Below are positions 1-64,000 of a stretch of DNA of 64,000 nt, one piece after another. How positions within the stretch are numbered: the first letter of the stretch is position 1; each line of letters starts with the position of its first letter. Made by a program: the position numbers and the translations under genes. The notes under the pieces were generated by a model, which was not told where the DNA came from, did no database searches, and was given only the letters and a program-made list of their open reading frames with translations. The stretch is from Paracyclopina nana (taxonomy: Eukaryota; Arthropoda; Copepoda; Cyclopoida; Cyclopettidae): the NCBI GenBank assembly GCA_019096065.1, contig JAGUCH010000003.1:4526001-4590000 (forward strand), written 5' to 3'.

Positions 1-1951
1 GCCAGAAGTTGGTTTGCCGAAGCTCGCGCAGTTTTTCGGGGGGGTGGAGGATTAATTTGAGGGCAACAATGCCAAACGACTCCACCTCATCAACAAACCC
101 CGATTTTGAAAGTAGCGTATTCATGTGATGAGGGCTAAGGCAGATAATTCTTGTCAAATGGACAATATTGGGGGGCGAAAATGGGGAGAACTCCCTTGGG
201 CCATCACTGGGCAACTGGTTACGGGCGCCCATAAGCGAGAGAGTGGCAAAGGCGGGTTTAGTGTGCCGAACAAAATCAGATGGGCGGAGCCCAAACGCCC
301 CAAGGGCGCACATGGGCAGGGGGCAGTCAGGATCCCTTTTTTGGCCCACCCAAACTCTATTTCCCTCAATGGCTAGTACGCAACGAGGCACATATTTATC
401 AGGGCGATTGTCAACTATCATTTTACGCTGCTTGAGGGAAAGATTGCTAGACGACGCAACTGACTCGATGTCGCTGAACCTCTCACCTTTAGCCAACGAG
501 ATGGTGATGACGTCTTCATCTTCTGGGAGCGGGGGCATGCAGTAGAACTCACTCTGGCCAGGCGTGGGTGGCAAAGGACCACCGGTTTCCTCAAGGAGCT
601 TGTTCTTGAAAGCGCGTTCTTTGTCTCGCAATGCTCGCGATCGTGTTCTTGGGGCCTCGACTGGTGGGGAAATGGATCCAGATCTAGGTCCAAATTGTTT
701 CTTCGGAGGTTCGGTCGACGGTCCTGGCGAGGGCTCGTAGCTTTCCAAGACTTCATCAACAACCATGAACTCTTCGTCGCCTATTTTGGCCTCGCTCTTG
801 GTAGGGGTTGTCGTGACAATAGTGCGTAGCACGGGGTCTGATGGGCGGGGAATTCGCTTAAAGGGGACGAAACGATCAGCATTGCCCATTATCACGTCGC
901 CGCCCTCCGGACCTTGAAGCTCAAAAGACTGGTCTGTAAAGCCCTCGACATGTTTCCCAACGCTCCCAAGGGTGGACTGAATTAATCTGGCTAAAGCTAC
1001 AGGAATGCATACAAAGTCGGACGTGTCGGTGTTTGTTGAAACTTCTGCAGTGTCATAAATGCGTGGAGGAGCTGCCGGATTTACGAGGTTTCGTGTGACG
1101 CCTGATTCGCGCTCCCGGACCGTGGGTAAACGAGCGAGTTCAACTCCCACGCCAGCGGCGATGCGAGCACCACCTGCAGTTGGCGTTTTAATCTTTGCTA
1201 GCACGTGGCGGGTGTATTCCTTGCTTGACGGGTCGAAACGAGCACGCAAATGTCCAAGATCCTTATAAGCAATGTCACTAAGTTTCTGCTCCCAAATTGA
1301 TGCTTGCTTGACACAGTTTGCGGGGCCTAACTCTGGATTGACTCGATTCTTTTTACAATGAGCAAGCCATTGATCGTGGAGATCACGATGCACCAAGGCC
1401 AGAATTGTGCCGACGGATGTGTTTTCCCCCAAAAGCAAAACCCGGGTGAAATTTACCCTTTGAGCATTGTTGCGGGCATTTTTGGCTAATTTTTGGGCCT
1501 TACTAGACAAAGTGTCGCTGCCCATATAGTTATGGACACTGCCGGCAATGTAAACGTTGGGAGACGCGTAAATTTGAACAAACTTCGTCAACTTGCCCTT
1601 ATGCATGAGGTCCATCAGATCTTCGATGAAGTAGACGTCCTCGGTGTCAAAATGGCGGCGAAGGCGAGCACGTTGCCGCTCGATTTCCTCGAGAATGCGC
1701 GACGTCGTTTGCGGGCTAGATCGAGGCTGGTGGAAAGCCCTAGCACCTTCACGACGGGGTGTGATCGCTCCCTGGACAGGCACCCTGAAAATGGCGGACG
1801 ATGCAAGCCTAACTTCAGATTTTACCCGTTTTCTTGATCCATCATCCTCAGAGTCGGTTGAAGGTGTGCCCGATCGAATGGCGTCCGAGCCCGAGGCCGT
1901 GGGATTGTCGTTGTGGTCGTCATCGCTGCCGCTGGAGGGCCTTTTGGACAT
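1..1951 (-). CDS. Third ORF of BEL/Pao element A, partial (runs off the window start)
   Basis: The minus-strand frame is open from the pol stop at 2171 all the way to base 1. The first ATG in that frame is at 1949-1951 and opens with MSKRPSSGSDDDHN; about 650 codons are visible without a stop and the 3' end is outside the window. The N-terminus is Ser/Asp-rich with a basic, possibly nuclear-localising patch (RKRVK). A later part is Pro/Ser/Arg-rich, followed by a more globular stretch. There is no convincing signal peptide after this ATG and no envelope hallmark, so an env function is not supported. It has the same position and N-terminal style as the third ORF of element B. The function is not recognised. 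The 73 codons between the pol TGA and this ATG are also open and include a hydrophobic stretch. Confidence 0.7.
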   Translation of the reverse strand, partial: MSKRPSSGSDDDHNDNPTASGSDAIRSGTPSTDSEDDGSRKRVKSEVRLASSAIFRVPVQGAITPRREGARAFHQPRSSPQTTSRILEEIERQRARLRRHFDTEDVYFIEDLMDLMHKGKLTKFVQIYASPNVYIAGSVHNYMGSDTLSSKAQKLAKNARNNAQRVNFTRVLLLGENTSVGTILALVHRDLHDQWLAHCKKNRVNPELGPANCVKQASIWEQKLSDIAYKDLGHLRARFDPSSKEYTRHVLAKIKTPTAGGARIAAGVGVELARLPTVRERESGVTRNLVNPAAPPRIYDTAEVSTNTDTSDFVCIPVALARLIQSTLGSVGKHVEGFTDQSFELQGPEGGDVIMGNADRFVPFKRIPRPSDPVLRTIVTTTPTKSEAKIGDEEFMVVDEVLESYEPSPGPSTEPPKKQFGPRSGSISPPVEAPRTRSRALRDKERAFKNKLLEETGGPLPPTPGQSEFYCMPPLPEDEDVITISLAKGERFSDIESVASSSNLSLKQRKMIVDNRPDKYVPRCVLAIEGNRVWVGQKRDPDCPLPMCALGAFGLRPSDFVRHTKPAFATLSLMGARNQLPSDGPREFSPFSPPNIVHLTRIICLSPHHMNTLLSKSGFVDEVESFGIVALKLILHPPEKLRELRQTNFW

Positions 1952-2170
1952 GATGGCCTCGATAATCGACGATTCGAAAAATGCGGCCGATTGCACCCAA
2001 GCTGAGCGAAGTATGAAGGAAGCGGAAGGCACAGCAGTAGAAGGCTGAGACTGCAGGGGCGGGTGCACTAACGCAAAAAAGAACAGAAGCAGAAACAAAG
2101 CAAGGGTTAGCGCCTTGCGCACACGCAATCGACTGCTGAGACAACAAGCGACGCGCGGCAAATTTAAACG

Positions 2171-5100
2171 TCATTGCGACAAATTTAGCGGGATGAGGTT
2201 TGAAATAGCCTCCAGGATTACCTTATGACCTTTTGAGTCTTCCGAGCAAATTTTCACTCTCGCGGTGCGGTTGATGCCATTTTTGTCATCTTGAATGTCA
2301 ATGATGATTCCTAAAGGCCACTGATGACGGTCAGTAAAGTGAGCTCTTGTTCTCACCAGCACTACATCTCCAGGCTGCATGTTTGCGGTCAACTTTCTCC
2401 ATTTGGGTCGTGAGCGCATTTCATTGAATACTGACTTGGTCCACTGGTCGAATAGTTCTTGCCTGAAAGCTTTCACTTTCCTATATTCAGGCACACTTAG
2501 GACGTTGTCATCGCTGCGAAATTGTAGGCTCGAATTACGAGATGTCATCAAGAAGGTTTTGGGAGTGATGATTTCTGCAGAGTCCTCAAAGGAATCGGCG
2601 ACGTATTGTATCGGCCTGGAATTAATAACGTCCTCTGCGACAGTCATAGCGGTTCTGAAAGTATCCTCACGCCAAGCTCTCGAAGCAGACAAGCCTAAGT
2701 GCTTCTTGAAGAGCTTGACAAAGATTTCACTGAGGCCATTGAACTCCGGGGCTGAGGCGGGAGAAAATGACCAAGAGAACTCACCATGTTTTGACGTGAT
2801 CTTTCGAATGTGTTCCCAGTCGATCTTTTTCAACTTCAAGGCATCTTCCTTGTACATGAGGCTGGCCGCTCCAACAAAGTTAGTGCCCTGATCTGACCGC
2901 ACAGACAATGGTGTCCCTCTTCTAGCGCAAAACCTGGTGAACGCATTTAGGAAGGCATCCGTAGAAAGATCGTATGCATCTTCCAAGTGGCAAGCCTTGA
3001 TTTGCTGACAGACGATTACGAGCACATATCGTTTATCTCTGCTCTGACCCCTAGCTCTTTTTATGTAAAATGGGCCACAATAATCAATACTGATATGGGC
3101 AAAGGGTTGAACTACGTTGCTGGGAATGGCAACTTCACCCATCTGGGGAAAAATGGGCTGACCCCTTAATTTTTGGCACTGCGGGCAAGACCTAAGGATC
3201 GTTTTCACTATTTGTCTCAATTTGGGGATAAAGAGCCACCTTCTAAGGAGCACAAGGAATTGATTCACCGTAATGGTGTGTCCATAATAGTTATGTAAAT
3301 ATTTCAAATATTGGACAACGGACGGACTTTTGCGAAGAAGAATTGGCCTGCGTGTTTCCCTGGGAATATGACTGACACTATCAATTCTGCCCCGTGCTCG
3401 AATCAAATTTTGGCCGCTAAAATACGCGCCTGATTTTTCTGGCTCGGACCCTATTCTCCAATGACCTTTTTTGACGAAAAAGTCAATGTCATCCTTCATA
3501 CATTCTGCCTGGAGCATCCTAATGAGGAGACGACGAGCCAGGACAAATTGAGCTCGCGGTCTTTTTTGACGAAGTAGAAGTCTAGCCAACAGGAGTACTT
3601 TTTTGGGCATGTCTGGGCGAACCGGGAAAATTGAGTGAACACTCAGCATGATTTTTGCACTGACCTTTTGATCCAGATGAAGGTCGAAATCCTCAGCAAA
3701 GGCTTGATCATCGAGTTCGGCAGATGTGCGTGCTTGCTGCCGGGTGACCGCGGCAAAGACTGCATTGGATCCCTCTTTCACAATGGCCGTGTTGACTGGG
3801 TCCAATTGAAGATCCAACCTGTCTGGAACGACTTCCAAGTCTTGGAGCCGATGAGGCCCCTGACGCCACAATGAGCTATCTTTGATGGTCTCGAGGCTGC
3901 CTCCTTTCGTGGCTAAATCTGCCGGATTTTCATTTGTGGAAATGTAGGCCCATAGATCCTGATCCCAGAGCTCAATAATTTCCAATAATCGTCGGGAAAC
4001 AAAGGGAATTGTCACTGCCATAGGCTTGTGAATCCAGCGAATTACAGTTACAGAATCTGACCAAAATCGGATTAAAGGGGAATCTAACTGCGAATGCAGA
4101 TGCTTGACAATAATTGCACCCAAATTTGCTGCCATTAGTTCCTTCTCTGGGATTGACCGTGCCCCTTTTTTGCATAGTTTTCTTTTACAAAGAGCAAAGT
4201 TGACGCGAATTTTGTTTGCCATAATTTCCCTTACATAAACTACCGTGGAATACATGCGGGAAGAGGCATCGACGAACACTTCCAGGCTCAACGTACTGGC
4301 AGCAGATAAGGAGAGTGCACGTGGCAATCTAATTTGTCCTATCAGTGATAATTCCACAATATAAACTTCCCATATCTTTTGCATTTCCAAGTTATCTATG
4401 GGGTCATCCCACCCCACAGGAGGATCCAGAAAACAGGCGTCTTGCAACATAATTCTCCCTTTCAAAGTGATTGGTTCGACAAACCCAAGTGGGTCGAAAC
4501 ATAAACCATTTGCTCTGAACAAATTCCTTTTAGTAAGTTGACTGTGCTCCGCGGTGAAAATCAACGGTTTGTAGGTGAGCATATCGCTTGAGGGAATCCA
4601 TTGGCAACCTAGGGCCTTAACTGACTGATCTACTTCGGGGAGATTTAACGGGGAGCTATCCAATTGCGAGCATACTTGCGGTGCGTTGGAGACTACTTTA
4701 CGTAGCTCCAGACCTGCCAGCGCACAAACTTTTCGAAGTTCCAGGAACAGGGCCAACAACTCCTCCCCCGAGTGCCTCGAGGGCAACAGGTCGTCCATGT
4801 ATAGTGACTCCCTGACGGTGGCAATCAAATGCGGATTTTTCGAATCCCTAAAGTGTGTGTTTAGGCAGAATAATGTTGCAAACGGCGCCGCTACATTGCC
4901 GAAAGGCCACCTAGTGAACTCGTATGATACACCTTTGAAAATGATGCGATGAAACTTGGAATCGCGGTCGCCAAGATGGAATTGGAGGTACATGCGAGCA
5001 ATATCGGAAGTTAAGGCATACTTACGCCGCCTAAATTGGAGCAGGACATCACGTATGTCATTCTGGAGTTTTGGTCCTGTCAAAATTGCATCGTTTAATG

Positions 5101-7075
5101 ATCTTTGGGGCGTGCCAAATTTGCGGGCACAGTCAGTGACCACTCGTAACCGCATTGTGATCGAATCCTCCCTGATGATTCCAAAGCACGGGATGTAGAA
5201 GCCGACTAGGCGATCACCCTGAACAATGCGTATGTAGCCCTCGCTGATCCATTCATCAAAGTTGGCGCAGTAAGCTGCCCACACTTCATCGTTCGTTTGT
5301 AGTTCAGCTTCATGACCGCCTTGCCATCTTCTGACCTGGTAGTAATTCCGAGGAAGATCAGGATCCTCAGGAAAATTGTGCCAAGGGACAGCTGTTCCAT
5401 AATGAAGGCCCTGCCTGAACAGTCCTCGACGAACAATATCCTCAGCCTTGTCGTCACACGCGCTTACGAGTCTTTTATTTGCGCCTAAGTCTGGTAGAGA
5501 TTCATATTCCCATAACTTTGCTAGTTTTTGCTCAACCCCCCAATGACACTTTGTGTCACAAACTGCTAACATATTATTGTCGTGAGTGGCGGAGCTACCT
5601 GCCTGGGCTAAAGTCCAACCTAAACGCGTCAGGCGAGCCACTGGTGCACCTAGGGGACCCTCTACATCGGCACTTAGAGCTGACATAAGGTCAACGTTAT
5701 CTAGCCCGATTAACAATTGACTGGGACCCTCGCAATAAGGTTGAAATGGGATGCCCTGCAAATGGGGATTATTGAGAATCAATTTAGTCAGGTCTGGAGG
5801 GTGGACTGCGGCCATGAAGTTGGCAGAGGTGTTAACCTCGATGGGCTTGATATGACCTGTAGAAATCGACCTAATGTACAAGGTTGATCTATAGCTGTGA
5901 ACCACCGCCGTACGATCTAGAAATCCTATAGTCTGGGTTTGAGGGGTTAACTTAGCTCCCATTGATTCCAAAAGACTTTCCTTAATGTAGCTCTCCCCAG
6001 CATGATCATCAAGACTGCAATTAATGCGATGGAAGTTGGCAAAATCTTTTGTTAACGACAAATCAACAGAGACTACGCGATATTGCGCCCTACTAGTAAC
6101 AGTGCATCCAAGAATGGACTCCGAATTGGAACTAGACTCGGTGTAACGGTGCAACAAGCTGTGGTGATCTTTATTGCAGATTGAGCACACAGATTTAGGT
6201 TGCGAGCATCCTGACGAAAAATGACGGCCTCCGATGCAATTGCGACACGTTTTGGTGCGATTTATGATTGTGTGCTTTATATCCAGGGGCAAGGAGCTTA
6301 GGATTGGGCACTCAAACATTTTATGCGCCGCGGTCTTTGAAGGCGTGTCGCAAAGCGGGCATCCCTGGTACACGCCATCTTCCGACACAATGGCCATCGC
6401 CAGGAGTGTGTCTTCCAGGATGTCATCGTAGCCATCATCCTCCCTTGCTGTGTTGATGGACATGACCTTGGAGTGGTTGGCCGTGGAACCTTTTACTCCT
6501 TCTTGCTTCTTTGCCATCATTTCTTGGGACTCGTCACGTTCCAAGTACGAGCACCAGCCCTGCCAATCATCAATTGTGGCCTCCTCGGAGATGCCTTTGG
6601 TCAATCGATACATCTTCCAGTGCCTCTTTGTTTCAGGCGCCATGCGGCTCGAAAAAAGGGAAACAATCATTTTTCCAACCTCCGCATACGCAGTCTTATC
6701 AGTATTGGCTAAAAGTTCCATTGCAGTGAATTTAACCCCGCGCAAAGTTCTCATATTGGACATGGAAATCTCCGACACGGTAAGCTTTGCCATCAATGCT
6801 CCCTTATGCGAGTCGATGCGGGCGTAATCATTTTCCAGAGTAAGAAGCCCTCTTAAGTAGCCCTCTTTGTTGGGGGAAAATAATTGGAAACAATCTCTTG
6901 CAGGGGGATCTAGGTTTTTCAGAAGCTCAAAATACTTTTCGTCCCAGCCATACTTTGGATTACGATGAACGACACATTCGAAGAGCTTCAAAAAGTTTTT
7001 AAACTCAATTACGTCCCTTCCCGAAACTTTTGGATGATGGATTTTTCTTTCCCTTGATTTGACTGGGGTCAACAA
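2171..7075 (-). CDS. pol: BEL/Pao Gag-Pol polyprotein: capsid-like, zinc knuckle, protease, RT, RNase H, integrase
   Basis: This 1634-residue ORF encodes a retrotransposon polyprotein acting in reverse transcription and integration. Domains in order: a DUF1759-type Gag segment (about 10-190), zinc knuckles around 239-309 (CRNC..H..C at 277-290), a Pao-type protease region near 335-420, reverse transcriptase with the first catalytic Asp at 691 (TSDIARMY) and YMDD at 759-762, RNase H (FVDASS, IPEKEL, FWSDS), integrase with an HHCC zinc region and a D,D,E core (SIDYCGPF, RSDQGTNF, EFNGLSE), and a DUF5641-like tail. The usual protease D(S/T)G triad reads DDH at 356-358, so protease activity is doubtful or unusual. 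The reading frame opens at a non-ATG codon just after a stop at 7079-7081, so translation probably enters from the gag frame. The family is certain; activity is not. Confidence 0.93.
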   Translation of the reverse strand: MLTPVKSRERKIHHPKVSGRDVIEFKNFLKLFECVVHRNPKYGWDEKYFELLKNLDPPARDCFQLFSPNKEGYLRGLLTLENDYARIDSHKGALMAKLTVSEISMSNMRTLRGVKFTAMELLANTDKTAYAEVGKMIVSLFSSRMAPETKRHWKMYRLTKGISEEATIDDWQGWCSYLERDESQEMMAKKQEGVKGSTANHSKVMSINTAREDDGYDDILEDTLLAMAIVSEDGVYQGCPLCDTPSKTAAHKMFECPILSSLPLDIKHTIINRTKTCRNCIGGRHFSSGCSQPKSVCSICNKDHHSLLHRYTESSSNSESILGCTVTSRAQYRVVSVDLSLTKDFANFHRINCSLDDHAGESYIKESLLESMGAKLTPQTQTIGFLDRTAVVHSYRSTLYIRSISTGHIKPIEVNTSANFMAAVHPPDLTKLILNNPHLQGIPFQPYCEGPSQLLIGLDNVDLMSALSADVEGPLGAPVARLTRLGWTLAQAGSSATHDNNMLAVCDTKCHWGVEQKLAKLWEYESLPDLGANKRLVSACDDKAEDIVRRGLFRQGLHYGTAVPWHNFPEDPDLPRNYYQVRRWQGGHEAELQTNDEVWAAYCANFDEWISEGYIRIVQGDRLVGFYIPCFGIIREDSITMRLRVVTDCARKFGTPQRSLNDAILTGPKLQNDIRDVLLQFRRRKYALTSDIARMYLQFHLGDRDSKFHRIIFKGVSYEFTRWPFGNVAAPFATLFCLNTHFRDSKNPHLIATVRESLYMDDLLPSRHSGEELLALFLELRKVCALAGLELRKVVSNAPQVCSQLDSSPLNLPEVDQSVKALGCQWIPSSDMLTYKPLIFTAEHSQLTKRNLFRANGLCFDPLGFVEPITLKGRIMLQDACFLDPPVGWDDPIDNLEMQKIWEVYIVELSLIGQIRLPRALSLSAASTLSLEVFVDASSRMYSTVVYVREIMANKIRVNFALCKRKLCKKGARSIPEKELMAANLGAIIVKHLHSQLDSPLIRFWSDSVTVIRWIHKPMAVTIPFVSRRLLEIIELWDQDLWAYISTNENPADLATKGGSLETIKDSSLWRQGPHRLQDLEVVPDRLDLQLDPVNTAIVKEGSNAVFAAVTRQQARTSAELDDQAFAEDFDLHLDQKVSAKIMLSVHSIFPVRPDMPKKVLLLARLLLRQKRPRAQFVLARRLLIRMLQAECMKDDIDFFVKKGHWRIGSEPEKSGAYFSGQNLIRARGRIDSVSHIPRETRRPILLRKSPSVVQYLKYLHNYYGHTITVNQFLVLLRRWLFIPKLRQIVKTILRSCPQCQKLRGQPIFPQMGEVAIPSNVVQPFAHISIDYCGPFYIKRARGQSRDKRYVLVIVCQQIKACHLEDAYDLSTDAFLNAFTRFCARRGTPLSVRSDQGTNFVGAASLMYKEDALKLKKIDWEHIRKITSKHGEFSWSFSPASAPEFNGLSEIFVKLFKKHLGLSASRAWREDTFRTAMTVAEDVINSRPIQYVADSFEDSAEIITPKTFLMTSRNSSLQFRSDDNVLSVPEYRKVKAFRQELFDQWTKSVFNEMRSRPKWRKLTANMQPGDVVLVRTRAHFTDRHQWPLGIIIDIQDDKNGINRTARVKICSEDSKGHKVILEAISNLIPLNLSQ

Positions 7076-7280
7076 ATATTAATTCATTCTCCCCTTCCAT
7101 TCTTTCCACGATGGATCCCACACACTTATGAGTGCCTGCTATGGACATCATGACTGATTGTTCCGACAGGATTTATGAAACATCCATGGCGGTCGTAGAT
7201 GACACATTACGGGTATGATTTTGCGGCGGTAAAGGAGGTGGTTGAACTGCGCTAAATCGCCAGTTTGAACAGCCATTGCC

Positions 7281-8141
7281 TCAACCCCCGCGCCCTCCCC
7301 TAATAGCTGACCCTTGGGACAGTTCCGTAGAATTAAGTGGCCTAGCTGTAGCACTTACGTAACCCGGGGGCAAACCCGTAGAATTGGGCTCAATTGTAAT
7401 ATTAAGGGATTGAAAATAACAAATCCACGTACCGTAGATGTCGTGATCTTGGGCGATGATATCCAGCGTGGACTGATAATAGGTTTCGTCAACGGTGATG
7501 GCTGCGGCGATCCAAACATGAGCTTTGCGGTCCCGCTGGGATTCCAATGACGATAAATCCTTAATGATGTTGCCGACTCGTTGTTGATCCGATGAGTCTT
7601 CTTGAGGAACGCAATATTTATCCATTTTAGCCCGAAGTTCCAGATATTCCTTCTCCAGCTCCTTTGCTTTTGTGGCGACCGAAGCCTGCCTGCCAGAAAC
7701 TAACTTAGAGCTTGCATACCTTGATTCTGCTAGGAACTTGTCCGTCTCGGCCCTTTCCTGCGCAAATTACAACATCTCAAGCCTCTCGGTCAACGCTTCG
7801 CGGATCGCAGAGAGCTTGCGTTCGTGCTCTTCGGTAGCACGAGCCATACCGGAGATTCTTTTCTGCTGGGACGGATGATTGGCTGATAGATCCATAAACT
7901 CGGCCACCCTTTGGATCTTGTCCTGATAAGGTTGCTCGACATTAGAGCCAAGTTCTTCTAGTTTGGCCGCAGATATGTCCTGGCTAGATGACTCGGCAAA
8001 AAATCGTCTACAGGCGGCGTTGAATTTGTCCTTGGCCGCCTTATAACGGTTGTGGATGTCATCCAAAGCCTTCTTGATGTCGTCGGCCAGCGGTGGGGTC
8101 TCGATGCCCGAGATTGATGGAGATTCATCCTCGGACGCCAT
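7281..8141 (-). pseudogene. gag: Gag N-terminal region of BEL/Pao element A, interrupted by stops
   Basis: The frame opens with MASEDESPSISGIETP at 8141 and reads as a charged, helical, coiled-coil-like Gag leader typical of Pao elements. An in-frame TAA at 7767-7769 interrupts it; the same frame then continues with coherent Glu/Lys/Ala-rich sequence to a TGA at 7281-7283 after a Gly/Arg-rich end. Pol begins about 200 bases further on in another frame. Either the gag of this copy carries point lesions, or expression relies on recoding. A tiny GT-AG intron at the first stop would be only 13 nt, which is too short to accept. Confidence 0.65.
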
Positions 8142-8230
8142 TTTCCAATATCACGTGGTTTCACTGTAGAGCGAAAAAACGTAAACATAAACAAACAAAT
8201 TACGTGGGCTTGAACGGCGGGCGGGGGTTT

Positions 8231-8249
8231 CAAGCCGAGTTGGGCGCCA
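8231..8249 (-). other. Primer-binding site of element A
   Basis: On the minus strand TGGCGCCCAACTCGGCTTG directly follows the presumed end of the upper LTR (…ACA at 8251). TGG plus a GC-rich run is the usual complement of a tRNA 3' end. Its first 11 bases are identical to the site in element B (49184-49194), suggesting that the two elements use the same or a similar tRNA primer. Confidence 0.7.
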
Positions 8250-8655
8250 TTGTTTCGGAGGATTCGAAGCAGACTCAAACGAGGTCGTGGAGGCTGAGGA
8301 ATCCGAAGAATATGCGAAGACCGAAATATATGTGTTTCGTGTTCAAAGGTTTATTGTGTACTTGCGCTTTACTCTCAGCGCGATACTTAGCATGAAATAC
8401 AAAAAGTGTTACCAGATAGATATACAAATACTATATTTTGAACATTTTATTTGTTTAATGTTAGGTCCTTTCCATGTGTTCACTTTTGGTTTTAAGGTAC
8501 AAAAAATGTACCACGCAAAACCGTTTTTGCAAGACAGTTTTCATTGTTTATTTACGTTTTTGTTTACTTTTTACGTACTGGATGTTTACTTATTTGTTTA
8601 CTTCTTTTGCTACTTGCCCAAGACCATTTTTTTGTACCATCCAAAACCGTATATA

Positions 8656-9518
8656 CTAAATACCGCACACAAACGCAACGCAACGCACACTACTAAATAC
8701 CGCATACTACCAAATACCGCACACTACTAAATACCGCACACAACTAAAAAATGGATATGCAATTAAAAGCTTGTTCTCATAAACATCTCTATAAGGTAAG
8801 CAAGGCACTTTGCGCGCTTATATCTTAGCATCTACTCGTCCGATTGGAACCAAAATTGGAGGAATTCATAAGGACATATTGAAGAGTCTTCATGCCAATT
8901 TTCATCCTGAAAGTGAGGCAAACCAGTTAAGCAAGGGAGAAAAATCAGTATTATTCAATATGCTCTAATGAATACCTCCAAAATTGGTTCCAATCGGCTC
9001 AGTGCTTACTGAGTTATGAGCTTCCAAAGTGCCTTGCTTTGCTTACTGCCTGCCTTACTGAGTTATATGAGAACAAGCTAAAATCATTAGTTTGGGCATA
9101 TAAACTATAGGGCTGAAATTTTGGACAAAAAATGGACCTTCTTTCAGCCAAATTTTTCATCCTTTGATTGCTATTCATTACTATAAACATAGTGTGCGGT
9201 ATTTAGTAGGCAAACATACTAAATACCACACACACTAAAAAACAGCAAAAAATTGCTAAAAAACTCAGATTCTGGTTGAGCTATCACAACTCACACATTT
9301 AAAAAATATGTACTAATGCTACTCGTGTTTCTAGTAACTAAAAAATAATTTGTGTTTTCCTTAAGCCTGCTTCATAAGTTCATTGATATGATATGTAGTA
9401 TAATATATTAAGTAGTTTAACAGTATTTAGTAGTGTGCAGTATTTAGTAGTGTGCGGTATTTAGTAGTGTGCGGTATTTAGTAGTGTGCGTTGCGTTGCG
9501 TTTGTGTGCGGTATTTAG
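8656..9518. mobile_element. Inner inverted-repeat element with 17-bp tandem repeats in its arms
   Basis: The two arms share a perfect inverted repeat of about 49 bp starting CTAAATACCGCACAC, which then breaks into tandem copies of a 17-bp unit, TACTAAATACCGCACAC. Left arm: 8656 to about 8745; right arm: about 9425-9518. The element is flanked by TA on both sides, compatible with a mariner-type TA duplication, but the palindrome makes that ambiguous. There is no coding capacity. It sits inside the element at 8464-9578. Confidence 0.7.
8768..9079. repeat. Innermost foldback unit of the nest
   Basis: AGCTTGTTCTCATA at 8768 pairs with TATGAGAACAAGCT ending at 9079. Inside, GCAAGGCACTTTG pairs with CAAAGTGCCTTGC, and ATTGGAACCAAAATTGG (about 8844) pairs with its inverted copy near 8980. 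The transcript would fold into a long hairpin. There are no ORFs. Confidence 0.6.
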
Positions 9519-9581
9519 TATGTACCATCAAAAACCGTTTTTCAGTTTTATTTTTTGAACAAGCACATGGAAAGGTCCTTA

Positions 9582-10627
9582 GTGTTGGATATCAGAACAT
9601 AGTAGCTTGTTGATATTCCTGAAATCTGCACTTAAAATTTACTCAGATGCCTCAAATTCTCAGCAGAGCTCAGCATAGGGTCAAGACTGCTGAGTCAATT
9701 AACATTTTTAATAATTATTTATTGAAATTTTTTTTGAAAAAAGGCATAATAAATCTATTTTTCGATATTTTTTGCAATTTCGAAAACGACCACTTTTGCA
9801 ACCACCGACCACCAAAAATTTTTCCGACCAAATCAACACAAAAAACGTCCATTGGCAGCATTGGACCACCGTTGCGTTGACAACACTGTTGGGCTGAGCC
9901 CCGCCATAGTTTGAATTTTCAGAATCGTTTTCGCCACCTAGCGCCCAAATAAAGTACTTTTAACTGCAGAGAGCTAAACTGCGCATGAAGAGGGCACTGC
10001 ACTGTGACTCAATCACACACACAAATGTGAGAAGAAAACTTTCAAAACATACAAAAAGAAGGGGATTCTTTTTTCGTCAAACAGAGAAGGGTAATATTTC
10101 AATTTTCACAGTAATCATGATGAAGTGAACTCTGACTGACGATATTTTTTAGCTTCTATCGAAGTGAGTCATTTATTCATACCTTAGTGAGCTACAACAG
10201 CTGAAAAAACATTGTATTTCAAGGCCAAGAGGAGTTTCATGGGAAAAGCGAAGATAAATGGCAAATTTGCTACACAAAAAAATGAGTAAGTGAACTGGAT
10301 ATTTATTTACTTTTTTCCCCCTAAAGTACGTGGCGCTTGTGGAGCTGAGTCAGTATAGAACGTGCTATGAAACTGATCAGGCTGGATTTTTTGTTGAGGC
10401 AGTTTTCCTACACTTTGTTTTATCAGTTCTTTGTTCATAAAAGGTAAGCCAATTTATGCGCCAAATAGGTGCAGTTATTAGACACGAAGCAAAGCTTTCT
10501 CTGCCATATTACAGTGTTTATGTATGCTCGCATCCTTGAAGAAATTGTTTTGCCCTCTTCACTATTCATAGGGGAAAAGAAGTTCAAGGACTCATAGTTT
10601 CATGCATTTTTTAAATTCCCTTTTGCA
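9582..10627. other. Non-coding AT-rich interval upstream of the rab39-like gene
   Basis: I find no supported gene here; the short ORFs lack codon structure. The stretch probably contains the promoter and 5' leader of the downstream Rab gene. It ends in a good splice acceptor (CCCTTTTGCAG at 10618-10628) eight bases before that gene's first ATG. Confidence 0.5.
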
Positions 10628-10635
10628 GCTCATAA

Positions 10636-11785
<1,150 letters not shown>

Positions 11786-11932
11786 CCGGTGATAGAATTT
11801 CGTATACTGCTAATGATAACCACACAAAAGATGATTACATGCTGTTTGTAAACAATTGTTATCAAGTTCTGCGTGGAAAATTTCAGTCATAACTTTGGAA
11901 TGCCAAAGTGCTAAATCTGGCTATATCAGGGT

Positions 11933-11938
11933 TTTATT
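11933..11938 (-). terminator. Poly(A) signal for the pex10 gene
   Basis: AATAAA on the minus strand, about 85 bases past the pex10 stop. It lies between the convergent rab39 and pex10 genes, whose stops are 237 bases apart. Confidence 0.45.
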
Positions 11939-12022
11939 GCTTGGCCACGCATAAACTTAATGTGCTTTTGGCCTTGACTCATTTTAGCTGAACTCTTGGT
12001 AACAAAATTTACTTTTTCACCA

Positions 12023-12889
12023 TCAACTGTAATTCATCAAAGGAATTAACCGAGAAGGGCTCAAAGCTTCTCTGCAGATGGGGCATTCTTCAGTGCTTGA
12101 GACGCACTCGTGGATGCAAGTCCAGCAAAAAATGTGCCCACACACTGTGCTCGTTGCATTTTTTCTCACGTCTAGGCAAAGGGGACATTTCTTGCCCGAA
12201 GTGTCGACTGTGTCCGAAATTGCCGTACAAAGCAACTGCTCGTCTTTTTTCGCGTTTTCCAGCCACTTTTTCTTGAGTGCCGAAGCAAGCTTATATACGA
12301 GGATAGCACCGTTCATTAAATAACTTATTCTTATCAATTTGCTGATTATATCCTCAGGTTGAGCTTCTGATTTTCTCAATTTCACATAATGCACGTTTGT
12401 CACTCGCTTGGACAAATGGTAAAAGCCTCCTCGAATGAAGAACCACATAGCATTGAACTTGCTGGCGAACTCCCAAAACTCAAGCAATACCTCAAGGACA
12501 AACTTTCGATTGTCACTCTTGCTAAGCGTTTTGAGCACTGGGTCAGTTATCAATTTTAGGGCCAAATGCCCGAATGATTGCAAGAATACCATGATGAGCC
12601 TTCTGAGCTTAGACGGCAACTCCAGTCTCCCGCTTTCATCGCTCATTCTGACTTGAAGGATGCCAGTGTACTCCTCTCCCAAAGTTTGGCAGTCAGACAA
12701 GGTTGTCAAGGCCAAATAGGCAAACTTGGTAGATGCCTCGATCAATGGCTTCCATAGGAGCCATTTTCTTGGACCAATTATTTTAAGTAGGAAATTAGTG
12801 GATACCTCATAAGTTAACATCTTCAAGACAGCCTCGTCTTTTTGGGCAGCTCTGAGTATTTCACCAAATCCTGCTGAAACTGCAGGCAT
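12023..12889 (-). CDS. pex10: Peroxisome biogenesis factor 10, RING E3 ubiquitin ligase
   Basis: 288 residues from Met at 12887-12889. PEX10 works with PEX2 and PEX12 in the peroxisomal membrane to ubiquitinate the import receptor PEX5. The N-terminal membrane region holds the family LGEEYTG motif and a KFNAMWFFIRGGFYHLSKR segment. The C-terminus is a C3HC4 RING: CPLC...CGHIFCWTCI...CPIC. I chose this Met because the codons before it look intronic: a TTTTTTCAG acceptor sits eight bases upstream, and family members start shortly before the QKDE helix. Copine lies 132 bases upstream on the same strand, so co-transcription is possible. The protein is a little shorter than the human one (about 326 residues). 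Confidence 0.9.
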   Translation of the reverse strand: MPAVSAGFGEILRAAQKDEAVLKMLTYEVSTNFLLKIIGPRKWLLWKPLIEASTKFAYLALTTLSDCQTLGEEYTGILQVRMSDESGRLELPSKLRRLIMVFLQSFGHLALKLITDPVLKTLSKSDNRKFVLEVLLEFWEFASKFNAMWFFIRGGFYHLSKRVTNVHYVKLRKSEAQPEDIISKLIRISYLMNGAILVYKLASALKKKWLENAKKDEQLLCTAISDTVDTSGKKCPLCLDVRKNATSTVCGHIFCWTCIHECVSSTEECPICREALSPSRLIPLMNYS

Positions 12890-13021
12890 GATATGTGCTG
12901 AAAAAATCAAAAACATAAATTTAAACACAACAATATAGTATTATTATCCTTTTCATACAACCATAGATTGATCACGTTATTTTAAATCAAGTGCTCTATC
13001 TTTCTGCACCAATCTCCATAA

Positions 13022-14692
13022 TTAAGCATGCACAGGTTTAAGCCCACGAATTGTCATCCAACGGACAACCTGATTTGGCACTTCGGCTAGGACCTCACGT
13101 GCAAGCCCTTCACGATCCCATGAGCCGTTGCTCGTGCAAAATTTCCGCATTTCCACAAACTGAACTATGTCACGAGAGGCACTTCTTCCTCCAGCTTGCA
13201 AAAGCCCCTTGTCGCTATCAAGAGCTTCCATGGCAGAAAAATCTTCATTGCCAACTCCAACGATGATGATACTCATAGGAAGCATAGAAGCAGCTACAAT
13301 TGCATTTTTGGTCTCTTCAAAATCAGTGATGATTCCGTCCGTGAGGATCAACAAAACGAAATATTGCCTACCATCCTGGAAAGCATTGGCAAACCTTGCC
13401 ACGTGATTGATGACTGGAGAAAAATTGGTTGGTCCATACAGCTCAACTTGTCTCAAGGCAGATTTGTAAGCTTCTAGAACGCCAAAGACACCATTGCAAA
13501 ATGGGTTGTCAGAGAGGGTCAGGAAGAACTCGAATGAAACTTGGCCAGTGTGGGGTAGTTTGGCACCAAATCCGAGGCCGGGAAATTGCTTGTCAGCATC
13601 ATAGGGCTCTATGATTTCTCCAACAGCCTGAATGGCTTGGGTGTACTGGTTGACACCATTTTGCGACAAAAAGTGGAGAGAGCGAGGATCCAAAGGATGA
13701 CCATTGGAAGCTGTGAAGTCAATAGCCACAGAAAAGTTCAACGCAGTTCCACCTTGAATGTAATCCAGAAAGGTGGGCACTGCTACAACCTCAACAAATT
13801 TCAAGAACACCTTTCCAGAGTCTTTGTAGCTTTTTTTCTTGGCAGCTTTTTGGGCGTTGACACACTTGAACTCCGTCTTCTCTATGACAGCAGACTTCAG
13901 TTGGGAAAAAGTGGCTGTAAAGGAGCCAATGAAGTCATTATCCCCAGAGCTGTCCCAGTCAAAGACATCGAATTGAATAGGCCTTTCTTGGTCACCATTG
14001 CACAACTCCTTCAGGGAAATAGTGAAGGACTTCCAGCTTGGATTAAGATTATTTTTCACAACATCAGTGGTGTGCACTTTGGTCGCAACTCGTTTCCCAT
14101 TGATAACCGCGGACAACCTTGAAATCACCATGAAAGGGTCACTCTTGCCAAAAGTGTCTTTCTTATCCAGGTCTTTAGCAGCAAAGTGAAAGGTGACAGA
14201 CTCCTTGTTGGAAGAAATCTCTTCAGCTTGTATGAACATGGTGCCAGCACCCTTATTCGACTTGCTCCTCAAGACTGCATTGAATTGCTTTTGTGGAGCA
14301 GAAATGATGGCAGCCAATGTAGTTTCAACCCTTCCAAGCAATTCTTGGCTTTTCAGATCCTTGGTGATTCCCTTGTCATCAGTGTCCCAATCGTAGACTT
14401 CCACCTTTATAGGCTGACTCTCCTCAAACCTGTACTCGTAAGTGAATGACTTTTTCCATGTGGGGTTCAGGTTGTTATTGATTCTCTCTGATCTCCAGAG
14501 CTCAATCCAATCTGCACGGTCTCTATTTTTTCCAAATACAATCGCAACTGGGTCAGACTTGGACAAGATATCCTTGTCTTTTAGGTTGGCACACCTGAAG
14601 TAGAGCTCCACAGTGGATGTGGGCAGCGACATGGTCGACTGCTGGCCGTGACCATGAAGAGTACTGGGGTTAACAAAGGGAGACGATGCCAT
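13022..14692 (-). CDS. Copine (two C2 domains plus copine/vWA domain)
   Basis: A 556-residue intronless gene. Copines are calcium-dependent phospholipid-binding proteins that move from cytosol to membranes. C2A (about 25-145) shows the Ca-binding pattern LSKSDPVAIVF...YDWDTDD; C2B (about 165-290) shows FGKSDPFMVI and FDWDSSGDNDF. The copine domain (about 310-540) has IDFTASNG in the MIDAS position, YFVLLILTDGIITD and a PNQVVRWM tail. Length matches the family (520-590). The exact paralogue cannot be assigned. The start is the first in-frame ATG. In vertebrates this gene has many introns, so intron loss is implied. Confidence 0.95.
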   Translation of the reverse strand: MASSPFVNPSTLHGHGQQSTMSLPTSTVELYFRCANLKDKDILSKSDPVAIVFGKNRDRADWIELWRSERINNNLNPTWKKSFTYEYRFEESQPIKVEVYDWDTDDKGITKDLKSQELLGRVETTLAAIISAPQKQFNAVLRSKSNKGAGTMFIQAEEISSNKESVTFHFAAKDLDKKDTFGKSDPFMVISRLSAVINGKRVATKVHTTDVVKNNLNPSWKSFTISLKELCNGDQERPIQFDVFDWDSSGDNDFIGSFTATFSQLKSAVIEKTEFKCVNAQKAAKKKSYKDSGKVFLKFVEVVAVPTFLDYIQGGTALNFSVAIDFTASNGHPLDPRSLHFLSQNGVNQYTQAIQAVGEIIEPYDADKQFPGLGFGAKLPHTGQVSFEFFLTLSDNPFCNGVFGVLEAYKSALRQVELYGPTNFSPVINHVARFANAFQDGRQYFVLLILTDGIITDFEETKNAIVAASMLPMSIIIVGVGNEDFSAMEALDSDKGLLQAGGRSASRDIVQFVEMRKFCTSNGSWDREGLAREVLAEVPNQVVRWMTIRGLKPVHA

Positions 14693-15028
14693 GTTAATTT
14701 GGAAGTTGAATTTCTTATCACTGACTCACAGGAGTTGACCTCATCCCTCAGCTGACAGCTAGATAAGGAGCTCAAATTCATGCACAAGAGGTTTCGTGAA
14801 AACAGCTATCAGCAAACTAGTTTTTAAGATACGTATCTGCTACATGCACGAACGGCCTTCGTATTTGAAAGGCCATGCATCAGTCTTATTTTATTTTAAC
14901 ATACTTTATAATACAAGTAACGTAAGTTTAAATAAGCGTTTTGTAAAAAATTCCCCTTGTACACATAGTAGTAGTCGCGTGGAAAACTAGATTCGTGGTA
15001 TTAATGATATATGAAAAAAATGACTCCC
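14693..15028. other. Non-coding interval between copine and the cdca7-like gene
   Basis: Contains the copine promoter/5' leader (minus strand) and the cdca7-like 3' UTR. I see no further gene. Confidence 0.4.
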
Positions 15029-16543
15029 TTATTCGTCCAATTCATCGACCGATTCACGTTTGATTGTCATGTGGTGAGTGAGATACTCGTGCACAGAGCT
15101 GAATCCTCTTTCTTGGGCAAGCCACGTCATGGGACCGGTGGCACCTTTTCCCAGGCGATTCCGACATATTGAGCAATTGCATATATCCATGCCTGAAAAG
15201 TGCACATTTTACCCTTCAATAAAAGTAAATTTATTTATTCCGTTCCAACTTACACGGTGGGCACCACCATTCAGGATCTTTAAGTACTTGACGAATATCC
15301 TGTCCGTATCGATTTCTGAGGCAAATGCCACAAAACATTCCACGGCCTCCCGCGCAATGTCCTGAGCGGCAAACAGTTTTGGTGTCGACTGTTTTCTGCC
15401 TGCATTGATGGCAAGTCGTGCCTCTGGATTGACAGTAGACCTTTTGAGACACCGAGTCGACAATGTTATCCAACATGTCTTCAGTCACGTCTTCGGGCAT
15501 AAGTATGTCAACGTTTGGATTGAAGGACCACATGGTAGGGGCCTGTCGACGTTTTCGCGGTTCAAGCTCAGTGTACTCATCGGAATCGCTGTCCTCTTCC
15601 TTGATAGAGGTAGATTCCACCTCTGAGCTTGTGGAGTTGCGTCGTGATGACCGGGTGGAGTACACCTTGCGAACAAATTTGCGCCTGATGACGTGCTGCT
15701 TCTTCGGCATCAATTTGTTCGGAGGTGGCTTCATAGTCATCGACATGGCTTTGATTGCGTTCAAAAAGCGATTGCGCTGCTCCTCAATGTTTTTTTGTCG
15801 CAATTGTTCGTAGTCGGATAAATCTTCTTTCTGCTCGGCTTTCCGTCGGATGATGGGCTGCAGTGGTCTTCGAATCCCTCCGAATACAGGCTTCCAATAG
15901 CCTTAGTGGAACTTAGTTGCGGTATTTTAACACAGAGTGGCGCTACAGTTGCTCATCGGGGCAGTCCGAAAAAAAATGCTCTGAAATTCGGTTTACACTT
16001 AGCTGAAAATGCTAAACTCCCTTCGATGCGTCGAAATATCATCAAGTTTGCCTCAAAAGTCCATTAAAAACCACTGAAACCCTTGAATTACGAAAATAAT
16101 CTGCCCCGATGGAGCTCCCAGCGCCATCTCGCGTAGGAATTATCCCTACTCAAAACTGTTGTTCCACTAAGGCTATTGGAAGTTGGTTTTTTAATTGGCT
16201 CCCAATTCTCGTCGATTTCATTCTCCTTGTCGTCGCTCATTTCTTCCTCAATGCTGTCCATGAAGGTTTGCCTTGTTTCAGCTATTTTTTGCTGAATGTG
16301 TTCGTCATCCTCGATGGACTCATCGTCGGGCTGGACCACCTTTTCGTTTTCTATGGGGGGGACTTCAGATTGTTTTAGCTTCGTAAACTGATCGTATTTG
16401 CTTGGATCCACACGGACAAGAGAAATGACTAGCCTTTTCAGACAGTCAACCGGGCACCTCTCAAGCCTCACTTGTAAGGGCTTTGTCTTTGCCTCATTGT
16501 TAATCCGATTCACAGCCCTTCTTGACTTCCTAACCGGAGCCAT
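15029..16543 (-). CDS. cdca7: CDCA7-like zf-4CXXC_R1 protein
   Basis: Proposed exons (minus): 16168-16543, 15254-15901, 15029-15192, giving 395 residues. CDCA7 activates the remodeller HELLS and helps maintain DNA methylation. The C-terminal zinc domain is clear: TTCHQCRQKTVDTKT, CxxC pairs, FCGICLRNRYGQDIR, WWCPPC|MDICNCSICRNR, then ATGPMTWLAQERGFSSVHEYL. The 61-bp intron splitting the zinc domain has GTAAGT and TTTTCAG ends and keeps phase. The link between the first two exons is less certain: the 266-bp intron uses GTGGAA and CTAAG sites placed inside an inverted repeat, but it is the join that keeps frame. The acidic N-terminal half (start MAPVRKSRRAVNR) does not align strongly to vertebrate CDCA7. 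The alternative is that 16088-16543 is a separate small gene. Confidence 0.8.
15891..16182. mobile_element. Inverted-repeat element forming an intron (introner-like) in the cdca7-like gene
   Basis: 15891-15912 and 16161-16182 are perfect 22-bp inverted copies. Weaker inward pairing continues: TGGCGCT near 15949 with AGCGCCA near 16120, and CATCGGGGCAG near 15953 with CTGCCCCGATG near 16101. The unit is 292 bp, non-coding, and covers the whole first intron of the gene (15902-16167) plus 11 and 15 bases of the flanking exons. No clear target duplication is visible. Confidence 0.65.
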
Positions 16544-17011
16544 TTCAACAAAAATCTCAATGGCGCGAAATGACGGCTTGGAGTCAAGTTTTCAAATGGC
16601 GGGAAAGCTTTAACGTAAATCAGAAGAGTCGTCGCATTTTCACAAAATTAGCCAGTAGTTTCGCAAAAACGCCTATTTCCGATATTTATCGTAGTTATTA
16701 CCTGGTAGCTCGTTTTTTAAGAGCTGAAAAGCTTTATCGTAGGCATTTAATACACAATTTTGAAACTAAGCTTAACCTTTCCTAAATTATTTCATTTGAT
16801 TTCCATCAAAAATATCACAAAAAATTTAAGTGAACAAATTTATACACACAAAGGCAGGCATGTCAAGCGGTCCATTTCAAAAAAATCAAGAACGTCGGTG
16901 AGATTGACTTACAAGATTGTCCATTTTTGGATGAAAAAATAACAAAAATATTAAATCAAGTTACTTTATATAATGAATGGACGCTCATTGATGTGTAGCT
17001 CCTGAAAAATT
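16544..17011. promoter_or_regulatory. Shared divergent promoter region, cdca7-like (-) and FAD synthase (+)
   Basis: A 468-bp AT-rich interval between two divergent start codons; it has to hold both promoters and leaders. No individual element can be named. Confidence 0.4.
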
Positions 17012-18676
17012 ATGTTCCTTTCATGTGCATCGAGGATCAAACTGACAAGCTTAATATTACACCCGGCTAGATATTTTTCATCAGGAGTCATGAATAAACC
17101 AACAGCAGGGATAATAATCATTGGTGATGAAATTCTGAAAGGACAAACCTTAGATACCAATACTCACTTCCTTGCAAAGAATCTGAAATCAATTGGCATC
17201 AGCCTTCAGAGAGTAGTTGTCATTCCTGATGACATTAGTATCATTGCCAAAGAAGTGAAGACTTTTTCTGACAAATACACATATGTCTTAACCTCAGGAG
17301 GAGTTGGTCCAACCCATGATGATGTCACTTTTGAAGGAGTGGCAAAAGCATTTGAAGACACAACGTTCCTTCACCCTGAAATGGAGCAGCTCATCAAAGA
17401 CTATTTCAAAGATGTCAACGAGGCCACTTTAAAGTTGGGACAGGTACTTAGCGCGACGTAAAATATGATGATATTCCTTATCAATTTGTTTGCGTTGATA
17501 CAGATTCCAACCACAGCCACTCTGAACTATCCCTCAATAGTTCATCCTGGACAAATTCGCTATCCTTTGGTGTCTGTCAAAAATGTGTTCATTTTTCCTG
17601 GCATTCCAACGCTACTGCAGCGTGCGTTCATTCGCATGAAGGACGATCTGTTCAAAAGTCAATATAAGTCGCACGTTCGCGAATGCTTCGTCACTCTCAC
17701 TGAGGTGCAGTTTGCAAAAACATTGAATACACTCGTCAAAAATTATCCAAGTGCAACTTTTGGGTCCTACCCCAATTGGATCAACAACTACTTTTCCACA
17801 AAAATCACTGTTGAGTCTGACAGCGAGACTGAAGTCGAAAAAATCGTGTCAGAGATCAAAGGTCAGCTTCCTACTATTGAAATTGAGAAAGAACCTATGA
17901 TTAGCAGCATGGAGAAAATCAGTTCCCTTTTGGAAAAATCTCAGGTAATTTTACATTAACAACTACAAGTGTTGTCTTAATGTATTTAACTAGCGTGTAT
18001 TACTTTTTCGAAGGATGACAATTTCAAGAAAAATATCAACTCGGCTTTGAACGTACTTGAGGAGTGCTATGGAAAATTTACGCCTGAGCAAGTGTCGGTC
18101 GCATTCAACGGAGGCAAAGACAATATTGCCATGATTCACTTGGTTCATTCATACATACAGAAAAAGTTCCCTGGTCACAAGGCTAAAATTCAGGCTCTTC
18201 ACATTGAGGAGAAAGATTCTTTTCCTGAGGTTGACGAGTTCATTAAATCGTCCATGGAAGAATACAACATTGAGCTCACCACTATCGGCGGCTCTATGAA
18301 GGAAGCTTTGTCAAAATTCCTACTGGCAAAGCCTGACGTCAAAGCTATGATTCTGGGTACTAGAAGCAGTGACCCCAAAAGTGGCACTCAAGGGCACTTT
18401 GCTCCAACAGACCAGGGTTGGCCCACCCTGGTGAGAGTGAATCCAATCTTGAATTGGTCTTATGACGACGTGTGGAAATTCATCAGAGGCCTCTCTTTGC
18501 CGTATCCAGTGCTTTACGATAGAGGATACACTTCACTTGGAAGTCGTAGCAACACGCAGCCCAATCCGAACTTGGCTTTCACAGATGACAATGGGATTGT
18601 TCGTTACAAACCTGCTTACGAGCTTCGCGATGGTTCTTTAGAAAGAGCTCGAAGAGTAGTCAAGAGCAACATATAG
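17012..18676 (+). CDS. flad1: FAD synthase (FMN adenylyltransferase)
   Basis: Exons 17012-17443, 17504-17944, 18014-18676; 511 residues. It makes FAD from FMN and ATP. The N-terminal molybdopterin-binding-like domain (about 30-275) has IIIIGDEILKGQTLDTN and LTSGGVGPTHDDVT. The C-terminal PAPS-reductase-like domain carries the adenylyltransferase site: VAFNGGKDN, GTRSSDP, LNWSYDDVW, YDRGYTSLGSR. Both introns are about 60 bp with GT-AG ends and phase 0. The first 26 residues (MFLSCASRIKLTSLILHPARY) look like a mitochondrial presequence; Met27 (MNKPTAG) could start a cytosolic form. Human FLAD1 also has mitochondrial and cytosolic isoforms. The stop directly abuts the stop of dus4l on the other strand. 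Confidence 0.95.
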
Positions 18677-19606
18677 TCATTTTGTATTCTTTGAGTACGT
18701 AATAGCAAATTGATGATCCAGGTAATCAATGACAGCAGAGGTGGAATTAAGGCTGTTGAAGAACTTTCTCTCTGGCCTCGACATTAGCTTCTCAAGCATG
18801 TAGCTCAAGTGATGGTGGAAATAGGTGAACGGGGTGCCAGTTTCGAGAGATATTCTTAGCCATGATTCTATGCATTCTTTGGGGGTTTCAGCATATCCCG
18901 CATAAAATGCTGGATTCTCAAGGAGCCCACGTGCCGCCATAACTCCATCGACATTTGTGATATTCTTTACGGAACGAACATCATCCATACTCTTGATGTC
19001 GCCATTAGCGACCACTGGTATTTGAACTGACTGCTTAATCAGTTTGATTGCGTCAATATTCACTGGCTCGCTTCGTTGGGACCTTGTACGACCATGAACG
19101 CTTATAAAGCTTACGCCGGCTTTTTCAACTTGACGACACAGTTCGACGGTTTTTGACACATCATTGTGAATCCTTATCTTAACAGACACGAGAAAGTCTG
19201 ACGGACATTCATTTCGCGTTTGTTTCACCACGTCACTCACAAACTCAGGCTTTTCAATCAAGCAGGCTCCTATGCCTTCTTTTAAAGCCCATCCTTGAGG
19301 GCAACCACAATTTAGGTCAACTCCGTTACAATGCGAAGCCGCAATCTGAGCCGATTTGACAAAATGTTCTACTTTGTTGGCGGCGAATTGCACTATCAGC
19401 GGCCTATCGGCAACTGACGTTGAAAATTCGTTCTCTCTTGCCTTTTGTGACATGGCAAATGATTCAGACATAATCATTGGTGAGAACGCTAGGTCGCACC
19501 CAAACTCCCTAACGAGCAATCGAAATGGAAGCTTCGAGTATCGCACCATGGGAGCGCATATTTTCACAACTCCATTTTCGTCCTTCAGGCTCTCAAAAAA
19601 TTCCAT
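18677..19606 (-). CDS. dus4l: tRNA-dihydrouridine synthase 4-like
   Basis: 309 residues, intronless. It reduces uridine to dihydrouridine in the D-loop of tRNA using FMN and NADPH. TIM-barrel motifs: CAPMVRYSKLPFR, FSPMI, VQFAANK, VDLNCGCPQGWA with the likely catalytic Cys at 102, VSVKIRIH, SVHGRTRSQ, PVVANGDIKS, GVMAARGLLENPAFY. Length is typical. It is convergent with FAD synthase with no intergenic base, and divergent from kti12. Confidence 0.95.
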   Translation of the reverse strand: MEFFESLKDENGVVKICAPMVRYSKLPFRLLVREFGCDLAFSPMIMSESFAMSQKARENEFSTSVADRPLIVQFAANKVEHFVKSAQIAASHCNGVDLNCGCPQGWALKEGIGACLIEKPEFVSDVVKQTRNECPSDFLVSVKIRIHNDVSKTVELCRQVEKAGVSFISVHGRTRSQRSEPVNIDAIKLIKQSVQIPVVANGDIKSMDDVRSVKNITNVDGVMAARGLLENPAFYAGYAETPKECIESWLRISLETGTPFTYFHHHLSYMLEKLMSRPERKFFNSLNSTSAVIDYLDHQFAITYSKNTK

Positions 19607-19838
19607 TTCTAGCTAACTTCACAATGTAAACAAATATTGTCTTTTGAAGTTATTTTATACCGTAAGACATTTTTTCTGAATAGTTTTCTTTTTACGCCAA
19701 ATTGCTGGTTAGTAAATGCTAAATAGTTCTAGTAGCACTTTTTTGGCTTTGTTGACAACGTGCTGCTTTTTCAATTTTCAGTTTTTCGCGCAGCTCAGGC
19801 GGCGCAGCAGTAACAATTTTTATTGAACGAGGAAAAAT
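19607..19838. promoter_or_regulatory. Shared divergent promoter region, dus4l (-) and kti12 (+)
   Basis: Only 232 bp separate the two start codons. A good acceptor (TTTTTCAATTTTCAG, ending near 19782) lies about 57 bases before the kti12 ATG, which may be a cis 5'-UTR or trans-splice acceptor. Confidence 0.4.
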
Positions 19839-20678
19839 ATGCCTTTGGTGACCATCACTGGTATTCCCTGCAGTGGTAAAACGACTGTTGCTCATTCAAT
19901 TAAAGGCCACTTAGATAAAATCGGCAAAAAGGCCTTAATTGTGTCCGAAGATGATATCATAAAGAGCAATTTCAACGGAGACAAAAACGCATTGCTGAGC
20001 GACTCAAAGAAAGAAAAGACTTTGAGGAGTGATTTGAAAGGCCAGGTTCTCAGAGACTTGACCAAAGATACTGTCGTGATACTTGATGGCCTGAATTATA
20101 TCAAAGGATTTCGATACGAACTCTATTGTGCTAGCAAAACAGTCAAAACGACCCAAATCACTGTTCATTGTGACATATCGCCACCAACTGCTTGGTCTTG
20201 GAACGAAAAAAGAAACGAGGATGATAAGTGGAGCAAGGAACCTTTTGATGGGCTTGTTATGCGTTATGAAGCTCCCATTGGTACCAATAGGTGGGATTCT
20301 CCCCTCTTTTTGTCACTTGAAGCCATTCCTCTAAATTTGGAGTCTGTCGAGGCAGCTTTATTCGACAGAAAACCACCTCCACCTAACATGTCCACCCAGT
20401 GCCAGCCCCTAAGCTCCACTAATTTTCTTCAAGAGTTGGACAGATCCACTTCAACTATTGTCACAGCAATTTTAGAAGCTCAGAAGCTGGGTCTTGCTGA
20501 GGATGTCAAAGTCCCAGGAACAGATGAGAGGATCAATGCTACAAGGAAGGTGAATATGGCAGAGCTTGCTCGCACCAAAAGGCAATTTATCACGTATGCA
20601 AAAGCTCGAGCAATCGAAGACGTTAGCAAATTGTCGACTATGTTCGTTCAATATTTAAATACAACCCTCTTTGTTTGA
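19839..20678 (+). CDS. kti12: KTI12 homologue (Elongator-associated P-loop protein)
   Basis: 279 residues, intronless. KTI12 binds tRNA and ATP and is required for Elongator-dependent modification of wobble uridine. The Walker A GIPCSGKT is at residues 8-15. Family features follow: VVILDGLNYIKGFRYELYC, HCDISPPTAWSWN, VMRYEAPIGTNRWDSPLF, and a C-terminal helical tRNA-binding region with TRRLFI-like KRQFITYAK. The related PSTK also has this P-loop, but the RYE.P...RWDSPLF pattern favours KTI12. ACBP follows 145 bases downstream on the same strand with no AATAAA between them. Confidence 0.93.
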   Translation: MPLVTITGIPCSGKTTVAHSIKGHLDKIGKKALIVSEDDIIKSNFNGDKNALLSDSKKEKTLRSDLKGQVLRDLTKDTVVILDGLNYIKGFRYELYCASKTVKTTQITVHCDISPPTAWSWNEKRNEDDKWSKEPFDGLVMRYEAPIGTNRWDSPLFLSLEAIPLNLESVEAALFDRKPPPPNMSTQCQPLSSTNFLQELDRSTSTIVTAILEAQKLGLAEDVKVPGTDERINATRKVNMAELARTKRQFITYAKARAIEDVSKLSTMFVQYLNTTLFV

Positions 20679-20823
20679 CAAATGATCTAGCCATTTTGTT
20701 CACTTGACGGTGTGACACGCCCACACCAATGATAAGCCTCTGCTTTGAGACCAAAGGTTAAACTGCAACAAAATTGATAAGCTCGTAGTGCTAAGTGCAA
20801 GCCTGGTAGCGTCTTGTTTCAAA

Positions 20824-21090
20824 ATGGGTGCCTTTGAAGAGGCTGTTGAGCTGGTTCGAAGTAAGATAAACAAAACCCTCTCAAATGACGAGCTGAAAGA
20901 GGTGTATGCTCTCTACAAGCAAGCTACAGAGGGAGACGTAAATATTCCTCGACCAGGCATGTTTGACCTCAAGGGAAAGGCCAAGTGGGACTCGTGGGAT
21001 TCCAAGAAGGGGATGAGCAAGGATGAAGCAAAAGAAAACTATGTCAAGTTTGCTAATGAGCTAGCAGCAAAACATGGTCTGTCTTCATGA
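20824..21090 (+). CDS. acbp: Acyl-CoA-binding protein
   Basis: 88 residues from ATG at 20824, the usual size (86-90). It binds long-chain acyl-CoA in the cytosol. Signature: YALYKQATEGDVN, RPGMFDLKGKAKWDSWDSKKGMSKDEAKENYV. No signal peptide is seen; the upstream in-frame codons (20788-20823) lack an ATG. AATAAA at 21104-21109 is 14 bases past the stop. It is convergent with the IRAK4-like gene, 35 bases away. Confidence 0.97.
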   Translation: MGAFEEAVELVRSKINKTLSNDELKEVYALYKQATEGDVNIPRPGMFDLKGKAKWDSWDSKKGMSKDEAKENYVKFANELAAKHGLSS

Positions 21091-21103
21091 TACAAGTGCA
21101 TTT

Positions 21104-21109
21104 AATAAA
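21104..21109 (+). terminator. Poly(A) signal of the acyl-CoA-binding protein gene
   Basis: AATAAA 14 bases after the stop codon; cleavage would fall inside the convergent IRAK4-like gene. Confidence 0.7.
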
Positions 21110-21125
21110 TCTCTTGAAAAGCAAT

Positions 21126-22538
21126 CTAGCTAAGACTTTGCAATGTTTCTAAAATATTGGCCATTGGTGGTCGCCTAGTCTTGCTCATGGTCAAGCATGA
21201 TTTTGCGAGGTTGAGTAGGTTGATCCCAATATTATCAGGCCAACCAGCACTAGCATCCAGCAGAGGAGTGACATCACCAACTTCAAATGCAGACATTGCA
21301 TGAGTTACAATGTCCCTGTCAGAGCGGTTGTCATCGATCACAGGAAGGCCACTCACGATTTCTAGAAGCACAACTCCAAAGGCCCAAACGTCCATTTTTT
21401 CGCTAACATCCCCTCTTGATGCTTCAGGGGACAAATAGGCAGGTGTTCCTCGAATAAGCATTGTTTGCGTCATTGTTTGACCGTCACCCGAAACACCATA
21501 GCGTAACAGGCCAAAATCTGCTATCTTCGGCTCGAAATTGTCATCGAGCAATATGTTGGACGGTTTTATATCTCTGTGAATCAGAGGCTTCCTTTTCCCC
21601 TCTTTGTCAATATAGAAAGTATGCAAGTGATTGACGCCCCTTGCCACTCCTTCAATAATCATGAGTCGTTGGGCTGCACTCAAACCTTGTGAATAACCGG
21701 TAGCTATCAATTTTTTATCAAGGGTCCCATTCTCCATGAAAGGGTAAATGAGGCAGGGACATCCAGTATTGTCATTAGAATAACCAAGTAGGTCTATAAT
21801 GTTCCGGTGCTTGAGTCTTGGCAACTGGTCGACTTCATTGTTGAGCTGCTCTATCATTTTTTTGTCGTGTGCTCCGTGTTCAAGGACCTTCAGCTTTTTG
21901 ATGGCCACTTTCTGCTTCGACCGCACAGTGATTCCCAAGTACACAATGGAAAAGCCGCCCTCTCCTATTTGTCTGGCGGCAGAAAATTCGTTGGAAATTC
22001 GCTTCAAGTAAGAAAATGGAACATTGTGAACACCAAGCGCATTGACGTGAGCTACAGGAGAAGTTAAAAAGTCAGAATTGTCTTCAGGTAGTAGGCCGGA
22101 GTTTTCCAACATTTCATCAATTTGATCATGATTGTCTAGTATTAACTCTTCAGTTTCCGTAGCAACTGAGGTCGACTCTTCTATGCTTGCTATCACGTTA
22201 GAAACTTGTTCAGGGGAAATGGGGCCTTTGTCCATTATCATATCGTGGATGTAGGAGGCAGCAGCGATTTGGTCACATTCTAAGCAAAGCCTAAGAAGAT
22301 CTGTTACATTTGGTCGTCTCAGCTTGCCCATGGTCCCCCATTCCTCCATGAGAGCCTCCATGCCAGTTATTTTTTTACTTTCCGCGGCTTTCTCAATAGC
22401 AAGAATGTCTTGGCTGGTAAATCTCGGCTTAGAAGGATTTTTTGCAGACGGGATCAGTCCCATGACATCTTTCCACCCGTTTATCAATAGTGTCCCAATG
22501 CTTTTCTTGTGAGCAAGCGGCAATTTGCGAATTTCCAT
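21126..22538 (-). CDS. irak4: IRAK4/Pelle-family kinase with death domain
   Basis: 470 residues, intronless. It is the Toll/MyD88 pathway Ser/Thr kinase. The N-terminal death domain spans about 1-105 (GWKDVMGLI, LMEEWGT...TVTDLL-like LRRPNVTDLLRLCLE). The kinase domain spans about 180-470: IGEGGFSIVYLG loop, VAIKKL lysine, Tyr gatekeeper (CLIYPFMENGTL), catalytic loop HRDIKPSNILLD, DFG as ADFGLL, APE-like SPEASRG. The RD catalytic loop argues for an active enzyme of IRAK4/Pelle type rather than a pseudokinase. The start codon is preceded at one base by a CGTTTTTTCTAG acceptor, and the xrcc1 stop is only 33 bases upstream, so the mRNA may come from a shared precursor. Confidence 0.92.
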   Translation of the reverse strand: MEIRKLPLAHKKSIGTLLINGWKDVMGLIPSAKNPSKPRFTSQDILAIEKAAESKKITGMEALMEEWGTMGKLRRPNVTDLLRLCLECDQIAAASYIHDMIMDKGPISPEQVSNVIASIEESTSVATETEELILDNHDQIDEMLENSGLLPEDNSDFLTSPVAHVNALGVHNVPFSYLKRISNEFSAARQIGEGGFSIVYLGITVRSKQKVAIKKLKVLEHGAHDKKMIEQLNNEVDQLPRLKHRNIIDLLGYSNDNTGCPCLIYPFMENGTLDKKLIATGYSQGLSAAQRLMIIEGVARGVNHLHTFYIDKEGKRKPLIHRDIKPSNILLDDNFEPKIADFGLLRYGVSGDGQTMTQTMLIRGTPAYLSPEASRGDVSEKMDVWAFGVVLLEIVSGLPVIDDNRSDRDIVTHAMSAFEVGDVTPLLDASAGWPDNIGINLLNLAKSCLTMSKTRRPPMANILETLQSLS

Positions 22539-22571
22539 GCTAGAAAAAACGAGATCGAAGTTGAGAGGAAA
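22539..22571 (-). promoter_or_regulatory. 33-bp xrcc1-IRAK4 junction with splice acceptor
   Basis: Between the xrcc1 TAG and the next ATG the minus strand is pyrimidine-rich and ends CGTTTTTTCTAG|C-ATG. It contains no AATAAA and has no room for a core promoter. This is what an intercistronic trans-splice acceptor looks like. Confidence 0.6.
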
Positions 22572-24335
22572 CTATAATTTCTGAATGGAATGTTTGCTGG
22601 GAGGCAATAACATATCGGCATCAAAGCAAGCTTGTACGAAGGAGGGCTTGACAAAGGTGATATTAGAGTTCACTTTTCGTGCATCTTCAAAATTGGGGTC
22701 CCAATCGGAAGTTGTGATGACATAGTCAACTTCAGGACTCATATAGTCTCTGATTTTGCCATTACCGGCAACGATTCCCCTGATGACTGATTTTCGTAGG
22801 TCTTCGTTGGCAAAAGTACCATAGAGGAAAAACTGCTTGTTGCTAAAATATGATGGTAATTTAGGCAAAGGCTGATCATCAGCTACATCATCGACATCGG
22901 TTTCAACCTCGTAAGGGTCATCTGTAACTTTTTTGGGAGACATCTCGTCATCAGTGTCTTTGTCATACGCTTCGTTACCACAATTTTGGTCATTTTCGTC
23001 ACTGTCTTCGCCATACATTTGCTCTATTTTTGTAGCAGCCTTCTTTTTTGTTCCCGTTGCCTGCGTTTGTACTCTGCGCAACTCTTCTAGTTCCTCGTCA
23101 GTATCTCGATCATCGTCAAGCTCAGAAATAATTGGTTTGGGCTTATCTGCAGCTCCCACCAAGGACTCGTCCCAAACTTCTTCCTCACTCTCCTCCCCTT
23201 TGTCTTTGGGGTCCAAGCAATAACGCCTCCAGGGATAGAGCTTCCGATCTCGGTGACTTTTCTCTATCCAATCCTTAGTCACGATTTTCCCCTTCCCTTT
23301 TACTTGATTGAATTTTGGAGTGTTGATAAAAGCGCAAATCAAATGAGTGCATGAGTTATCCCAATCGCCTCGATATTTAGCTCCCATTTCAATAGCTTTT
23401 TGGCGAATTTCACCTCGTAGTGGATTTTGAAAGCCAGAAATAACAAAAACGACTGAGCTCATTAGCTTGTTGAAAGGTCCAGTTTTAGGTGGCTTAGGTT
23501 TAGGCACATCTGTAGGCTTTTCATCTCGTTTCTTAGCAGGCTTTGCGGGCTTACTAGCTTTTTCCTTTTTTACAGTTTCCACTCTGTCACCGGGCGACAA
23601 AATGTCACGTCTAGGCAGCATTTTTTCGCTAGTGCCAGTATTGACTTTTGCCTTTTTAGCAAAACTGGAGGGTGGAGTAGAAGAAGTATCTTTTCGCTTC
23701 CTGCTAGCTTCCGCTGAGTTCAGAGCGATGGAGGCTAATGTAGCCTCAGATCTTAATGAAGTAGCAACTGAATCCTTCAATTGCCTGGCCTTGTACAAGC
23801 TACCCACAGAGAAACTTTCATCTTCATCTTTCAGTCTGAAAGCACCCAATTTGACAACTGGCTTTTCTTCTTCCTTAACTGGGACGACGTCATCAACTGA
23901 ATTGATGGTGATGAAAGACAGGCCATATTTGATATTCTTGTTAAATGGCTGGGTGCAAACAATTTTGATCAAGTCCCACTTTTCTTTGGAAATCTCCTCA
24001 TTCAACTTGTCACCAGAGAACATGCGAACACGACACTGGTTTGTCTCATTTCTGCTCTCTATTGGTGTCAAGAACGAAGAGGCCGGTAGGATGACTTTAA
24101 AGTCACAATTTGGTGAAGCCTGGCGGCCAACTTGAACTTCAACAAAAGCTGACCCGTTGTTGCCGATATCGATCCCGCTTATCTGCGCAGATTTGGCCAG
24201 CTGTAAAACAATCGAAACTTGGGCTTCTCCCGCGTTCAATGATCGCCACTTCTTTCCTGTCAGCAAATTTTCGGCTTTGTGCACGGGGTCTTCGCTTGAC
24301 ACTGAGACAATTCGTTCAATTTTCACCTCAGGCAT
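22572..24335 (-). CDS. xrcc1: XRCC1 DNA repair scaffold
   Basis: 587 residues from MPEVKIERIVSVSSED at 24335; family members begin MPEI.. and the 17 in-frame codons upstream are not conserved. XRCC1 scaffolds single-strand-break repair. The N-terminal domain (1-150) binds DNA polymerase beta: NLLTGKKWRS, VLQLAKSAQISGIDIGNNGSAFVEV, RVRMFSGDKL, KIVCTQPF. BRCT1 is about 285-375 (GFQNPLRGEIRQKAIEMGAKY, W at VTKDWI). An acidic Asp/Glu-rich linker follows, and BRCT2 at the C-terminus (about 500-587) would bind ligase 3. It is intronless, unlike the vertebrate gene. It is divergent from rrp7a, with a hAT-type element in the shared upstream region. Confidence 0.95.
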   Translation of the reverse strand: MPEVKIERIVSVSSEDPVHKAENLLTGKKWRSLNAGEAQVSIVLQLAKSAQISGIDIGNNGSAFVEVQVGRQASPNCDFKVILPASSFLTPIESRNETNQCRVRMFSGDKLNEEISKEKWDLIKIVCTQPFNKNIKYGLSFITINSVDDVVPVKEEEKPVVKLGAFRLKDEDESFSVGSLYKARQLKDSVATSLRSEATLASIALNSAEASRKRKDTSSTPPSSFAKKAKVNTGTSEKMLPRRDILSPGDRVETVKKEKASKPAKPAKKRDEKPTDVPKPKPPKTGPFNKLMSSVVFVISGFQNPLRGEIRQKAIEMGAKYRGDWDNSCTHLICAFINTPKFNQVKGKGKIVTKDWIEKSHRDRKLYPWRRYCLDPKDKGEESEEEVWDESLVGAADKPKPIISELDDDRDTDEELEELRRVQTQATGTKKKAATKIEQMYGEDSDENDQNCGNEAYDKDTDDEMSPKKVTDDPYEVETDVDDVADDQPLPKLPSYFSNKQFFLYGTFANEDLRKSVIRGIVAGNGKIRDYMSPEVDYVITTSDWDPNFEDARKVNSNITFVKPSFVQACFDADMLLPPSKHSIQKL

Positions 24336-24414
24336 TTCGCACAAAATTATTGACACTAATTTGAAAAAAGTAGCAATTTGAATCACTTGAAGCCTGAATG
24401 TTGTTACTTATTGG

Positions 24415-24906
24415 TAGTGATGGAACGAGTTTCAGCTTGGCTTGAAAGCTTGAAGCTAAAACCCAGCTTGAGCTACATAAGCAAAAAGCTTGGGATCGCT
24501 CGAACCAAATTTTGAAAAGCTTGAAAAAGCTTGAAACCCAAAATATGCAAAGCTTGAAAAAGCTTGACACCAAATTTCAAAACTTTATCCATTTTTAATC
24601 AAAACAAAAAAGGGCTGATTTTAAAATTAACAATTACGTGAGGGAGTGAAGTACTTTTAAATCTAAGTTAAAGCTATTTCTGTCATTTATTGCACTTTTG
24701 GGGTAATTTTGTCAAATCTGGTGACTAATCGCCATTTTTTAAGTTAAAATACTAAAAAAGTGAAAAGCTTGAAAAAAGCTTGAAATGTGAAATTTTGAGC
24801 TTGAAAAAGCTTGATAATAATTTTCAAAAGCTTGGGATCGCTCGAACACTTTTCAAAAAGCTTGAAGCTTGATCAAGCTGAAAATTTCCGGCTCGTTCCA
24901 TCACTA
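24415..24906. mobile_element. Non-autonomous hAT-type element with AAGCTTG array
   Basis: Terminal inverted repeats TAGTGATGGAACGAG (24415-24429) and CTCGTTCCATCACTA (24892-24906) match perfectly over 15 bp. An 8-bp duplication, CTTATTGG, flanks it (24407-24414 and 24907-24914). The 8-bp duplication and TAGTGATGG start are hAT hallmarks. The 492-bp body has no transposase; it is filled with the motif AAGCTTGAAAAAGCTTG, and a 20-bp direct repeat AAGCTTGGGATCGCTCGAAC occurs near both ends. It lies in the xrcc1/rrp7a divergent promoter region. Confidence 0.88.
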
Positions 24907-24914
24907 CTTATTGG

Positions 24915-25206
24915 TCATTTCGTCTGAGTTTTTCAGCACCCCTGTTTTCAGCAATTGTTTAGGTAAAGTGAAATCCCATTATTACACATATCTACTCAGG
25001 TTGCTAATATTTTTCTTTTTGTAAAAGAAAAAGTTTCATTCCAAGATAGTTAAAAAAAGTATTTACGATTATCATTTACTTAAGACTGTTGATTAAATTA
25101 ATGGCTCCTTAAACTTACTCAAAAAATGAGCGAGAACTGAGAATTAGCTATAAACAATAAACATCAAGAATTCAACACGTGAATCTGAAGTCTTTTTTCT
25201 ATTCAA
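24915..25206. promoter_or_regulatory. Upstream region of rrp7a (and distal upstream of xrcc1)
   Basis: About 290 bp of AT-rich DNA between the hAT element and the rrp7a ATG; it probably holds the promoter and leader. I see no gene. Confidence 0.35.
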
Positions 25207-26097
25207 ATGGAGGCAGAGCCAGCGAAAAAAGTAATGAAGCTCAAATTCGACGTCTCTTACGACTCGGTAAGAGAGGTTGTATTTTGTGAGCACAAAACTG
25301 AGAATCCTTGCCCGGAAAAGCCGCTTAAAAGGACTCTGTTTTTGTCCAAAGTGCCACCTTGGGTGAATGAGGCAGGGCTAAAGAGAATTTTTTCGTCAAA
25401 TGGTCCTGTCAAGGAAGTGTACATCAGTGAGAAGGCCTCTTCAGGCCTTTCAGATGACGACAAAAGAGACTACAGCGGTGTGAATAGACTGCTATGGCCT
25501 GCCAAGCGTTCCTTCGGCTTTAAATACGCCTATGTTGTCTACGAAAATGCCTCGTCGCTGAAAAAAGCTATGAGTAGCATGGATTTAGCTCATCCGTTCA
25601 TAATGTCAACAGACGAAAATCCAATACAGTCAGGTAATTTCTTCACTTCTTGTTATTGATCGACAATTGAAAGATATTTTGTTTGATCAGGCGTGAAAAA
25701 GTGGAAACGAGCGCATAATGAAAGGATTGTACAAGAGTCCGAAATTGAAGACCTTAAAGCTGCCATTGAGCAATTTGTGCACGAAACAGACTCGAAGCGT
25801 GATGAAGCTAAAGCAAAGGCAGAAGAAGAAGCTGAGGCTGACGATGATGGTTGGGTCACGATTTCCAGGAAATCTCGCAAAAAATCCACGTTGGGTGCTG
25901 GAAAGTCCGAGAAGGTCAAAGCGAGGCTGAAAGCCAGAGAAGCCAAAAAGAGGAAAAACCGAGAGCTGAGGAGCTTTTACAAATTCCAATTGAAGGAAAC
26001 CAAGCTGAAGAAATTGCACGACTTGCGTGAAAAATTCGAGCTGGATAAAGCAAAGCAACGCAAACTCGTGTCTGAACGAAAGTTCAAGCCTGCGTGA
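25207..26097 (+). CDS. rrp7a: RRP7A-like ribosome biogenesis protein
   Basis: Exons 25207-25633 and 25691-26097 (57-bp intron, phase 1), 277 residues. RRP7 acts in the nucleolus in 18S rRNA processing/small-subunit assembly. The N-terminal RRM-like domain has RTLFLSKVPPWVNEAGLKRIFSS and AYVVYENASSLKKA. The C-terminal RRP7 domain has KKWKRAHNERI, DDDGWVTISRKSRKK, a Lys/Arg-rich helix and the family ending RKFKPA. Length matches human (280). AATAAA (26100-26105) starts two bases after the stop codon, giving an extremely short 3' UTR. Confidence 0.94.
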
Positions 26098-26099
26098 GA

Positions 26100-26105
26100 A
26101 ATAAA
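26100..26105 (+). terminator. Poly(A) signal of rrp7a
   Basis: AATAAA only two bases past the stop codon. Confidence 0.6.
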
Positions 26106-26207
26106 TGTGACTGAATCAATAATGCACCATGCACTGTGCTCGTCATCTGCTGCGCAACTTCGCTCTCAGTAGTCCGTTCTGCTGGTGGGCCTACACTTTA
26201 CCACGAT

Positions 26208-26679
26208 AGAAGGCAAAAGATTTGGCATCACTTAAAGAGCGGACGTTCAATTTTGTGGGTCGAAAAAAGCCAGCCCGTGCTCAGCGATTTTCTGCGCTAA
26301 TAGCTGTTTAAAGTGTAGTTGAGTGATAATAACTTATAAGTTCCGCCGAGATGCTGCTGCTTCAGGAAAGGTTTGACTAACTGAGCCAAGCAATTTTCTT
26401 TTGCAGAACTTAAGCAAAAATGCGACTAAAATGGTGAAAATGAAAGCTTGTGTTAGGAATTGCCCAACTATGATGATTTTTAATTATATGCTCCTATTTC
26501 ATTAAAGAAATTAAGTCATTGTTTAATCGAAAACATGCAATTTTTTTGGCCCAAATAAGTTGGCTCGTTTCATCAAAATCATAATTCCGACCCACTCTAA
26601 TAAAATTTCAGTCTACGCGCTGAGATCGCAAAATAGCTTGTCCACTCTTTAAGTGATGCAAAATCTTTTTAGAAGGCCC
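26208..26679. mobile_element. Putative MITE with imperfect ~38-bp terminal inverted repeats
   Basis: Left arm 26208-26253 (AGAAGGCAAAAGATTTGGCA, then TCACTTAAAGAGCGGAC) pairs with the inverse of 26640-26679 (GTCCACTCTTTAAGTGATGC, then AAAATC...GAAGGCCC) with few mismatches. GTGGGTCGAA near 26257 also has an inverted partner near 26588. No ORF and no clear target duplication. The rest of the 26.1-27.1 kb gap appears non-coding. Confidence 0.55.
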
Positions 26680-27107
26680 TGCACAGTCCAGCTGCGGTGG
26701 GACATCTAGCGGCTTTTGGTCACACTACGTGAAGTACATTGATGAACCGGGCTGAACTTTATTGGGCTTACATCAATCATTGTAATCTTCTTTTTTATGG
26801 GCGCAATAACCTCATCAGCATTTTAAGTCTGCAATAGAAATCAATTAATTAATTAATGGTTCAACTTCAAAAGTCAAAATCAGAACAAAGTTGCTCTCCT
26901 TTCGAATCTCGATGCACCTATTCAAGGATAGAGCCCAAATTTGATCCTACTGAGGCAACCTGCTGCAGTAGGAATTTTTCTATCCTTTCAACGGTTCGCT
27001 GGGCGTTTACGTCAAACTGTGCCCGAGGAAGAAAAGTAAGATAGCAACATCATTGTTGGCTCTATTGTACAAAGCCCAATTCACCCGAAAAAGCTGGGGC
27101 CTTTAAA

Positions 27108-30169
<3,062 letters not shown>

Positions 30170-30708
30170 TAATGGTTATCCTAGTCTTCATACATAGAGA
30201 GAAGAGAGCAACTTGTTAATAAGCAAATCATTGCGAACTTGTTCTACAACCGTATTCCACTACCAGATCTTACATTAACGATTGGTCAACTTCTGATATA
30301 CAACGAGTTATGAAATGAAAAAAGTCTTATCAAAGCAAGCTTCATCTTTGTGGCTAGTTATTGCGGGTGCCATCATTTAGTCCGAAAATTTGCGGTATAG
30401 ATGTACTTTAATCGAAAAGATTTGCCTAGTTGTTTTTAGTCCGACTCATTTTTGGTGACAGGTAGTGTACTATCTCCGACCAAATCTATCTAGTTGTACT
30501 ATCTTCGAAAAATATTGTTGTACTTTGTTCGAAATTATCTGCCTAGTTGTATTTGCTCCGAAAATATTTCAACTCTAACCTAATTTTGGTTTCTCAATTT
30601 TTCCAAATTCAGCCATTAAGCCTGCCCGTCATATGAACAGTAGGGGTAAAGATATTTTTAAGAAATTCACACTTTTTGTATTTATTAAAATTATTTAGCT
30701 TAACAATA

Positions 30709-31194
30709 ATGATGAGTGAACGAGTGAATACCAATGAGAACAGCAACAACAACCCAACCAGAAATTCTGAGCCCTCATACGCCAAAAAAACTCTCAGTAA
30801 AACTTACACGTTTTATCAACATTGGGTTTTAGTCATTATGTAACATTAACTGCCTTGATACCTAGGTAAAATCGATAACACCCATTTTCCTTGTCACATT
30901 CGATTTTTTCCAATTTTTTTACTTAGTTGGTATGGAAGTTAATGTTACATAATGACATAAACTCAACCTGGGTAAAACGAAGGAGTGCTAACACGTTACA
31001 ATAACTTTCAGAAAACTTAGGAAAATTTCTGGTTGGGAAGACTAGCAACAACGAGTTTATGCAGTTTAACAGTTTATGATTTGTTTGAGAGAGAAAGCTT
31101 GTTTAAGGATGGTATTCATCTATCAAGGACAGGATGTGATTTGTTGGCAAAAGTTATTTTTAATAAAGTTCTTGAAATAGATTTAACCCCATAA
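30709..31194 (+). pseudogene. SGNH/GDSL-type remnant inside the foldback-like element
   Basis: 30709-30750 reads MMSERVNTNENSNN. After a nested insertion the flank continues, with one frame change, into YDLFERESLFKDGIHLSRTG and LAKVIFNKVL, ending at a TAA at 31192-31194. The FKDGIHLS..G motif is the C-terminal D-x-x-H block of SGNH/GDSL-like domains that often occur in transposable elements. Only this block survives, so the assignment rests on a short motif. Confidence 0.45.
30751..31043. mobile_element. Nested inverted-repeat insertion with 9-bp direct repeats
   Basis: CCCAACCAGAAATT (30753-30766) pairs with AATTTCTGGTTGGG (31024-31037), and GTCATTATGTAACATTAACT near 30831 pairs with its inverse near 30936. 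AGCAACAAC flanks the unit at 30742-30750 and 31044-31052, consistent with a 9-bp target duplication of Mutator or Merlin size. The terminal repeats are inset by 2 and 6 bases, so the exact ends are uncertain. Confidence 0.6.
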
Positions 31195-31492
31195 AGGGCA
31201 TATCTGGTGAAATCAATTCGGAGATAATACAACTAGAAGGGTTCGGACATTTTACTACTGAACAAATTATTTCGGAGGTAGTACAACCAGGCAAAACATT
31301 TCGGAGATAGTACAACTAGGCGAGTTCAGACATTTTACAACTGTGAATAATTGGTCGGACATAGTGCCACTCAACTTTTCGGAGATAAAACTACTCAACT
31401 TTTCGGAGATTTTACAACTAGATTTTCGGAGATAAAATGTTTCCCCGTTATTGCTAACAATTAATGCAAAAAAATTAATAATAAGCACAACA

Positions 31493-32564
31493 TTATGCTT
31501 TATTAGCCTTCTCCAATAACTTTGGCAGAACAGCAGCAACCATATCGGGTTCCGATTCACTCAACTGCTGCAAAATTTGAGCAAAATCTTGAATTATCCG
31601 AGGGTCGTGGCACTCCTCTATTCCTCTATTCATTACTCTTTCAAAGGCATGAATCTTTTCCAAAGCACTTTGGTGCTTTTTGTCGTGAGTCTTTCCGTAC
31701 AGCTCTAACGTAGCCAGAACAGTCCAAGCCATGGGTGTCTGGGCAAACTTCTCTGTCAACTCTGATTTGAGGCACTCAAAAAGCTTTCTGTTGTCAAAGC
31801 TCAGTCCCATCATTTCAGAAGCGAAAAAAGGCTCATTGGTAGCTTCTATGGACTTAACAAAAACCAATTTTACCAAGTCCAAGCTTTTTTCAATTTCCTC
31901 CTTACTGACATCATCAGTTTCTTGAACTTTGCGTAAATTCTCCATTTCTAGCATGAAGTATTCTCTGTAGAGAGGAATCGAGTCGGAATGAAAGCGCAAT
32001 CCCTCCAACAACATTGTCCGACAAAGGCCAATATTTTTCTGACTTTCCAACTCGAAGCGTGTGCCGAAAATCCAGGCATTTTCCACGTGGGACATGGTTT
32101 GCAAAAACCTGCGCAAGACTTTGCCTGCCTCGATATTCCAATCCATTCTTCTCAAAAATGCTAAATGGGTGATCCATATTTTTTCATCGACCTGGCCAAA
32201 TCTAGGATAAAGATTGCAGTGATTTCGCTGCTTTTTGAAATTGAGTTATGAGAAATTACCTATGCTCTGCAATACGGAAGAGTTTGTTGATACGCTTTGC
32301 AATCATCCCATCAATTTCATTCTTTTTGTTCAAGTAGCCAATTTTGTCTCTTCTCAGCTCGACCAGGTCAAGCAAGCTGCACTCATATTGAATGTATGCT
32401 AAAATGTCCTCTTTTACTTTGGTCTGTTTCTGCAGTTTGTACTCGAACCGTTTCCGCTTTTTGATCACAGTTCTAGTCTCTTCTGGAGAGAGCAACCCAA
32501 CTCGCTGAATCTGCTCAAGCTCATTGAGCATCAACTCTAGATCTGCCTGCACTCTTTCTGCCAT
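31493..32564 (-). CDS. utp6: UTP6-like U3 snoRNP protein, N-terminal half only
   Basis: Exons (minus) 32260-32564 and 31493-32201, 337 residues. UTP6 is a HAT-repeat protein of the small-subunit processome. The N-terminus fits well: LELMLNELEQIQRVGLLS, KKRKRFEYKLQKQTKVKEDILAYIQYE, NEIDGMIAKRINKLFRIAEH, then HAT-type repeats (KIWITHLAFLRRMDWN..AGKVLRRFLQ, PLYREYFMLEMENL). Family members are about 600 residues, so the C-terminal HAT repeats are missing. The stop lies 50 bases from the foldback-like element, and no remaining exons are seen before SNX9. It could be a shortened functional gene, a truncated pseudogene or a split gene. The 58-bp intron joins in phase 2. Confidence 0.8.
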
Positions 32565-35500
32565 TTTTCACAATTTCTTGTTGCTCTTTTCTCAAATTCA
32601 CATGTGCCTTCTGTTTTTGTTATTGTTTTTAAAAATGCACTTTCCTTTACTCACCTGTAAACCATCATTAAATTTCAAAAAACGCCAAAATGTAAATCAG
32701 TACTTTTTGCTAAATCTCATAACACTGTATAACACTATTAATTTGAAAAAAGCCCGCGAAAATGCCTTAGGGTCCAGACTCTCGTATCTTTAGATTTCTT
32801 TAAGGTAATGTCACAAGCTATTCTTCAAACTTAGTTACCTTGATCTCAACAGCATAGAGTTTAATTAAGTGAATAGCCTTTTTTTTTGTCAGTACTTACA
32901 GCTTGTAAAGATGGAAGTCAGAAATAGAAATTAGGTCAAGCGGTTTTTGGCTTCGTTGAAATGCCCACTGCACCTATAAGGCACAGTGGGGCAATACTCC
33001 ATGTAAAAGAGAGTATAATTTTTAGAGCAAAATTGTCCAAAAGTAGAAAATTATCGTAGAAAGCAAATTGTGCAATGTAATTACATTGACTTTTAATTGG
33101 GAATTAGCATATGATTATTCTGTCTAAATACATAGGCTTGTGAAGAGTTGGCTTGAGTAACTCCATCTAGTTTGGGCTAGTCAAGCTGCCTTGGTGGTTA
33201 GTGTCTTCGGTTAGGCCTGTGAAAAGGGCAATGATTGATTAGGAGGCTCGATTGGAAGTAGAGAAACAATCTTGTTATCAGAACGGTTTCAATGTTGCCC
33301 TTAGAACAGGATTTATTTCATGACAAGTAAAATCCGCACTACAGCTTGTATAGCTAGACCATGAGCTGGTACCATTTTTAGCCAGAGGGAATTCTCAAAC
33401 TGGAATGTAGCACAGGAATATTCAACACCTGCCATTTTTTAACTTGCCAAATTGCCACGGCAGCATGAAAGCCATGCACAAACAACAACAGAACCCCATA
33501 ATTCTATTTGAGTCCATCAAAGGACAAATTAGGGGAGCAGAACTTATGACAGCTTTGATGAAATGCAATTTGTTTTAATAGGCGTAGATAAGCATCAAAA
33601 TGGGTCAAAAGGAAGGTGGGAGAAACTATACAACTGATTTCTATCTTTGCACAATCTACAAATGTATTTAAGATGGTAATTTTACGCCAACAGCACAAAG
33701 AAGAATCCGCTTACAAATGGATTTTGGTCAGTCCATAAATATGCGCGAAAAAACCTTGTGGAATTCTATCACAGCAAATTGTGAGCATTGAGGCTGAAAA
33801 TAATGCATGCTACAATGTCTGAGCAAGTCGTGTAGCAGGTCTGTAATGAAGGTCCAATTTATCAATTATTTCTTAAGTGCAGCTTCTTTGTGAGCCATGT
33901 CAATTTTTGAGAATTTGCCAGAGATTCAGATCTGGATCTGTCTTTCGAATGAGTGGGTGTGCACCTGAGGATCGAGCTTTTTGTCCGAAAAGCTACGACA
34001 ATTGAAAAAAAAGACGATGATTGTTTGTGCATTTTTTTCTTGGCAAAATTGCGGTGCACCGCTCGTGGCGCGTTCAAATCACTAATACACAGAGAGAGGA
34101 ATTCCGAGAGAGAAAATCCAAGTCTTGGAGAACGGAACTCTTGAATGAATGCAAAGTGTGACTTATGAGTCATGCTTAACTGGAAAAAGAATGAACTTGG
34201 TCATCAGCACATACATTGGCAGTTTGAAAAAAAACCTCAGGGAATGTTTTAATGCAAAAAATGCACTTTTGAAAATCAAGATTTTTTAAAAGTTCTATTG
34301 ATTTATGCGAGGCTTTAGATGAACGGCACATAAAAGCAGCACGTGATGAAGGGTCGGAATTAGCACTCTAGCAGTCAAGATGGTGGTTGGCTGCAAAACC
34401 ACTCCTTCCAGGCGATTTATTCTGCTCACATGCATTCCATATTGCAACCATTGTGTGGATAAAGTTTATCCAATGGAACTTTTATAACTCTGTATCTTGA
34501 CCCGAGGCAAATTTGGCTTTGCTTGACCATTCACTATTTACAGCAGCATCTGGCCAATGTCTAAAAATTGGTTCATCTTCAAAATTGATCTGATTATGGA
34601 ACACTCCAATTATTTTTCAGTTTTGGGCGAGCGAAAATTTGTCGTGCATCGTTTTTTGATAGCTGCAATTTTGTGGCATGTTTGAACAACTTTAATCAGC
34701 CCTCCCCAAATTGCCTCAATGAGTCTGGCCCTAAAGCAGCAACATCTTAAAAAAGGAGATGGCACTTCACAAAAGGAGAACTTTTATAGCCCACAATTCA
34801 AAGACCCTGAAGCGAGGACCATTTTGATGAATTCCATTTTATTGCTTTTATTGGATTAAATGGGCAAAAAAGCAGGTAGGGTTGCATTTTGTTGCTATCT
34901 TCATTTTTCCGCACAAACGTGCAAAAGTACTGTAGCAATTGCCCATCTTGAGCAAAAAAGAAAACATTTTTAGAATTCTGGTTGGGGTTGAGCTCGTGTT
35001 GATTGCCTTGGTGTGCTCACAACTGTTGCGGTCAGGAAAATCGTGACTCAAAATGCTATTTTGCTGGCCCAGAAGGAGTGAAATCTTTTGGTTACTGCCT
35101 ATGTTGAAAATTGCTGTTGCACTCCTGGAAAAAAAACTTTATGATTGATCCTCTTCTATCAGCTATGGTGCGAGGCTCGAAAACTAGACTAGAACTGTGG
35201 CTGCACATTTATGCTTATAAATGATAACGCCTTGAATACTTAGCGTCATGATGGACCTTAATAATGAGAAAATAATTGAGCAACGATTGAGGAAGTGCTC
35301 CGTCAATTAGTAAAATTCCATACTTTATCTAAGCAGACAAAAGCTTTATGGTTGTGTGAGCATATTAATATGTATCGCATTATTTTATTGACCATACCAC
35401 ATCAAAGAACAAAGTGGATGAGATACTATTTGTTATCGCAGTCGTTCTGCTCAAAAGATTTTTGGCTGCAGACAACGCAAAGTTACCAAGTTTTTCACAA

Positions 35501-37602
35501 AAGTGTAATTTTCAAGTTGCAGATCATCTTCATCGTCGTTTATTTAAGAGACTTCTTTGTTCTCAATTGATTTTTAGTATTCAAAATTGATAGCATCTTT
35601 TGGGATGAAAAATGGGATCAAAACAGCTATTATGGGCTTTATGCGCGTTCCACTACACTGAGCTTATTTCCGTGTAAAGATCAGAATGGGCAACAATTAT
35701 GAGACTTGACAAGGACCAAGGACATCAGAAATTATCTGCATAATTTGGCCAACAAGATCAAGCCTTAAAAGATAGGCCTAGCTATAGGTTCTTTGCTGTT
35801 AAATTGGCTGCGGGCCAAATAATAGTAGACTGACCCGATCACCAGGTGTCGCTTCAAGCCATGATTTATTACGCGCAAAAGACCATATTCATGCTTGGCG
35901 CGCTGAATTTTTGAAGAATTCATGCATTTATTTCTGACCATTATTATGCAAGGAAGCTCCAGCATAATTACGCCAACGGAAGCAGGAAGATGGCTCCGCC
36001 TCACTTTTTGGACCCATAGGAAGCAGTTATTACATTTTCTTTCTTAACACTATTTTTAAGGGGGAGTTTCGCTGAAAATGAACAATAAGGTAAAAAAGGC
36101 ATGCATTCCAAAGCGCACAAATAATGACCTTTGTGTGGCTGTCGAGAAAATTGGAGCTTCTATAATTACTAGGGCACATAAAAATGTTGTTATTAGACAT
36201 AGCAATTATGCTATATGAACATCCCCCACAGTGCATCACAGATGTAGCCAAAATTCATAAACCGCAGCATTATTTAATGAAATGTCATTCTCGACCCTTT
36301 AGCAGGTGTGGAAAATTATTTTGCGGTCTTGGAATTAGTCCAAGAAGGTTTTTTTATTGTCAGCATTTCCCTCACACATAAAAAACCAACAGAACGTGGC
36401 TTAATTTTTACTTTTGGAGGCTGTAAGAAACGTTGCTCTAAAATGGCGCAATGATGATGCACGCCTGAATTCCTAGATGTCATGATCGTCAAATTATGGA
36501 GCTAATTGTTTTTTCGTATTTGATCTCTTTTCGAGATCAATTAACTAATATGTCTCCACGCCTTAAAATTGACCGCAGAAAAAAATTATTTTTGCCTCAA
36601 TTTAGGTTTTATGAGGAAACTTTCGAGAATGGTAATTTGTTGCTCATCACTGAGAAACAACAAAGCAAATTCTACACAGGCTGCTACCGAAAGATGATTG
36701 CAATAAAATCCTTGCGGCTTTTTCACCAACGGAATATCTTGTTGCGACAATGCTAATGGCCGTGAAAAATGGACAATTTTTAGCTGAAAAAGCTGCATTT
36801 TCTGGCAGTTTTATTGCCATCTCTTGACCTGCGCTGTCAAGTCAACACAAGATTGATGTTTTGGGCCTCCCTTAAAATTGAAAATGAAACGATCTTCGGA
36901 TAAGAAGAAGAACAACACCAGCAACTATAATAAAGCACCTCGCAAATATAGCTGATTACGGTGTTCGTCAGCTTTTGCATAATTTGCTACGCAAATATCT
37001 GAGGATTGCGGAAACTTGGACGGCCGAAGCAAAAATAGCGGTTTGATATCAATCATTGCAGTTTTCTTCTGCAAATAGTAGAATAAACAATTTAACGGCT
37101 CGTGATTAATTCATAATTGTGTTATATGGACTGTTTGCTCCCCTGTTGAGACCGAAATGGTCCTGAATTCACATGGGCCCATTAATGACGCTGAAGTATG
37201 ACAAATCAACTTGAGATTCTTCTTCAAATAAGTTTAAATATTTTCAGCCCGCCTCGGTTTGCTCAAGGTCAACATACCAAGATTCTTCTTACAAACTTTA
37301 TAATTTTTTCGCGCTAAAAATATTCCTCTTTTCTAAGAGGATAGTAGATATTATTTTTGTGATGTTGGAGTAGAGTTTCAAAAATGATGATTGTTGTTTC
37401 GTGAATTGCGTCTTTTTGGTCGAAGAGATCTGTGAAGCAGATTAATCTGTGAGAAGGATCATCCATGAATATGGTTTTGCCCATAATTTAACTCAATTTT
37501 GAAGCATTTCATGATATTACGTCATCCGTTGGTTTGGTGAGAACTGAAATGTCATCAAAGTGTTTCTCATGCATCGCACCCAATAACAACGACTTTTCTT
37601 TG
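32565..37602. other. 5-kb gene-poor interval left of element B
   Basis: AT-rich unique-looking DNA with only short random ORFs; I find no homology-bearing exon, tRNA or tandem repeat. The first bases hold the utp6 promoter. Before element B inserted this was continuous with 49521-52700, making an 8-kb gene-free stretch in an otherwise dense region. Confidence 0.45.
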
Positions 37603-37607
37603 TGATT

Positions 37608-37923
37608 TGTCACACGAGACTGTAAAATGCAAACAATAAAATGTGATCTTCTTACTTTGCAGGTAAGAAGCAGCGATGCGATCCTGAAACGAGGCTGCTC
37701 CTGTGGATCAGGAGAAGCAACCTGATGAACTAATGTATACTTGTCCTTGATATGTGATGAAAGAGAAATACACAAAGTCCCTGATACATAAAAGAGATGA
37801 TACTCCTGCGATGGCGGCAAATATACTGTATTTTATTGAGAACGGCATAAACATAATACTGAGCTATATAGAGATGTAAGGGGCTGCTGTAGAGCGACGT
37901 CCATCAGCTGGTGTCCTGCACCA
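37608..37923 (-). repeat. 3' LTR of element B
   Basis: TG...CA ends in the minus orientation. A TATATA box (37865-37870) is followed about 30 bases downstream by AATAAA (37832-37837), marking a short U3 and the R region. It appears to match the other LTR at every base. Confidence 0.95.
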
Positions 37924-37940
37924 TGTTCTGCCCCCTCCTC
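37924..37940 (-). other. Polypurine tract of element B
   Basis: Minus strand GAGGAGGGGGCAGAACA abuts the 3' LTR. This is the expected place and composition for the plus-strand primer. Confidence 0.75.
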
Positions 37941-37947
37941 GGTTGCC

Positions 37948-40900
37948 TCAATCTTGGTGGGGCTTGGCAGGGAGGCTACCGAGCGACAAACCGTTGGGAT
38001 GATCGGCCGTCATGATTTGGAACTTGCCTTCTTGAAAATCACAATAAAAGAACCTGATCCTTGCATTGATGGATATCCTGTAGAAGTGGAAATGCAGTAG
38101 TGCGGCGTACAAAAACTCCATTTGGAGTTGTGGCATCGGCTTGTCATGATGTATTGGTCGATGACCTAATTTGCCACACTCTTCGCAGCGATGCATTACC
38201 ACAGGACACAAAGACAAATTGTGGCCTCTCGCAAAACATTGGGGATAGACACAGATCTGTTCTAGCTCCAGGCAGGCAGGTGTTGGCTCAGAATGCCCTG
38301 AACTTCCACAATGAGAGCACGGATGGATTGTGTACTGTGTTCTTCTGAACAAGAGCCTGATGAGCGCCATGAAGTTGAGGCCCGATAAGGGGCCCACAAT
38401 CTTCTCCAACTCGATTGAGAAGGCCGCATCGATGCAATGAGGATCGAGAGCAGGTTGGCGCTCATAGTTGTCCAAAGATCGCACAATGGCATTGCCAGCG
38501 TTGAGAAAGGCTGAAGGGGCTTGAGGGTAGTAGCAGGATGCGTTTAGCATGCCTGGTTTTACAACCTCAACAGGGTGCCGCCCGAAGGGTGTTGGCATCA
38601 TCTTGTCAGACTTAGCCTGGACTCCAAACCTAGGCTGGCCCTCAGCCAAACAAAGCAACCAATGCACGAATGGCATGACGTTCGCGTCTTTGCCTAAGTT
38701 TGCTTGTTGCATGCACTTCAAGGCCAGTTTTACAACTAGGCCCTGATACGCATGATGGCTGACGATGACATATTTTTTCATTTTGACCGACCATTTGGAG
38801 TAGTCCTGGCTAAAGTCATCGACGTCTGGAAACAAGTGGGCGTTCACTCCTTCAACTTTCTTCGGTGTTAGAAGGCTGGCTGCTGTAGAGCGCTTGGATC
38901 CTTTTCTTGAGGCTCTTCTTGCTGATTTGTTCATGTAAGGAACAAATCCAGCTTTTGCTTGGTGGAGGAAGTAAGTCATGGAGTTCTGCATCTGGGCTGG
39001 ATCTTGGCCTGTCTGAGGGTAAGCGAGGATCACTAGATTTGACAGGTCCACCACGTTGACGACGGTGATTCCCAGTGTTTTTAGCCTCGATTCATTGACA
39101 ACTCCAAAACCCGTCTTGACCACTTGTTTTGTTTGGAGGACTCCCACCAGCTCATCTGGAATCTCACATTCAGGAGCGTAGCCTTCACCCAAGTAATTGG
39201 CGTGCACAACGAGAATCTTGTCAGTCATGGTGCCAAAGGAGATGGTTGTGAAACCATTCTCTGGCTCTCCTCTTGTTTGGCGATTGTCAAGCTGCGCCTG
39301 AGTCCACGGGGTGAAGACAATGGAGCATTTCTGATACCTGTGGATGTCCTTGAGGAAGTTGGTGTCATGGAGGATTTTCTTGATGTCTTCCTGAGGCGTG
39401 TCTTTATAGATGTTGTAGACATTGGCTGCAGCAGTAGTGCTGCAGTCAAATCTTCCTTTTCTCAGGTTTGCGTCCAGCTTCGCCTCTGATGCAGGATAAT
39501 GGGGCATCAATTGACTTTCGTCGTCCATAGGATGTAGATCCGAGGGGTGGATGACCGCCATATCAAATTTGCAAGGGTCGTGGTCACACTTGGCTTCTTC
39601 AGGAAAGTTGAAGAGAGTCTGAGTGTGGACCATTTCATCGTTGTCAGCCAAGTATTGGGCTTTGGGGCAGTTGTTGATGAGGAAGTGGGTGTTGTCAGCC
39701 TTCTCCGGATAGGTTGAGAATGGCCTTGTGCCCAGTGGGATCACTCCCTCATACGCGTCATCAATGACTTGTTGGCCTGGAAATGCTGCTTCTTGGAGAA
39801 CAGCTTGGGCCTCATCGGGATGCCTTGACAGGTAAGCCTTGAGCCTTTTGAGCAAGGTTGGCACGACCGGTGGATCGTCAGCTGAACCGAGGATGTGCAG
39901 TAGTGCCTTGATTGTTTCCAAGGCTGGATCAGCCATGGCTCGAGCTTGGGCTCCCATAACGATGCCAGTGGCAGCCCTCGAGATGCTCAAGAGGCGGTCC
40001 AAAGTGTCCTTGGCCATCAGCTTTTCAGCCTCTGACAAGGGTGCCAAATGGGCCGGAATTCTCAAGGACCCAACAATGTGATGAGTGTAGGCGGCTACGA
40101 TGAAGAATAACTCCTTGTGGGTGTGTGGCAAGACGCTGAATGGAGGATGACCGTTCATCAAGCAGGAGAGCCGATAGATCTCCCTGTAGACAGCTTGGAG
40201 TTGTCGGATGACAGCTCTTGGGTTGTCTTCGGCATCGCTGCCATAGTCAGCGGCCTCGCTTGCAATGAAGACATCGCCACGCCTGTAGAGGTCAGCCGAT
40301 TCTTCAGGATCCATTAGGAGGAGGTCGTTGTAGAACACACATGTCTTGACTCCGACCGTGGCTTTGATGTCAGCTTTGAAGGCTTCCTGGAGCCTTTTCT
40401 CCGTGGATTCCTGGGCACCTGAAGTAGCATTGAAATCAATATTAGAAAACGTTCGCATGATTGTTTCATTCCAAGCAGAAGGATTGATAATGTAAGTGTG
40501 AGCTAAAAGTTTGCTCAGAAGTGGATGGGGAATCTTTTTTTCCACAAGAATCCCGCTTTCTGCCCTGATTTCCCTGTCATCCCCACAATCAACTTCCATG
40601 ACGCTGGAGTCTTGGGAGGTCGCCGATGAGATCGACATGACCTCCATGTCTATGACTTTGCCATGGCAGCGCCAGCTTCCCATCCCCCCCTGGGACGCAG
40701 GAGTCCTTGGTACAATTGGAAGCTTGTTTTCGGTCAGGCTTTGCCAAGGAGTTTTGGCTTTACCCGAGCTTTTGCTCCTCTTGTAATGGGACCCCGCGCT
40801 CTCACTTTTGCTTCTTAACTTTGCATTAGAGGTTGATGGCTTTACAGCCCGACCTCGCTCTTTTTGAGATCGAGGAGGCTTCACAGCCAACTCGTCTCCT

Positions 40901-41046
40901 GAGCTAAAATCACAATTTGAATCAACCCCGACAATGAGCGCTTCCATTTCGATAGATTCTTCGGCAAGGGATTTTACACGGGTAATTTTGATACCTGACG
41001 TTCCTGGGGAGGGGGACGGCTCCCTTTTTTCTTCCTTGTTGCTCAT
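37948..41046 (-). CDS. Third ORF of element B: degenerate DEDDy exonuclease-like domain plus zinc clusters
   Basis: 1032 residues downstream of pol. Residues 1-160 are Ser/Lys-rich and basic; 170-450 are helical with no recognised family. About 570-785 follows the motif order of RNase D/WRN/EXD-type 3'-5' exonucleases: IVFTPW (575-580) where active enzymes have the FDxE block, ILVVHANYLG and LVGVLQTKQVVKTGFGVVNE (634-652) at the second block, VVNVVDLSNL, and YSKWS...YVIVSHHAYQGL (749-770) at the Y-x3-D block. The acidic residues are replaced (T, N and S/H), so it should not cleave. Three zinc clusters follow: CSHCGSSGH..C (910-925), C-x4-C-x4-H-x4-C (932-947) and CEECGKLGH..H (954-966). No signal peptide is visible, so it is not an envelope. 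A TTTGGTAG acceptor lies 12 bases before the ATG, so a spliced mRNA is plausible. The exonuclease relation is my inference. Confidence 0.75.
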   Translation of the reverse strand: MSNKEEKREPSPSPGTSGIKITRVKSLAEESIEMEALIVGVDSNCDFSSGDELAVKPPRSQKERGRAVKPSTSNAKLRSKSESAGSHYKRSKSSGKAKTPWQSLTENKLPIVPRTPASQGGMGSWRCHGKVIDMEVMSISSATSQDSSVMEVDCGDDREIRAESGILVEKKIPHPLLSKLLAHTYIINPSAWNETIMRTFSNIDFNATSGAQESTEKRLQEAFKADIKATVGVKTCVFYNDLLLMDPEESADLYRRGDVFIASEAADYGSDAEDNPRAVIRQLQAVYREIYRLSCLMNGHPPFSVLPHTHKELFFIVAAYTHHIVGSLRIPAHLAPLSEAEKLMAKDTLDRLLSISRAATGIVMGAQARAMADPALETIKALLHILGSADDPPVVPTLLKRLKAYLSRHPDEAQAVLQEAAFPGQQVIDDAYEGVIPLGTRPFSTYPEKADNTHFLINNCPKAQYLADNDEMVHTQTLFNFPEEAKCDHDPCKFDMAVIHPSDLHPMDDESQLMPHYPASEAKLDANLRKGRFDCSTTAAANVYNIYKDTPQEDIKKILHDTNFLKDIHRYQKCSIVFTPWTQAQLDNRQTRGEPENGFTTISFGTMTDKILVVHANYLGEGYAPECEIPDELVGVLQTKQVVKTGFGVVNESRLKTLGITVVNVVDLSNLVILAYPQTGQDPAQMQNSMTYFLHQAKAGFVPYMNKSARRASRKGSKRSTAASLLTPKKVEGVNAHLFPDVDDFSQDYSKWSVKMKKYVIVSHHAYQGLVVKLALKCMQQANLGKDANVMPFVHWLLCLAEGQPRFGVQAKSDKMMPTPFGRHPVEVVKPGMLNASCYYPQAPSAFLNAGNAIVRSLDNYERQPALDPHCIDAAFSIELEKIVGPLSGLNFMALIRLLFRRTQYTIHPCSHCGSSGHSEPTPACLELEQICVYPQCFARGHNLSLCPVVMHRCEECGKLGHRPIHHDKPMPQLQMEFLYAALLHFHFYRISINARIRFFYCDFQEGKFQIMTADHPNGLSLGSLPAKPHQD

Positions 41047-41198
41047 AATGGTCCGTTTCTACCAAACAAAATTTTCTTATTAATGAACTCCGATGATTTG
41101 CAAGATTTGCCGGAAGCTGCAGCGATTTAACGACAAATTAATGCGATTGCTGCAAATGAATTTTCGACAAACCGTTCACCGACAATAGCGACGAGCGG

Positions 41199-41216
41199 TT
41201 TTTTTTTTTTTTTTTT
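41199..41216 (-). repeat. 18-base poly(A) tract (minus strand) in the pol-ORF3 spacer
   Basis: An uninterrupted run of 18 T on the plus strand within the 419-bp gap between pol and the third ORF of element B. The gap is otherwise non-coding. Confidence 0.9.
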
Positions 41217-41465
41217 GTTCTTGAACCAGCGTTCCGGGTGATTGAAAAACAATACAACCTTCGTTGATGATGATGAAAAACGTTCTGTTTATTTTCCTTC
41301 AGCTGTCGCTCGCGCTAAAACTCAGTAGTTGAGCTGAGCTGCAGTAGTGCTAGGTTGCGTGGGAAAAATTCATAATGAGGGTTATTATCATAAAACTAAT
41401 AGCCAATACAGAAATCATTGATTAAAAAATATCTTTCTCTTCGAAGAGGCGTCGAAAGACCCTGT

Positions 41466-44400
41466 TCAGTTGAGCTTCGGTTGTGGCAGCTTCCTTTGGG
41501 ACCTCGTTCTCGTCGCCACAGGTCCATGGACAAAATCGTCTTCTTCTTCAGGCGGCAGGTACAAATTGGAAGCCTTCATCTCTGGCAACATGCTCTTTTC
41601 TTCATCGTCTTCAGACTGACATTCTTCATCCCAGGATGCATGGTACTCTTCTACAAGAGGGACCTCGTCGTCGATGTCATCACCAAGATCCCTTAGGTTT
41701 TGTATTTCATTTGAGACTCGAATGCGATCCTCTACAGGAGCTGAGTCTTCTTCTTCTATGATTGGCATAGGCAGTATGTGTTGTATTGGCCTCTCCTTGT
41801 ATCTGAAGGCCACGTATTCCTCTTTCTTCTTGTTGATCTCGGTGACGGCATATTTGACTATTACCCTTCTTACCAAGTTGTCGGCATTCCTATACACCTT
41901 TTCAATGGTTCCAAGCTGCCAAGTGCTTCTCGTGGAGTGCTTTCTTGGGTCAATCATGATGACAGGTTCTCCAACCTTGACACTGCGCACGAAGTCACGC
42001 CACTTTGGTAATTTTTGTACCCTGATGATATATCCTCTAATCCAGTAATTCCACAATTGTTGCAAAGACTTCTCCAGGACTGCGTACCTTTTTGGCAGTG
42101 TGTCAATGTCGTCAGGATGGATTGTAGGAAGTAGTTCCCCTCCTGGCCCCCTCGTGAGGAAATGGTTAGGTGTGAGTACGTGACCTTCCATTGTTGCAAT
42201 CGGTCTTCCATTGACAATTGACTCAGCACGTTTTGTGAATGTTCTGAAGTCATCGAATGACAATAGTGACTCACCTGCCACCTTGTACATGGCCTTTTTC
42301 CAATTTTTTATAGCCGATTCAGCAAGACCATTGCAGTTTGGGCCGTAAGGTGGCGCTAGTCTCCATTCAGCTACTCCAACTTCGTGGGCACTGGACCTCA
42401 AGTGGTCCCAATCAATGGAGCTTAGTTTTGCAACTAACTCTTCATGCCTAGGGTTGTGTAGTATTTCAGAGCGTACCTTTTTTAGATTGGCCCCTTGATC
42501 GCTTCTGATAAATTGTGGAACTCCCGTTCTTGCCGTCATTCTGTCCAAGGCATTCTTCAAAGATGTGGCAGTCATGTCCAGAACTACTTCTGTGTGTATG
42601 GCCTTAGAATCATGACAAAGGGCCAAGAACACCCACACTTTCATGTTGCCTCTATTGAACTTGATTTTGAATGGGCCTGCGAAGTCTATGGATATTCGTC
42701 TGAAGGGAAACATTTCTGAAGCGGTAACAAGAAAGTTAGAAGGCAGCGGTGCCATGACTTGTTGAGCAACTCTTGCCTGAGCTATGACGCATAGCCAACA
42801 GGTCTTACTTATTTGATGAAAAATTGGAGCTGCTCTCCTTACATAATATTTCTCTTGCAACTTTGATGCCATAGTTACCACTCCATAACCATGCCCCATT
42901 TCTTCATGGATTTGATTGCACACCTGGACTGCCAATGAATCTGGAATGATTAGGCGGCTTCTTCCTATCCAGGTGGGTTCCCCTTTGTACGTTCTACCTC
43001 TCATTCTCAATTCCCCATGCACTCCAATGAAGGCATTCAGGGCAGCTAGCTGAGAAACCTTGGGCCACTTTGAATGACTATATAAAAAGCGAAGCTCCGC
43101 TTCAAACTGTTGTTGTTGCAATATGCCTACCATGACACTTTCAGCTCTTGCTTGTTCAATAGGTCCTGGGACTACTCCCTCAACTGACAATCCCAGTTTT
43201 TTGCACGCAATCCTTCTCCATCTCAACAAGAACGAGTATTTTATGATTAAAGTTTTGTACCTGTACTTAGCTATGTTGATCGGCATTACTGCCTTTCTCC
43301 ATACCTTCCAAGTCAACTTTTGAATTTTTGACGGTATTAAGTGTTTAGGTACCTCATTGTCTCCTCCCTTGACAAAGATGGAGTTGACAAGCGACTCCTT
43401 TTCAGCAAGTTTTGTGGCCGCAATGTCGTCGTCGGTTAGCTCTAGAGGATCATTGGGGTAGTCGTCTTCTGGATCTAGGAGGAAATTTGGGCCTTTGAGC
43501 CAAAGGCTGTCTACTGAGAGTTGCTCAGCTTTGAGTCCTCTCGTAGGTTTGTCAGCAGGATACGAGGTTCCTTTTACATGCCTCCAAGGGTACATGTGCG
43601 TGAGCTCAAAGATTTCCGACACCCTCCTGCTCACGAACAACTTCCAGTTGCGGGCAGGTTTGGCCAGCCATGACACAACTACTCTTGAGTCAGTCCACAA
43701 ATAGACGCCCTTGATCTTGCTGTAGAGCGTGATGATGTGCACAGCCATCCTGGCCCCAAGAACAGCGCCCAAGAGCTCTTTTTCTGGAATAGACCTGGTT
43801 TCATTTAAGGGACATAATTTGAATCTTGCCATTATGATTGTAGAATCAACTGTGCCATCTGCATACTTGCAAACCATGTACGCACAGGCAGCATAAGCTG
43901 CATCACTCGCATCTGTGAAGACATGCAAAATGCGTGCCACTGTTGGTCCCTTTCTAATTGCTCTGGGAATTTGGATTTTTGTGATGTCATTGAGGTCATC
44001 TACAAATTCTCTCCATTTTTTCACTATTAACTTGGCGTCATCAGTATTGATGTCTTGAAGGCTGGTGTCCCATGCCAGATTCTGAGTGGATCTTAGCGCA
44101 CAAGCAGACTGGATCAACAGTTTCGCCGGAAGCATCACTGGGCTCACCAAACCTAAAAGATCAAACAAACGAGGAGTATACCTGACCATCAACCTAAGAG
44201 TCACCGGTTTTCCCTCAAAACTCTCATACGAAGGTTTTTGAAAGACGATCATATCTTCTTGTTGATTGATCCACATCCCAAGAGCTTTGGTGTCTTCCAG
44301 ATCTGTCTTAAGTTGGTACTTGGATGATCTCCAGTCTTCAGGAATGTGCTGTAGAGCAGACGGAATCGAGCACGTCCATTTCCTCAACGGCAGGCCTGCG

Positions 44401-45914
44401 TCACTCATAATTTCAATGAGATCTTTCGACACCTGTTGAAATTCTTCGGCACTTTCCACAGACGCGATCAAATCATCTACATAAAGGGATTTTTTGATTA
44501 AATCATAAGCCTTTGGCATCTTATCTTTATATTTTTCCGCATGAAGTTGGAGGCAGTAGATGGCCATGCATGGGGCGGAAGTGGTTCCAAAGGGCACTGA
44601 GCTGAACTCATATGCTTTGTCCTCCCAGGTGAACCTATGGAATTTTCGATCTTCTGGTCTTAACTTGAACCTGAGATACATTTTGCTAATATCTGCTGTG
44701 AAACAAACAGGATTTTCTCTAGCCATTAATATTATGTCCAAGCACTCTGTTTGTAATTTTGGTCCTGGCAGTAGTGCATCATTTAACGATTTTCCATCGC
44801 TGGATTTTCTTGTACCATCAAACACTATTCTGATGGGCATGCTTGGTTTGTCTAGTCGTTTGACCAAGAGCCATGCCAAGAATCTGCCAATTAAGAGATC
44901 GTCCTGTGGGCCTAGTATCCGAATAAACCCCAATTCCAGCCACTCAGCCAACTCCTGACAAGCTTTCCTATATGCTTTTTCACTCGTTTGTTTCAGCCTA
45001 CGCACTACTTTGTCAGTGTCTGTTTTGATTTCATAGTAATTTGACTTGAAACTCGGCTCCCCTGGTTTCCAAAGAGCGGGCACTACATATTCACCTGACG
45101 GCAATTGTATTGTCTGTGACAAGAGTTCAATGGCTCTTTGCTCATTGACACTAAGGGGTTTTTGAAAGTCTTTCGAGGAGTAGTCTTCTAAGGCATACAA
45201 GGCTTTAAGAGCTTCATACGGTGGCGAGTTGGCACAGCATTCGATACTTTCTGTAACTGAGGACACAATTAAAACCTTTTGACTAGTATGAGAGTATGAT
45301 ACCACATGGCCCAGCCTTGTTAACTGATAAACCGGGTCTCCAGGGTCATCTCCAGTAGTGGACTTGAGACAGCAAATGAGATTGAAGTTGTCCTGTCCCA
45401 CCAACATCTCAGGTGGTCCTGGAGCAAATGAAGGAAACTGAACTGTTTTCAAGTAGGGAAATTTGTCCTGGATTAGATGGACAGGAGGTAGCTTCATGTT
45501 GGGTTGTAGAACCGGCAACGTGCTAACTTGAATTTGATACTTCTCTTTAGGGTATCCTGGAATGTCCGCCACTGGTCTCATGTTAAGGATAACTGACCTT
45601 GACTGAAACTTTGCTCCTGTCCCCACGAACTGTAAGTTCTGGATTTCAGCGCTCCCTTCCAGGTTGAGTTTGTCTGCCACATTTTCTGTTATTAGGGTTA
45701 CCTCACTTCCAGTATCTAATAGAGCGTTGACCTTGAGCTCTTCACCAGGGTTCAAAGGATTGGCTAACAACACTGGAACAACTGGAAACATGACTTTTTG
45801 GTGGGAGGGCAAATTTATCTTTGGGGCCTTCTTTTTCTTTATTAAATGCAAACTCTTTTTTGAGTATACCTCATGTCCCTCCACCGCAGTAGTCGTCGAG
45901 ATGATGGAGGCCAC
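41466..45914 (-). CDS. pol: Pol polyprotein of BEL/Pao element B: protease, RT, RNase H, integrase
   Basis: 1482 residues as annotated; the frame is open upstream to the end of gag. Aspartic protease with DTG at 67-69 (VNALLDTGSEVTLI). RT with catalytic Asp at 408 (TADISKMY) and YVDD at 478-481. RNase H with FTDASDAAY, IPEKELLGA and LWTDSR. Integrase with HHCC (H..GHGYG...CWLC) and D,D,E (SIDFAGPF, RSDQGANL, CNGLAESA), then a DUF5641-type C-terminus and an acidic tail. All catalytic residues I can check are intact. There is no ATG at the frame start; pol lies in the -1 frame relative to gag and is best explained by frameshifting at 45959-45965. Confidence 0.96.
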   Translation of the reverse strand: MASIISTTTAVEGHEVYSKKSLHLIKKKKAPKINLPSHQKVMFPVVPVLLANPLNPGEELKVNALLDTGSEVTLITENVADKLNLEGSAEIQNLQFVGTGAKFQSRSVILNMRPVADIPGYPKEKYQIQVSTLPVLQPNMKLPPVHLIQDKFPYLKTVQFPSFAPGPPEMLVGQDNFNLICCLKSTTGDDPGDPVYQLTRLGHVVSYSHTSQKVLIVSSVTESIECCANSPPYEALKALYALEDYSSKDFQKPLSVNEQRAIELLSQTIQLPSGEYVVPALWKPGEPSFKSNYYEIKTDTDKVVRRLKQTSEKAYRKACQELAEWLELGFIRILGPQDDLLIGRFLAWLLVKRLDKPSMPIRIVFDGTRKSSDGKSLNDALLPGPKLQTECLDIILMARENPVCFTADISKMYLRFKLRPEDRKFHRFTWEDKAYEFSSVPFGTTSAPCMAIYCLQLHAEKYKDKMPKAYDLIKKSLYVDDLIASVESAEEFQQVSKDLIEIMSDAGLPLRKWTCSIPSALQHIPEDWRSSKYQLKTDLEDTKALGMWINQQEDMIVFQKPSYESFEGKPVTLRLMVRYTPRLFDLLGLVSPVMLPAKLLIQSACALRSTQNLAWDTSLQDINTDDAKLIVKKWREFVDDLNDITKIQIPRAIRKGPTVARILHVFTDASDAAYAACAYMVCKYADGTVDSTIIMARFKLCPLNETRSIPEKELLGAVLGARMAVHIITLYSKIKGVYLWTDSRVVVSWLAKPARNWKLFVSRRVSEIFELTHMYPWRHVKGTSYPADKPTRGLKAEQLSVDSLWLKGPNFLLDPEDDYPNDPLELTDDDIAATKLAEKESLVNSIFVKGGDNEVPKHLIPSKIQKLTWKVWRKAVMPINIAKYRYKTLIIKYSFLLRWRRIACKKLGLSVEGVVPGPIEQARAESVMVGILQQQQFEAELRFLYSHSKWPKVSQLAALNAFIGVHGELRMRGRTYKGEPTWIGRSRLIIPDSLAVQVCNQIHEEMGHGYGVVTMASKLQEKYYVRRAAPIFHQISKTCWLCVIAQARVAQQVMAPLPSNFLVTASEMFPFRRISIDFAGPFKIKFNRGNMKVWVFLALCHDSKAIHTEVVLDMTATSLKNALDRMTARTGVPQFIRSDQGANLKKVRSEILHNPRHEELVAKLSSIDWDHLRSSAHEVGVAEWRLAPPYGPNCNGLAESAIKNWKKAMYKVAGESLLSFDDFRTFTKRAESIVNGRPIATMEGHVLTPNHFLTRGPGGELLPTIHPDDIDTLPKRYAVLEKSLQQLWNYWIRGYIIRVQKLPKWRDFVRSVKVGEPVIMIDPRKHSTRSTWQLGTIEKVYRNADNLVRRVIVKYAVTEINKKKEEYVAFRYKERPIQHILPMPIIEEEDSAPVEDRIRVSNEIQNLRDLGDDIDDEVPLVEEYHASWDEECQSEDDEEKSMLPEMKASNLYLPPEEEDDFVHGPVATRTRSQRKLPQPKLN

Positions 45915-45955
45915 CGAAGCAATACGTTGATTTACTTTTCTTCGGTGGCGACTTA

Positions 45956-48900
45956 TTAGTTTTTTATCGCTGGGGACTGTTGTTCGGTTTTGACCGTGAC
46001 TGGTGTTGGTTTTGTTCCCGTAGCTGCAGAAGGCGTGCTAACCAATGCTGCCACGTGCTTGACTAGGCTGACCAGTTCCTTTTGTTGAGCTAGGAATTGT
46101 TCATTTTGTTCTGCCAGCTGTCTCGCCAATGTGTCTGCTTGAGACTGCTGCGAAGCGACGTCTTTGGTTTGGCCTACCTTTGACACATTCAAGTTTTCAT
46201 GAGCTGCGTGAAGGTAAGTGTTGTGCTCAGCGCTGCCGCATTTTGCACACTCCATTTTGGACTGACAATCTACCCTCTTATGCATCCCTCGAAGGCACCT
46301 GTAACAAGCATTAACCTTCCTGCAGAAGTAGAACCTACGTTTGTCATCCATTTGCCTAAAGGCTTGACATGCTGGCAACTGATGATCTTGTTTGCATGCA
46401 GGACACGTCAAGAAGGTTCTCATTTCATTTTGAGATATGCTCAAAACTATGGCTTCTGTGTTGTCCTCTTCTCCCTCCTCCACATAATCTGGTTCTACAA
46501 CCGGTAGCTCCTGGATGGACAAGACCGACTTGCTCTGAAAGCCTGCACTGCCTCGTGCATATGAAGGGGCTCGGTTTTCAAACTTTTTCTGCGGAAAAGA
46601 GTTATACGAGGAAACACTGAAGTTGGTACCTGAAGTGCTGGTCTTGCCTGTAGAGGCTGTCTTTGCCAAATTTTCAATGGTGGCATGGAAGTGCTGCTGC
46701 ACATTGATTTGGGCCCACTCATTGAAGGTTTCCAAGTTAAATGAAAACATCTTTTTCCCTGTGAGAAATGTTCTCACATGCTCCTTGGTTGCCTCCGTGA
46801 ACCTGATGTTTTGCATGACTGTCGCCGCATACGCTTTTTGTTCATTGCTCGTGAGTTGCCCCCTCGTACTCGCCCTGAGGTGAGACATGAACGATCGAAT
46901 GTGGTTTCTGACAACCTGAATTGTCTCCTTTTTCATCATATCCACAGGGGGCATACCTAGCAGCTTTGTGTTTGCATAAAGTAAAAGTCTTTCGGTGTTA
47001 CCGTATTCGTCATCCAACGCTTGGAGGGCTTGCTTGTACCCTTCTTCTGTGCGATCAACAAACCTCACATGCTCGTAGGCCGGCCCATCCTTAGTGGCAT
47101 GCCTTAATCTCATGAGCTTTTCTTTAGTCTCCATCTGCTTGTCCTTGTGCACCAATATTTTGAAGTCTTCGCGAAAGTCAAAGTACTCCATTTCGTCATA
47201 TCCAGTAAAAACAGGGTTTTTGATGCTCTCAAACTTGATTGCTTTTGGTTTTTGCAAGCCGGTGGTACTACTACCATTACTATAGCTAACATAGGGTGAT
47301 GTTGATGATTCCCTGGAGCTTCTCCCCCCGTTGGAGTCATCATCCGATGAATCCGACCAGAACTTCTTGTTGGGATCTTTTGGTGGCTTACCTGGTGGTT
47401 TTCCTGGCGGTAGACCTCCTTTTTTCGGATTGTCATCATCACTGCCATCAGATGACGAGGGGTCACCTTTATCAGGAACATTTCCTCCACCATTTCCTGT
47501 TGGAGCCACCACATACGCTTTCAATTCTTCATCAAACACCAGCTTTTTGTTGTCTATCGTGTACTTGATCTTGTTGTCTTCGCTTGGTGAATAGAGATCC
47601 TGAAGCCTGGGATGAAACGAGACTGGCCTTTTTTCTGACTGATTGTAGGCTTTGCCTCTCATAATTTGACGTAGATGAGATTGAACCGTGTTTTCCTGCG
47701 TTAGAATTAGGTCTAAAGCCACACGAGCTTTTCTTAATACCTTGTTGTAGTTGAGGTCATGTGTGTCCAATTCTTTGGCTGCTCGTGGATCTACATCCAA
47801 CAGATCATTCCATTCTGATTGGTACACCGCCAAGGCCCCTTCCAACGCAGTGATGCACGTCCCAATTTGAGTTGAAGGTTCATTGTTTTGTAATGCAGTT
47901 TGAAGCCTTGAGACACGTTCATGAAGCTTGTCTTTCGTGTCTCTTACTGCCTTTTCCTGAGGGGTAATGGTTCTTTTGGTATTAGTACCTGAATCTTTGC
48001 ACTGCAAGGAGGTGCTTGGTGTGGCTGAATTGCTAGGGCCTGGCGTAGCTGACTTGCTAGGTGAAGTAAGGAAGGTGGTTGCCTCTGGATTGACTGACTG
48101 TGACTGGTTAGTCATGGATGCCTTTTTTGCTTGTGCCAGGTCTCTCGCAAAATTGGACTGGTAGCCTTCCTCATCTGTGTCCGGGTCATTAAAGCTGAGA
48201 CCTCGCACTAATTCATCCACCTCCTTGTCAGCCCTGGCCCTCTCCTCTGCACTCTGAACACGGTTGGCCAGCTTGTTAAACTCCTTATCCAATGCGACGT
48301 CAGCATTGGCTTTCTGTTCCTCAAGAGTGGGAGAAATAGATTGATTGGCTAACCTGTGTTTTTCGATGTAGTTGGCAAAGGATGTCTGAACCGCCTGCAT
48401 GCAAGTTTGAACTTCCTTGGCGAGTGCTTTGAGGGCAGCAATGTTGTCAGTTTTACTGGCTCTTACTTGCGCTCTGACCTTTTTGCATAAGGCATCTGCA
48501 TTTTTGAGTTCGGTTGCAAAACCTTGTCGCGAGTCAGTGGCAGCTTTCTGCTTCTGTTGCCTTGCCAGCCTCTTTTTCTTTGTTGTCTCCGGCGACGTGT
48601 TGTCCCCACCTACTGTGGTTATGGTGCTGCTTGAAGTGCCTGTATTTGTCGAACCTGAGGCCGAACTATTGGTGTTGAGGGCACTACTGCCCGCTCCACT
48701 TGGTGGTTCCGCATTGCCATCCATGTTGAGATTTTCCTGAAAAACTTGGTCACTCAACGAAACACTTATCAAATCACCTGTTATTGGCGTAGCCCCCTCG
48801 TTGCCCTCATTGGCTCTGAAAATGTACTGCCTGAAATCGTTGTTGTGGTGACGCGTGTCATCAAGGTTAGGGCTTGATTCCCTTCGAACGGGTGTCGCAA

Positions 48901-49126
48901 GTGTTGAGGGCGACTGCGTCAAATCCCAGTCTAAGACATTGCCAAACCTTGATCCGGCCAGCGGCACATTATTTGACGGAACTTCATTCTCCACGTTACG
49001 AAACGGTGTCAACTTTTCAGCTTCCACATGTGGAGGTAGTCCTCTAATTCGACCACTTCTTCTTAGGTGCGTGACAGGCGTGTCACCAATCTGCATCTGG
49101 GCAGCGATGCCATTCAACCCTGACAT
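45956..49126 (-). CDS. gag: Gag polyprotein of BEL/Pao element B
   Basis: 1056 residues. A Thr/Ser-rich and Lys-rich N-terminus with long coiled-coil-like helices (about 180-530), a Gly/Asp/Pro-rich linker (PPGKPPGKPPKDPNK), a DUF1759-like capsid region (about 640-820: YDEMEYFDFREDFKILV, EHVRFV), and C-terminal zinc knuckles CPACKQDHQLPAC, CYRCLRGMHKRVDC and CAKCGSAEHNTYLH. A Gln/Leu heptad-like tail ends SPAIKN. It assembles the particle that houses reverse transcription. Its last two sense codons and the preceding base form a -1 slippery heptamer. Confidence 0.92.
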   Translation of the reverse strand: MSGLNGIAAQMQIGDTPVTHLRRSGRIRGLPPHVEAEKLTPFRNVENEVPSNNVPLAGSRFGNVLDWDLTQSPSTLATPVRRESSPNLDDTRHHNNDFRQYIFRANEGNEGATPITGDLISVSLSDQVFQENLNMDGNAEPPSGAGSSALNTNSSASGSTNTGTSSSTITTVGGDNTSPETTKKKRLARQQKQKAATDSRQGFATELKNADALCKKVRAQVRASKTDNIAALKALAKEVQTCMQAVQTSFANYIEKHRLANQSISPTLEEQKANADVALDKEFNKLANRVQSAEERARADKEVDELVRGLSFNDPDTDEEGYQSNFARDLAQAKKASMTNQSQSVNPEATTFLTSPSKSATPGPSNSATPSTSLQCKDSGTNTKRTITPQEKAVRDTKDKLHERVSRLQTALQNNEPSTQIGTCITALEGALAVYQSEWNDLLDVDPRAAKELDTHDLNYNKVLRKARVALDLILTQENTVQSHLRQIMRGKAYNQSEKRPVSFHPRLQDLYSPSEDNKIKYTIDNKKLVFDEELKAYVVAPTGNGGGNVPDKGDPSSSDGSDDDNPKKGGLPPGKPPGKPPKDPNKKFWSDSSDDDSNGGRSSRESSTSPYVSYSNGSSTTGLQKPKAIKFESIKNPVFTGYDEMEYFDFREDFKILVHKDKQMETKEKLMRLRHATKDGPAYEHVRFVDRTEEGYKQALQALDDEYGNTERLLLYANTKLLGMPPVDMMKKETIQVVRNHIRSFMSHLRASTRGQLTSNEQKAYAATVMQNIRFTEATKEHVRTFLTGKKMFSFNLETFNEWAQINVQQHFHATIENLAKTASTGKTSTSGTNFSVSSYNSFPQKKFENRAPSYARGSAGFQSKSVLSIQELPVVEPDYVEEGEEDNTEAIVLSISQNEMRTFLTCPACKQDHQLPACQAFRQMDDKRRFYFCRKVNACYRCLRGMHKRVDCQSKMECAKCGSAEHNTYLHAAHENLNVSKVGQTKDVASQQSQADTLARQLAEQNEQFLAQQKELVSLVKHVAALVSTPSAATGTKPTPVTVKTEQQSPAIKN
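45959..45965 (-). promoter_or_regulatory. -1 ribosomal frameshift heptamer A AAA AAC at the gag stop
   Basis: In gag frame the end reads ATA AAA AAC TAA (stop 45956-45958). The heptamer A AAA AAC is in the correct X XXY YYZ phase, and a -1 slip enters the open pol frame at CTA ATA AGT. This is the canonical arrangement for retroelement Gag-Pol fusion. Confidence 0.85.
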
Positions 49127-49174
49127 TCACTGACCTAGTTTGGCCTCGCTCCTCGTCTCATTTGCGTTGAACGA

Positions 49175-49194
49175 GCCCCGAAAGTTGGGCGCCA
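49175..49194 (-). other. Primer-binding site of element B
   Basis: Minus strand TGGCGCCCAACTTTCGGGGC begins five bases inside the 5' LTR. The first 11 bases are the same as in element A. I cannot name the tRNA with certainty. Confidence 0.75.
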
Positions 49195-49199
49195 GAACA

Positions 49200-49515
49200 T
49201 GTCACACGAGACTGTAAAATGCAAACAATAAAATGTGATCTTCTTACTTTGCAGGTAAGAAGCAGCGATGCGATCCTGAAACGAGGCTGCTCCTGTGGAT
49301 CAGGAGAAGCAACCTGATGAACTAATGTATACTTGTCCTTGATATGTGATGAAAGAGAAATACACAAAGTCCCTGATACATAAAAGAGATGATACTCCTG
49401 CGATGGCGGCAAATATACTGTATTTTATTGAGAACGGCATAAACATAATACTGAGCTATATAGAGATGTAAGGGGCTGCTGTAGAGCGACGTCCATCAGC
49501 TGGTGTCCTGCACCA
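49200..49515 (-). repeat. 5' LTR of element B
   Basis: 316 bp, apparently identical to 37608-37923. TATATA at 49457-49462 and AATAAA at 49424-49429 on the minus strand; it drives the element's transcript. Confidence 0.95.
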
Positions 49516-49520
49516 TGATT

Positions 49521-52500
49521 TGTGTTACTAAAAAACAAAGAAGGCTGGATTTTCGCACATTTTCCTTGCGCGATGGCATTTTGCAAAGAAAGTTTCCACA
49601 TTGCTTGGAAATGGTTTTTTTACGCATCTTTCATCAATTCTTGGTCATCTTTATTCTGAGAATTTTAGCCTCGGGATCTCATCTTTGGTCCAGAAGATGA
49701 TGATGATGATGGTGTTGGTAGTGACGATTATCAGAATACTTATAAGTGAGCGAGACCAACAAAGTTACACATACCAGGCTTAGTAGCCAAGTGCTACACA
49801 GCCAAAAAGCAATTGGGCCCGTTGTTGCCTATTCTTCGCCGCGTGCACGACCATAAACTAAACGCACACAGGCTCCACCCTCATAACTTCTGTAATAATA
49901 TGATATTATGCAAGGTATACATTCGCCAAAAAGCTTCCTCTCTGGGTGCTGCCATACTCGCACAGATTCTCGAGAAATTGCCAATCGCGTGCGCAACATG
50001 TTTATTTTCGTCTATTGTGCTCTTTTTGTAGACATTTTGCTGCATTTCCGCCATTAATTCGCACCCTGCATTATAAATTACGCTTCAAAGATAGTCGGAA
50101 TTCGCCGGGATAGGAAATGAATGAGGAATTGCTTGAATCCCGAGTTTTAACCAAAATGTTCTATTTATGGGTCAGGCCTAGTTTTCGGGCAGTTTTGCTG
50201 GTGGAGCCTGCGATGTAGTGCATAGCATAGAGGATCTCTTTTCTTGGTGCAGCTGAAGGCGCGTACGTCGATCGCGAGGAGGCAACACCACTACATACGG
50301 TTTTGGACCTGAATTTAGCTTTTCAGTCACTAGCAAGCCTCTAGGCCCAGGAGCCAAAAGAATAATCTGCTTAATGCAACACTGATTTTCCGGCGATGAG
50401 TATGTTGCCAAGCTCCGATGCCTTTGAAGAATGTGAAGAAGTTTTTCGTGATGTCTGGCAAAAGGCCTCATTTTGCATAAGGATGGACTAGACAAGAAAA
50501 GTGCTTCACAAAACGGAAACCATACACCAATCAGGTCAGCACCGTTTGTAGCTGAAAATTAACGACTTTATTAAGCGCATGGGATCACTGTAAACTTTCA
50601 ATAGCTAGGCTGGTACAAAAGCTTCTGCTTCGTCACCCTCAACGGTCCATTTTATTTGATGTTGCCCCAAAATGCCATTGGATAAAAAAATCCATTATGT
50701 GCTGCCATATGGCACTTGGCTTCCCCTAAAATAGCTCTGATTCCACATGAAATTTCCTTCCAAAATGGTCAGCCTATTGATTTCTCCTGCTTTTTTCCAT
50801 GCTCCGTTTTATGCGTGGGTGCATAACCAGTTTTTTTAGTGAAGAGAAAATGTGTTTATATAAGGTGTTGCCATATTGGTAGGAGGAGCACGTGTCGTTT
50901 ATGAAATAAGCATGTGAAAAAATCAAAGTAATGACACGAATTTGCCAGTAGCCACAACAATCACGATTATTGAAACTATTACAATAAAGAAATCAAAGAC
51001 TTGTTCCATTTGGGCTTTAACTGCAAGAGTCCACTTTATAGAGACCAATGACCGATTCACGATACGTATCGCTCAATCGCTTACAAATCTCGTAAAACGA
51101 GTTCATTAAAAGCATCTTCAGTGGAGCCATTAAACGACCACTTTTTGTCATAATATATGAGAAATCATCAATTTTTCCTTATCCCAAATTATCAACGAGC
51201 TGGAACACTATCGTGAGAATTAGGCCTTTTTCATGAAAAAAAAACAGTTTCCCCCCTAGGCCTCTGAGAGGGGAAATGGATTTTTTCATATCATGATTCT
51301 TGCAAATATTTTTGCAGAATCTTGAGGAAAAAATGAGAAACTCTCACTTGATTGTGCACAATTGATGCAAATGAAGATTGCTTTGTTTTTGCTCGAGTCA
51401 CATATAGCACAGCAACTTTGGTAAACCACTCAGTTGTTTTCATGTGGGAAAAACTGGAATGCTGACTTTTTTATGGTTAGACGCAAATCATCTTTGTAAT
51501 ATTTGTGACACATACACGAAAATCCGAAAAATGGCTGAAGTCAATTTCGCAAACAAAAGGCTTATGCATGCGAAAAATTCATGTTGTTATTGTTGCCTTT
51601 GCTGTTGATGGGAAAATTGATTGGTTTCGTAGAAGGGAAAGTATTTATGATTCATTCACTATATGACTTTGCTATAAAAAGTCCTGTGGTTTTTTGGCAG
51701 CTGCTGTTTGCTTTTTGTTTTCAAGTCCTAATTTTACAAGCAACACCATGGTGATTTCAACGCACGGTGAGATTTCTCTACGAAACTTGAAGCTTCATTT
51801 TTTATTTTGTGCTTTTTTGGTGTGCTGTCCATCATTGACCCCACATCAAGATACTTTTGAAACCGATACTATCTGGCAACAATGGAATGCAACACCTAGA
51901 GCCACAGTGAGATTTCTCAAAAGACTTTTTTCAAAAAAAGTTGACATCTCGACAACGAGATTCTTTGTTCAAATATGTGTCCGCGCATGACACAAAGAGA
52001 CCTTTAAGTGCAATCATTGAAAATTCAAGTGGATTGAGGCCCGGCCACATTGTTTTTGAACTTGAGCTTGAGCAACAACTCACAAACATCCAAACTTATT
52101 TGGAACAATATACCAAGCTTGTATTTAAAGCAGCAGAGATAACTTCTTTTGTGGTCGTCTCCATTTGTCTGAGATGTGGAAACCAATTATGAAAAGATCA
52201 TTTCTCAGACAGCAATATTTAAACGATAATCAGAGGCCTAGATCTGAGTTGGCTCAGAGGCAACAATGAGGCATCGTTGGGGAAAAACATGCAATAATGG
52301 CACATTGTACTATACACGAATTCCATCACGAAATCAAACTTTTTTTTCTACGAACGAAATGAGGTCTGATTTGAGGCAAAATTCCTACTGTGCACTGGCA
52401 AGACAAAGATACTCTCCTAATTGCGTGCAAATACTTGCTGTTGTGCTGACAGAAATGAGAGCGTGTTGTGCCATTAGCACTATAATACACATCTCCTGCA

Positions 52501-52700
52501 GCAACGTAATTTTTTGCTCAAAACTGTTCAACCTGCTGTTGACCACACACTCATAGTAAAATGGACCTATTGCACCACAAAAGGATCAGCAGCAAAAAAG
52601 TTATTTTGCTCGGGTTTTGTGCATAAATGTAGCACTTCAGCTAAGGTCTGGCTCTAATTTCATATTGTCGTAAAAATAAGAAATAAAAGGAGCTAGCTCT
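49521..52700. other. 3.2-kb gene-poor interval right of element B
   Basis: AT-rich with only short ORFs of no recognisable family. The right end probably contains the promoter and any 5' leader exons of the mucin-like gene. A CTCTCCTCTCAG acceptor (ending at 52882) lies 35 bases before that gene's ATG. Confidence 0.4.
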
Positions 52701-52917
52701 TAGTTGGTATGCAGTAGAATGGACCACCAGATCATTTTAGGGGGGGTCAAAAAAAGTGATGAAATTCCTCTGGAGTTCAGAGTAGCTTCCTTGGAAAAAA
52801 AAAGAACGTTGCCCCAGAACGTCAGAGCTTTTTTACATTTCAGGTTGAAGATATGCAACTACCAACTTGTCTCTCCTCTCAGCAGCAACAGGGAAATTTT
52901 TACTACGAGTGGAGATA

Positions 52918-55900
52918 ATGATTGGCCCCCGCCATTTTTTGCTCAGCTCTCTCGTTCTGCTGACGGCTTTGCTGCAGTTGGTCACAGATTTGCCCCTGCC
53001 TCAAATTATCGTGAGGTCGCAATCTTTGCTCTACAACGACCAGCCTGGCAGGCAAGTGGACTTGACCAAAATCCTACCCACCACAGAGCTCTTCTGGCTT
53101 AACATAGAGGAGGGATATTTTGCCTGTCAAGTCAACAGCTCTGAGAAATATTTGAAGCTTTTCAAGCTTTCCCGGCTTTGTGATGGCAACCAAGATTGCT
53201 ACGAGGGCTCAGATGAGCTGGTTGATCAGTTGAAGTGCACTGACGACTGCCAACCAGCTTGCGGCAATAATGGGGTTTGCCTCAAGTCAAGGTGAGTAAT
53301 TGAAACATAAAAAACATGGCCAGACATGCTAGCTGACAATCATTGACTACTAAGCTCGTGCATTCCACCAAAGGCAAATAATTTGTTTCAAGCATGAGTT
53401 ACTTTTCAGTATTGACACAACGCCTGTATAGCTGCTTTTTTGGCTCAGTAGAAAAATACCTTGGGGCAAAGTGGGAGTGGAGCTGCATAGATATAGTAGA
53501 GTCTTGTATTTTCTAATTGGCAAATTTGGCAGGGTGAGCAAAGCCAATAAATCAATCTTTTTATGATTATTAAAGCCGCGTACTCTGGTAACCAAGAGTG
53601 GCTTACTTTTAAAAAGGATGAATCATGCATAGCGTGTCAAAACAAGTTGAACTAACAACAATAGGCAATCACCAACTTCTGAACACTTGCAGGCCCGAGT
53701 CCCAATGTCACTGTGATGATGGATTTGGTGGGGATGACTGCTCACAGCCAGATGTGAATGAATGCAAATATAGACCTTGTTCCATTCAAGCTGAGTGTAC
53801 AAACACTTTGGGCAGTTTTGTCTGCACCTGCATGGAAGGGTATCAAGGCGATGGCTTCAATTGCCAGCCTGCCACAACGGACTATGAGGTGCCATATGAA
53901 GTGACCAAAGAAGACATCCTCACCACAATCAAAGAGGTGGTGGAGGATGCCTCCAAAGATGGCAAATTTGAAGATCCCAATATTGACCTGACAATCTTGC
54001 CATCCATTGATGTGATTTCGTCTGCCACCTCCTCCTCCTCCACCACTGAAACGTCAACTGTGATAATTACTTCTACTGTCAAAGAGTCTGTGATGATGAA
54101 AGATGACGACACCATCAGTGAGGCTGCCATTGTGGAGCAGGAAATTAAGGAGGACTCCTTTGAGGCACAACCTACAACAGCCACTAATTTAGACAATGCA
54201 ATACTAGATGTCAATCCAGATCTGCCTGATGATGTGCTTAGAATAAAAGAGTCTGAAGAGCAAAACAAAGAGATCAGCATTGCTAGTAGTGGAGACCGAA
54301 AATCTGAGGTTAAAAATGAAGAAGCCACTATTTATGCAACCACTCCAGATTTTTCTGCACAACCCTCATCTGGCCTAACCACAATCAGTCCCAGTGCAAC
54401 AGACAATGATTTACAGCCTGCACCAGAAGTTGACAATATCATTCCACTGCTGTCAGATGGATCAACAGACCCAGAATATGACTATTATGATGATGATGAT
54501 TATGGAGAAAAAGAAGAAAATGCTATTTCGGATGAAAATGGCATGGCCCAAACTTCGGAGGCTCCATTAGCATCTGTTTCTGGCCAAGCGGATGCTCCAT
54601 CAAGTATAGATACGATCAAAAGCGTAATCATGACCAATTCTGACCCCAGCACACCCATAAATTTGTCAGATGGAGCTGCAGTGCTTGACACCACAGCATC
54701 ACTTGACTCTCAAATTTTGCCACAAAACACTGACAGTGACATGGAAGCCAAAATTAATGTCGACCAAACAGCCACCACAATTACTCCAACACAAGAGCTC
54801 ACTTCCCCATTTGTGACAAGCTCTGAAGCTTTTGCTGCAACTGAAGCAAACATTCTTGCTTCCACAACAATCAAGCCAGAAATTGAAGAGTCAACATCAT
54901 CATCATCTGTGGAAATCAGTGACTCACCAACTTCTTCTTTTGTAGAAAATTCCAATAATCTTGCAATAACAGAGGCAAGTGCCACCATTATCACTACTTC
55001 TGAGGAGGCAACATCAAATTCTGAATTGCCTCTTATCGCAGCATCAGATCAGTCAACGGATCAAGTTGAGACAAAAAGTGGTAATGTTCCAACAACACCA
55101 ATCCCTACACTTGCAATTGATGTTAAGTCCAGCTCAGCTTTTGAATCAACTACTGAATCAAATGCAAAAGATGACGAAGCACAAACCATTTCCTTAATAA
55201 GTGTAGCCGTTGAACAAGGTACTGAGCCTTTTGTCACAACATTTACAGAGTCTACAACAAGTGTTGCCTCATCACCTGTACCATTTGAGAATGAGACATC
55301 TAAACCTGTGGGATCTTTGGTAGCATCACCTATAAATGAAGCTATAACCACTGACAGCCAAAACGTTGAGATTATAGATCAAGATGTTTCCACAAATGAA
55401 ATTTTGCCTAAAGCATCATCTACAGAAGAATCAGTGACACCTTCAATTGGTATTGATATCAATGAAATAGTAGACGAATCACGCGCTGAACAAGAAAACA
55501 ACGAAACCGGCTTGACTGAATCTACACCTACTGATACAAAGCCAATTCAAGCAGAAAATGGTCTGGGCAATAATTATGTGTCTGAGGCCACCACCTCTTC
55601 TACCACAGTGACAGCTATAGTTATAACAGATTCAATTCCTAGTGCATCTTCGCAAGATCCTTACATTCTTCCTGTTGAAAATATTGCTGCTACAACTGAA
55701 AATGACCAATCAACACCAAGTTCATCTACAATTTCGGTGCTTGTTGATAGTGATTTGACTACGTCATCACCACTGCCAATTCAAGAATCAACGGTAGCAC
55801 TCAGCACATCCTCTACACCAAGTTCATACACAGATTCAGAGCCAAGCTCACCTACACCTAGCTTATCAACAACTATAGGCTCAGAGTCAAGTGAAATAAC

Positions 55901-58900
55901 TTCATCCGGTTTAGGATATACAATTTCCATGATAGAATCAACATCAACTGAGACTACCTCTGCAGTTCCTGCTGACTTGGCGCCCACACAAGGATATTCA
56001 GCTTCCACACCAGATTCAACATCAACTGAGACTACATATTCAACAGATGCAACTTCATCTATTTCAAAATTAGATCCCACAGCGGGATCTGCAGATTCCA
56101 TCCTAGAATCAACTTCAATTACATCAGTGACAACAGAGAGCATTGAAGCTGCTCCTACAACAACTGAAGGCTTTGAACCAAGTGATTTAACTTCCTCTGC
56201 TTACACATCTACAGCTTCCTCAGTAGAATCGACACCCAGCGCATCAACTTCAACAGCAACCATAAGCTCAGGTTTCACAGCTTCCTCTGGTATAGAATCT
56301 ACTCCAAGCTCAACAACTTCAACAACATCCATAAGCTCAGGTCCTAGTGATACAGCTTCCTCTGATGTAGGATCTACTCCAAGCTCATCAACTTCAACAC
56401 AATCCATAAGCTCAGGTCCTAGTGATACAGCTTCCTTTGATATAGGATCTACTCCAAGCTCATCAACTTCAACAACTGATGGATTAGAACCAACTTCGTC
56501 TGGTTTAGGATCTGTAACTTCCTCAATGGAATCTACACCTAACTTTTCGATTTCAACAGGGGCAATAGACTCAGAATCTAGTGATGAAACCTCATCTGAT
56601 TTTGGATCTACAGTTCCCTCACTTGAATACACGCCTACACTGACAACAACTGAAGGCTCAGAACCAATTGATTCAACTTCATCTGGTTTAGAATCAGCAA
56701 CTTTTTCACTGGAACCTACAACAACTATCTCAGCAACTAATGACGGTTCAGAGCTGAGTGACTTGGCTCTTACACCCATTGTTCAATCAACTTCAGGCTC
56801 ATCATCAACAACAGCAAGTTCACCATCAACAACAACAGCAACTTCAGAGTCAGATTTGGCCAATATTCTGGCCAAAGCAGCCCCGACAGAAACAAGCTCA
56901 TCAACAAGCACAGCATCAGAACCTACAACTAGTGGTTTTACTCCGGAATTAGCTCCTACAACTGCAGGATCTACACTTTTAATATCAACATCCTCTGAAG
57001 ATAGTCCAATTACTTTTGCCTCATCAGTAAGGGACTCTGTTCCCACAGACTCACCAACAGAAGAGCCTTATCAAAGTTCTTCTGAACTAGCTGTGACTCA
57101 AGTATCAATTGGTCAACCTTCAACCGAGGATAGTGCTATAGTATTTGATGTGCCCGATATCTCTTCACCCAGTTTCTTTATCGAGTACAAGGCTTGCGAG
57201 AACAGTTATGTTCTTTGCGATTCAATTATCTCCTATTGCGAAGAAGATTATGACAACTGTAAATCAAATAGCACTTCATCAAGTCTTCCAGCCAAGGATG
57301 GTCCCAAAGATGAACTTTTGATAGCAGACTTGTCAGAATGCATACTAGCCCTGTCTGGGTGCACCACTGTCAACTGCTTTAATGAAGGCAAGAAGTGTGC
57401 TTTACTTGCCCTTGAGCAAGCCAGGCAGAGACGAATTGAACCTCCAGCTTCAAGAGCCAACGAAGAGGCCACTGGAGATAATGTGAATGAAAAGGAAATA
57501 GGCTTGTTCAATTCTGAGCTCTCAAACAATTTCACAAGTTGTGTCTATGAATATTCCGATTGCCTCAAGGTAAGAGGCGACCAGACTTTTTGCAGGCAAA
57601 AGTTCCATGAATGTAGCCTGGCTATTCTGGATGACGGAAGACTCGATGATGAAAAAGTCCAATCGTTTGTCTACGATCCTTCCAAGAATCTGGGCATGGC
57701 ACCTGACCAACAAAAGCTGTCAGGAGCTCTGTTCTTGTGCATTCATAAGTACATGATGTGCACTCTAAATACGGAGGGAGATTGCATGAGAATTTATAAT
57801 CAGTGTACGCTTCAAGTGTTGGACAAGTACCATTCAGAAAAGTCGCAAGCAGGAAGGAAAGAGGACGAGGTTCCTGATGAAACTACTCAGCCATTACCAG
57901 ATGATGATGGCGCAAGTGAGGATCCACCGAAGGATGACTTGAAATGTGACAGCTTGAATTTGCCTGAGGAATTTGGATCGTTCAATGGGAAGCCAGCTAC
58001 GAATACAGGTGAGTGTTGTCACTCCTCATGAATATTCATGTGATAATTCAATTATTTTAGCTGACTGTACATGGGACTTCTTCTCCTGCACAAATAATTT
58101 TGGCTCGTGGCCTGACAACATGAAATGCTGCGAAGTGAGATTTGACAAATGCTGTGAAAAAGTCACTGGCAAGAAAAAAGGGGAGACAAAATTGCAATCT
58201 GCATCATCAACAACAACCAAGCCTGAATCCTCCTCTCAAAGTGCTGAGGGCCTTCATTTAAGTATGAGAGATAAGCCAATTCTCTGCCCGAGTACCTCAT
58301 TAGACATTTTTTTACAGTTGACTGTGTTTGGGGTTACATGGGATGTGCCAGAGCAGACAAACCTGATGAGGAATGCAAGGCAGCATTTAACGAGTGTAGC
58401 AATTACAGCCCAGAGGATAACAAAATGTGAGTAGCTCCTCCTCGCCTTATGGCAAGAATATTTGATCCATTTTCTATTTACAGACCCATCACCGGCCTTG
58501 GCTCATCCCTTGACAGCCAAATTATGAGTGAAGAAGGCGAGGAGGTGCCAGAGTCAGATTCATCTTATTCAGATTCAGGTAACAAGACTTCATTTAATAA
58601 AAGTGAATGTCACACCAACTCCACCTAATTGAATTTGCAGAATACCTGCTTTGCATCAAGAGGGTGTTCCTCTGTGAAAGAGCAGGAATTCCCAAGGATA
58701 AGTGTGAAAATGTTCAGATTTGTGTTGAGCCAGTTGAGGTGGACAACAGTGAACCAGTCAGGGAAACTGAAAAGCCAATTAGCACGACTGAGGAACCACT
58801 GCCCAGCTATACCACCTCTACCACCCAACAAGTGACAGAGGAGAAACCAGTTGAGCAAGAATTTGCCACAACAACTGCTTCTACCACAACAAAGCCTAAT

Positions 58901-59882
58901 GAACCAGATAGCAGCGATAGCGCAGATGATGACAAACCAGCCTTTCCACAAGAGGAGATTATTGAGCCGGTGTCAACTCAAGCACCACCATCGACTATTG
59001 AATCTGAGCCTACTCAAGTCATCGATCAAAGCCAATCAAGTGTTGCTCCAGAAGATATCCCCAAACCAGCTCCTAGTACTACAGCAACTCCGGTTATTCA
59101 ACCTGGACCTACAACACATGTTCCAGCTAATTCACCTGCATCTTCCGGATTGGGATCACAGCCCTCTAAACGTAAACTCACATAATTGCTAAATACAAAA
59201 GTTGATGGTCATCATTATTCCCAATACTTTCAGCTCAATGTGTTTGGGCCTATTTCGGATGTGGAGCAAGAAACGCTGAAGGAACATGCAAGCAACGATT
59301 TGATGATTGCATGTCTGGAAACAGCTGTAAGTCAAGCTATTCGAATAACTATGATACATAATGATTAAGTTCTCCTGTTTGCCTTAGTTGATTACAAGAT
59401 TTGCAAGGATGTTGATGAAAATCCACAAGCTTACCTTGTGCCACATCCAGAAGACTGCACAAAATTTTATTCCTGTCAGAATCTTGGATGGAAAGGTGGC
59501 TACATTGCTCATCTTATGGACTGTCCTCCAACCACAGGATTCGATACCAACCTAAGAATATGTAACTACATCCGAGCTTTACCAAGATGTACCCAAGGTA
59601 AAAAGACTTGACCATGCAAAGGAACTCTTATTTTAATACATTATTCATATTTTTGCTGTTTTAGAAAAAGAAAGGAAATTGTTCAGAGAAGTGGAAGGCC
59701 TAATTGCAAAGCAAACTCGTTTCAAGAAGCAAATTCTCGATGTTCCGCAAGCGATTGAATCAAAAAAAACACAGACAAGAAAACATCCAGAAGCACTCAA
59801 ATTCTCCAATAATGGTGCTGAACAATCAATTGTTCAGCACATTCCCTTGCTGCTCGTGCTTCTGCTAACCCGGTGGCTATAA
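52918..59882 (+). CDS. Secreted LDLa/EGF/mucin protein with repeated CX6C modules and a peritrophin-A domain
   Basis: Exons 52918-53291, 53693-58008, 58061-58261, 58318-58426, 58484-58578, 58641-59171, 59234-59326, 59388-59597, 59665-59882; all GT-AG, in phase; 2048 residues. A signal peptide at 1-25 (FLLSSLVLLTALLQLV). A divergent LDL-receptor class A repeat (70-107, RLCDGNQDCYEGSDE; two of six Cys missing), one EGF and one calcium-binding EGF (DVNECKYRPC...). A Ser/Thr mucin region (about 200-1280) with 25-residue tandem repeats. Eight C-x6-C...C-x6-C modules starting near 1293, 1341, 1408, 1474, 1566, 1633, 1703 and 1878. A chitin-binding type 2 domain (about 1912-1975, CTKFYSC...MDCPPTTGFDTNLRIC). 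A hydrophobic C-terminus (IPLLLVLLLTRWL) may be a GPI or membrane anchor. It is likely an extracellular, cuticle- or gut-lining-associated protein. I recognise no named orthologue. Confidence 0.85.
56262..56480 (+). repeat. Coding minisatellite in the mucin domain
   Basis: Units beginning ATAAGCTCAGG start at 56262, 56331 and 56406: one of 69 bp and then nearly identical 75-bp copies, encoding about 25 residues each (ISSGPSDTAS...GSTPSSSTST). In-frame repeats of this kind usually vary in copy number between individuals. Confidence 0.8.
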
Positions 59883-59980
59883 CGAATTAGTAGAACCCAA
59901 TTACCAGTTTTCAAATACGCTTAACACACTTGTGAAGAAGAATTTATAGGAACAGAAAAATCGGTAGACCTGTTATGATA

Positions 59981-59986
59981 AATAAA
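59981..59986 (+). terminator. Poly(A) signal of the mucin-like gene
   Basis: AATAAA 98 bases past the stop, followed by a T-rich stretch. Confidence 0.6.
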
Positions 59987-59989
59987 TAC

Positions 59990-60888
59990 ACGTTTTATTG
60001 ATGTAACGTGACTCCAAATTCTGCAGGTTCTCACCGTTTTAGGCAATTTACAGAGTGTCTCGTAAAATGATTGTTCCAGCATTAGCTTGAACGCATGTAA
60101 AAAAACTAAATCGGAAATGGATAGAAAAACTCAAGTTAGGTTTTTCATAAAAGGAAACATATACTTGAAAAGACGTTACAGAATGAGGCTGCTCACGATT
60201 AAAAAAATATACGCTTACTTTGACCTGAGTTTTCAGAGGTTTAAGATATGAACTGAGATTGAATGCTGGTTGCCCTCAAAATTTCTTTAACTCATTTGTC
60301 TCACAATTTATAGTTGTTGAAACCAAGTCACCATTAATGAATTAATTTCTTTTTGGTTTTAATTGGGCACATTTGCATAAAGTACATGTTCTTTTATCAA
60401 AGTTTGCTTAGAAAATTTCCTTTTGATGATTTGATCTGTAGTATTGCTACGAAAAATTAACTGATTAATTGATCCTTATTATCAGATACTTGTATCTACT
60501 CAAATGTTGCATCATTTTTGCTAAAACTGAAACAAAATTGTGTCAGCACGAGATCCACAAAAAATTGTCCATAACTTCTTTTAACGCAAACCGAGTACAA
60601 TGGGTAGGTTTAAAAAGCCATTTCACTGGCGAACTTTTTTCAAAAAGGAGCTACCAATTAGTGCAACGGTACAAGATGTTTATGAACGCAGCCAACAACA
60701 AAGAAAGATCAAATGAACTCATTTTTCTCACTTATTGTTAGAGAATAAGCAAAAAGTGTGCACCACCTGCCAAGAGCAAATTTTCCCACTATGCCTAGCA
60801 AAACCTGTGGGAAACTGATGGATGGCACATATAGTTAGTCAGTTTCCGTGGTTTTGGGATGCAACATCAACTCGTATACAGCTACAAA
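59990..60888. other. Non-coding interval before the kelch gene
   Basis: AT-rich with no supported ORF; it probably contains the kelch gene promoter. Confidence 0.4.
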
Positions 60889-61853
60889 ATGAAAATTATT
60901 TGGTTTCTGCTGATCATACCCGGATCTCTCTGCCTGCGGGAAGTTCTAGTTGTGAGCAACATTCAAGAATCCTCGGAGCCAACTGTGGAAGTCTTTGACT
61001 TTTTGTCCCGAACTTGGAGGCTTTTTGAGCCAGAAAATGAGGCCAATCCCAAAGAGATAGACTCAGAAACCAAACCTCATGCAGCCAGATTGATCAATCA
61101 TGAGGCATTAGTGGAACTTGATTTGGAAACTGAGTCTGTCAGGTTGGCCTCGTTGCCCCCCGAAGTTGAAGGAGGGGCATCCTTCTATTATGGAGACACA
61201 TTATGCATAGCAGGAGGATACAATACAGTAACCAAGCAGATGCTCAAGGTAACTGTGCTCCTCATAAAAAAAGGCTTTTCTTAAGATAAGACATTTAGGA
61301 CGTGGTTTGTTGGAACCCATTGACTGCTCCAAAAACTTCAAATTGGGTCCCCCTACCTCAAATGATGAATGGGAGGTACAAATCAGCAGCTGTGGTTTTG
61401 GATGGCAAATTGTTCGTTTCTGGAGGGTACAACACCGAGACTCATGAGTTCATGGACTCGGTGGAAGTTTTTGATGATGTCAGCCAAAAATGGTACCCCG
61501 TCAGCCCTTTAATGAATGGAGGACGAGCTGGACATAAAATGGAGGCTGTCGGGGGCAAACTTTACGTCATGGGAGGATGGAGAAATCATACGTTTTTGAA
61601 TCAAGTTGAGGAATATGATCCTATGTTGAATCAATGGGTGATAAAGTCAAACATGCCTCAGCCGTTGGCATACTTTGGCTCCGTTGTCAAGAATGACCAA
61701 ATTTATGTTATTGGGGGAATATCTGGGTTCAGGGAGAGTGATGAGCAAAATTCATTGAAGGTTTATTCACCCTCAAAAAATGTTTGGGCATCGGTGCAAC
61801 CTCCCATGAATGTTCTGAGGGGGAAAGTAGCTGCCGTTCTAGCTTCTGATTAA
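60889..61853 (+). CDS. Secreted kelch-repeat protein
   Basis: Exons 60889-61248 and 61299-61853 (50-bp intron, phase 0), 304 residues. A signal peptide at 1-16 (KIIWFLLIIPGSLC) precedes a kelch beta-propeller with at least four repeats marked by double Gly: IAGGYNTVTKQM, VSGGYNTETHEFMDSVEVFDDVSQKWYPV, VMGGWRNHTFLNQVEEYDPMLNQW and VIGGISGFRES...VYSPSKNVW. There is no BTB or BACK domain, so it is not a Cullin-3 adaptor. Secreted kelch proteins are uncommon; no enzymatic residues are recognised. An upstream in-frame ATG (60859) would bury the signal peptide, so 60889 is preferred. It is convergent with thumpd3, 72 bases apart. Confidence 0.85.
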
Positions 61854-61925
61854 TTTGAAATACATTGTGCGATTTCTGGCATTATATTCAAAAGGAAGGG
61901 CAAATTCTTTAATTACCTTCATGCT

Positions 61926-63427
61926 TCAAGGTACCAATTCAGTTCTGGTCATCAGGAAAACCAGTGCAGACAGGCCTCCAATATTGCAGTACAATTGCCG
62001 ATTGATTTTCCAGAACTTGTTGAACTTTCCGGCGGACTTGAACATTGAAGTCTTGTCTTGAGTGAGCAATACTGCTCTTCCAGTTGTGGGCTTCACAACC
62101 CTAGCCATGGATATGAGGGTTTGGGGATAAAGAACCCTATTGTCAGCCTTTGAGCCGCTTCTTTTACCAAACGGCTGTAAAGAAAGAACAAGATACGATA
62201 CTTCAAGTCAATTAATGCAGTTAGCAGCCTACCAAGTCTGATACGAGTACATCAACACAGTTGTCCCTTAGGGGGATATTAGTGGCATCCCATTGCACTC
62301 CATCAACAGGTAAGCTGTTATCAAAAGTTTTCAGGTTATCTCTCGCTCTGTCAATCGCCAAGTTATTGAAGTCACCGGCCAAAAAGAAGCCATCTTTAAA
62401 AGCTACACCCCCTTCAATGGGTATAGAGCCTCCACCGCACATAGGGTCGCACACTATCTCCCCTGGCTGAATATTGGCTAACCTATAAGGGAAAAAGGTG
62501 TAAGAAGACTGAAAATATTTGATATTACGTCAACACTTACTGTAGCAAAGATGCACAAATGGTTGCTCTCAGCGTCGTAGGTCCAAAATGCGAAATATTT
62601 CTCCTAAACAAACTCACTTTTGTAAGAGCAAGACAGACATAGACATTGTTGACGTCGATGTTAACAAGGACTTCAATGTCAAATCCCTTCATTTTGACTC
62701 CCCAGCCAAACTTTTCTTGAACTTTGCCACCAACATGCTTAGCCACATCCATAGAAGAGAATTTGTGAATGTTTTCTCCTGTTCTGTAGCAAGTGCATCT
62801 AAAGTTGGGTATTTTTTCTGAGTCGGTAGCACCATCATAAAAGGCCTGAAATGAGAGTTTCATCAAGAAATAGTCAAAAACATAGAAAGAGTAGATATTA
62901 CAAATACTTTGTTCCAAGCATCTAATCCTTTCGTCCAATCTACTTTATCCAGCGTAAATTCAGCCAACTTGTTCAACGTTTCTTCTTCAGCTCCGGACAA
63001 ATCCAAGTCTAAGCAATAATTTAGAAGGTCTTCTTTTCAATGTTTGTTGTGTTACATACCAACTGAAGCTCCAATTACGACAAATATGTTGTCGAACGTT
63101 CTCATCTCCAAGACCTCGTTGACTCGATCTGATTCAATGTCGAACACAACTCTGCCCATGATTTCATACGCGTGCTCAACTTTGAGCTTAGTCTTCACTT
63201 CATCAAGGGCAGCTGGTTCAAAGCCAGTGACGCATGTTGCTTCAATCGTGACAATTTTTGGGTGCTCGCTCAATTTGTATCCGCTCAAGTCAATTTCTAA
63301 AAATTGTACGTTAAGTCAACAAGAGTTTTTGAAGCGGAAAAAATGGAGAATTACCTTGCCAAGGAATTATGTTTGGTTTCCCCGAGCTGTAGTTCTTGAA
63401 CTTGTTGCTGCTTTTATCTTTCCCCAT
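61926..63427 (-). CDS. thumpd3: THUMPD3-like tRNA guanosine methyltransferase
   Basis: Exons (minus) 63355-63427, 63060-63296, 62908-63008, 62541-62845, 62233-62482, 61926-62174; every join keeps phase; 404 residues. THUMPD3 (with TRMT112) makes N2-methylguanosine in tRNA. N-terminal part: IEATCVTGFEPAALDEVK and FDNIFVVIGASVG. THUMP region: EKFGWGVKMKGFDIEVLVNIDVNNVYVCLALT. Methyltransferase fold: LRATICASLLQLANIQPGE, VCDPMCGGGSIPIEG, LAGDFNNLAIDRARDN, and the catalytic-type motif at the exon join VSDL|PFGKRSGSK, then TGRAVLLTQDK and NIGGLSALVFL. It is slightly shorter than the human protein (507). Confidence 0.95.
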
Positions 63428-63879
63428 TTTCCGGATGCTGCTGATTCGAAACAGGCTTCCTTCGCAAATCAAAATTCTACCAGAAAAGATCGGAAAATCG
63501 GACTGATCGGAACTTGCAGAAACTCAGAACTTTTCAGCCAATCTGATTGGTTACAACTTCTTGTTCTTAATTCCTATTGGCAATTTCATTGTTTATTTCA
63601 TGCACATGTTAGGACGTGAGCTATGAAAATTAAGGCAAACTGTAACTCTTCAGCGTTAAAAAATCGTTGAATAATAGGCAGCCTTTCTTCTTATTTTTAA
63701 AAAATTAGTTGGAAATCATTTTTGAATTGTCATCAGATTTACATTGATTTTGGGTAATTGTTTTATATTTCATTGGATCGGACTTTTTCCATTTTGCCGG
63801 CTGTCATCTGTTGACTGTTAGCATGCTCTAATTCTCAAATTTGAGAATCTGAAGAAGTGAGCCGTGGCAAATTGGAGTC
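63428..63879. promoter_or_regulatory. Shared divergent promoter region, thumpd3 (-) and GPX7/8-like (+)
   Basis: 452 bp between divergent start codons, AT-rich; it must contain both promoters. No discrete element is recognised. Confidence 0.4.
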
Positions 63880-64000
63880 ATGAAGTTACTTTCAACATTT
63901 ATGTTCATTTTGGCACTCAAACTGGTTAATGCAGTCGATTTGTATGACCTGAAAGCTGCCGACATCTTTGGACTTGATGTTGACTTTCAAAGATTCAGAG
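63880..64000 (+). CDS. Glutathione peroxidase-like (GPX7/8 type), 5' end only
   Basis: The frame starts MKLLSTFMFILALKLVNAVD, a signal peptide, and continues LYDLKAADIFGLDVDFQRFR. The LYDLKA.DI.G..V....FRG pattern opens the thioredoxin fold of glutathione peroxidases. A secretory signal plus this start resembles the ER enzymes GPX7/8. The catalytic Cys/Sec would lie beyond the window, so the subtype is tentative. Confidence 0.7.
   Translation, partial: MKLLSTFMFILALKLVNAVDLYDLKAADIFGLDVDFQRFR

Follow-up and report, generated by a model that had tools for sequence, protein, structure and literature searches.

The third open reading frame (ORF3) of a BEL/Pao LTR retrotransposon in the copepod Paracyclopina nana very probably encodes, at residues 556-800, a degenerate DEDDy exonuclease domain. 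We consider that ORF3 as a whole is best explained as a pseudo-exonuclease retained as a non-cutting cofactor of the element's ribonucleoprotein, a reading to which we assign a probability of roughly 0.6. A DEDDy ORF3 in BEL/Pao is new here, as is a conserved inactive family (the window family, named after the window, the whole stretch of 64,000 nucleotides analysed) alongside an intact one. Our literature search, conducted mostly at the level of titles and with subscription papers outside its scope, turned up no earlier description of such an ORF3 for BEL/Pao elements.

The element and its third reading frame

The element is recent, and its pol domains (Peptidase_A17, reverse transcriptase and DUF5641), together with its LTRs and short target duplication, place it in BEL/Pao. 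Pfam E-values were 1e-34 for Peptidase_A17, 6.6e-13 for DUF5641 and 2.1e-11 for RVT_1, with the protease and integrase zinc matches falling under the Pfam cut-offs. The principal features are as follows.

37608..49515, minus strand: BEL/Pao LTR retrotransposon with gag, pol and ORF3 (identical LTRs, target duplication, Pfam matches in gag and pol)
49200..49515, minus strand: 5' LTR, 316 bp, TG...CA (sequence)
37608..37923, minus strand: 3' LTR, 316 bp, identical to the 5' LTR (sequence)
49516..49520, unstranded: target-site duplication AATCA, copy 1 (sequence)
37603..37607, unstranded: target-site duplication AATCA, copy 2 (sequence)
45956..49126, minus strand: gag, 1056 aa, DUF1759, with a CCHC-CCHC-CCHH zinc array at residues 908-973 (Pfam and sequence)
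41466..45914, minus strand: pol, with reverse transcriptase, Peptidase_A17, DUF5641 and weak protease and integrase zinc matches (Pfam)
41110..41133, minus strand: 24-nt element upstream of the ORF3 start, retained in several divergent copies, with 7 genomic matches (sequence comparison)
37948..41046, minus strand: ORF3, 1032 aa, third ORF following gag and pol (intact reading frame)
39757..40389, minus strand: ORF3 residues 220-430, conserved N-terminal domain also present in the intact-catalysis family (hhalign)
38647..39381, minus strand: ORF3 residues 556-800, the probable DEDDy-derived domain (profile comparison)
38146..38325, minus strand: ORF3 zinc array CCHC, CCHC, CCHH, residues 908-967 (Cys/His invariance)
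2171..7075, minus strand: gag-pol frame of a second BEL/Pao element within the window (sequence)
2..2161, minus strand: N-terminal part of the second element's own ORF3, which runs past the window edge (family HMM)

The ORF3 of the second element matches the family HMM at 1.5e-62 when its frame is read across the window edge, and at 1.7e-12 for the part inside the window. Some BEL pol copies, for example those at C6:1409829 and C2:11243795, have no ORF3 row among the matches listed (the best 44 of 215 and the best 32 of 562 candidates).

A preliminary description of the sequence had reported an intact third frame of 1032 codons in a BEL/Pao element and three Cys/His zinc clusters following an exonuclease-like region. 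Both observations hold: the frame lies on the minus strand with pol and gag adjoining, and the 13 Cys/His positions of residues 908-967 are invariant in 13/13 aligned ORF3s. The ligand order of this array is that of the element's own Gag, and profile comparison of the two arrays at 63% and 81% is no more than suggestive of kinship. The Gag-like array, the Gag-sized protein and the large conserved N-terminal domain would all suit a structural second Gag, in which ORF3 is mainly a capsid-associated or assembly protein and the DEDDy domain serves as a scaffold. Such a role is unlikely, in that neither the N-terminal part nor the core of the window-family ORF3s resembles the window's gag by profile comparison (0.5% and 1.0%, respectively). 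A duplicated Gag was also considered as the identity of ORF3 and was rejected, the resemblance being confined to the knuckles.

The position of ORF3 after pol is also where an envelope-like protein would be expected from other three-gene LTR elements. We regard this as extremely improbable, since the top hydropathy peak shifts place among 24 ORF3s in a simple scan, with values of 1.78 in the window ORF3 (inside the domain), 1.80 in pol and 1.98 in the highest-scoring ORF3 (L023, inside the domain). The same scan of the 24 ORF3s gave no transmembrane segment, and an Env identity was rejected.

ORF3 is under purifying selection in near copies, and this holds for near pairs of both catalytic states. 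In the window-family pair L009/L010, dN/dS of ORF3 was 0.071 (0.080 for pol), with 9 synonymous and 4 replacement changes in the core, and in the intact-family pair L039/L040 it was 0.087; the value of 0.285 for L012/L013 rests on almost no changes. These estimates apply to near pairs, outside which synonymous sites are close to or beyond saturation.

Profile evidence for a DEDDy origin

The relationship to DEDDy exonucleases emerges only when profiles are compared and when the sister family is used as an intermediate. Taken alone, the window ORF3 has no DEDDy match in Pfam, falling below the cut-off for PF01612, and 0/13 window-family members match DEDDy there. Against PDB sequences the window ORF3 gave no DEDDy match and its family no sensible match, and neither the window ORF3 nor the intact-family alignment found a match in a set of 5.8 billion proteins (best 7998 or 8000 candidates scored). 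Scans of viral contigs with both family alignments returned 24 and 21 pattern matches and 0 relatives, four proteins searched against NCBIfam gave no match, and a structure model of the window ORF3 from its single sequence had a mean pLDDT of 32.7, too low for the fold to be judged.

Profile-profile comparison, the check suggested in the preliminary description, did recover the relationship. Residues 556-800 of the window family matched an alignment of nine cellular DEDDy sequences at 87.6% by hhalign, whose E-values apply to a single comparison and not to a database; the 68 aligned columns lie around ExoII, with ExoI and ExoIII outside them. The profile score was 45.1 and the best of 150 column shuffles reached 27.1, and in both comparisons with the nine cellular sequences (window family and intact family) 0/150 shuffles were as good. 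When nine windows were taken along the window-family alignment, the three overlapping the domain up to ExoII gave 53.7, 87.9 and 87.6%, and the remaining six gave 0.1-0.4%, including 701-946, which has ExoIII without ExoII.

The bridge to cellular proteins, as judged by sequence comparison, is a sister BEL/Pao ORF3 family in the same genome, which keeps D-x-E, D and Y-x3-D in 12/12 loci read and the catalytic columns D, E, D, Y, D in 9/9 aligned. This intact family matches the window family at 99.9% over 715 columns, at 99.1% over the DEDDy domain and, between the N-terminal parts, at 96.0% over 103 columns; it matches the nine cellular sequences at 97.6% (all hhalign). Four of its loci stand above the Pfam cut-off for PF01612, one of the four only with neighbouring matches. 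Against PDB sequences it gave weak matches to WRN (E 0.16) and EXD2 (E 1.1), and to zinc-knuckle proteins from 0.00062. The intact-family proteins P0004 and P0005 directly match several window-family loci, the window ORF3 itself being absent among the matches listed for them.

Resemblance by chance or convergence would fit the failure of the window ORF3 alone to match DEDDy in Pfam, PDB and the large protein set. It is nevertheless highly improbable in view of the profile evidence with its negative controls and of the direct matches from intact-family proteins to window-family loci.

The nine cellular sequences were also compared singly, with host loci L026 and L030 left out; six of the nine are EXD2-like (L025 and P0007-P0018 carry this label by our own assignment). 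These six gave 37-86% against the window family and 83-96% against the intact family, and the host Rrp6-like gene and two other host DEDDy genes gave 0.1-3.1%. The best profile match of the ORF3 domain among the nine compared, a set without MUT-7, is thus to cellular EXD2-like proteins (PF01612), to which its kinship appears nearest on this comparison.

This bears on a further possibility, that the dead domain is a decoy or silencing antagonist which resembles a host enzyme of 3'-5' trimming (Nibbler/MUT-7 or an EXD1 partner), engages that enzyme's partners or guide-RNA 3' ends in its place, and so weakens silencing of the element. The DEDDy exonuclease class includes silencing factors, so homology to it favours a decoy, as does the presence of several DEDDy genes in the host genome. 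The best match is, however, EXD2-like among the sequences compared (the locus that we take to be MUT-7-like, L026, was not among them), and the intact sister family would be hard to account for as decoys; we hold a decoy to be improbable.

A dismantled metal-ligand site

The three exonuclease blocks named in the preliminary description are borne out in position, with the ExoI ligands at 577-579, the ExoII acid at E652 and the ExoIII residues at 759-763; the placement of ExoI and ExoIII in the window family rests on alignment to the intact family.

39307..39324, minus strand: ExoI block, residues 575-580, with V577 and T579 replacing D and E (alignment)
39043..39147, minus strand: ExoII block, residues 634-668, with the acid retained as E652 (alignment)
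38737..38802, minus strand: ExoIII block, residues 749-770, with Y759 retained and S763 replacing D (alignment)

The same description held that the acidic ligands were substituted. This is correct for three of the four (V577, T579 and S763) but not for all, because the ExoII acid is kept as E652. In terms of PF01612, the window ORF3 lacks the ExoI D-x-E and the ExoIII Y-x3-D and has the ExoII acid; the six aligned cellular EXD2-like sequences have both of the motifs that the window family lost. The broader proposal of the preliminary description, a catalytically degenerate DEDDy-type domain with zinc clusters in a BEL/Pao ORF3, is supported by the profiles and the residue columns.

The pattern extends across the family. 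The ExoI D, the ExoI E and the ExoIII D are absent in 15/15 window-family loci, the ExoII acid is present as Glu or Asp in 15/15, and the ExoIII Tyr column holds Tyr, His or Phe in 15/15. The intact and lost states lie on opposite sides of a single branch with 100/100 support in trees of ORF3 (24 rows) and pol (16 rows).

A rebuilt active site, in which ORF3 is still a nuclease, could draw on the retained ExoII acid and ExoIII column and on the further invariant residues of the domain, including C574, W581, D667 and W752 (13 aligned window-family ORF3s); the title of PMC2628886 names an active-site switch for Maelstrom. Against this, the ExoI pair and the ExoIII acid are gone in all 15 loci, and their replacements differ from locus to locus, unlike a new common site. 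We judge a surviving nuclease to be very unlikely.

Proposed retention without cutting, and its precedents

The non-cutting cofactor that we favour would combine the conserved N-terminal domain, an EXD2-like DEDDy domain with a dismantled metal site and the Gag-style zinc-knuckle array. An exonuclease ORF3 would have been present in an ancestral BEL/Pao lineage, with a single later loss of catalysis along the branch that leads to the window family. ORF3 may have been retained there because the fold still grips the ends of single-stranded RNA or DNA while the knuckles bring the protein to element RNA or cDNA; such a protein would then act as a ribonucleoprotein cofactor in end protection, chaperoning or packaging without cutting. 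That ORF3 binds nucleic acid as a cofactor is probable, and protection of the ends of element nucleic acid is a tentative prediction, less likely than not.

Precedent for this reading comes from inactive nuclease folds with reported binding to RNA or DNA. Passages of PMC5408684 report nucleic-acid binding by the inactive DEDD relatives EXD1 and Maelstrom, and the abstract of PMC12934764 reports it for the inactive nuclease fold of the PML-1 PXL module. Unlike ORF3, these are host proteins and are not on mobile elements, and the likeness is one of description.

Among the closest known systems are Juno and Vesta, LTR elements of bdelloid rotifers that carry a DEDDy ORF3 (Rodriguez, Kenefick and Arkhipova 2017, PMC5408684). 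According to passages of that paper, on whose published description the likeness rests, theirs is similarly an additional ORF after pol related to RNase D-like DEDDy exonucleases, occurs in more than one element type, shows a Cys-His-Cys motif in Vesta2/5 and has its function left undecided. The invariant residues are intact there, with DEDD changed to DEED, whereas three of the four ligands are missing from the window family; in keeping its ligands it is the sister family that resembles the bdelloid ORF3s. The text of PMC5408684 contains 0 whole-word occurrences of BEL or Pao. In passages of PMC6338049, a DnaQ-like 3'-5' exonuclease is described as a well-known accessory domain of LTR-transposon polyproteins, with three papers, including Rodriguez 2017, cited for the exonuclease domain and the chromodomain; Pao does not occur in its text, and these passages are silent on inactive forms. 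Athena/Terminon elements, described as Penelope-like in passages of PMC5408684, also bear a DEDDy 3' exonuclease on a retroelement, but passages of PMC6431247 present them as giant, many-ORF retroelements at rotifer telomeres.

The finding bears on why retrotransposons carry exonuclease ORFs. A single genome with many divergent ORF3 copies, with ligands intact in some and lost in others and with purifying selection in near pairs of both states, offers a natural comparison: the features conserved in both lineages are not catalysis. A more speculative and rather doubtful extension is that BEL/Pao elements of this copepod domesticated an EXD2-like exonuclease as a permanent accessory gene and later split into a cutting and a non-cutting lineage, both present in the same genome, with exchange of ORF3 modules among elements. 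In the non-cutting lineage the dead domain would cap or shield 3' termini of the element's RNA or cDNA from host exonucleases; if true, this would be a viral-style counter-defence on a retrotransposon. With the window family, the pseudo-exonucleases retained for roles other than cutting include an example from a retrotransposon.

The element and its surroundings

The 1032-codon frame that the preliminary description had reported as intact proved to be stop-free on the minus strand, and is the third ORF (ORF3) of a BEL/Pao element at 37608-49515 with the following parts.

Features of the BEL/Pao element carrying ORF3
37948-41046, minus strand: ORF3, 1032 codons without a stop
41466-45914, same orientation as ORF3 and upstream of it: BEL/Pao pol, with Peptidase_A17, RVT_1 and DUF5641 above Pfam cut-offs
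45956-49126, same orientation, upstream of ORF3: gag, with DUF1759 (Pfam)
49200-49515 and 37608-37923: identical LTRs of 316 bp each, with AATCA flanks on both sides

Protease and integrase zinc matches in pol fell below Pfam cut-offs, and 24 bases separate the ORF3 stop from the 3' LTR. The identity of the LTRs and the presence of AATCA on both sides imply that insertion would have been recent. Also in the window are a gene encoding a Tube Death domain and kinase, and a second BEL/Pao element (2-7075, minus strand) that runs past the window edge, with its own far diverged ORF3 in which, by eye, the ExoI acids are absent and the zinc ligand order is the same.

Two ORF3 families and their relationship to DEDDy exonucleases

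A search of the P. nana genome (92 Mb, 10 contigs) with the window ORF3 gave at least 45 matches including itself (44 places by hand count), a lower bound since the best 44 of 215 candidates were scored; identities were 23-100%, and 44 of the 45 had no internal stop. A long frame also matched by the window's pol precedes ORF3 in 12 of 15 10-kb stretches; in the other three, pol is fragmented (L020), is seen by eye as the pol-like end of a frame (L017), or is unrecognised (L019). Related pol frames at C2:6057150, C2:13193097, C1:7177626, C3:6041074 and C1:12049985 are 2489-3016 aa long, which suggests gag-pol fusions in sister elements. Contig C2 starts with degenerate CCTAA telomere-like repeats (L052) and contig C1 with a CCTGG-type satellite (L051); TTAGG repeats are linked to arthropods, and both the C2 repeats and the window's Tube Death domain gene fit an arthropod host. 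Thirteen Cys/His positions of the C-terminal zinc array are invariant among 13 aligned window-family ORF3s, in agreement with the zinc clusters first noticed after the exonuclease blocks.

Searching the genome with PF01612 gave 22 matches, comprising ordinary host genes and long frames, mostly of 1000-1200 aa. The long frames read form a second ORF3 family, sharing the N-terminal domain and zinc array with the first and lying downstream of BEL/Pao pol in all four cases checked. This intact family has 41 loci by hand count at E ≤1.3e-41, and in all 12 whose residues were read D-x-E, D and Y-x3-D are present; one of these, L029, has a frame break between ExoII and ExoIII. A 997-aa frame at C5:3522253-3523539 was matched by an intact-family protein at 1e-16 and did not appear among the candidates scored with the window ORF3; its ligands may be of an intermediate kind. 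Beyond this genome no relatives turned up, either in a set of 5.8 billion proteins, where the window ORF3 and the intact-family alignment were each scored against the 7998 or 8000 candidates with the most words in common, or in viral contig scans, which may reflect the collections searched and the limits on candidates scored.

PF01612 in Pfam matched none of the 13 aligned window-family ORF3s; six of eight aligned intact-family members matched at E ≤10 (best 0.00059), and in the genome search the curated cut-off was passed by four intact-family loci, one of which needed its neighbouring matches to do so. By hhalign the two families scored 99.9% over 715 columns. With the DEDDy-derived domain only (window ORF3 residues 556-800), the families scored 99.1% with each other, and the intact and window families 97.6% and 87.6%, respectively, with nine cellular DEDDy sequences (host genes L024, L025, L027 and L028 and five of 13 proteins found), six of them EXD2-like. 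None of 150 column shuffles scored as high as either cellular comparison, reversed profiles gave 0.2 and 0.6%, and control windows outside the ExoI-ExoII part gave at most 3%, except intact-family 601-846 (ExoII and ExoIII) at 93.8%. Taken singly, the six EXD2-like sequences scored 83-96% against the intact family and 37-86% against the window family; an Rrp6-like and two other cellular sequences scored 0.1-3.1%. In the ExoI-ExoII part, the intact-family proteins P0004 and P0005 gave direct matches to several loci, window-family or intermediate, such as L021 at 1.3e-7 and L046 at 5.6e-8, the window ORF3 itself not being among their listed matches. Single-sequence structure prediction gave no usable model of the window ORF3 fold. 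The DEDDy relationship originally proposed is upheld by profile comparison with its controls and through the sister family.

Ligand loss, selection and exchange

In the ligand columns of the intact family the window ORF3 has V577, T579, E652 and S763, with Y759 in the ExoIII tyrosine column. Loss of the acidic ligands, as initially described, holds for the ExoI D, ExoI E and ExoIII D, which are non-acidic in all 15 window-family loci, but not for the ExoII acid, which is kept in all 15 (Glu in nine, Asp in six). Asp is likewise absent from the ligand place when the ExoIII register is shifted, as judged by eye. In midpoint-rooted trees of ORF3 (24 rows) and pol (16 rows) the ligand states separate on two sides of one branch (100/100), the pol tree having very long inner branches (6 of 13 weakly supported) and only four intact-family pols. 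Since the ligands are present in cellular relatives, the simpler reading is that they were lost on the branch leading to the window family.

For the near pair L009/L010, dN/dS was 0.071 across 910 codons of ORF3 and 0.080 in pol, and for the intact pair L039/L040 ORF3 gave 0.087 at dS 1.3; the 0.285 of L012/L013 rests on next to no changes, and the remaining ORF3 pairs were at or past saturation. The domain and zinc array were less changed than the first 165 residues in five of six pairs, the exception being L009/L010, with few changes (nine synonymous and four replacement in the domain). From the low dN/dS of near pairs and these regional rates of change, we conclude that the inactive domain is maintained.

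Nucleotide identity between L014 and L015 is 76-98% across pol (about 85%) and falls to 56-71% from just before ORF3 onward (about 60%), and this fall at the junction gives the appearance of an ORF3 swap between elements. Seven family loci, near copies uncounted (the window at 41110-41133, minus strand; L012/L013, L014, L015, L016, L020 and L021), have a 24-25-nt element, TCGYYAAATCR...CTTCCGG, 42-73 nt upstream of the ORF3 start, within intergenic DNA that has otherwise diverged; the pattern was framed after the sequences were seen. Loci L009, L011, L018, L022 and L023 are without it in this form; TTCCGG by itself occurs upstream of ORF3 in 10 of 12. An exact form has seven genome matches, five before ORF3s, and its reversed control none. 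Candidate roles of the element in ORF3 expression are those of a promoter, a leader or a splice signal.

Possible role and known systems

Gag ends in a CCHC-CCHC-CCHH array (residues 908-973), and ORF3 ends with the same ligand order. In the first two knuckles the window family departs from the Gag spacing, which is matched by intact-family members such as L042, L034 and L033; profile similarities of 63 and 81% are only suggestive of kinship between the arrays. Together, nucleocapsid-like knuckles and a dead nuclease fold point to ORF3 as a putative nucleic-acid-binding RNP cofactor. According to PMC5408684, EXD1 and Maelstrom derive from DEDD enzymes and have lost activity while retaining RNA binding; the PXL module of PML-1, a pseudo-nuclease going by the keywords of that paper, is reported to bind ssRNA and ssDNA (PMC12934764).

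Among the accessory domains of LTR elements, the DnaQ-like exonuclease is called well known (PMC6338049). DEDDy ORF3s are reported in the LTR retrotransposons Juno and Vesta of bdelloid rotifers (PMC5408684), and DEDDy ORFs also in Terminons (PMC6431247). Unlike the window family, in which three ligands are lost, the Juno and Vesta ORF3s are described as having intact invariant residues (PMC5408684). No report of a DEDDy ORF3 in BEL/Pao was found in the literature searched. Relative to these earlier reports, what is new is the presence of such an ORF3 in another element superfamily and probably another animal group, with an inactive lineage maintained beside an intact one.
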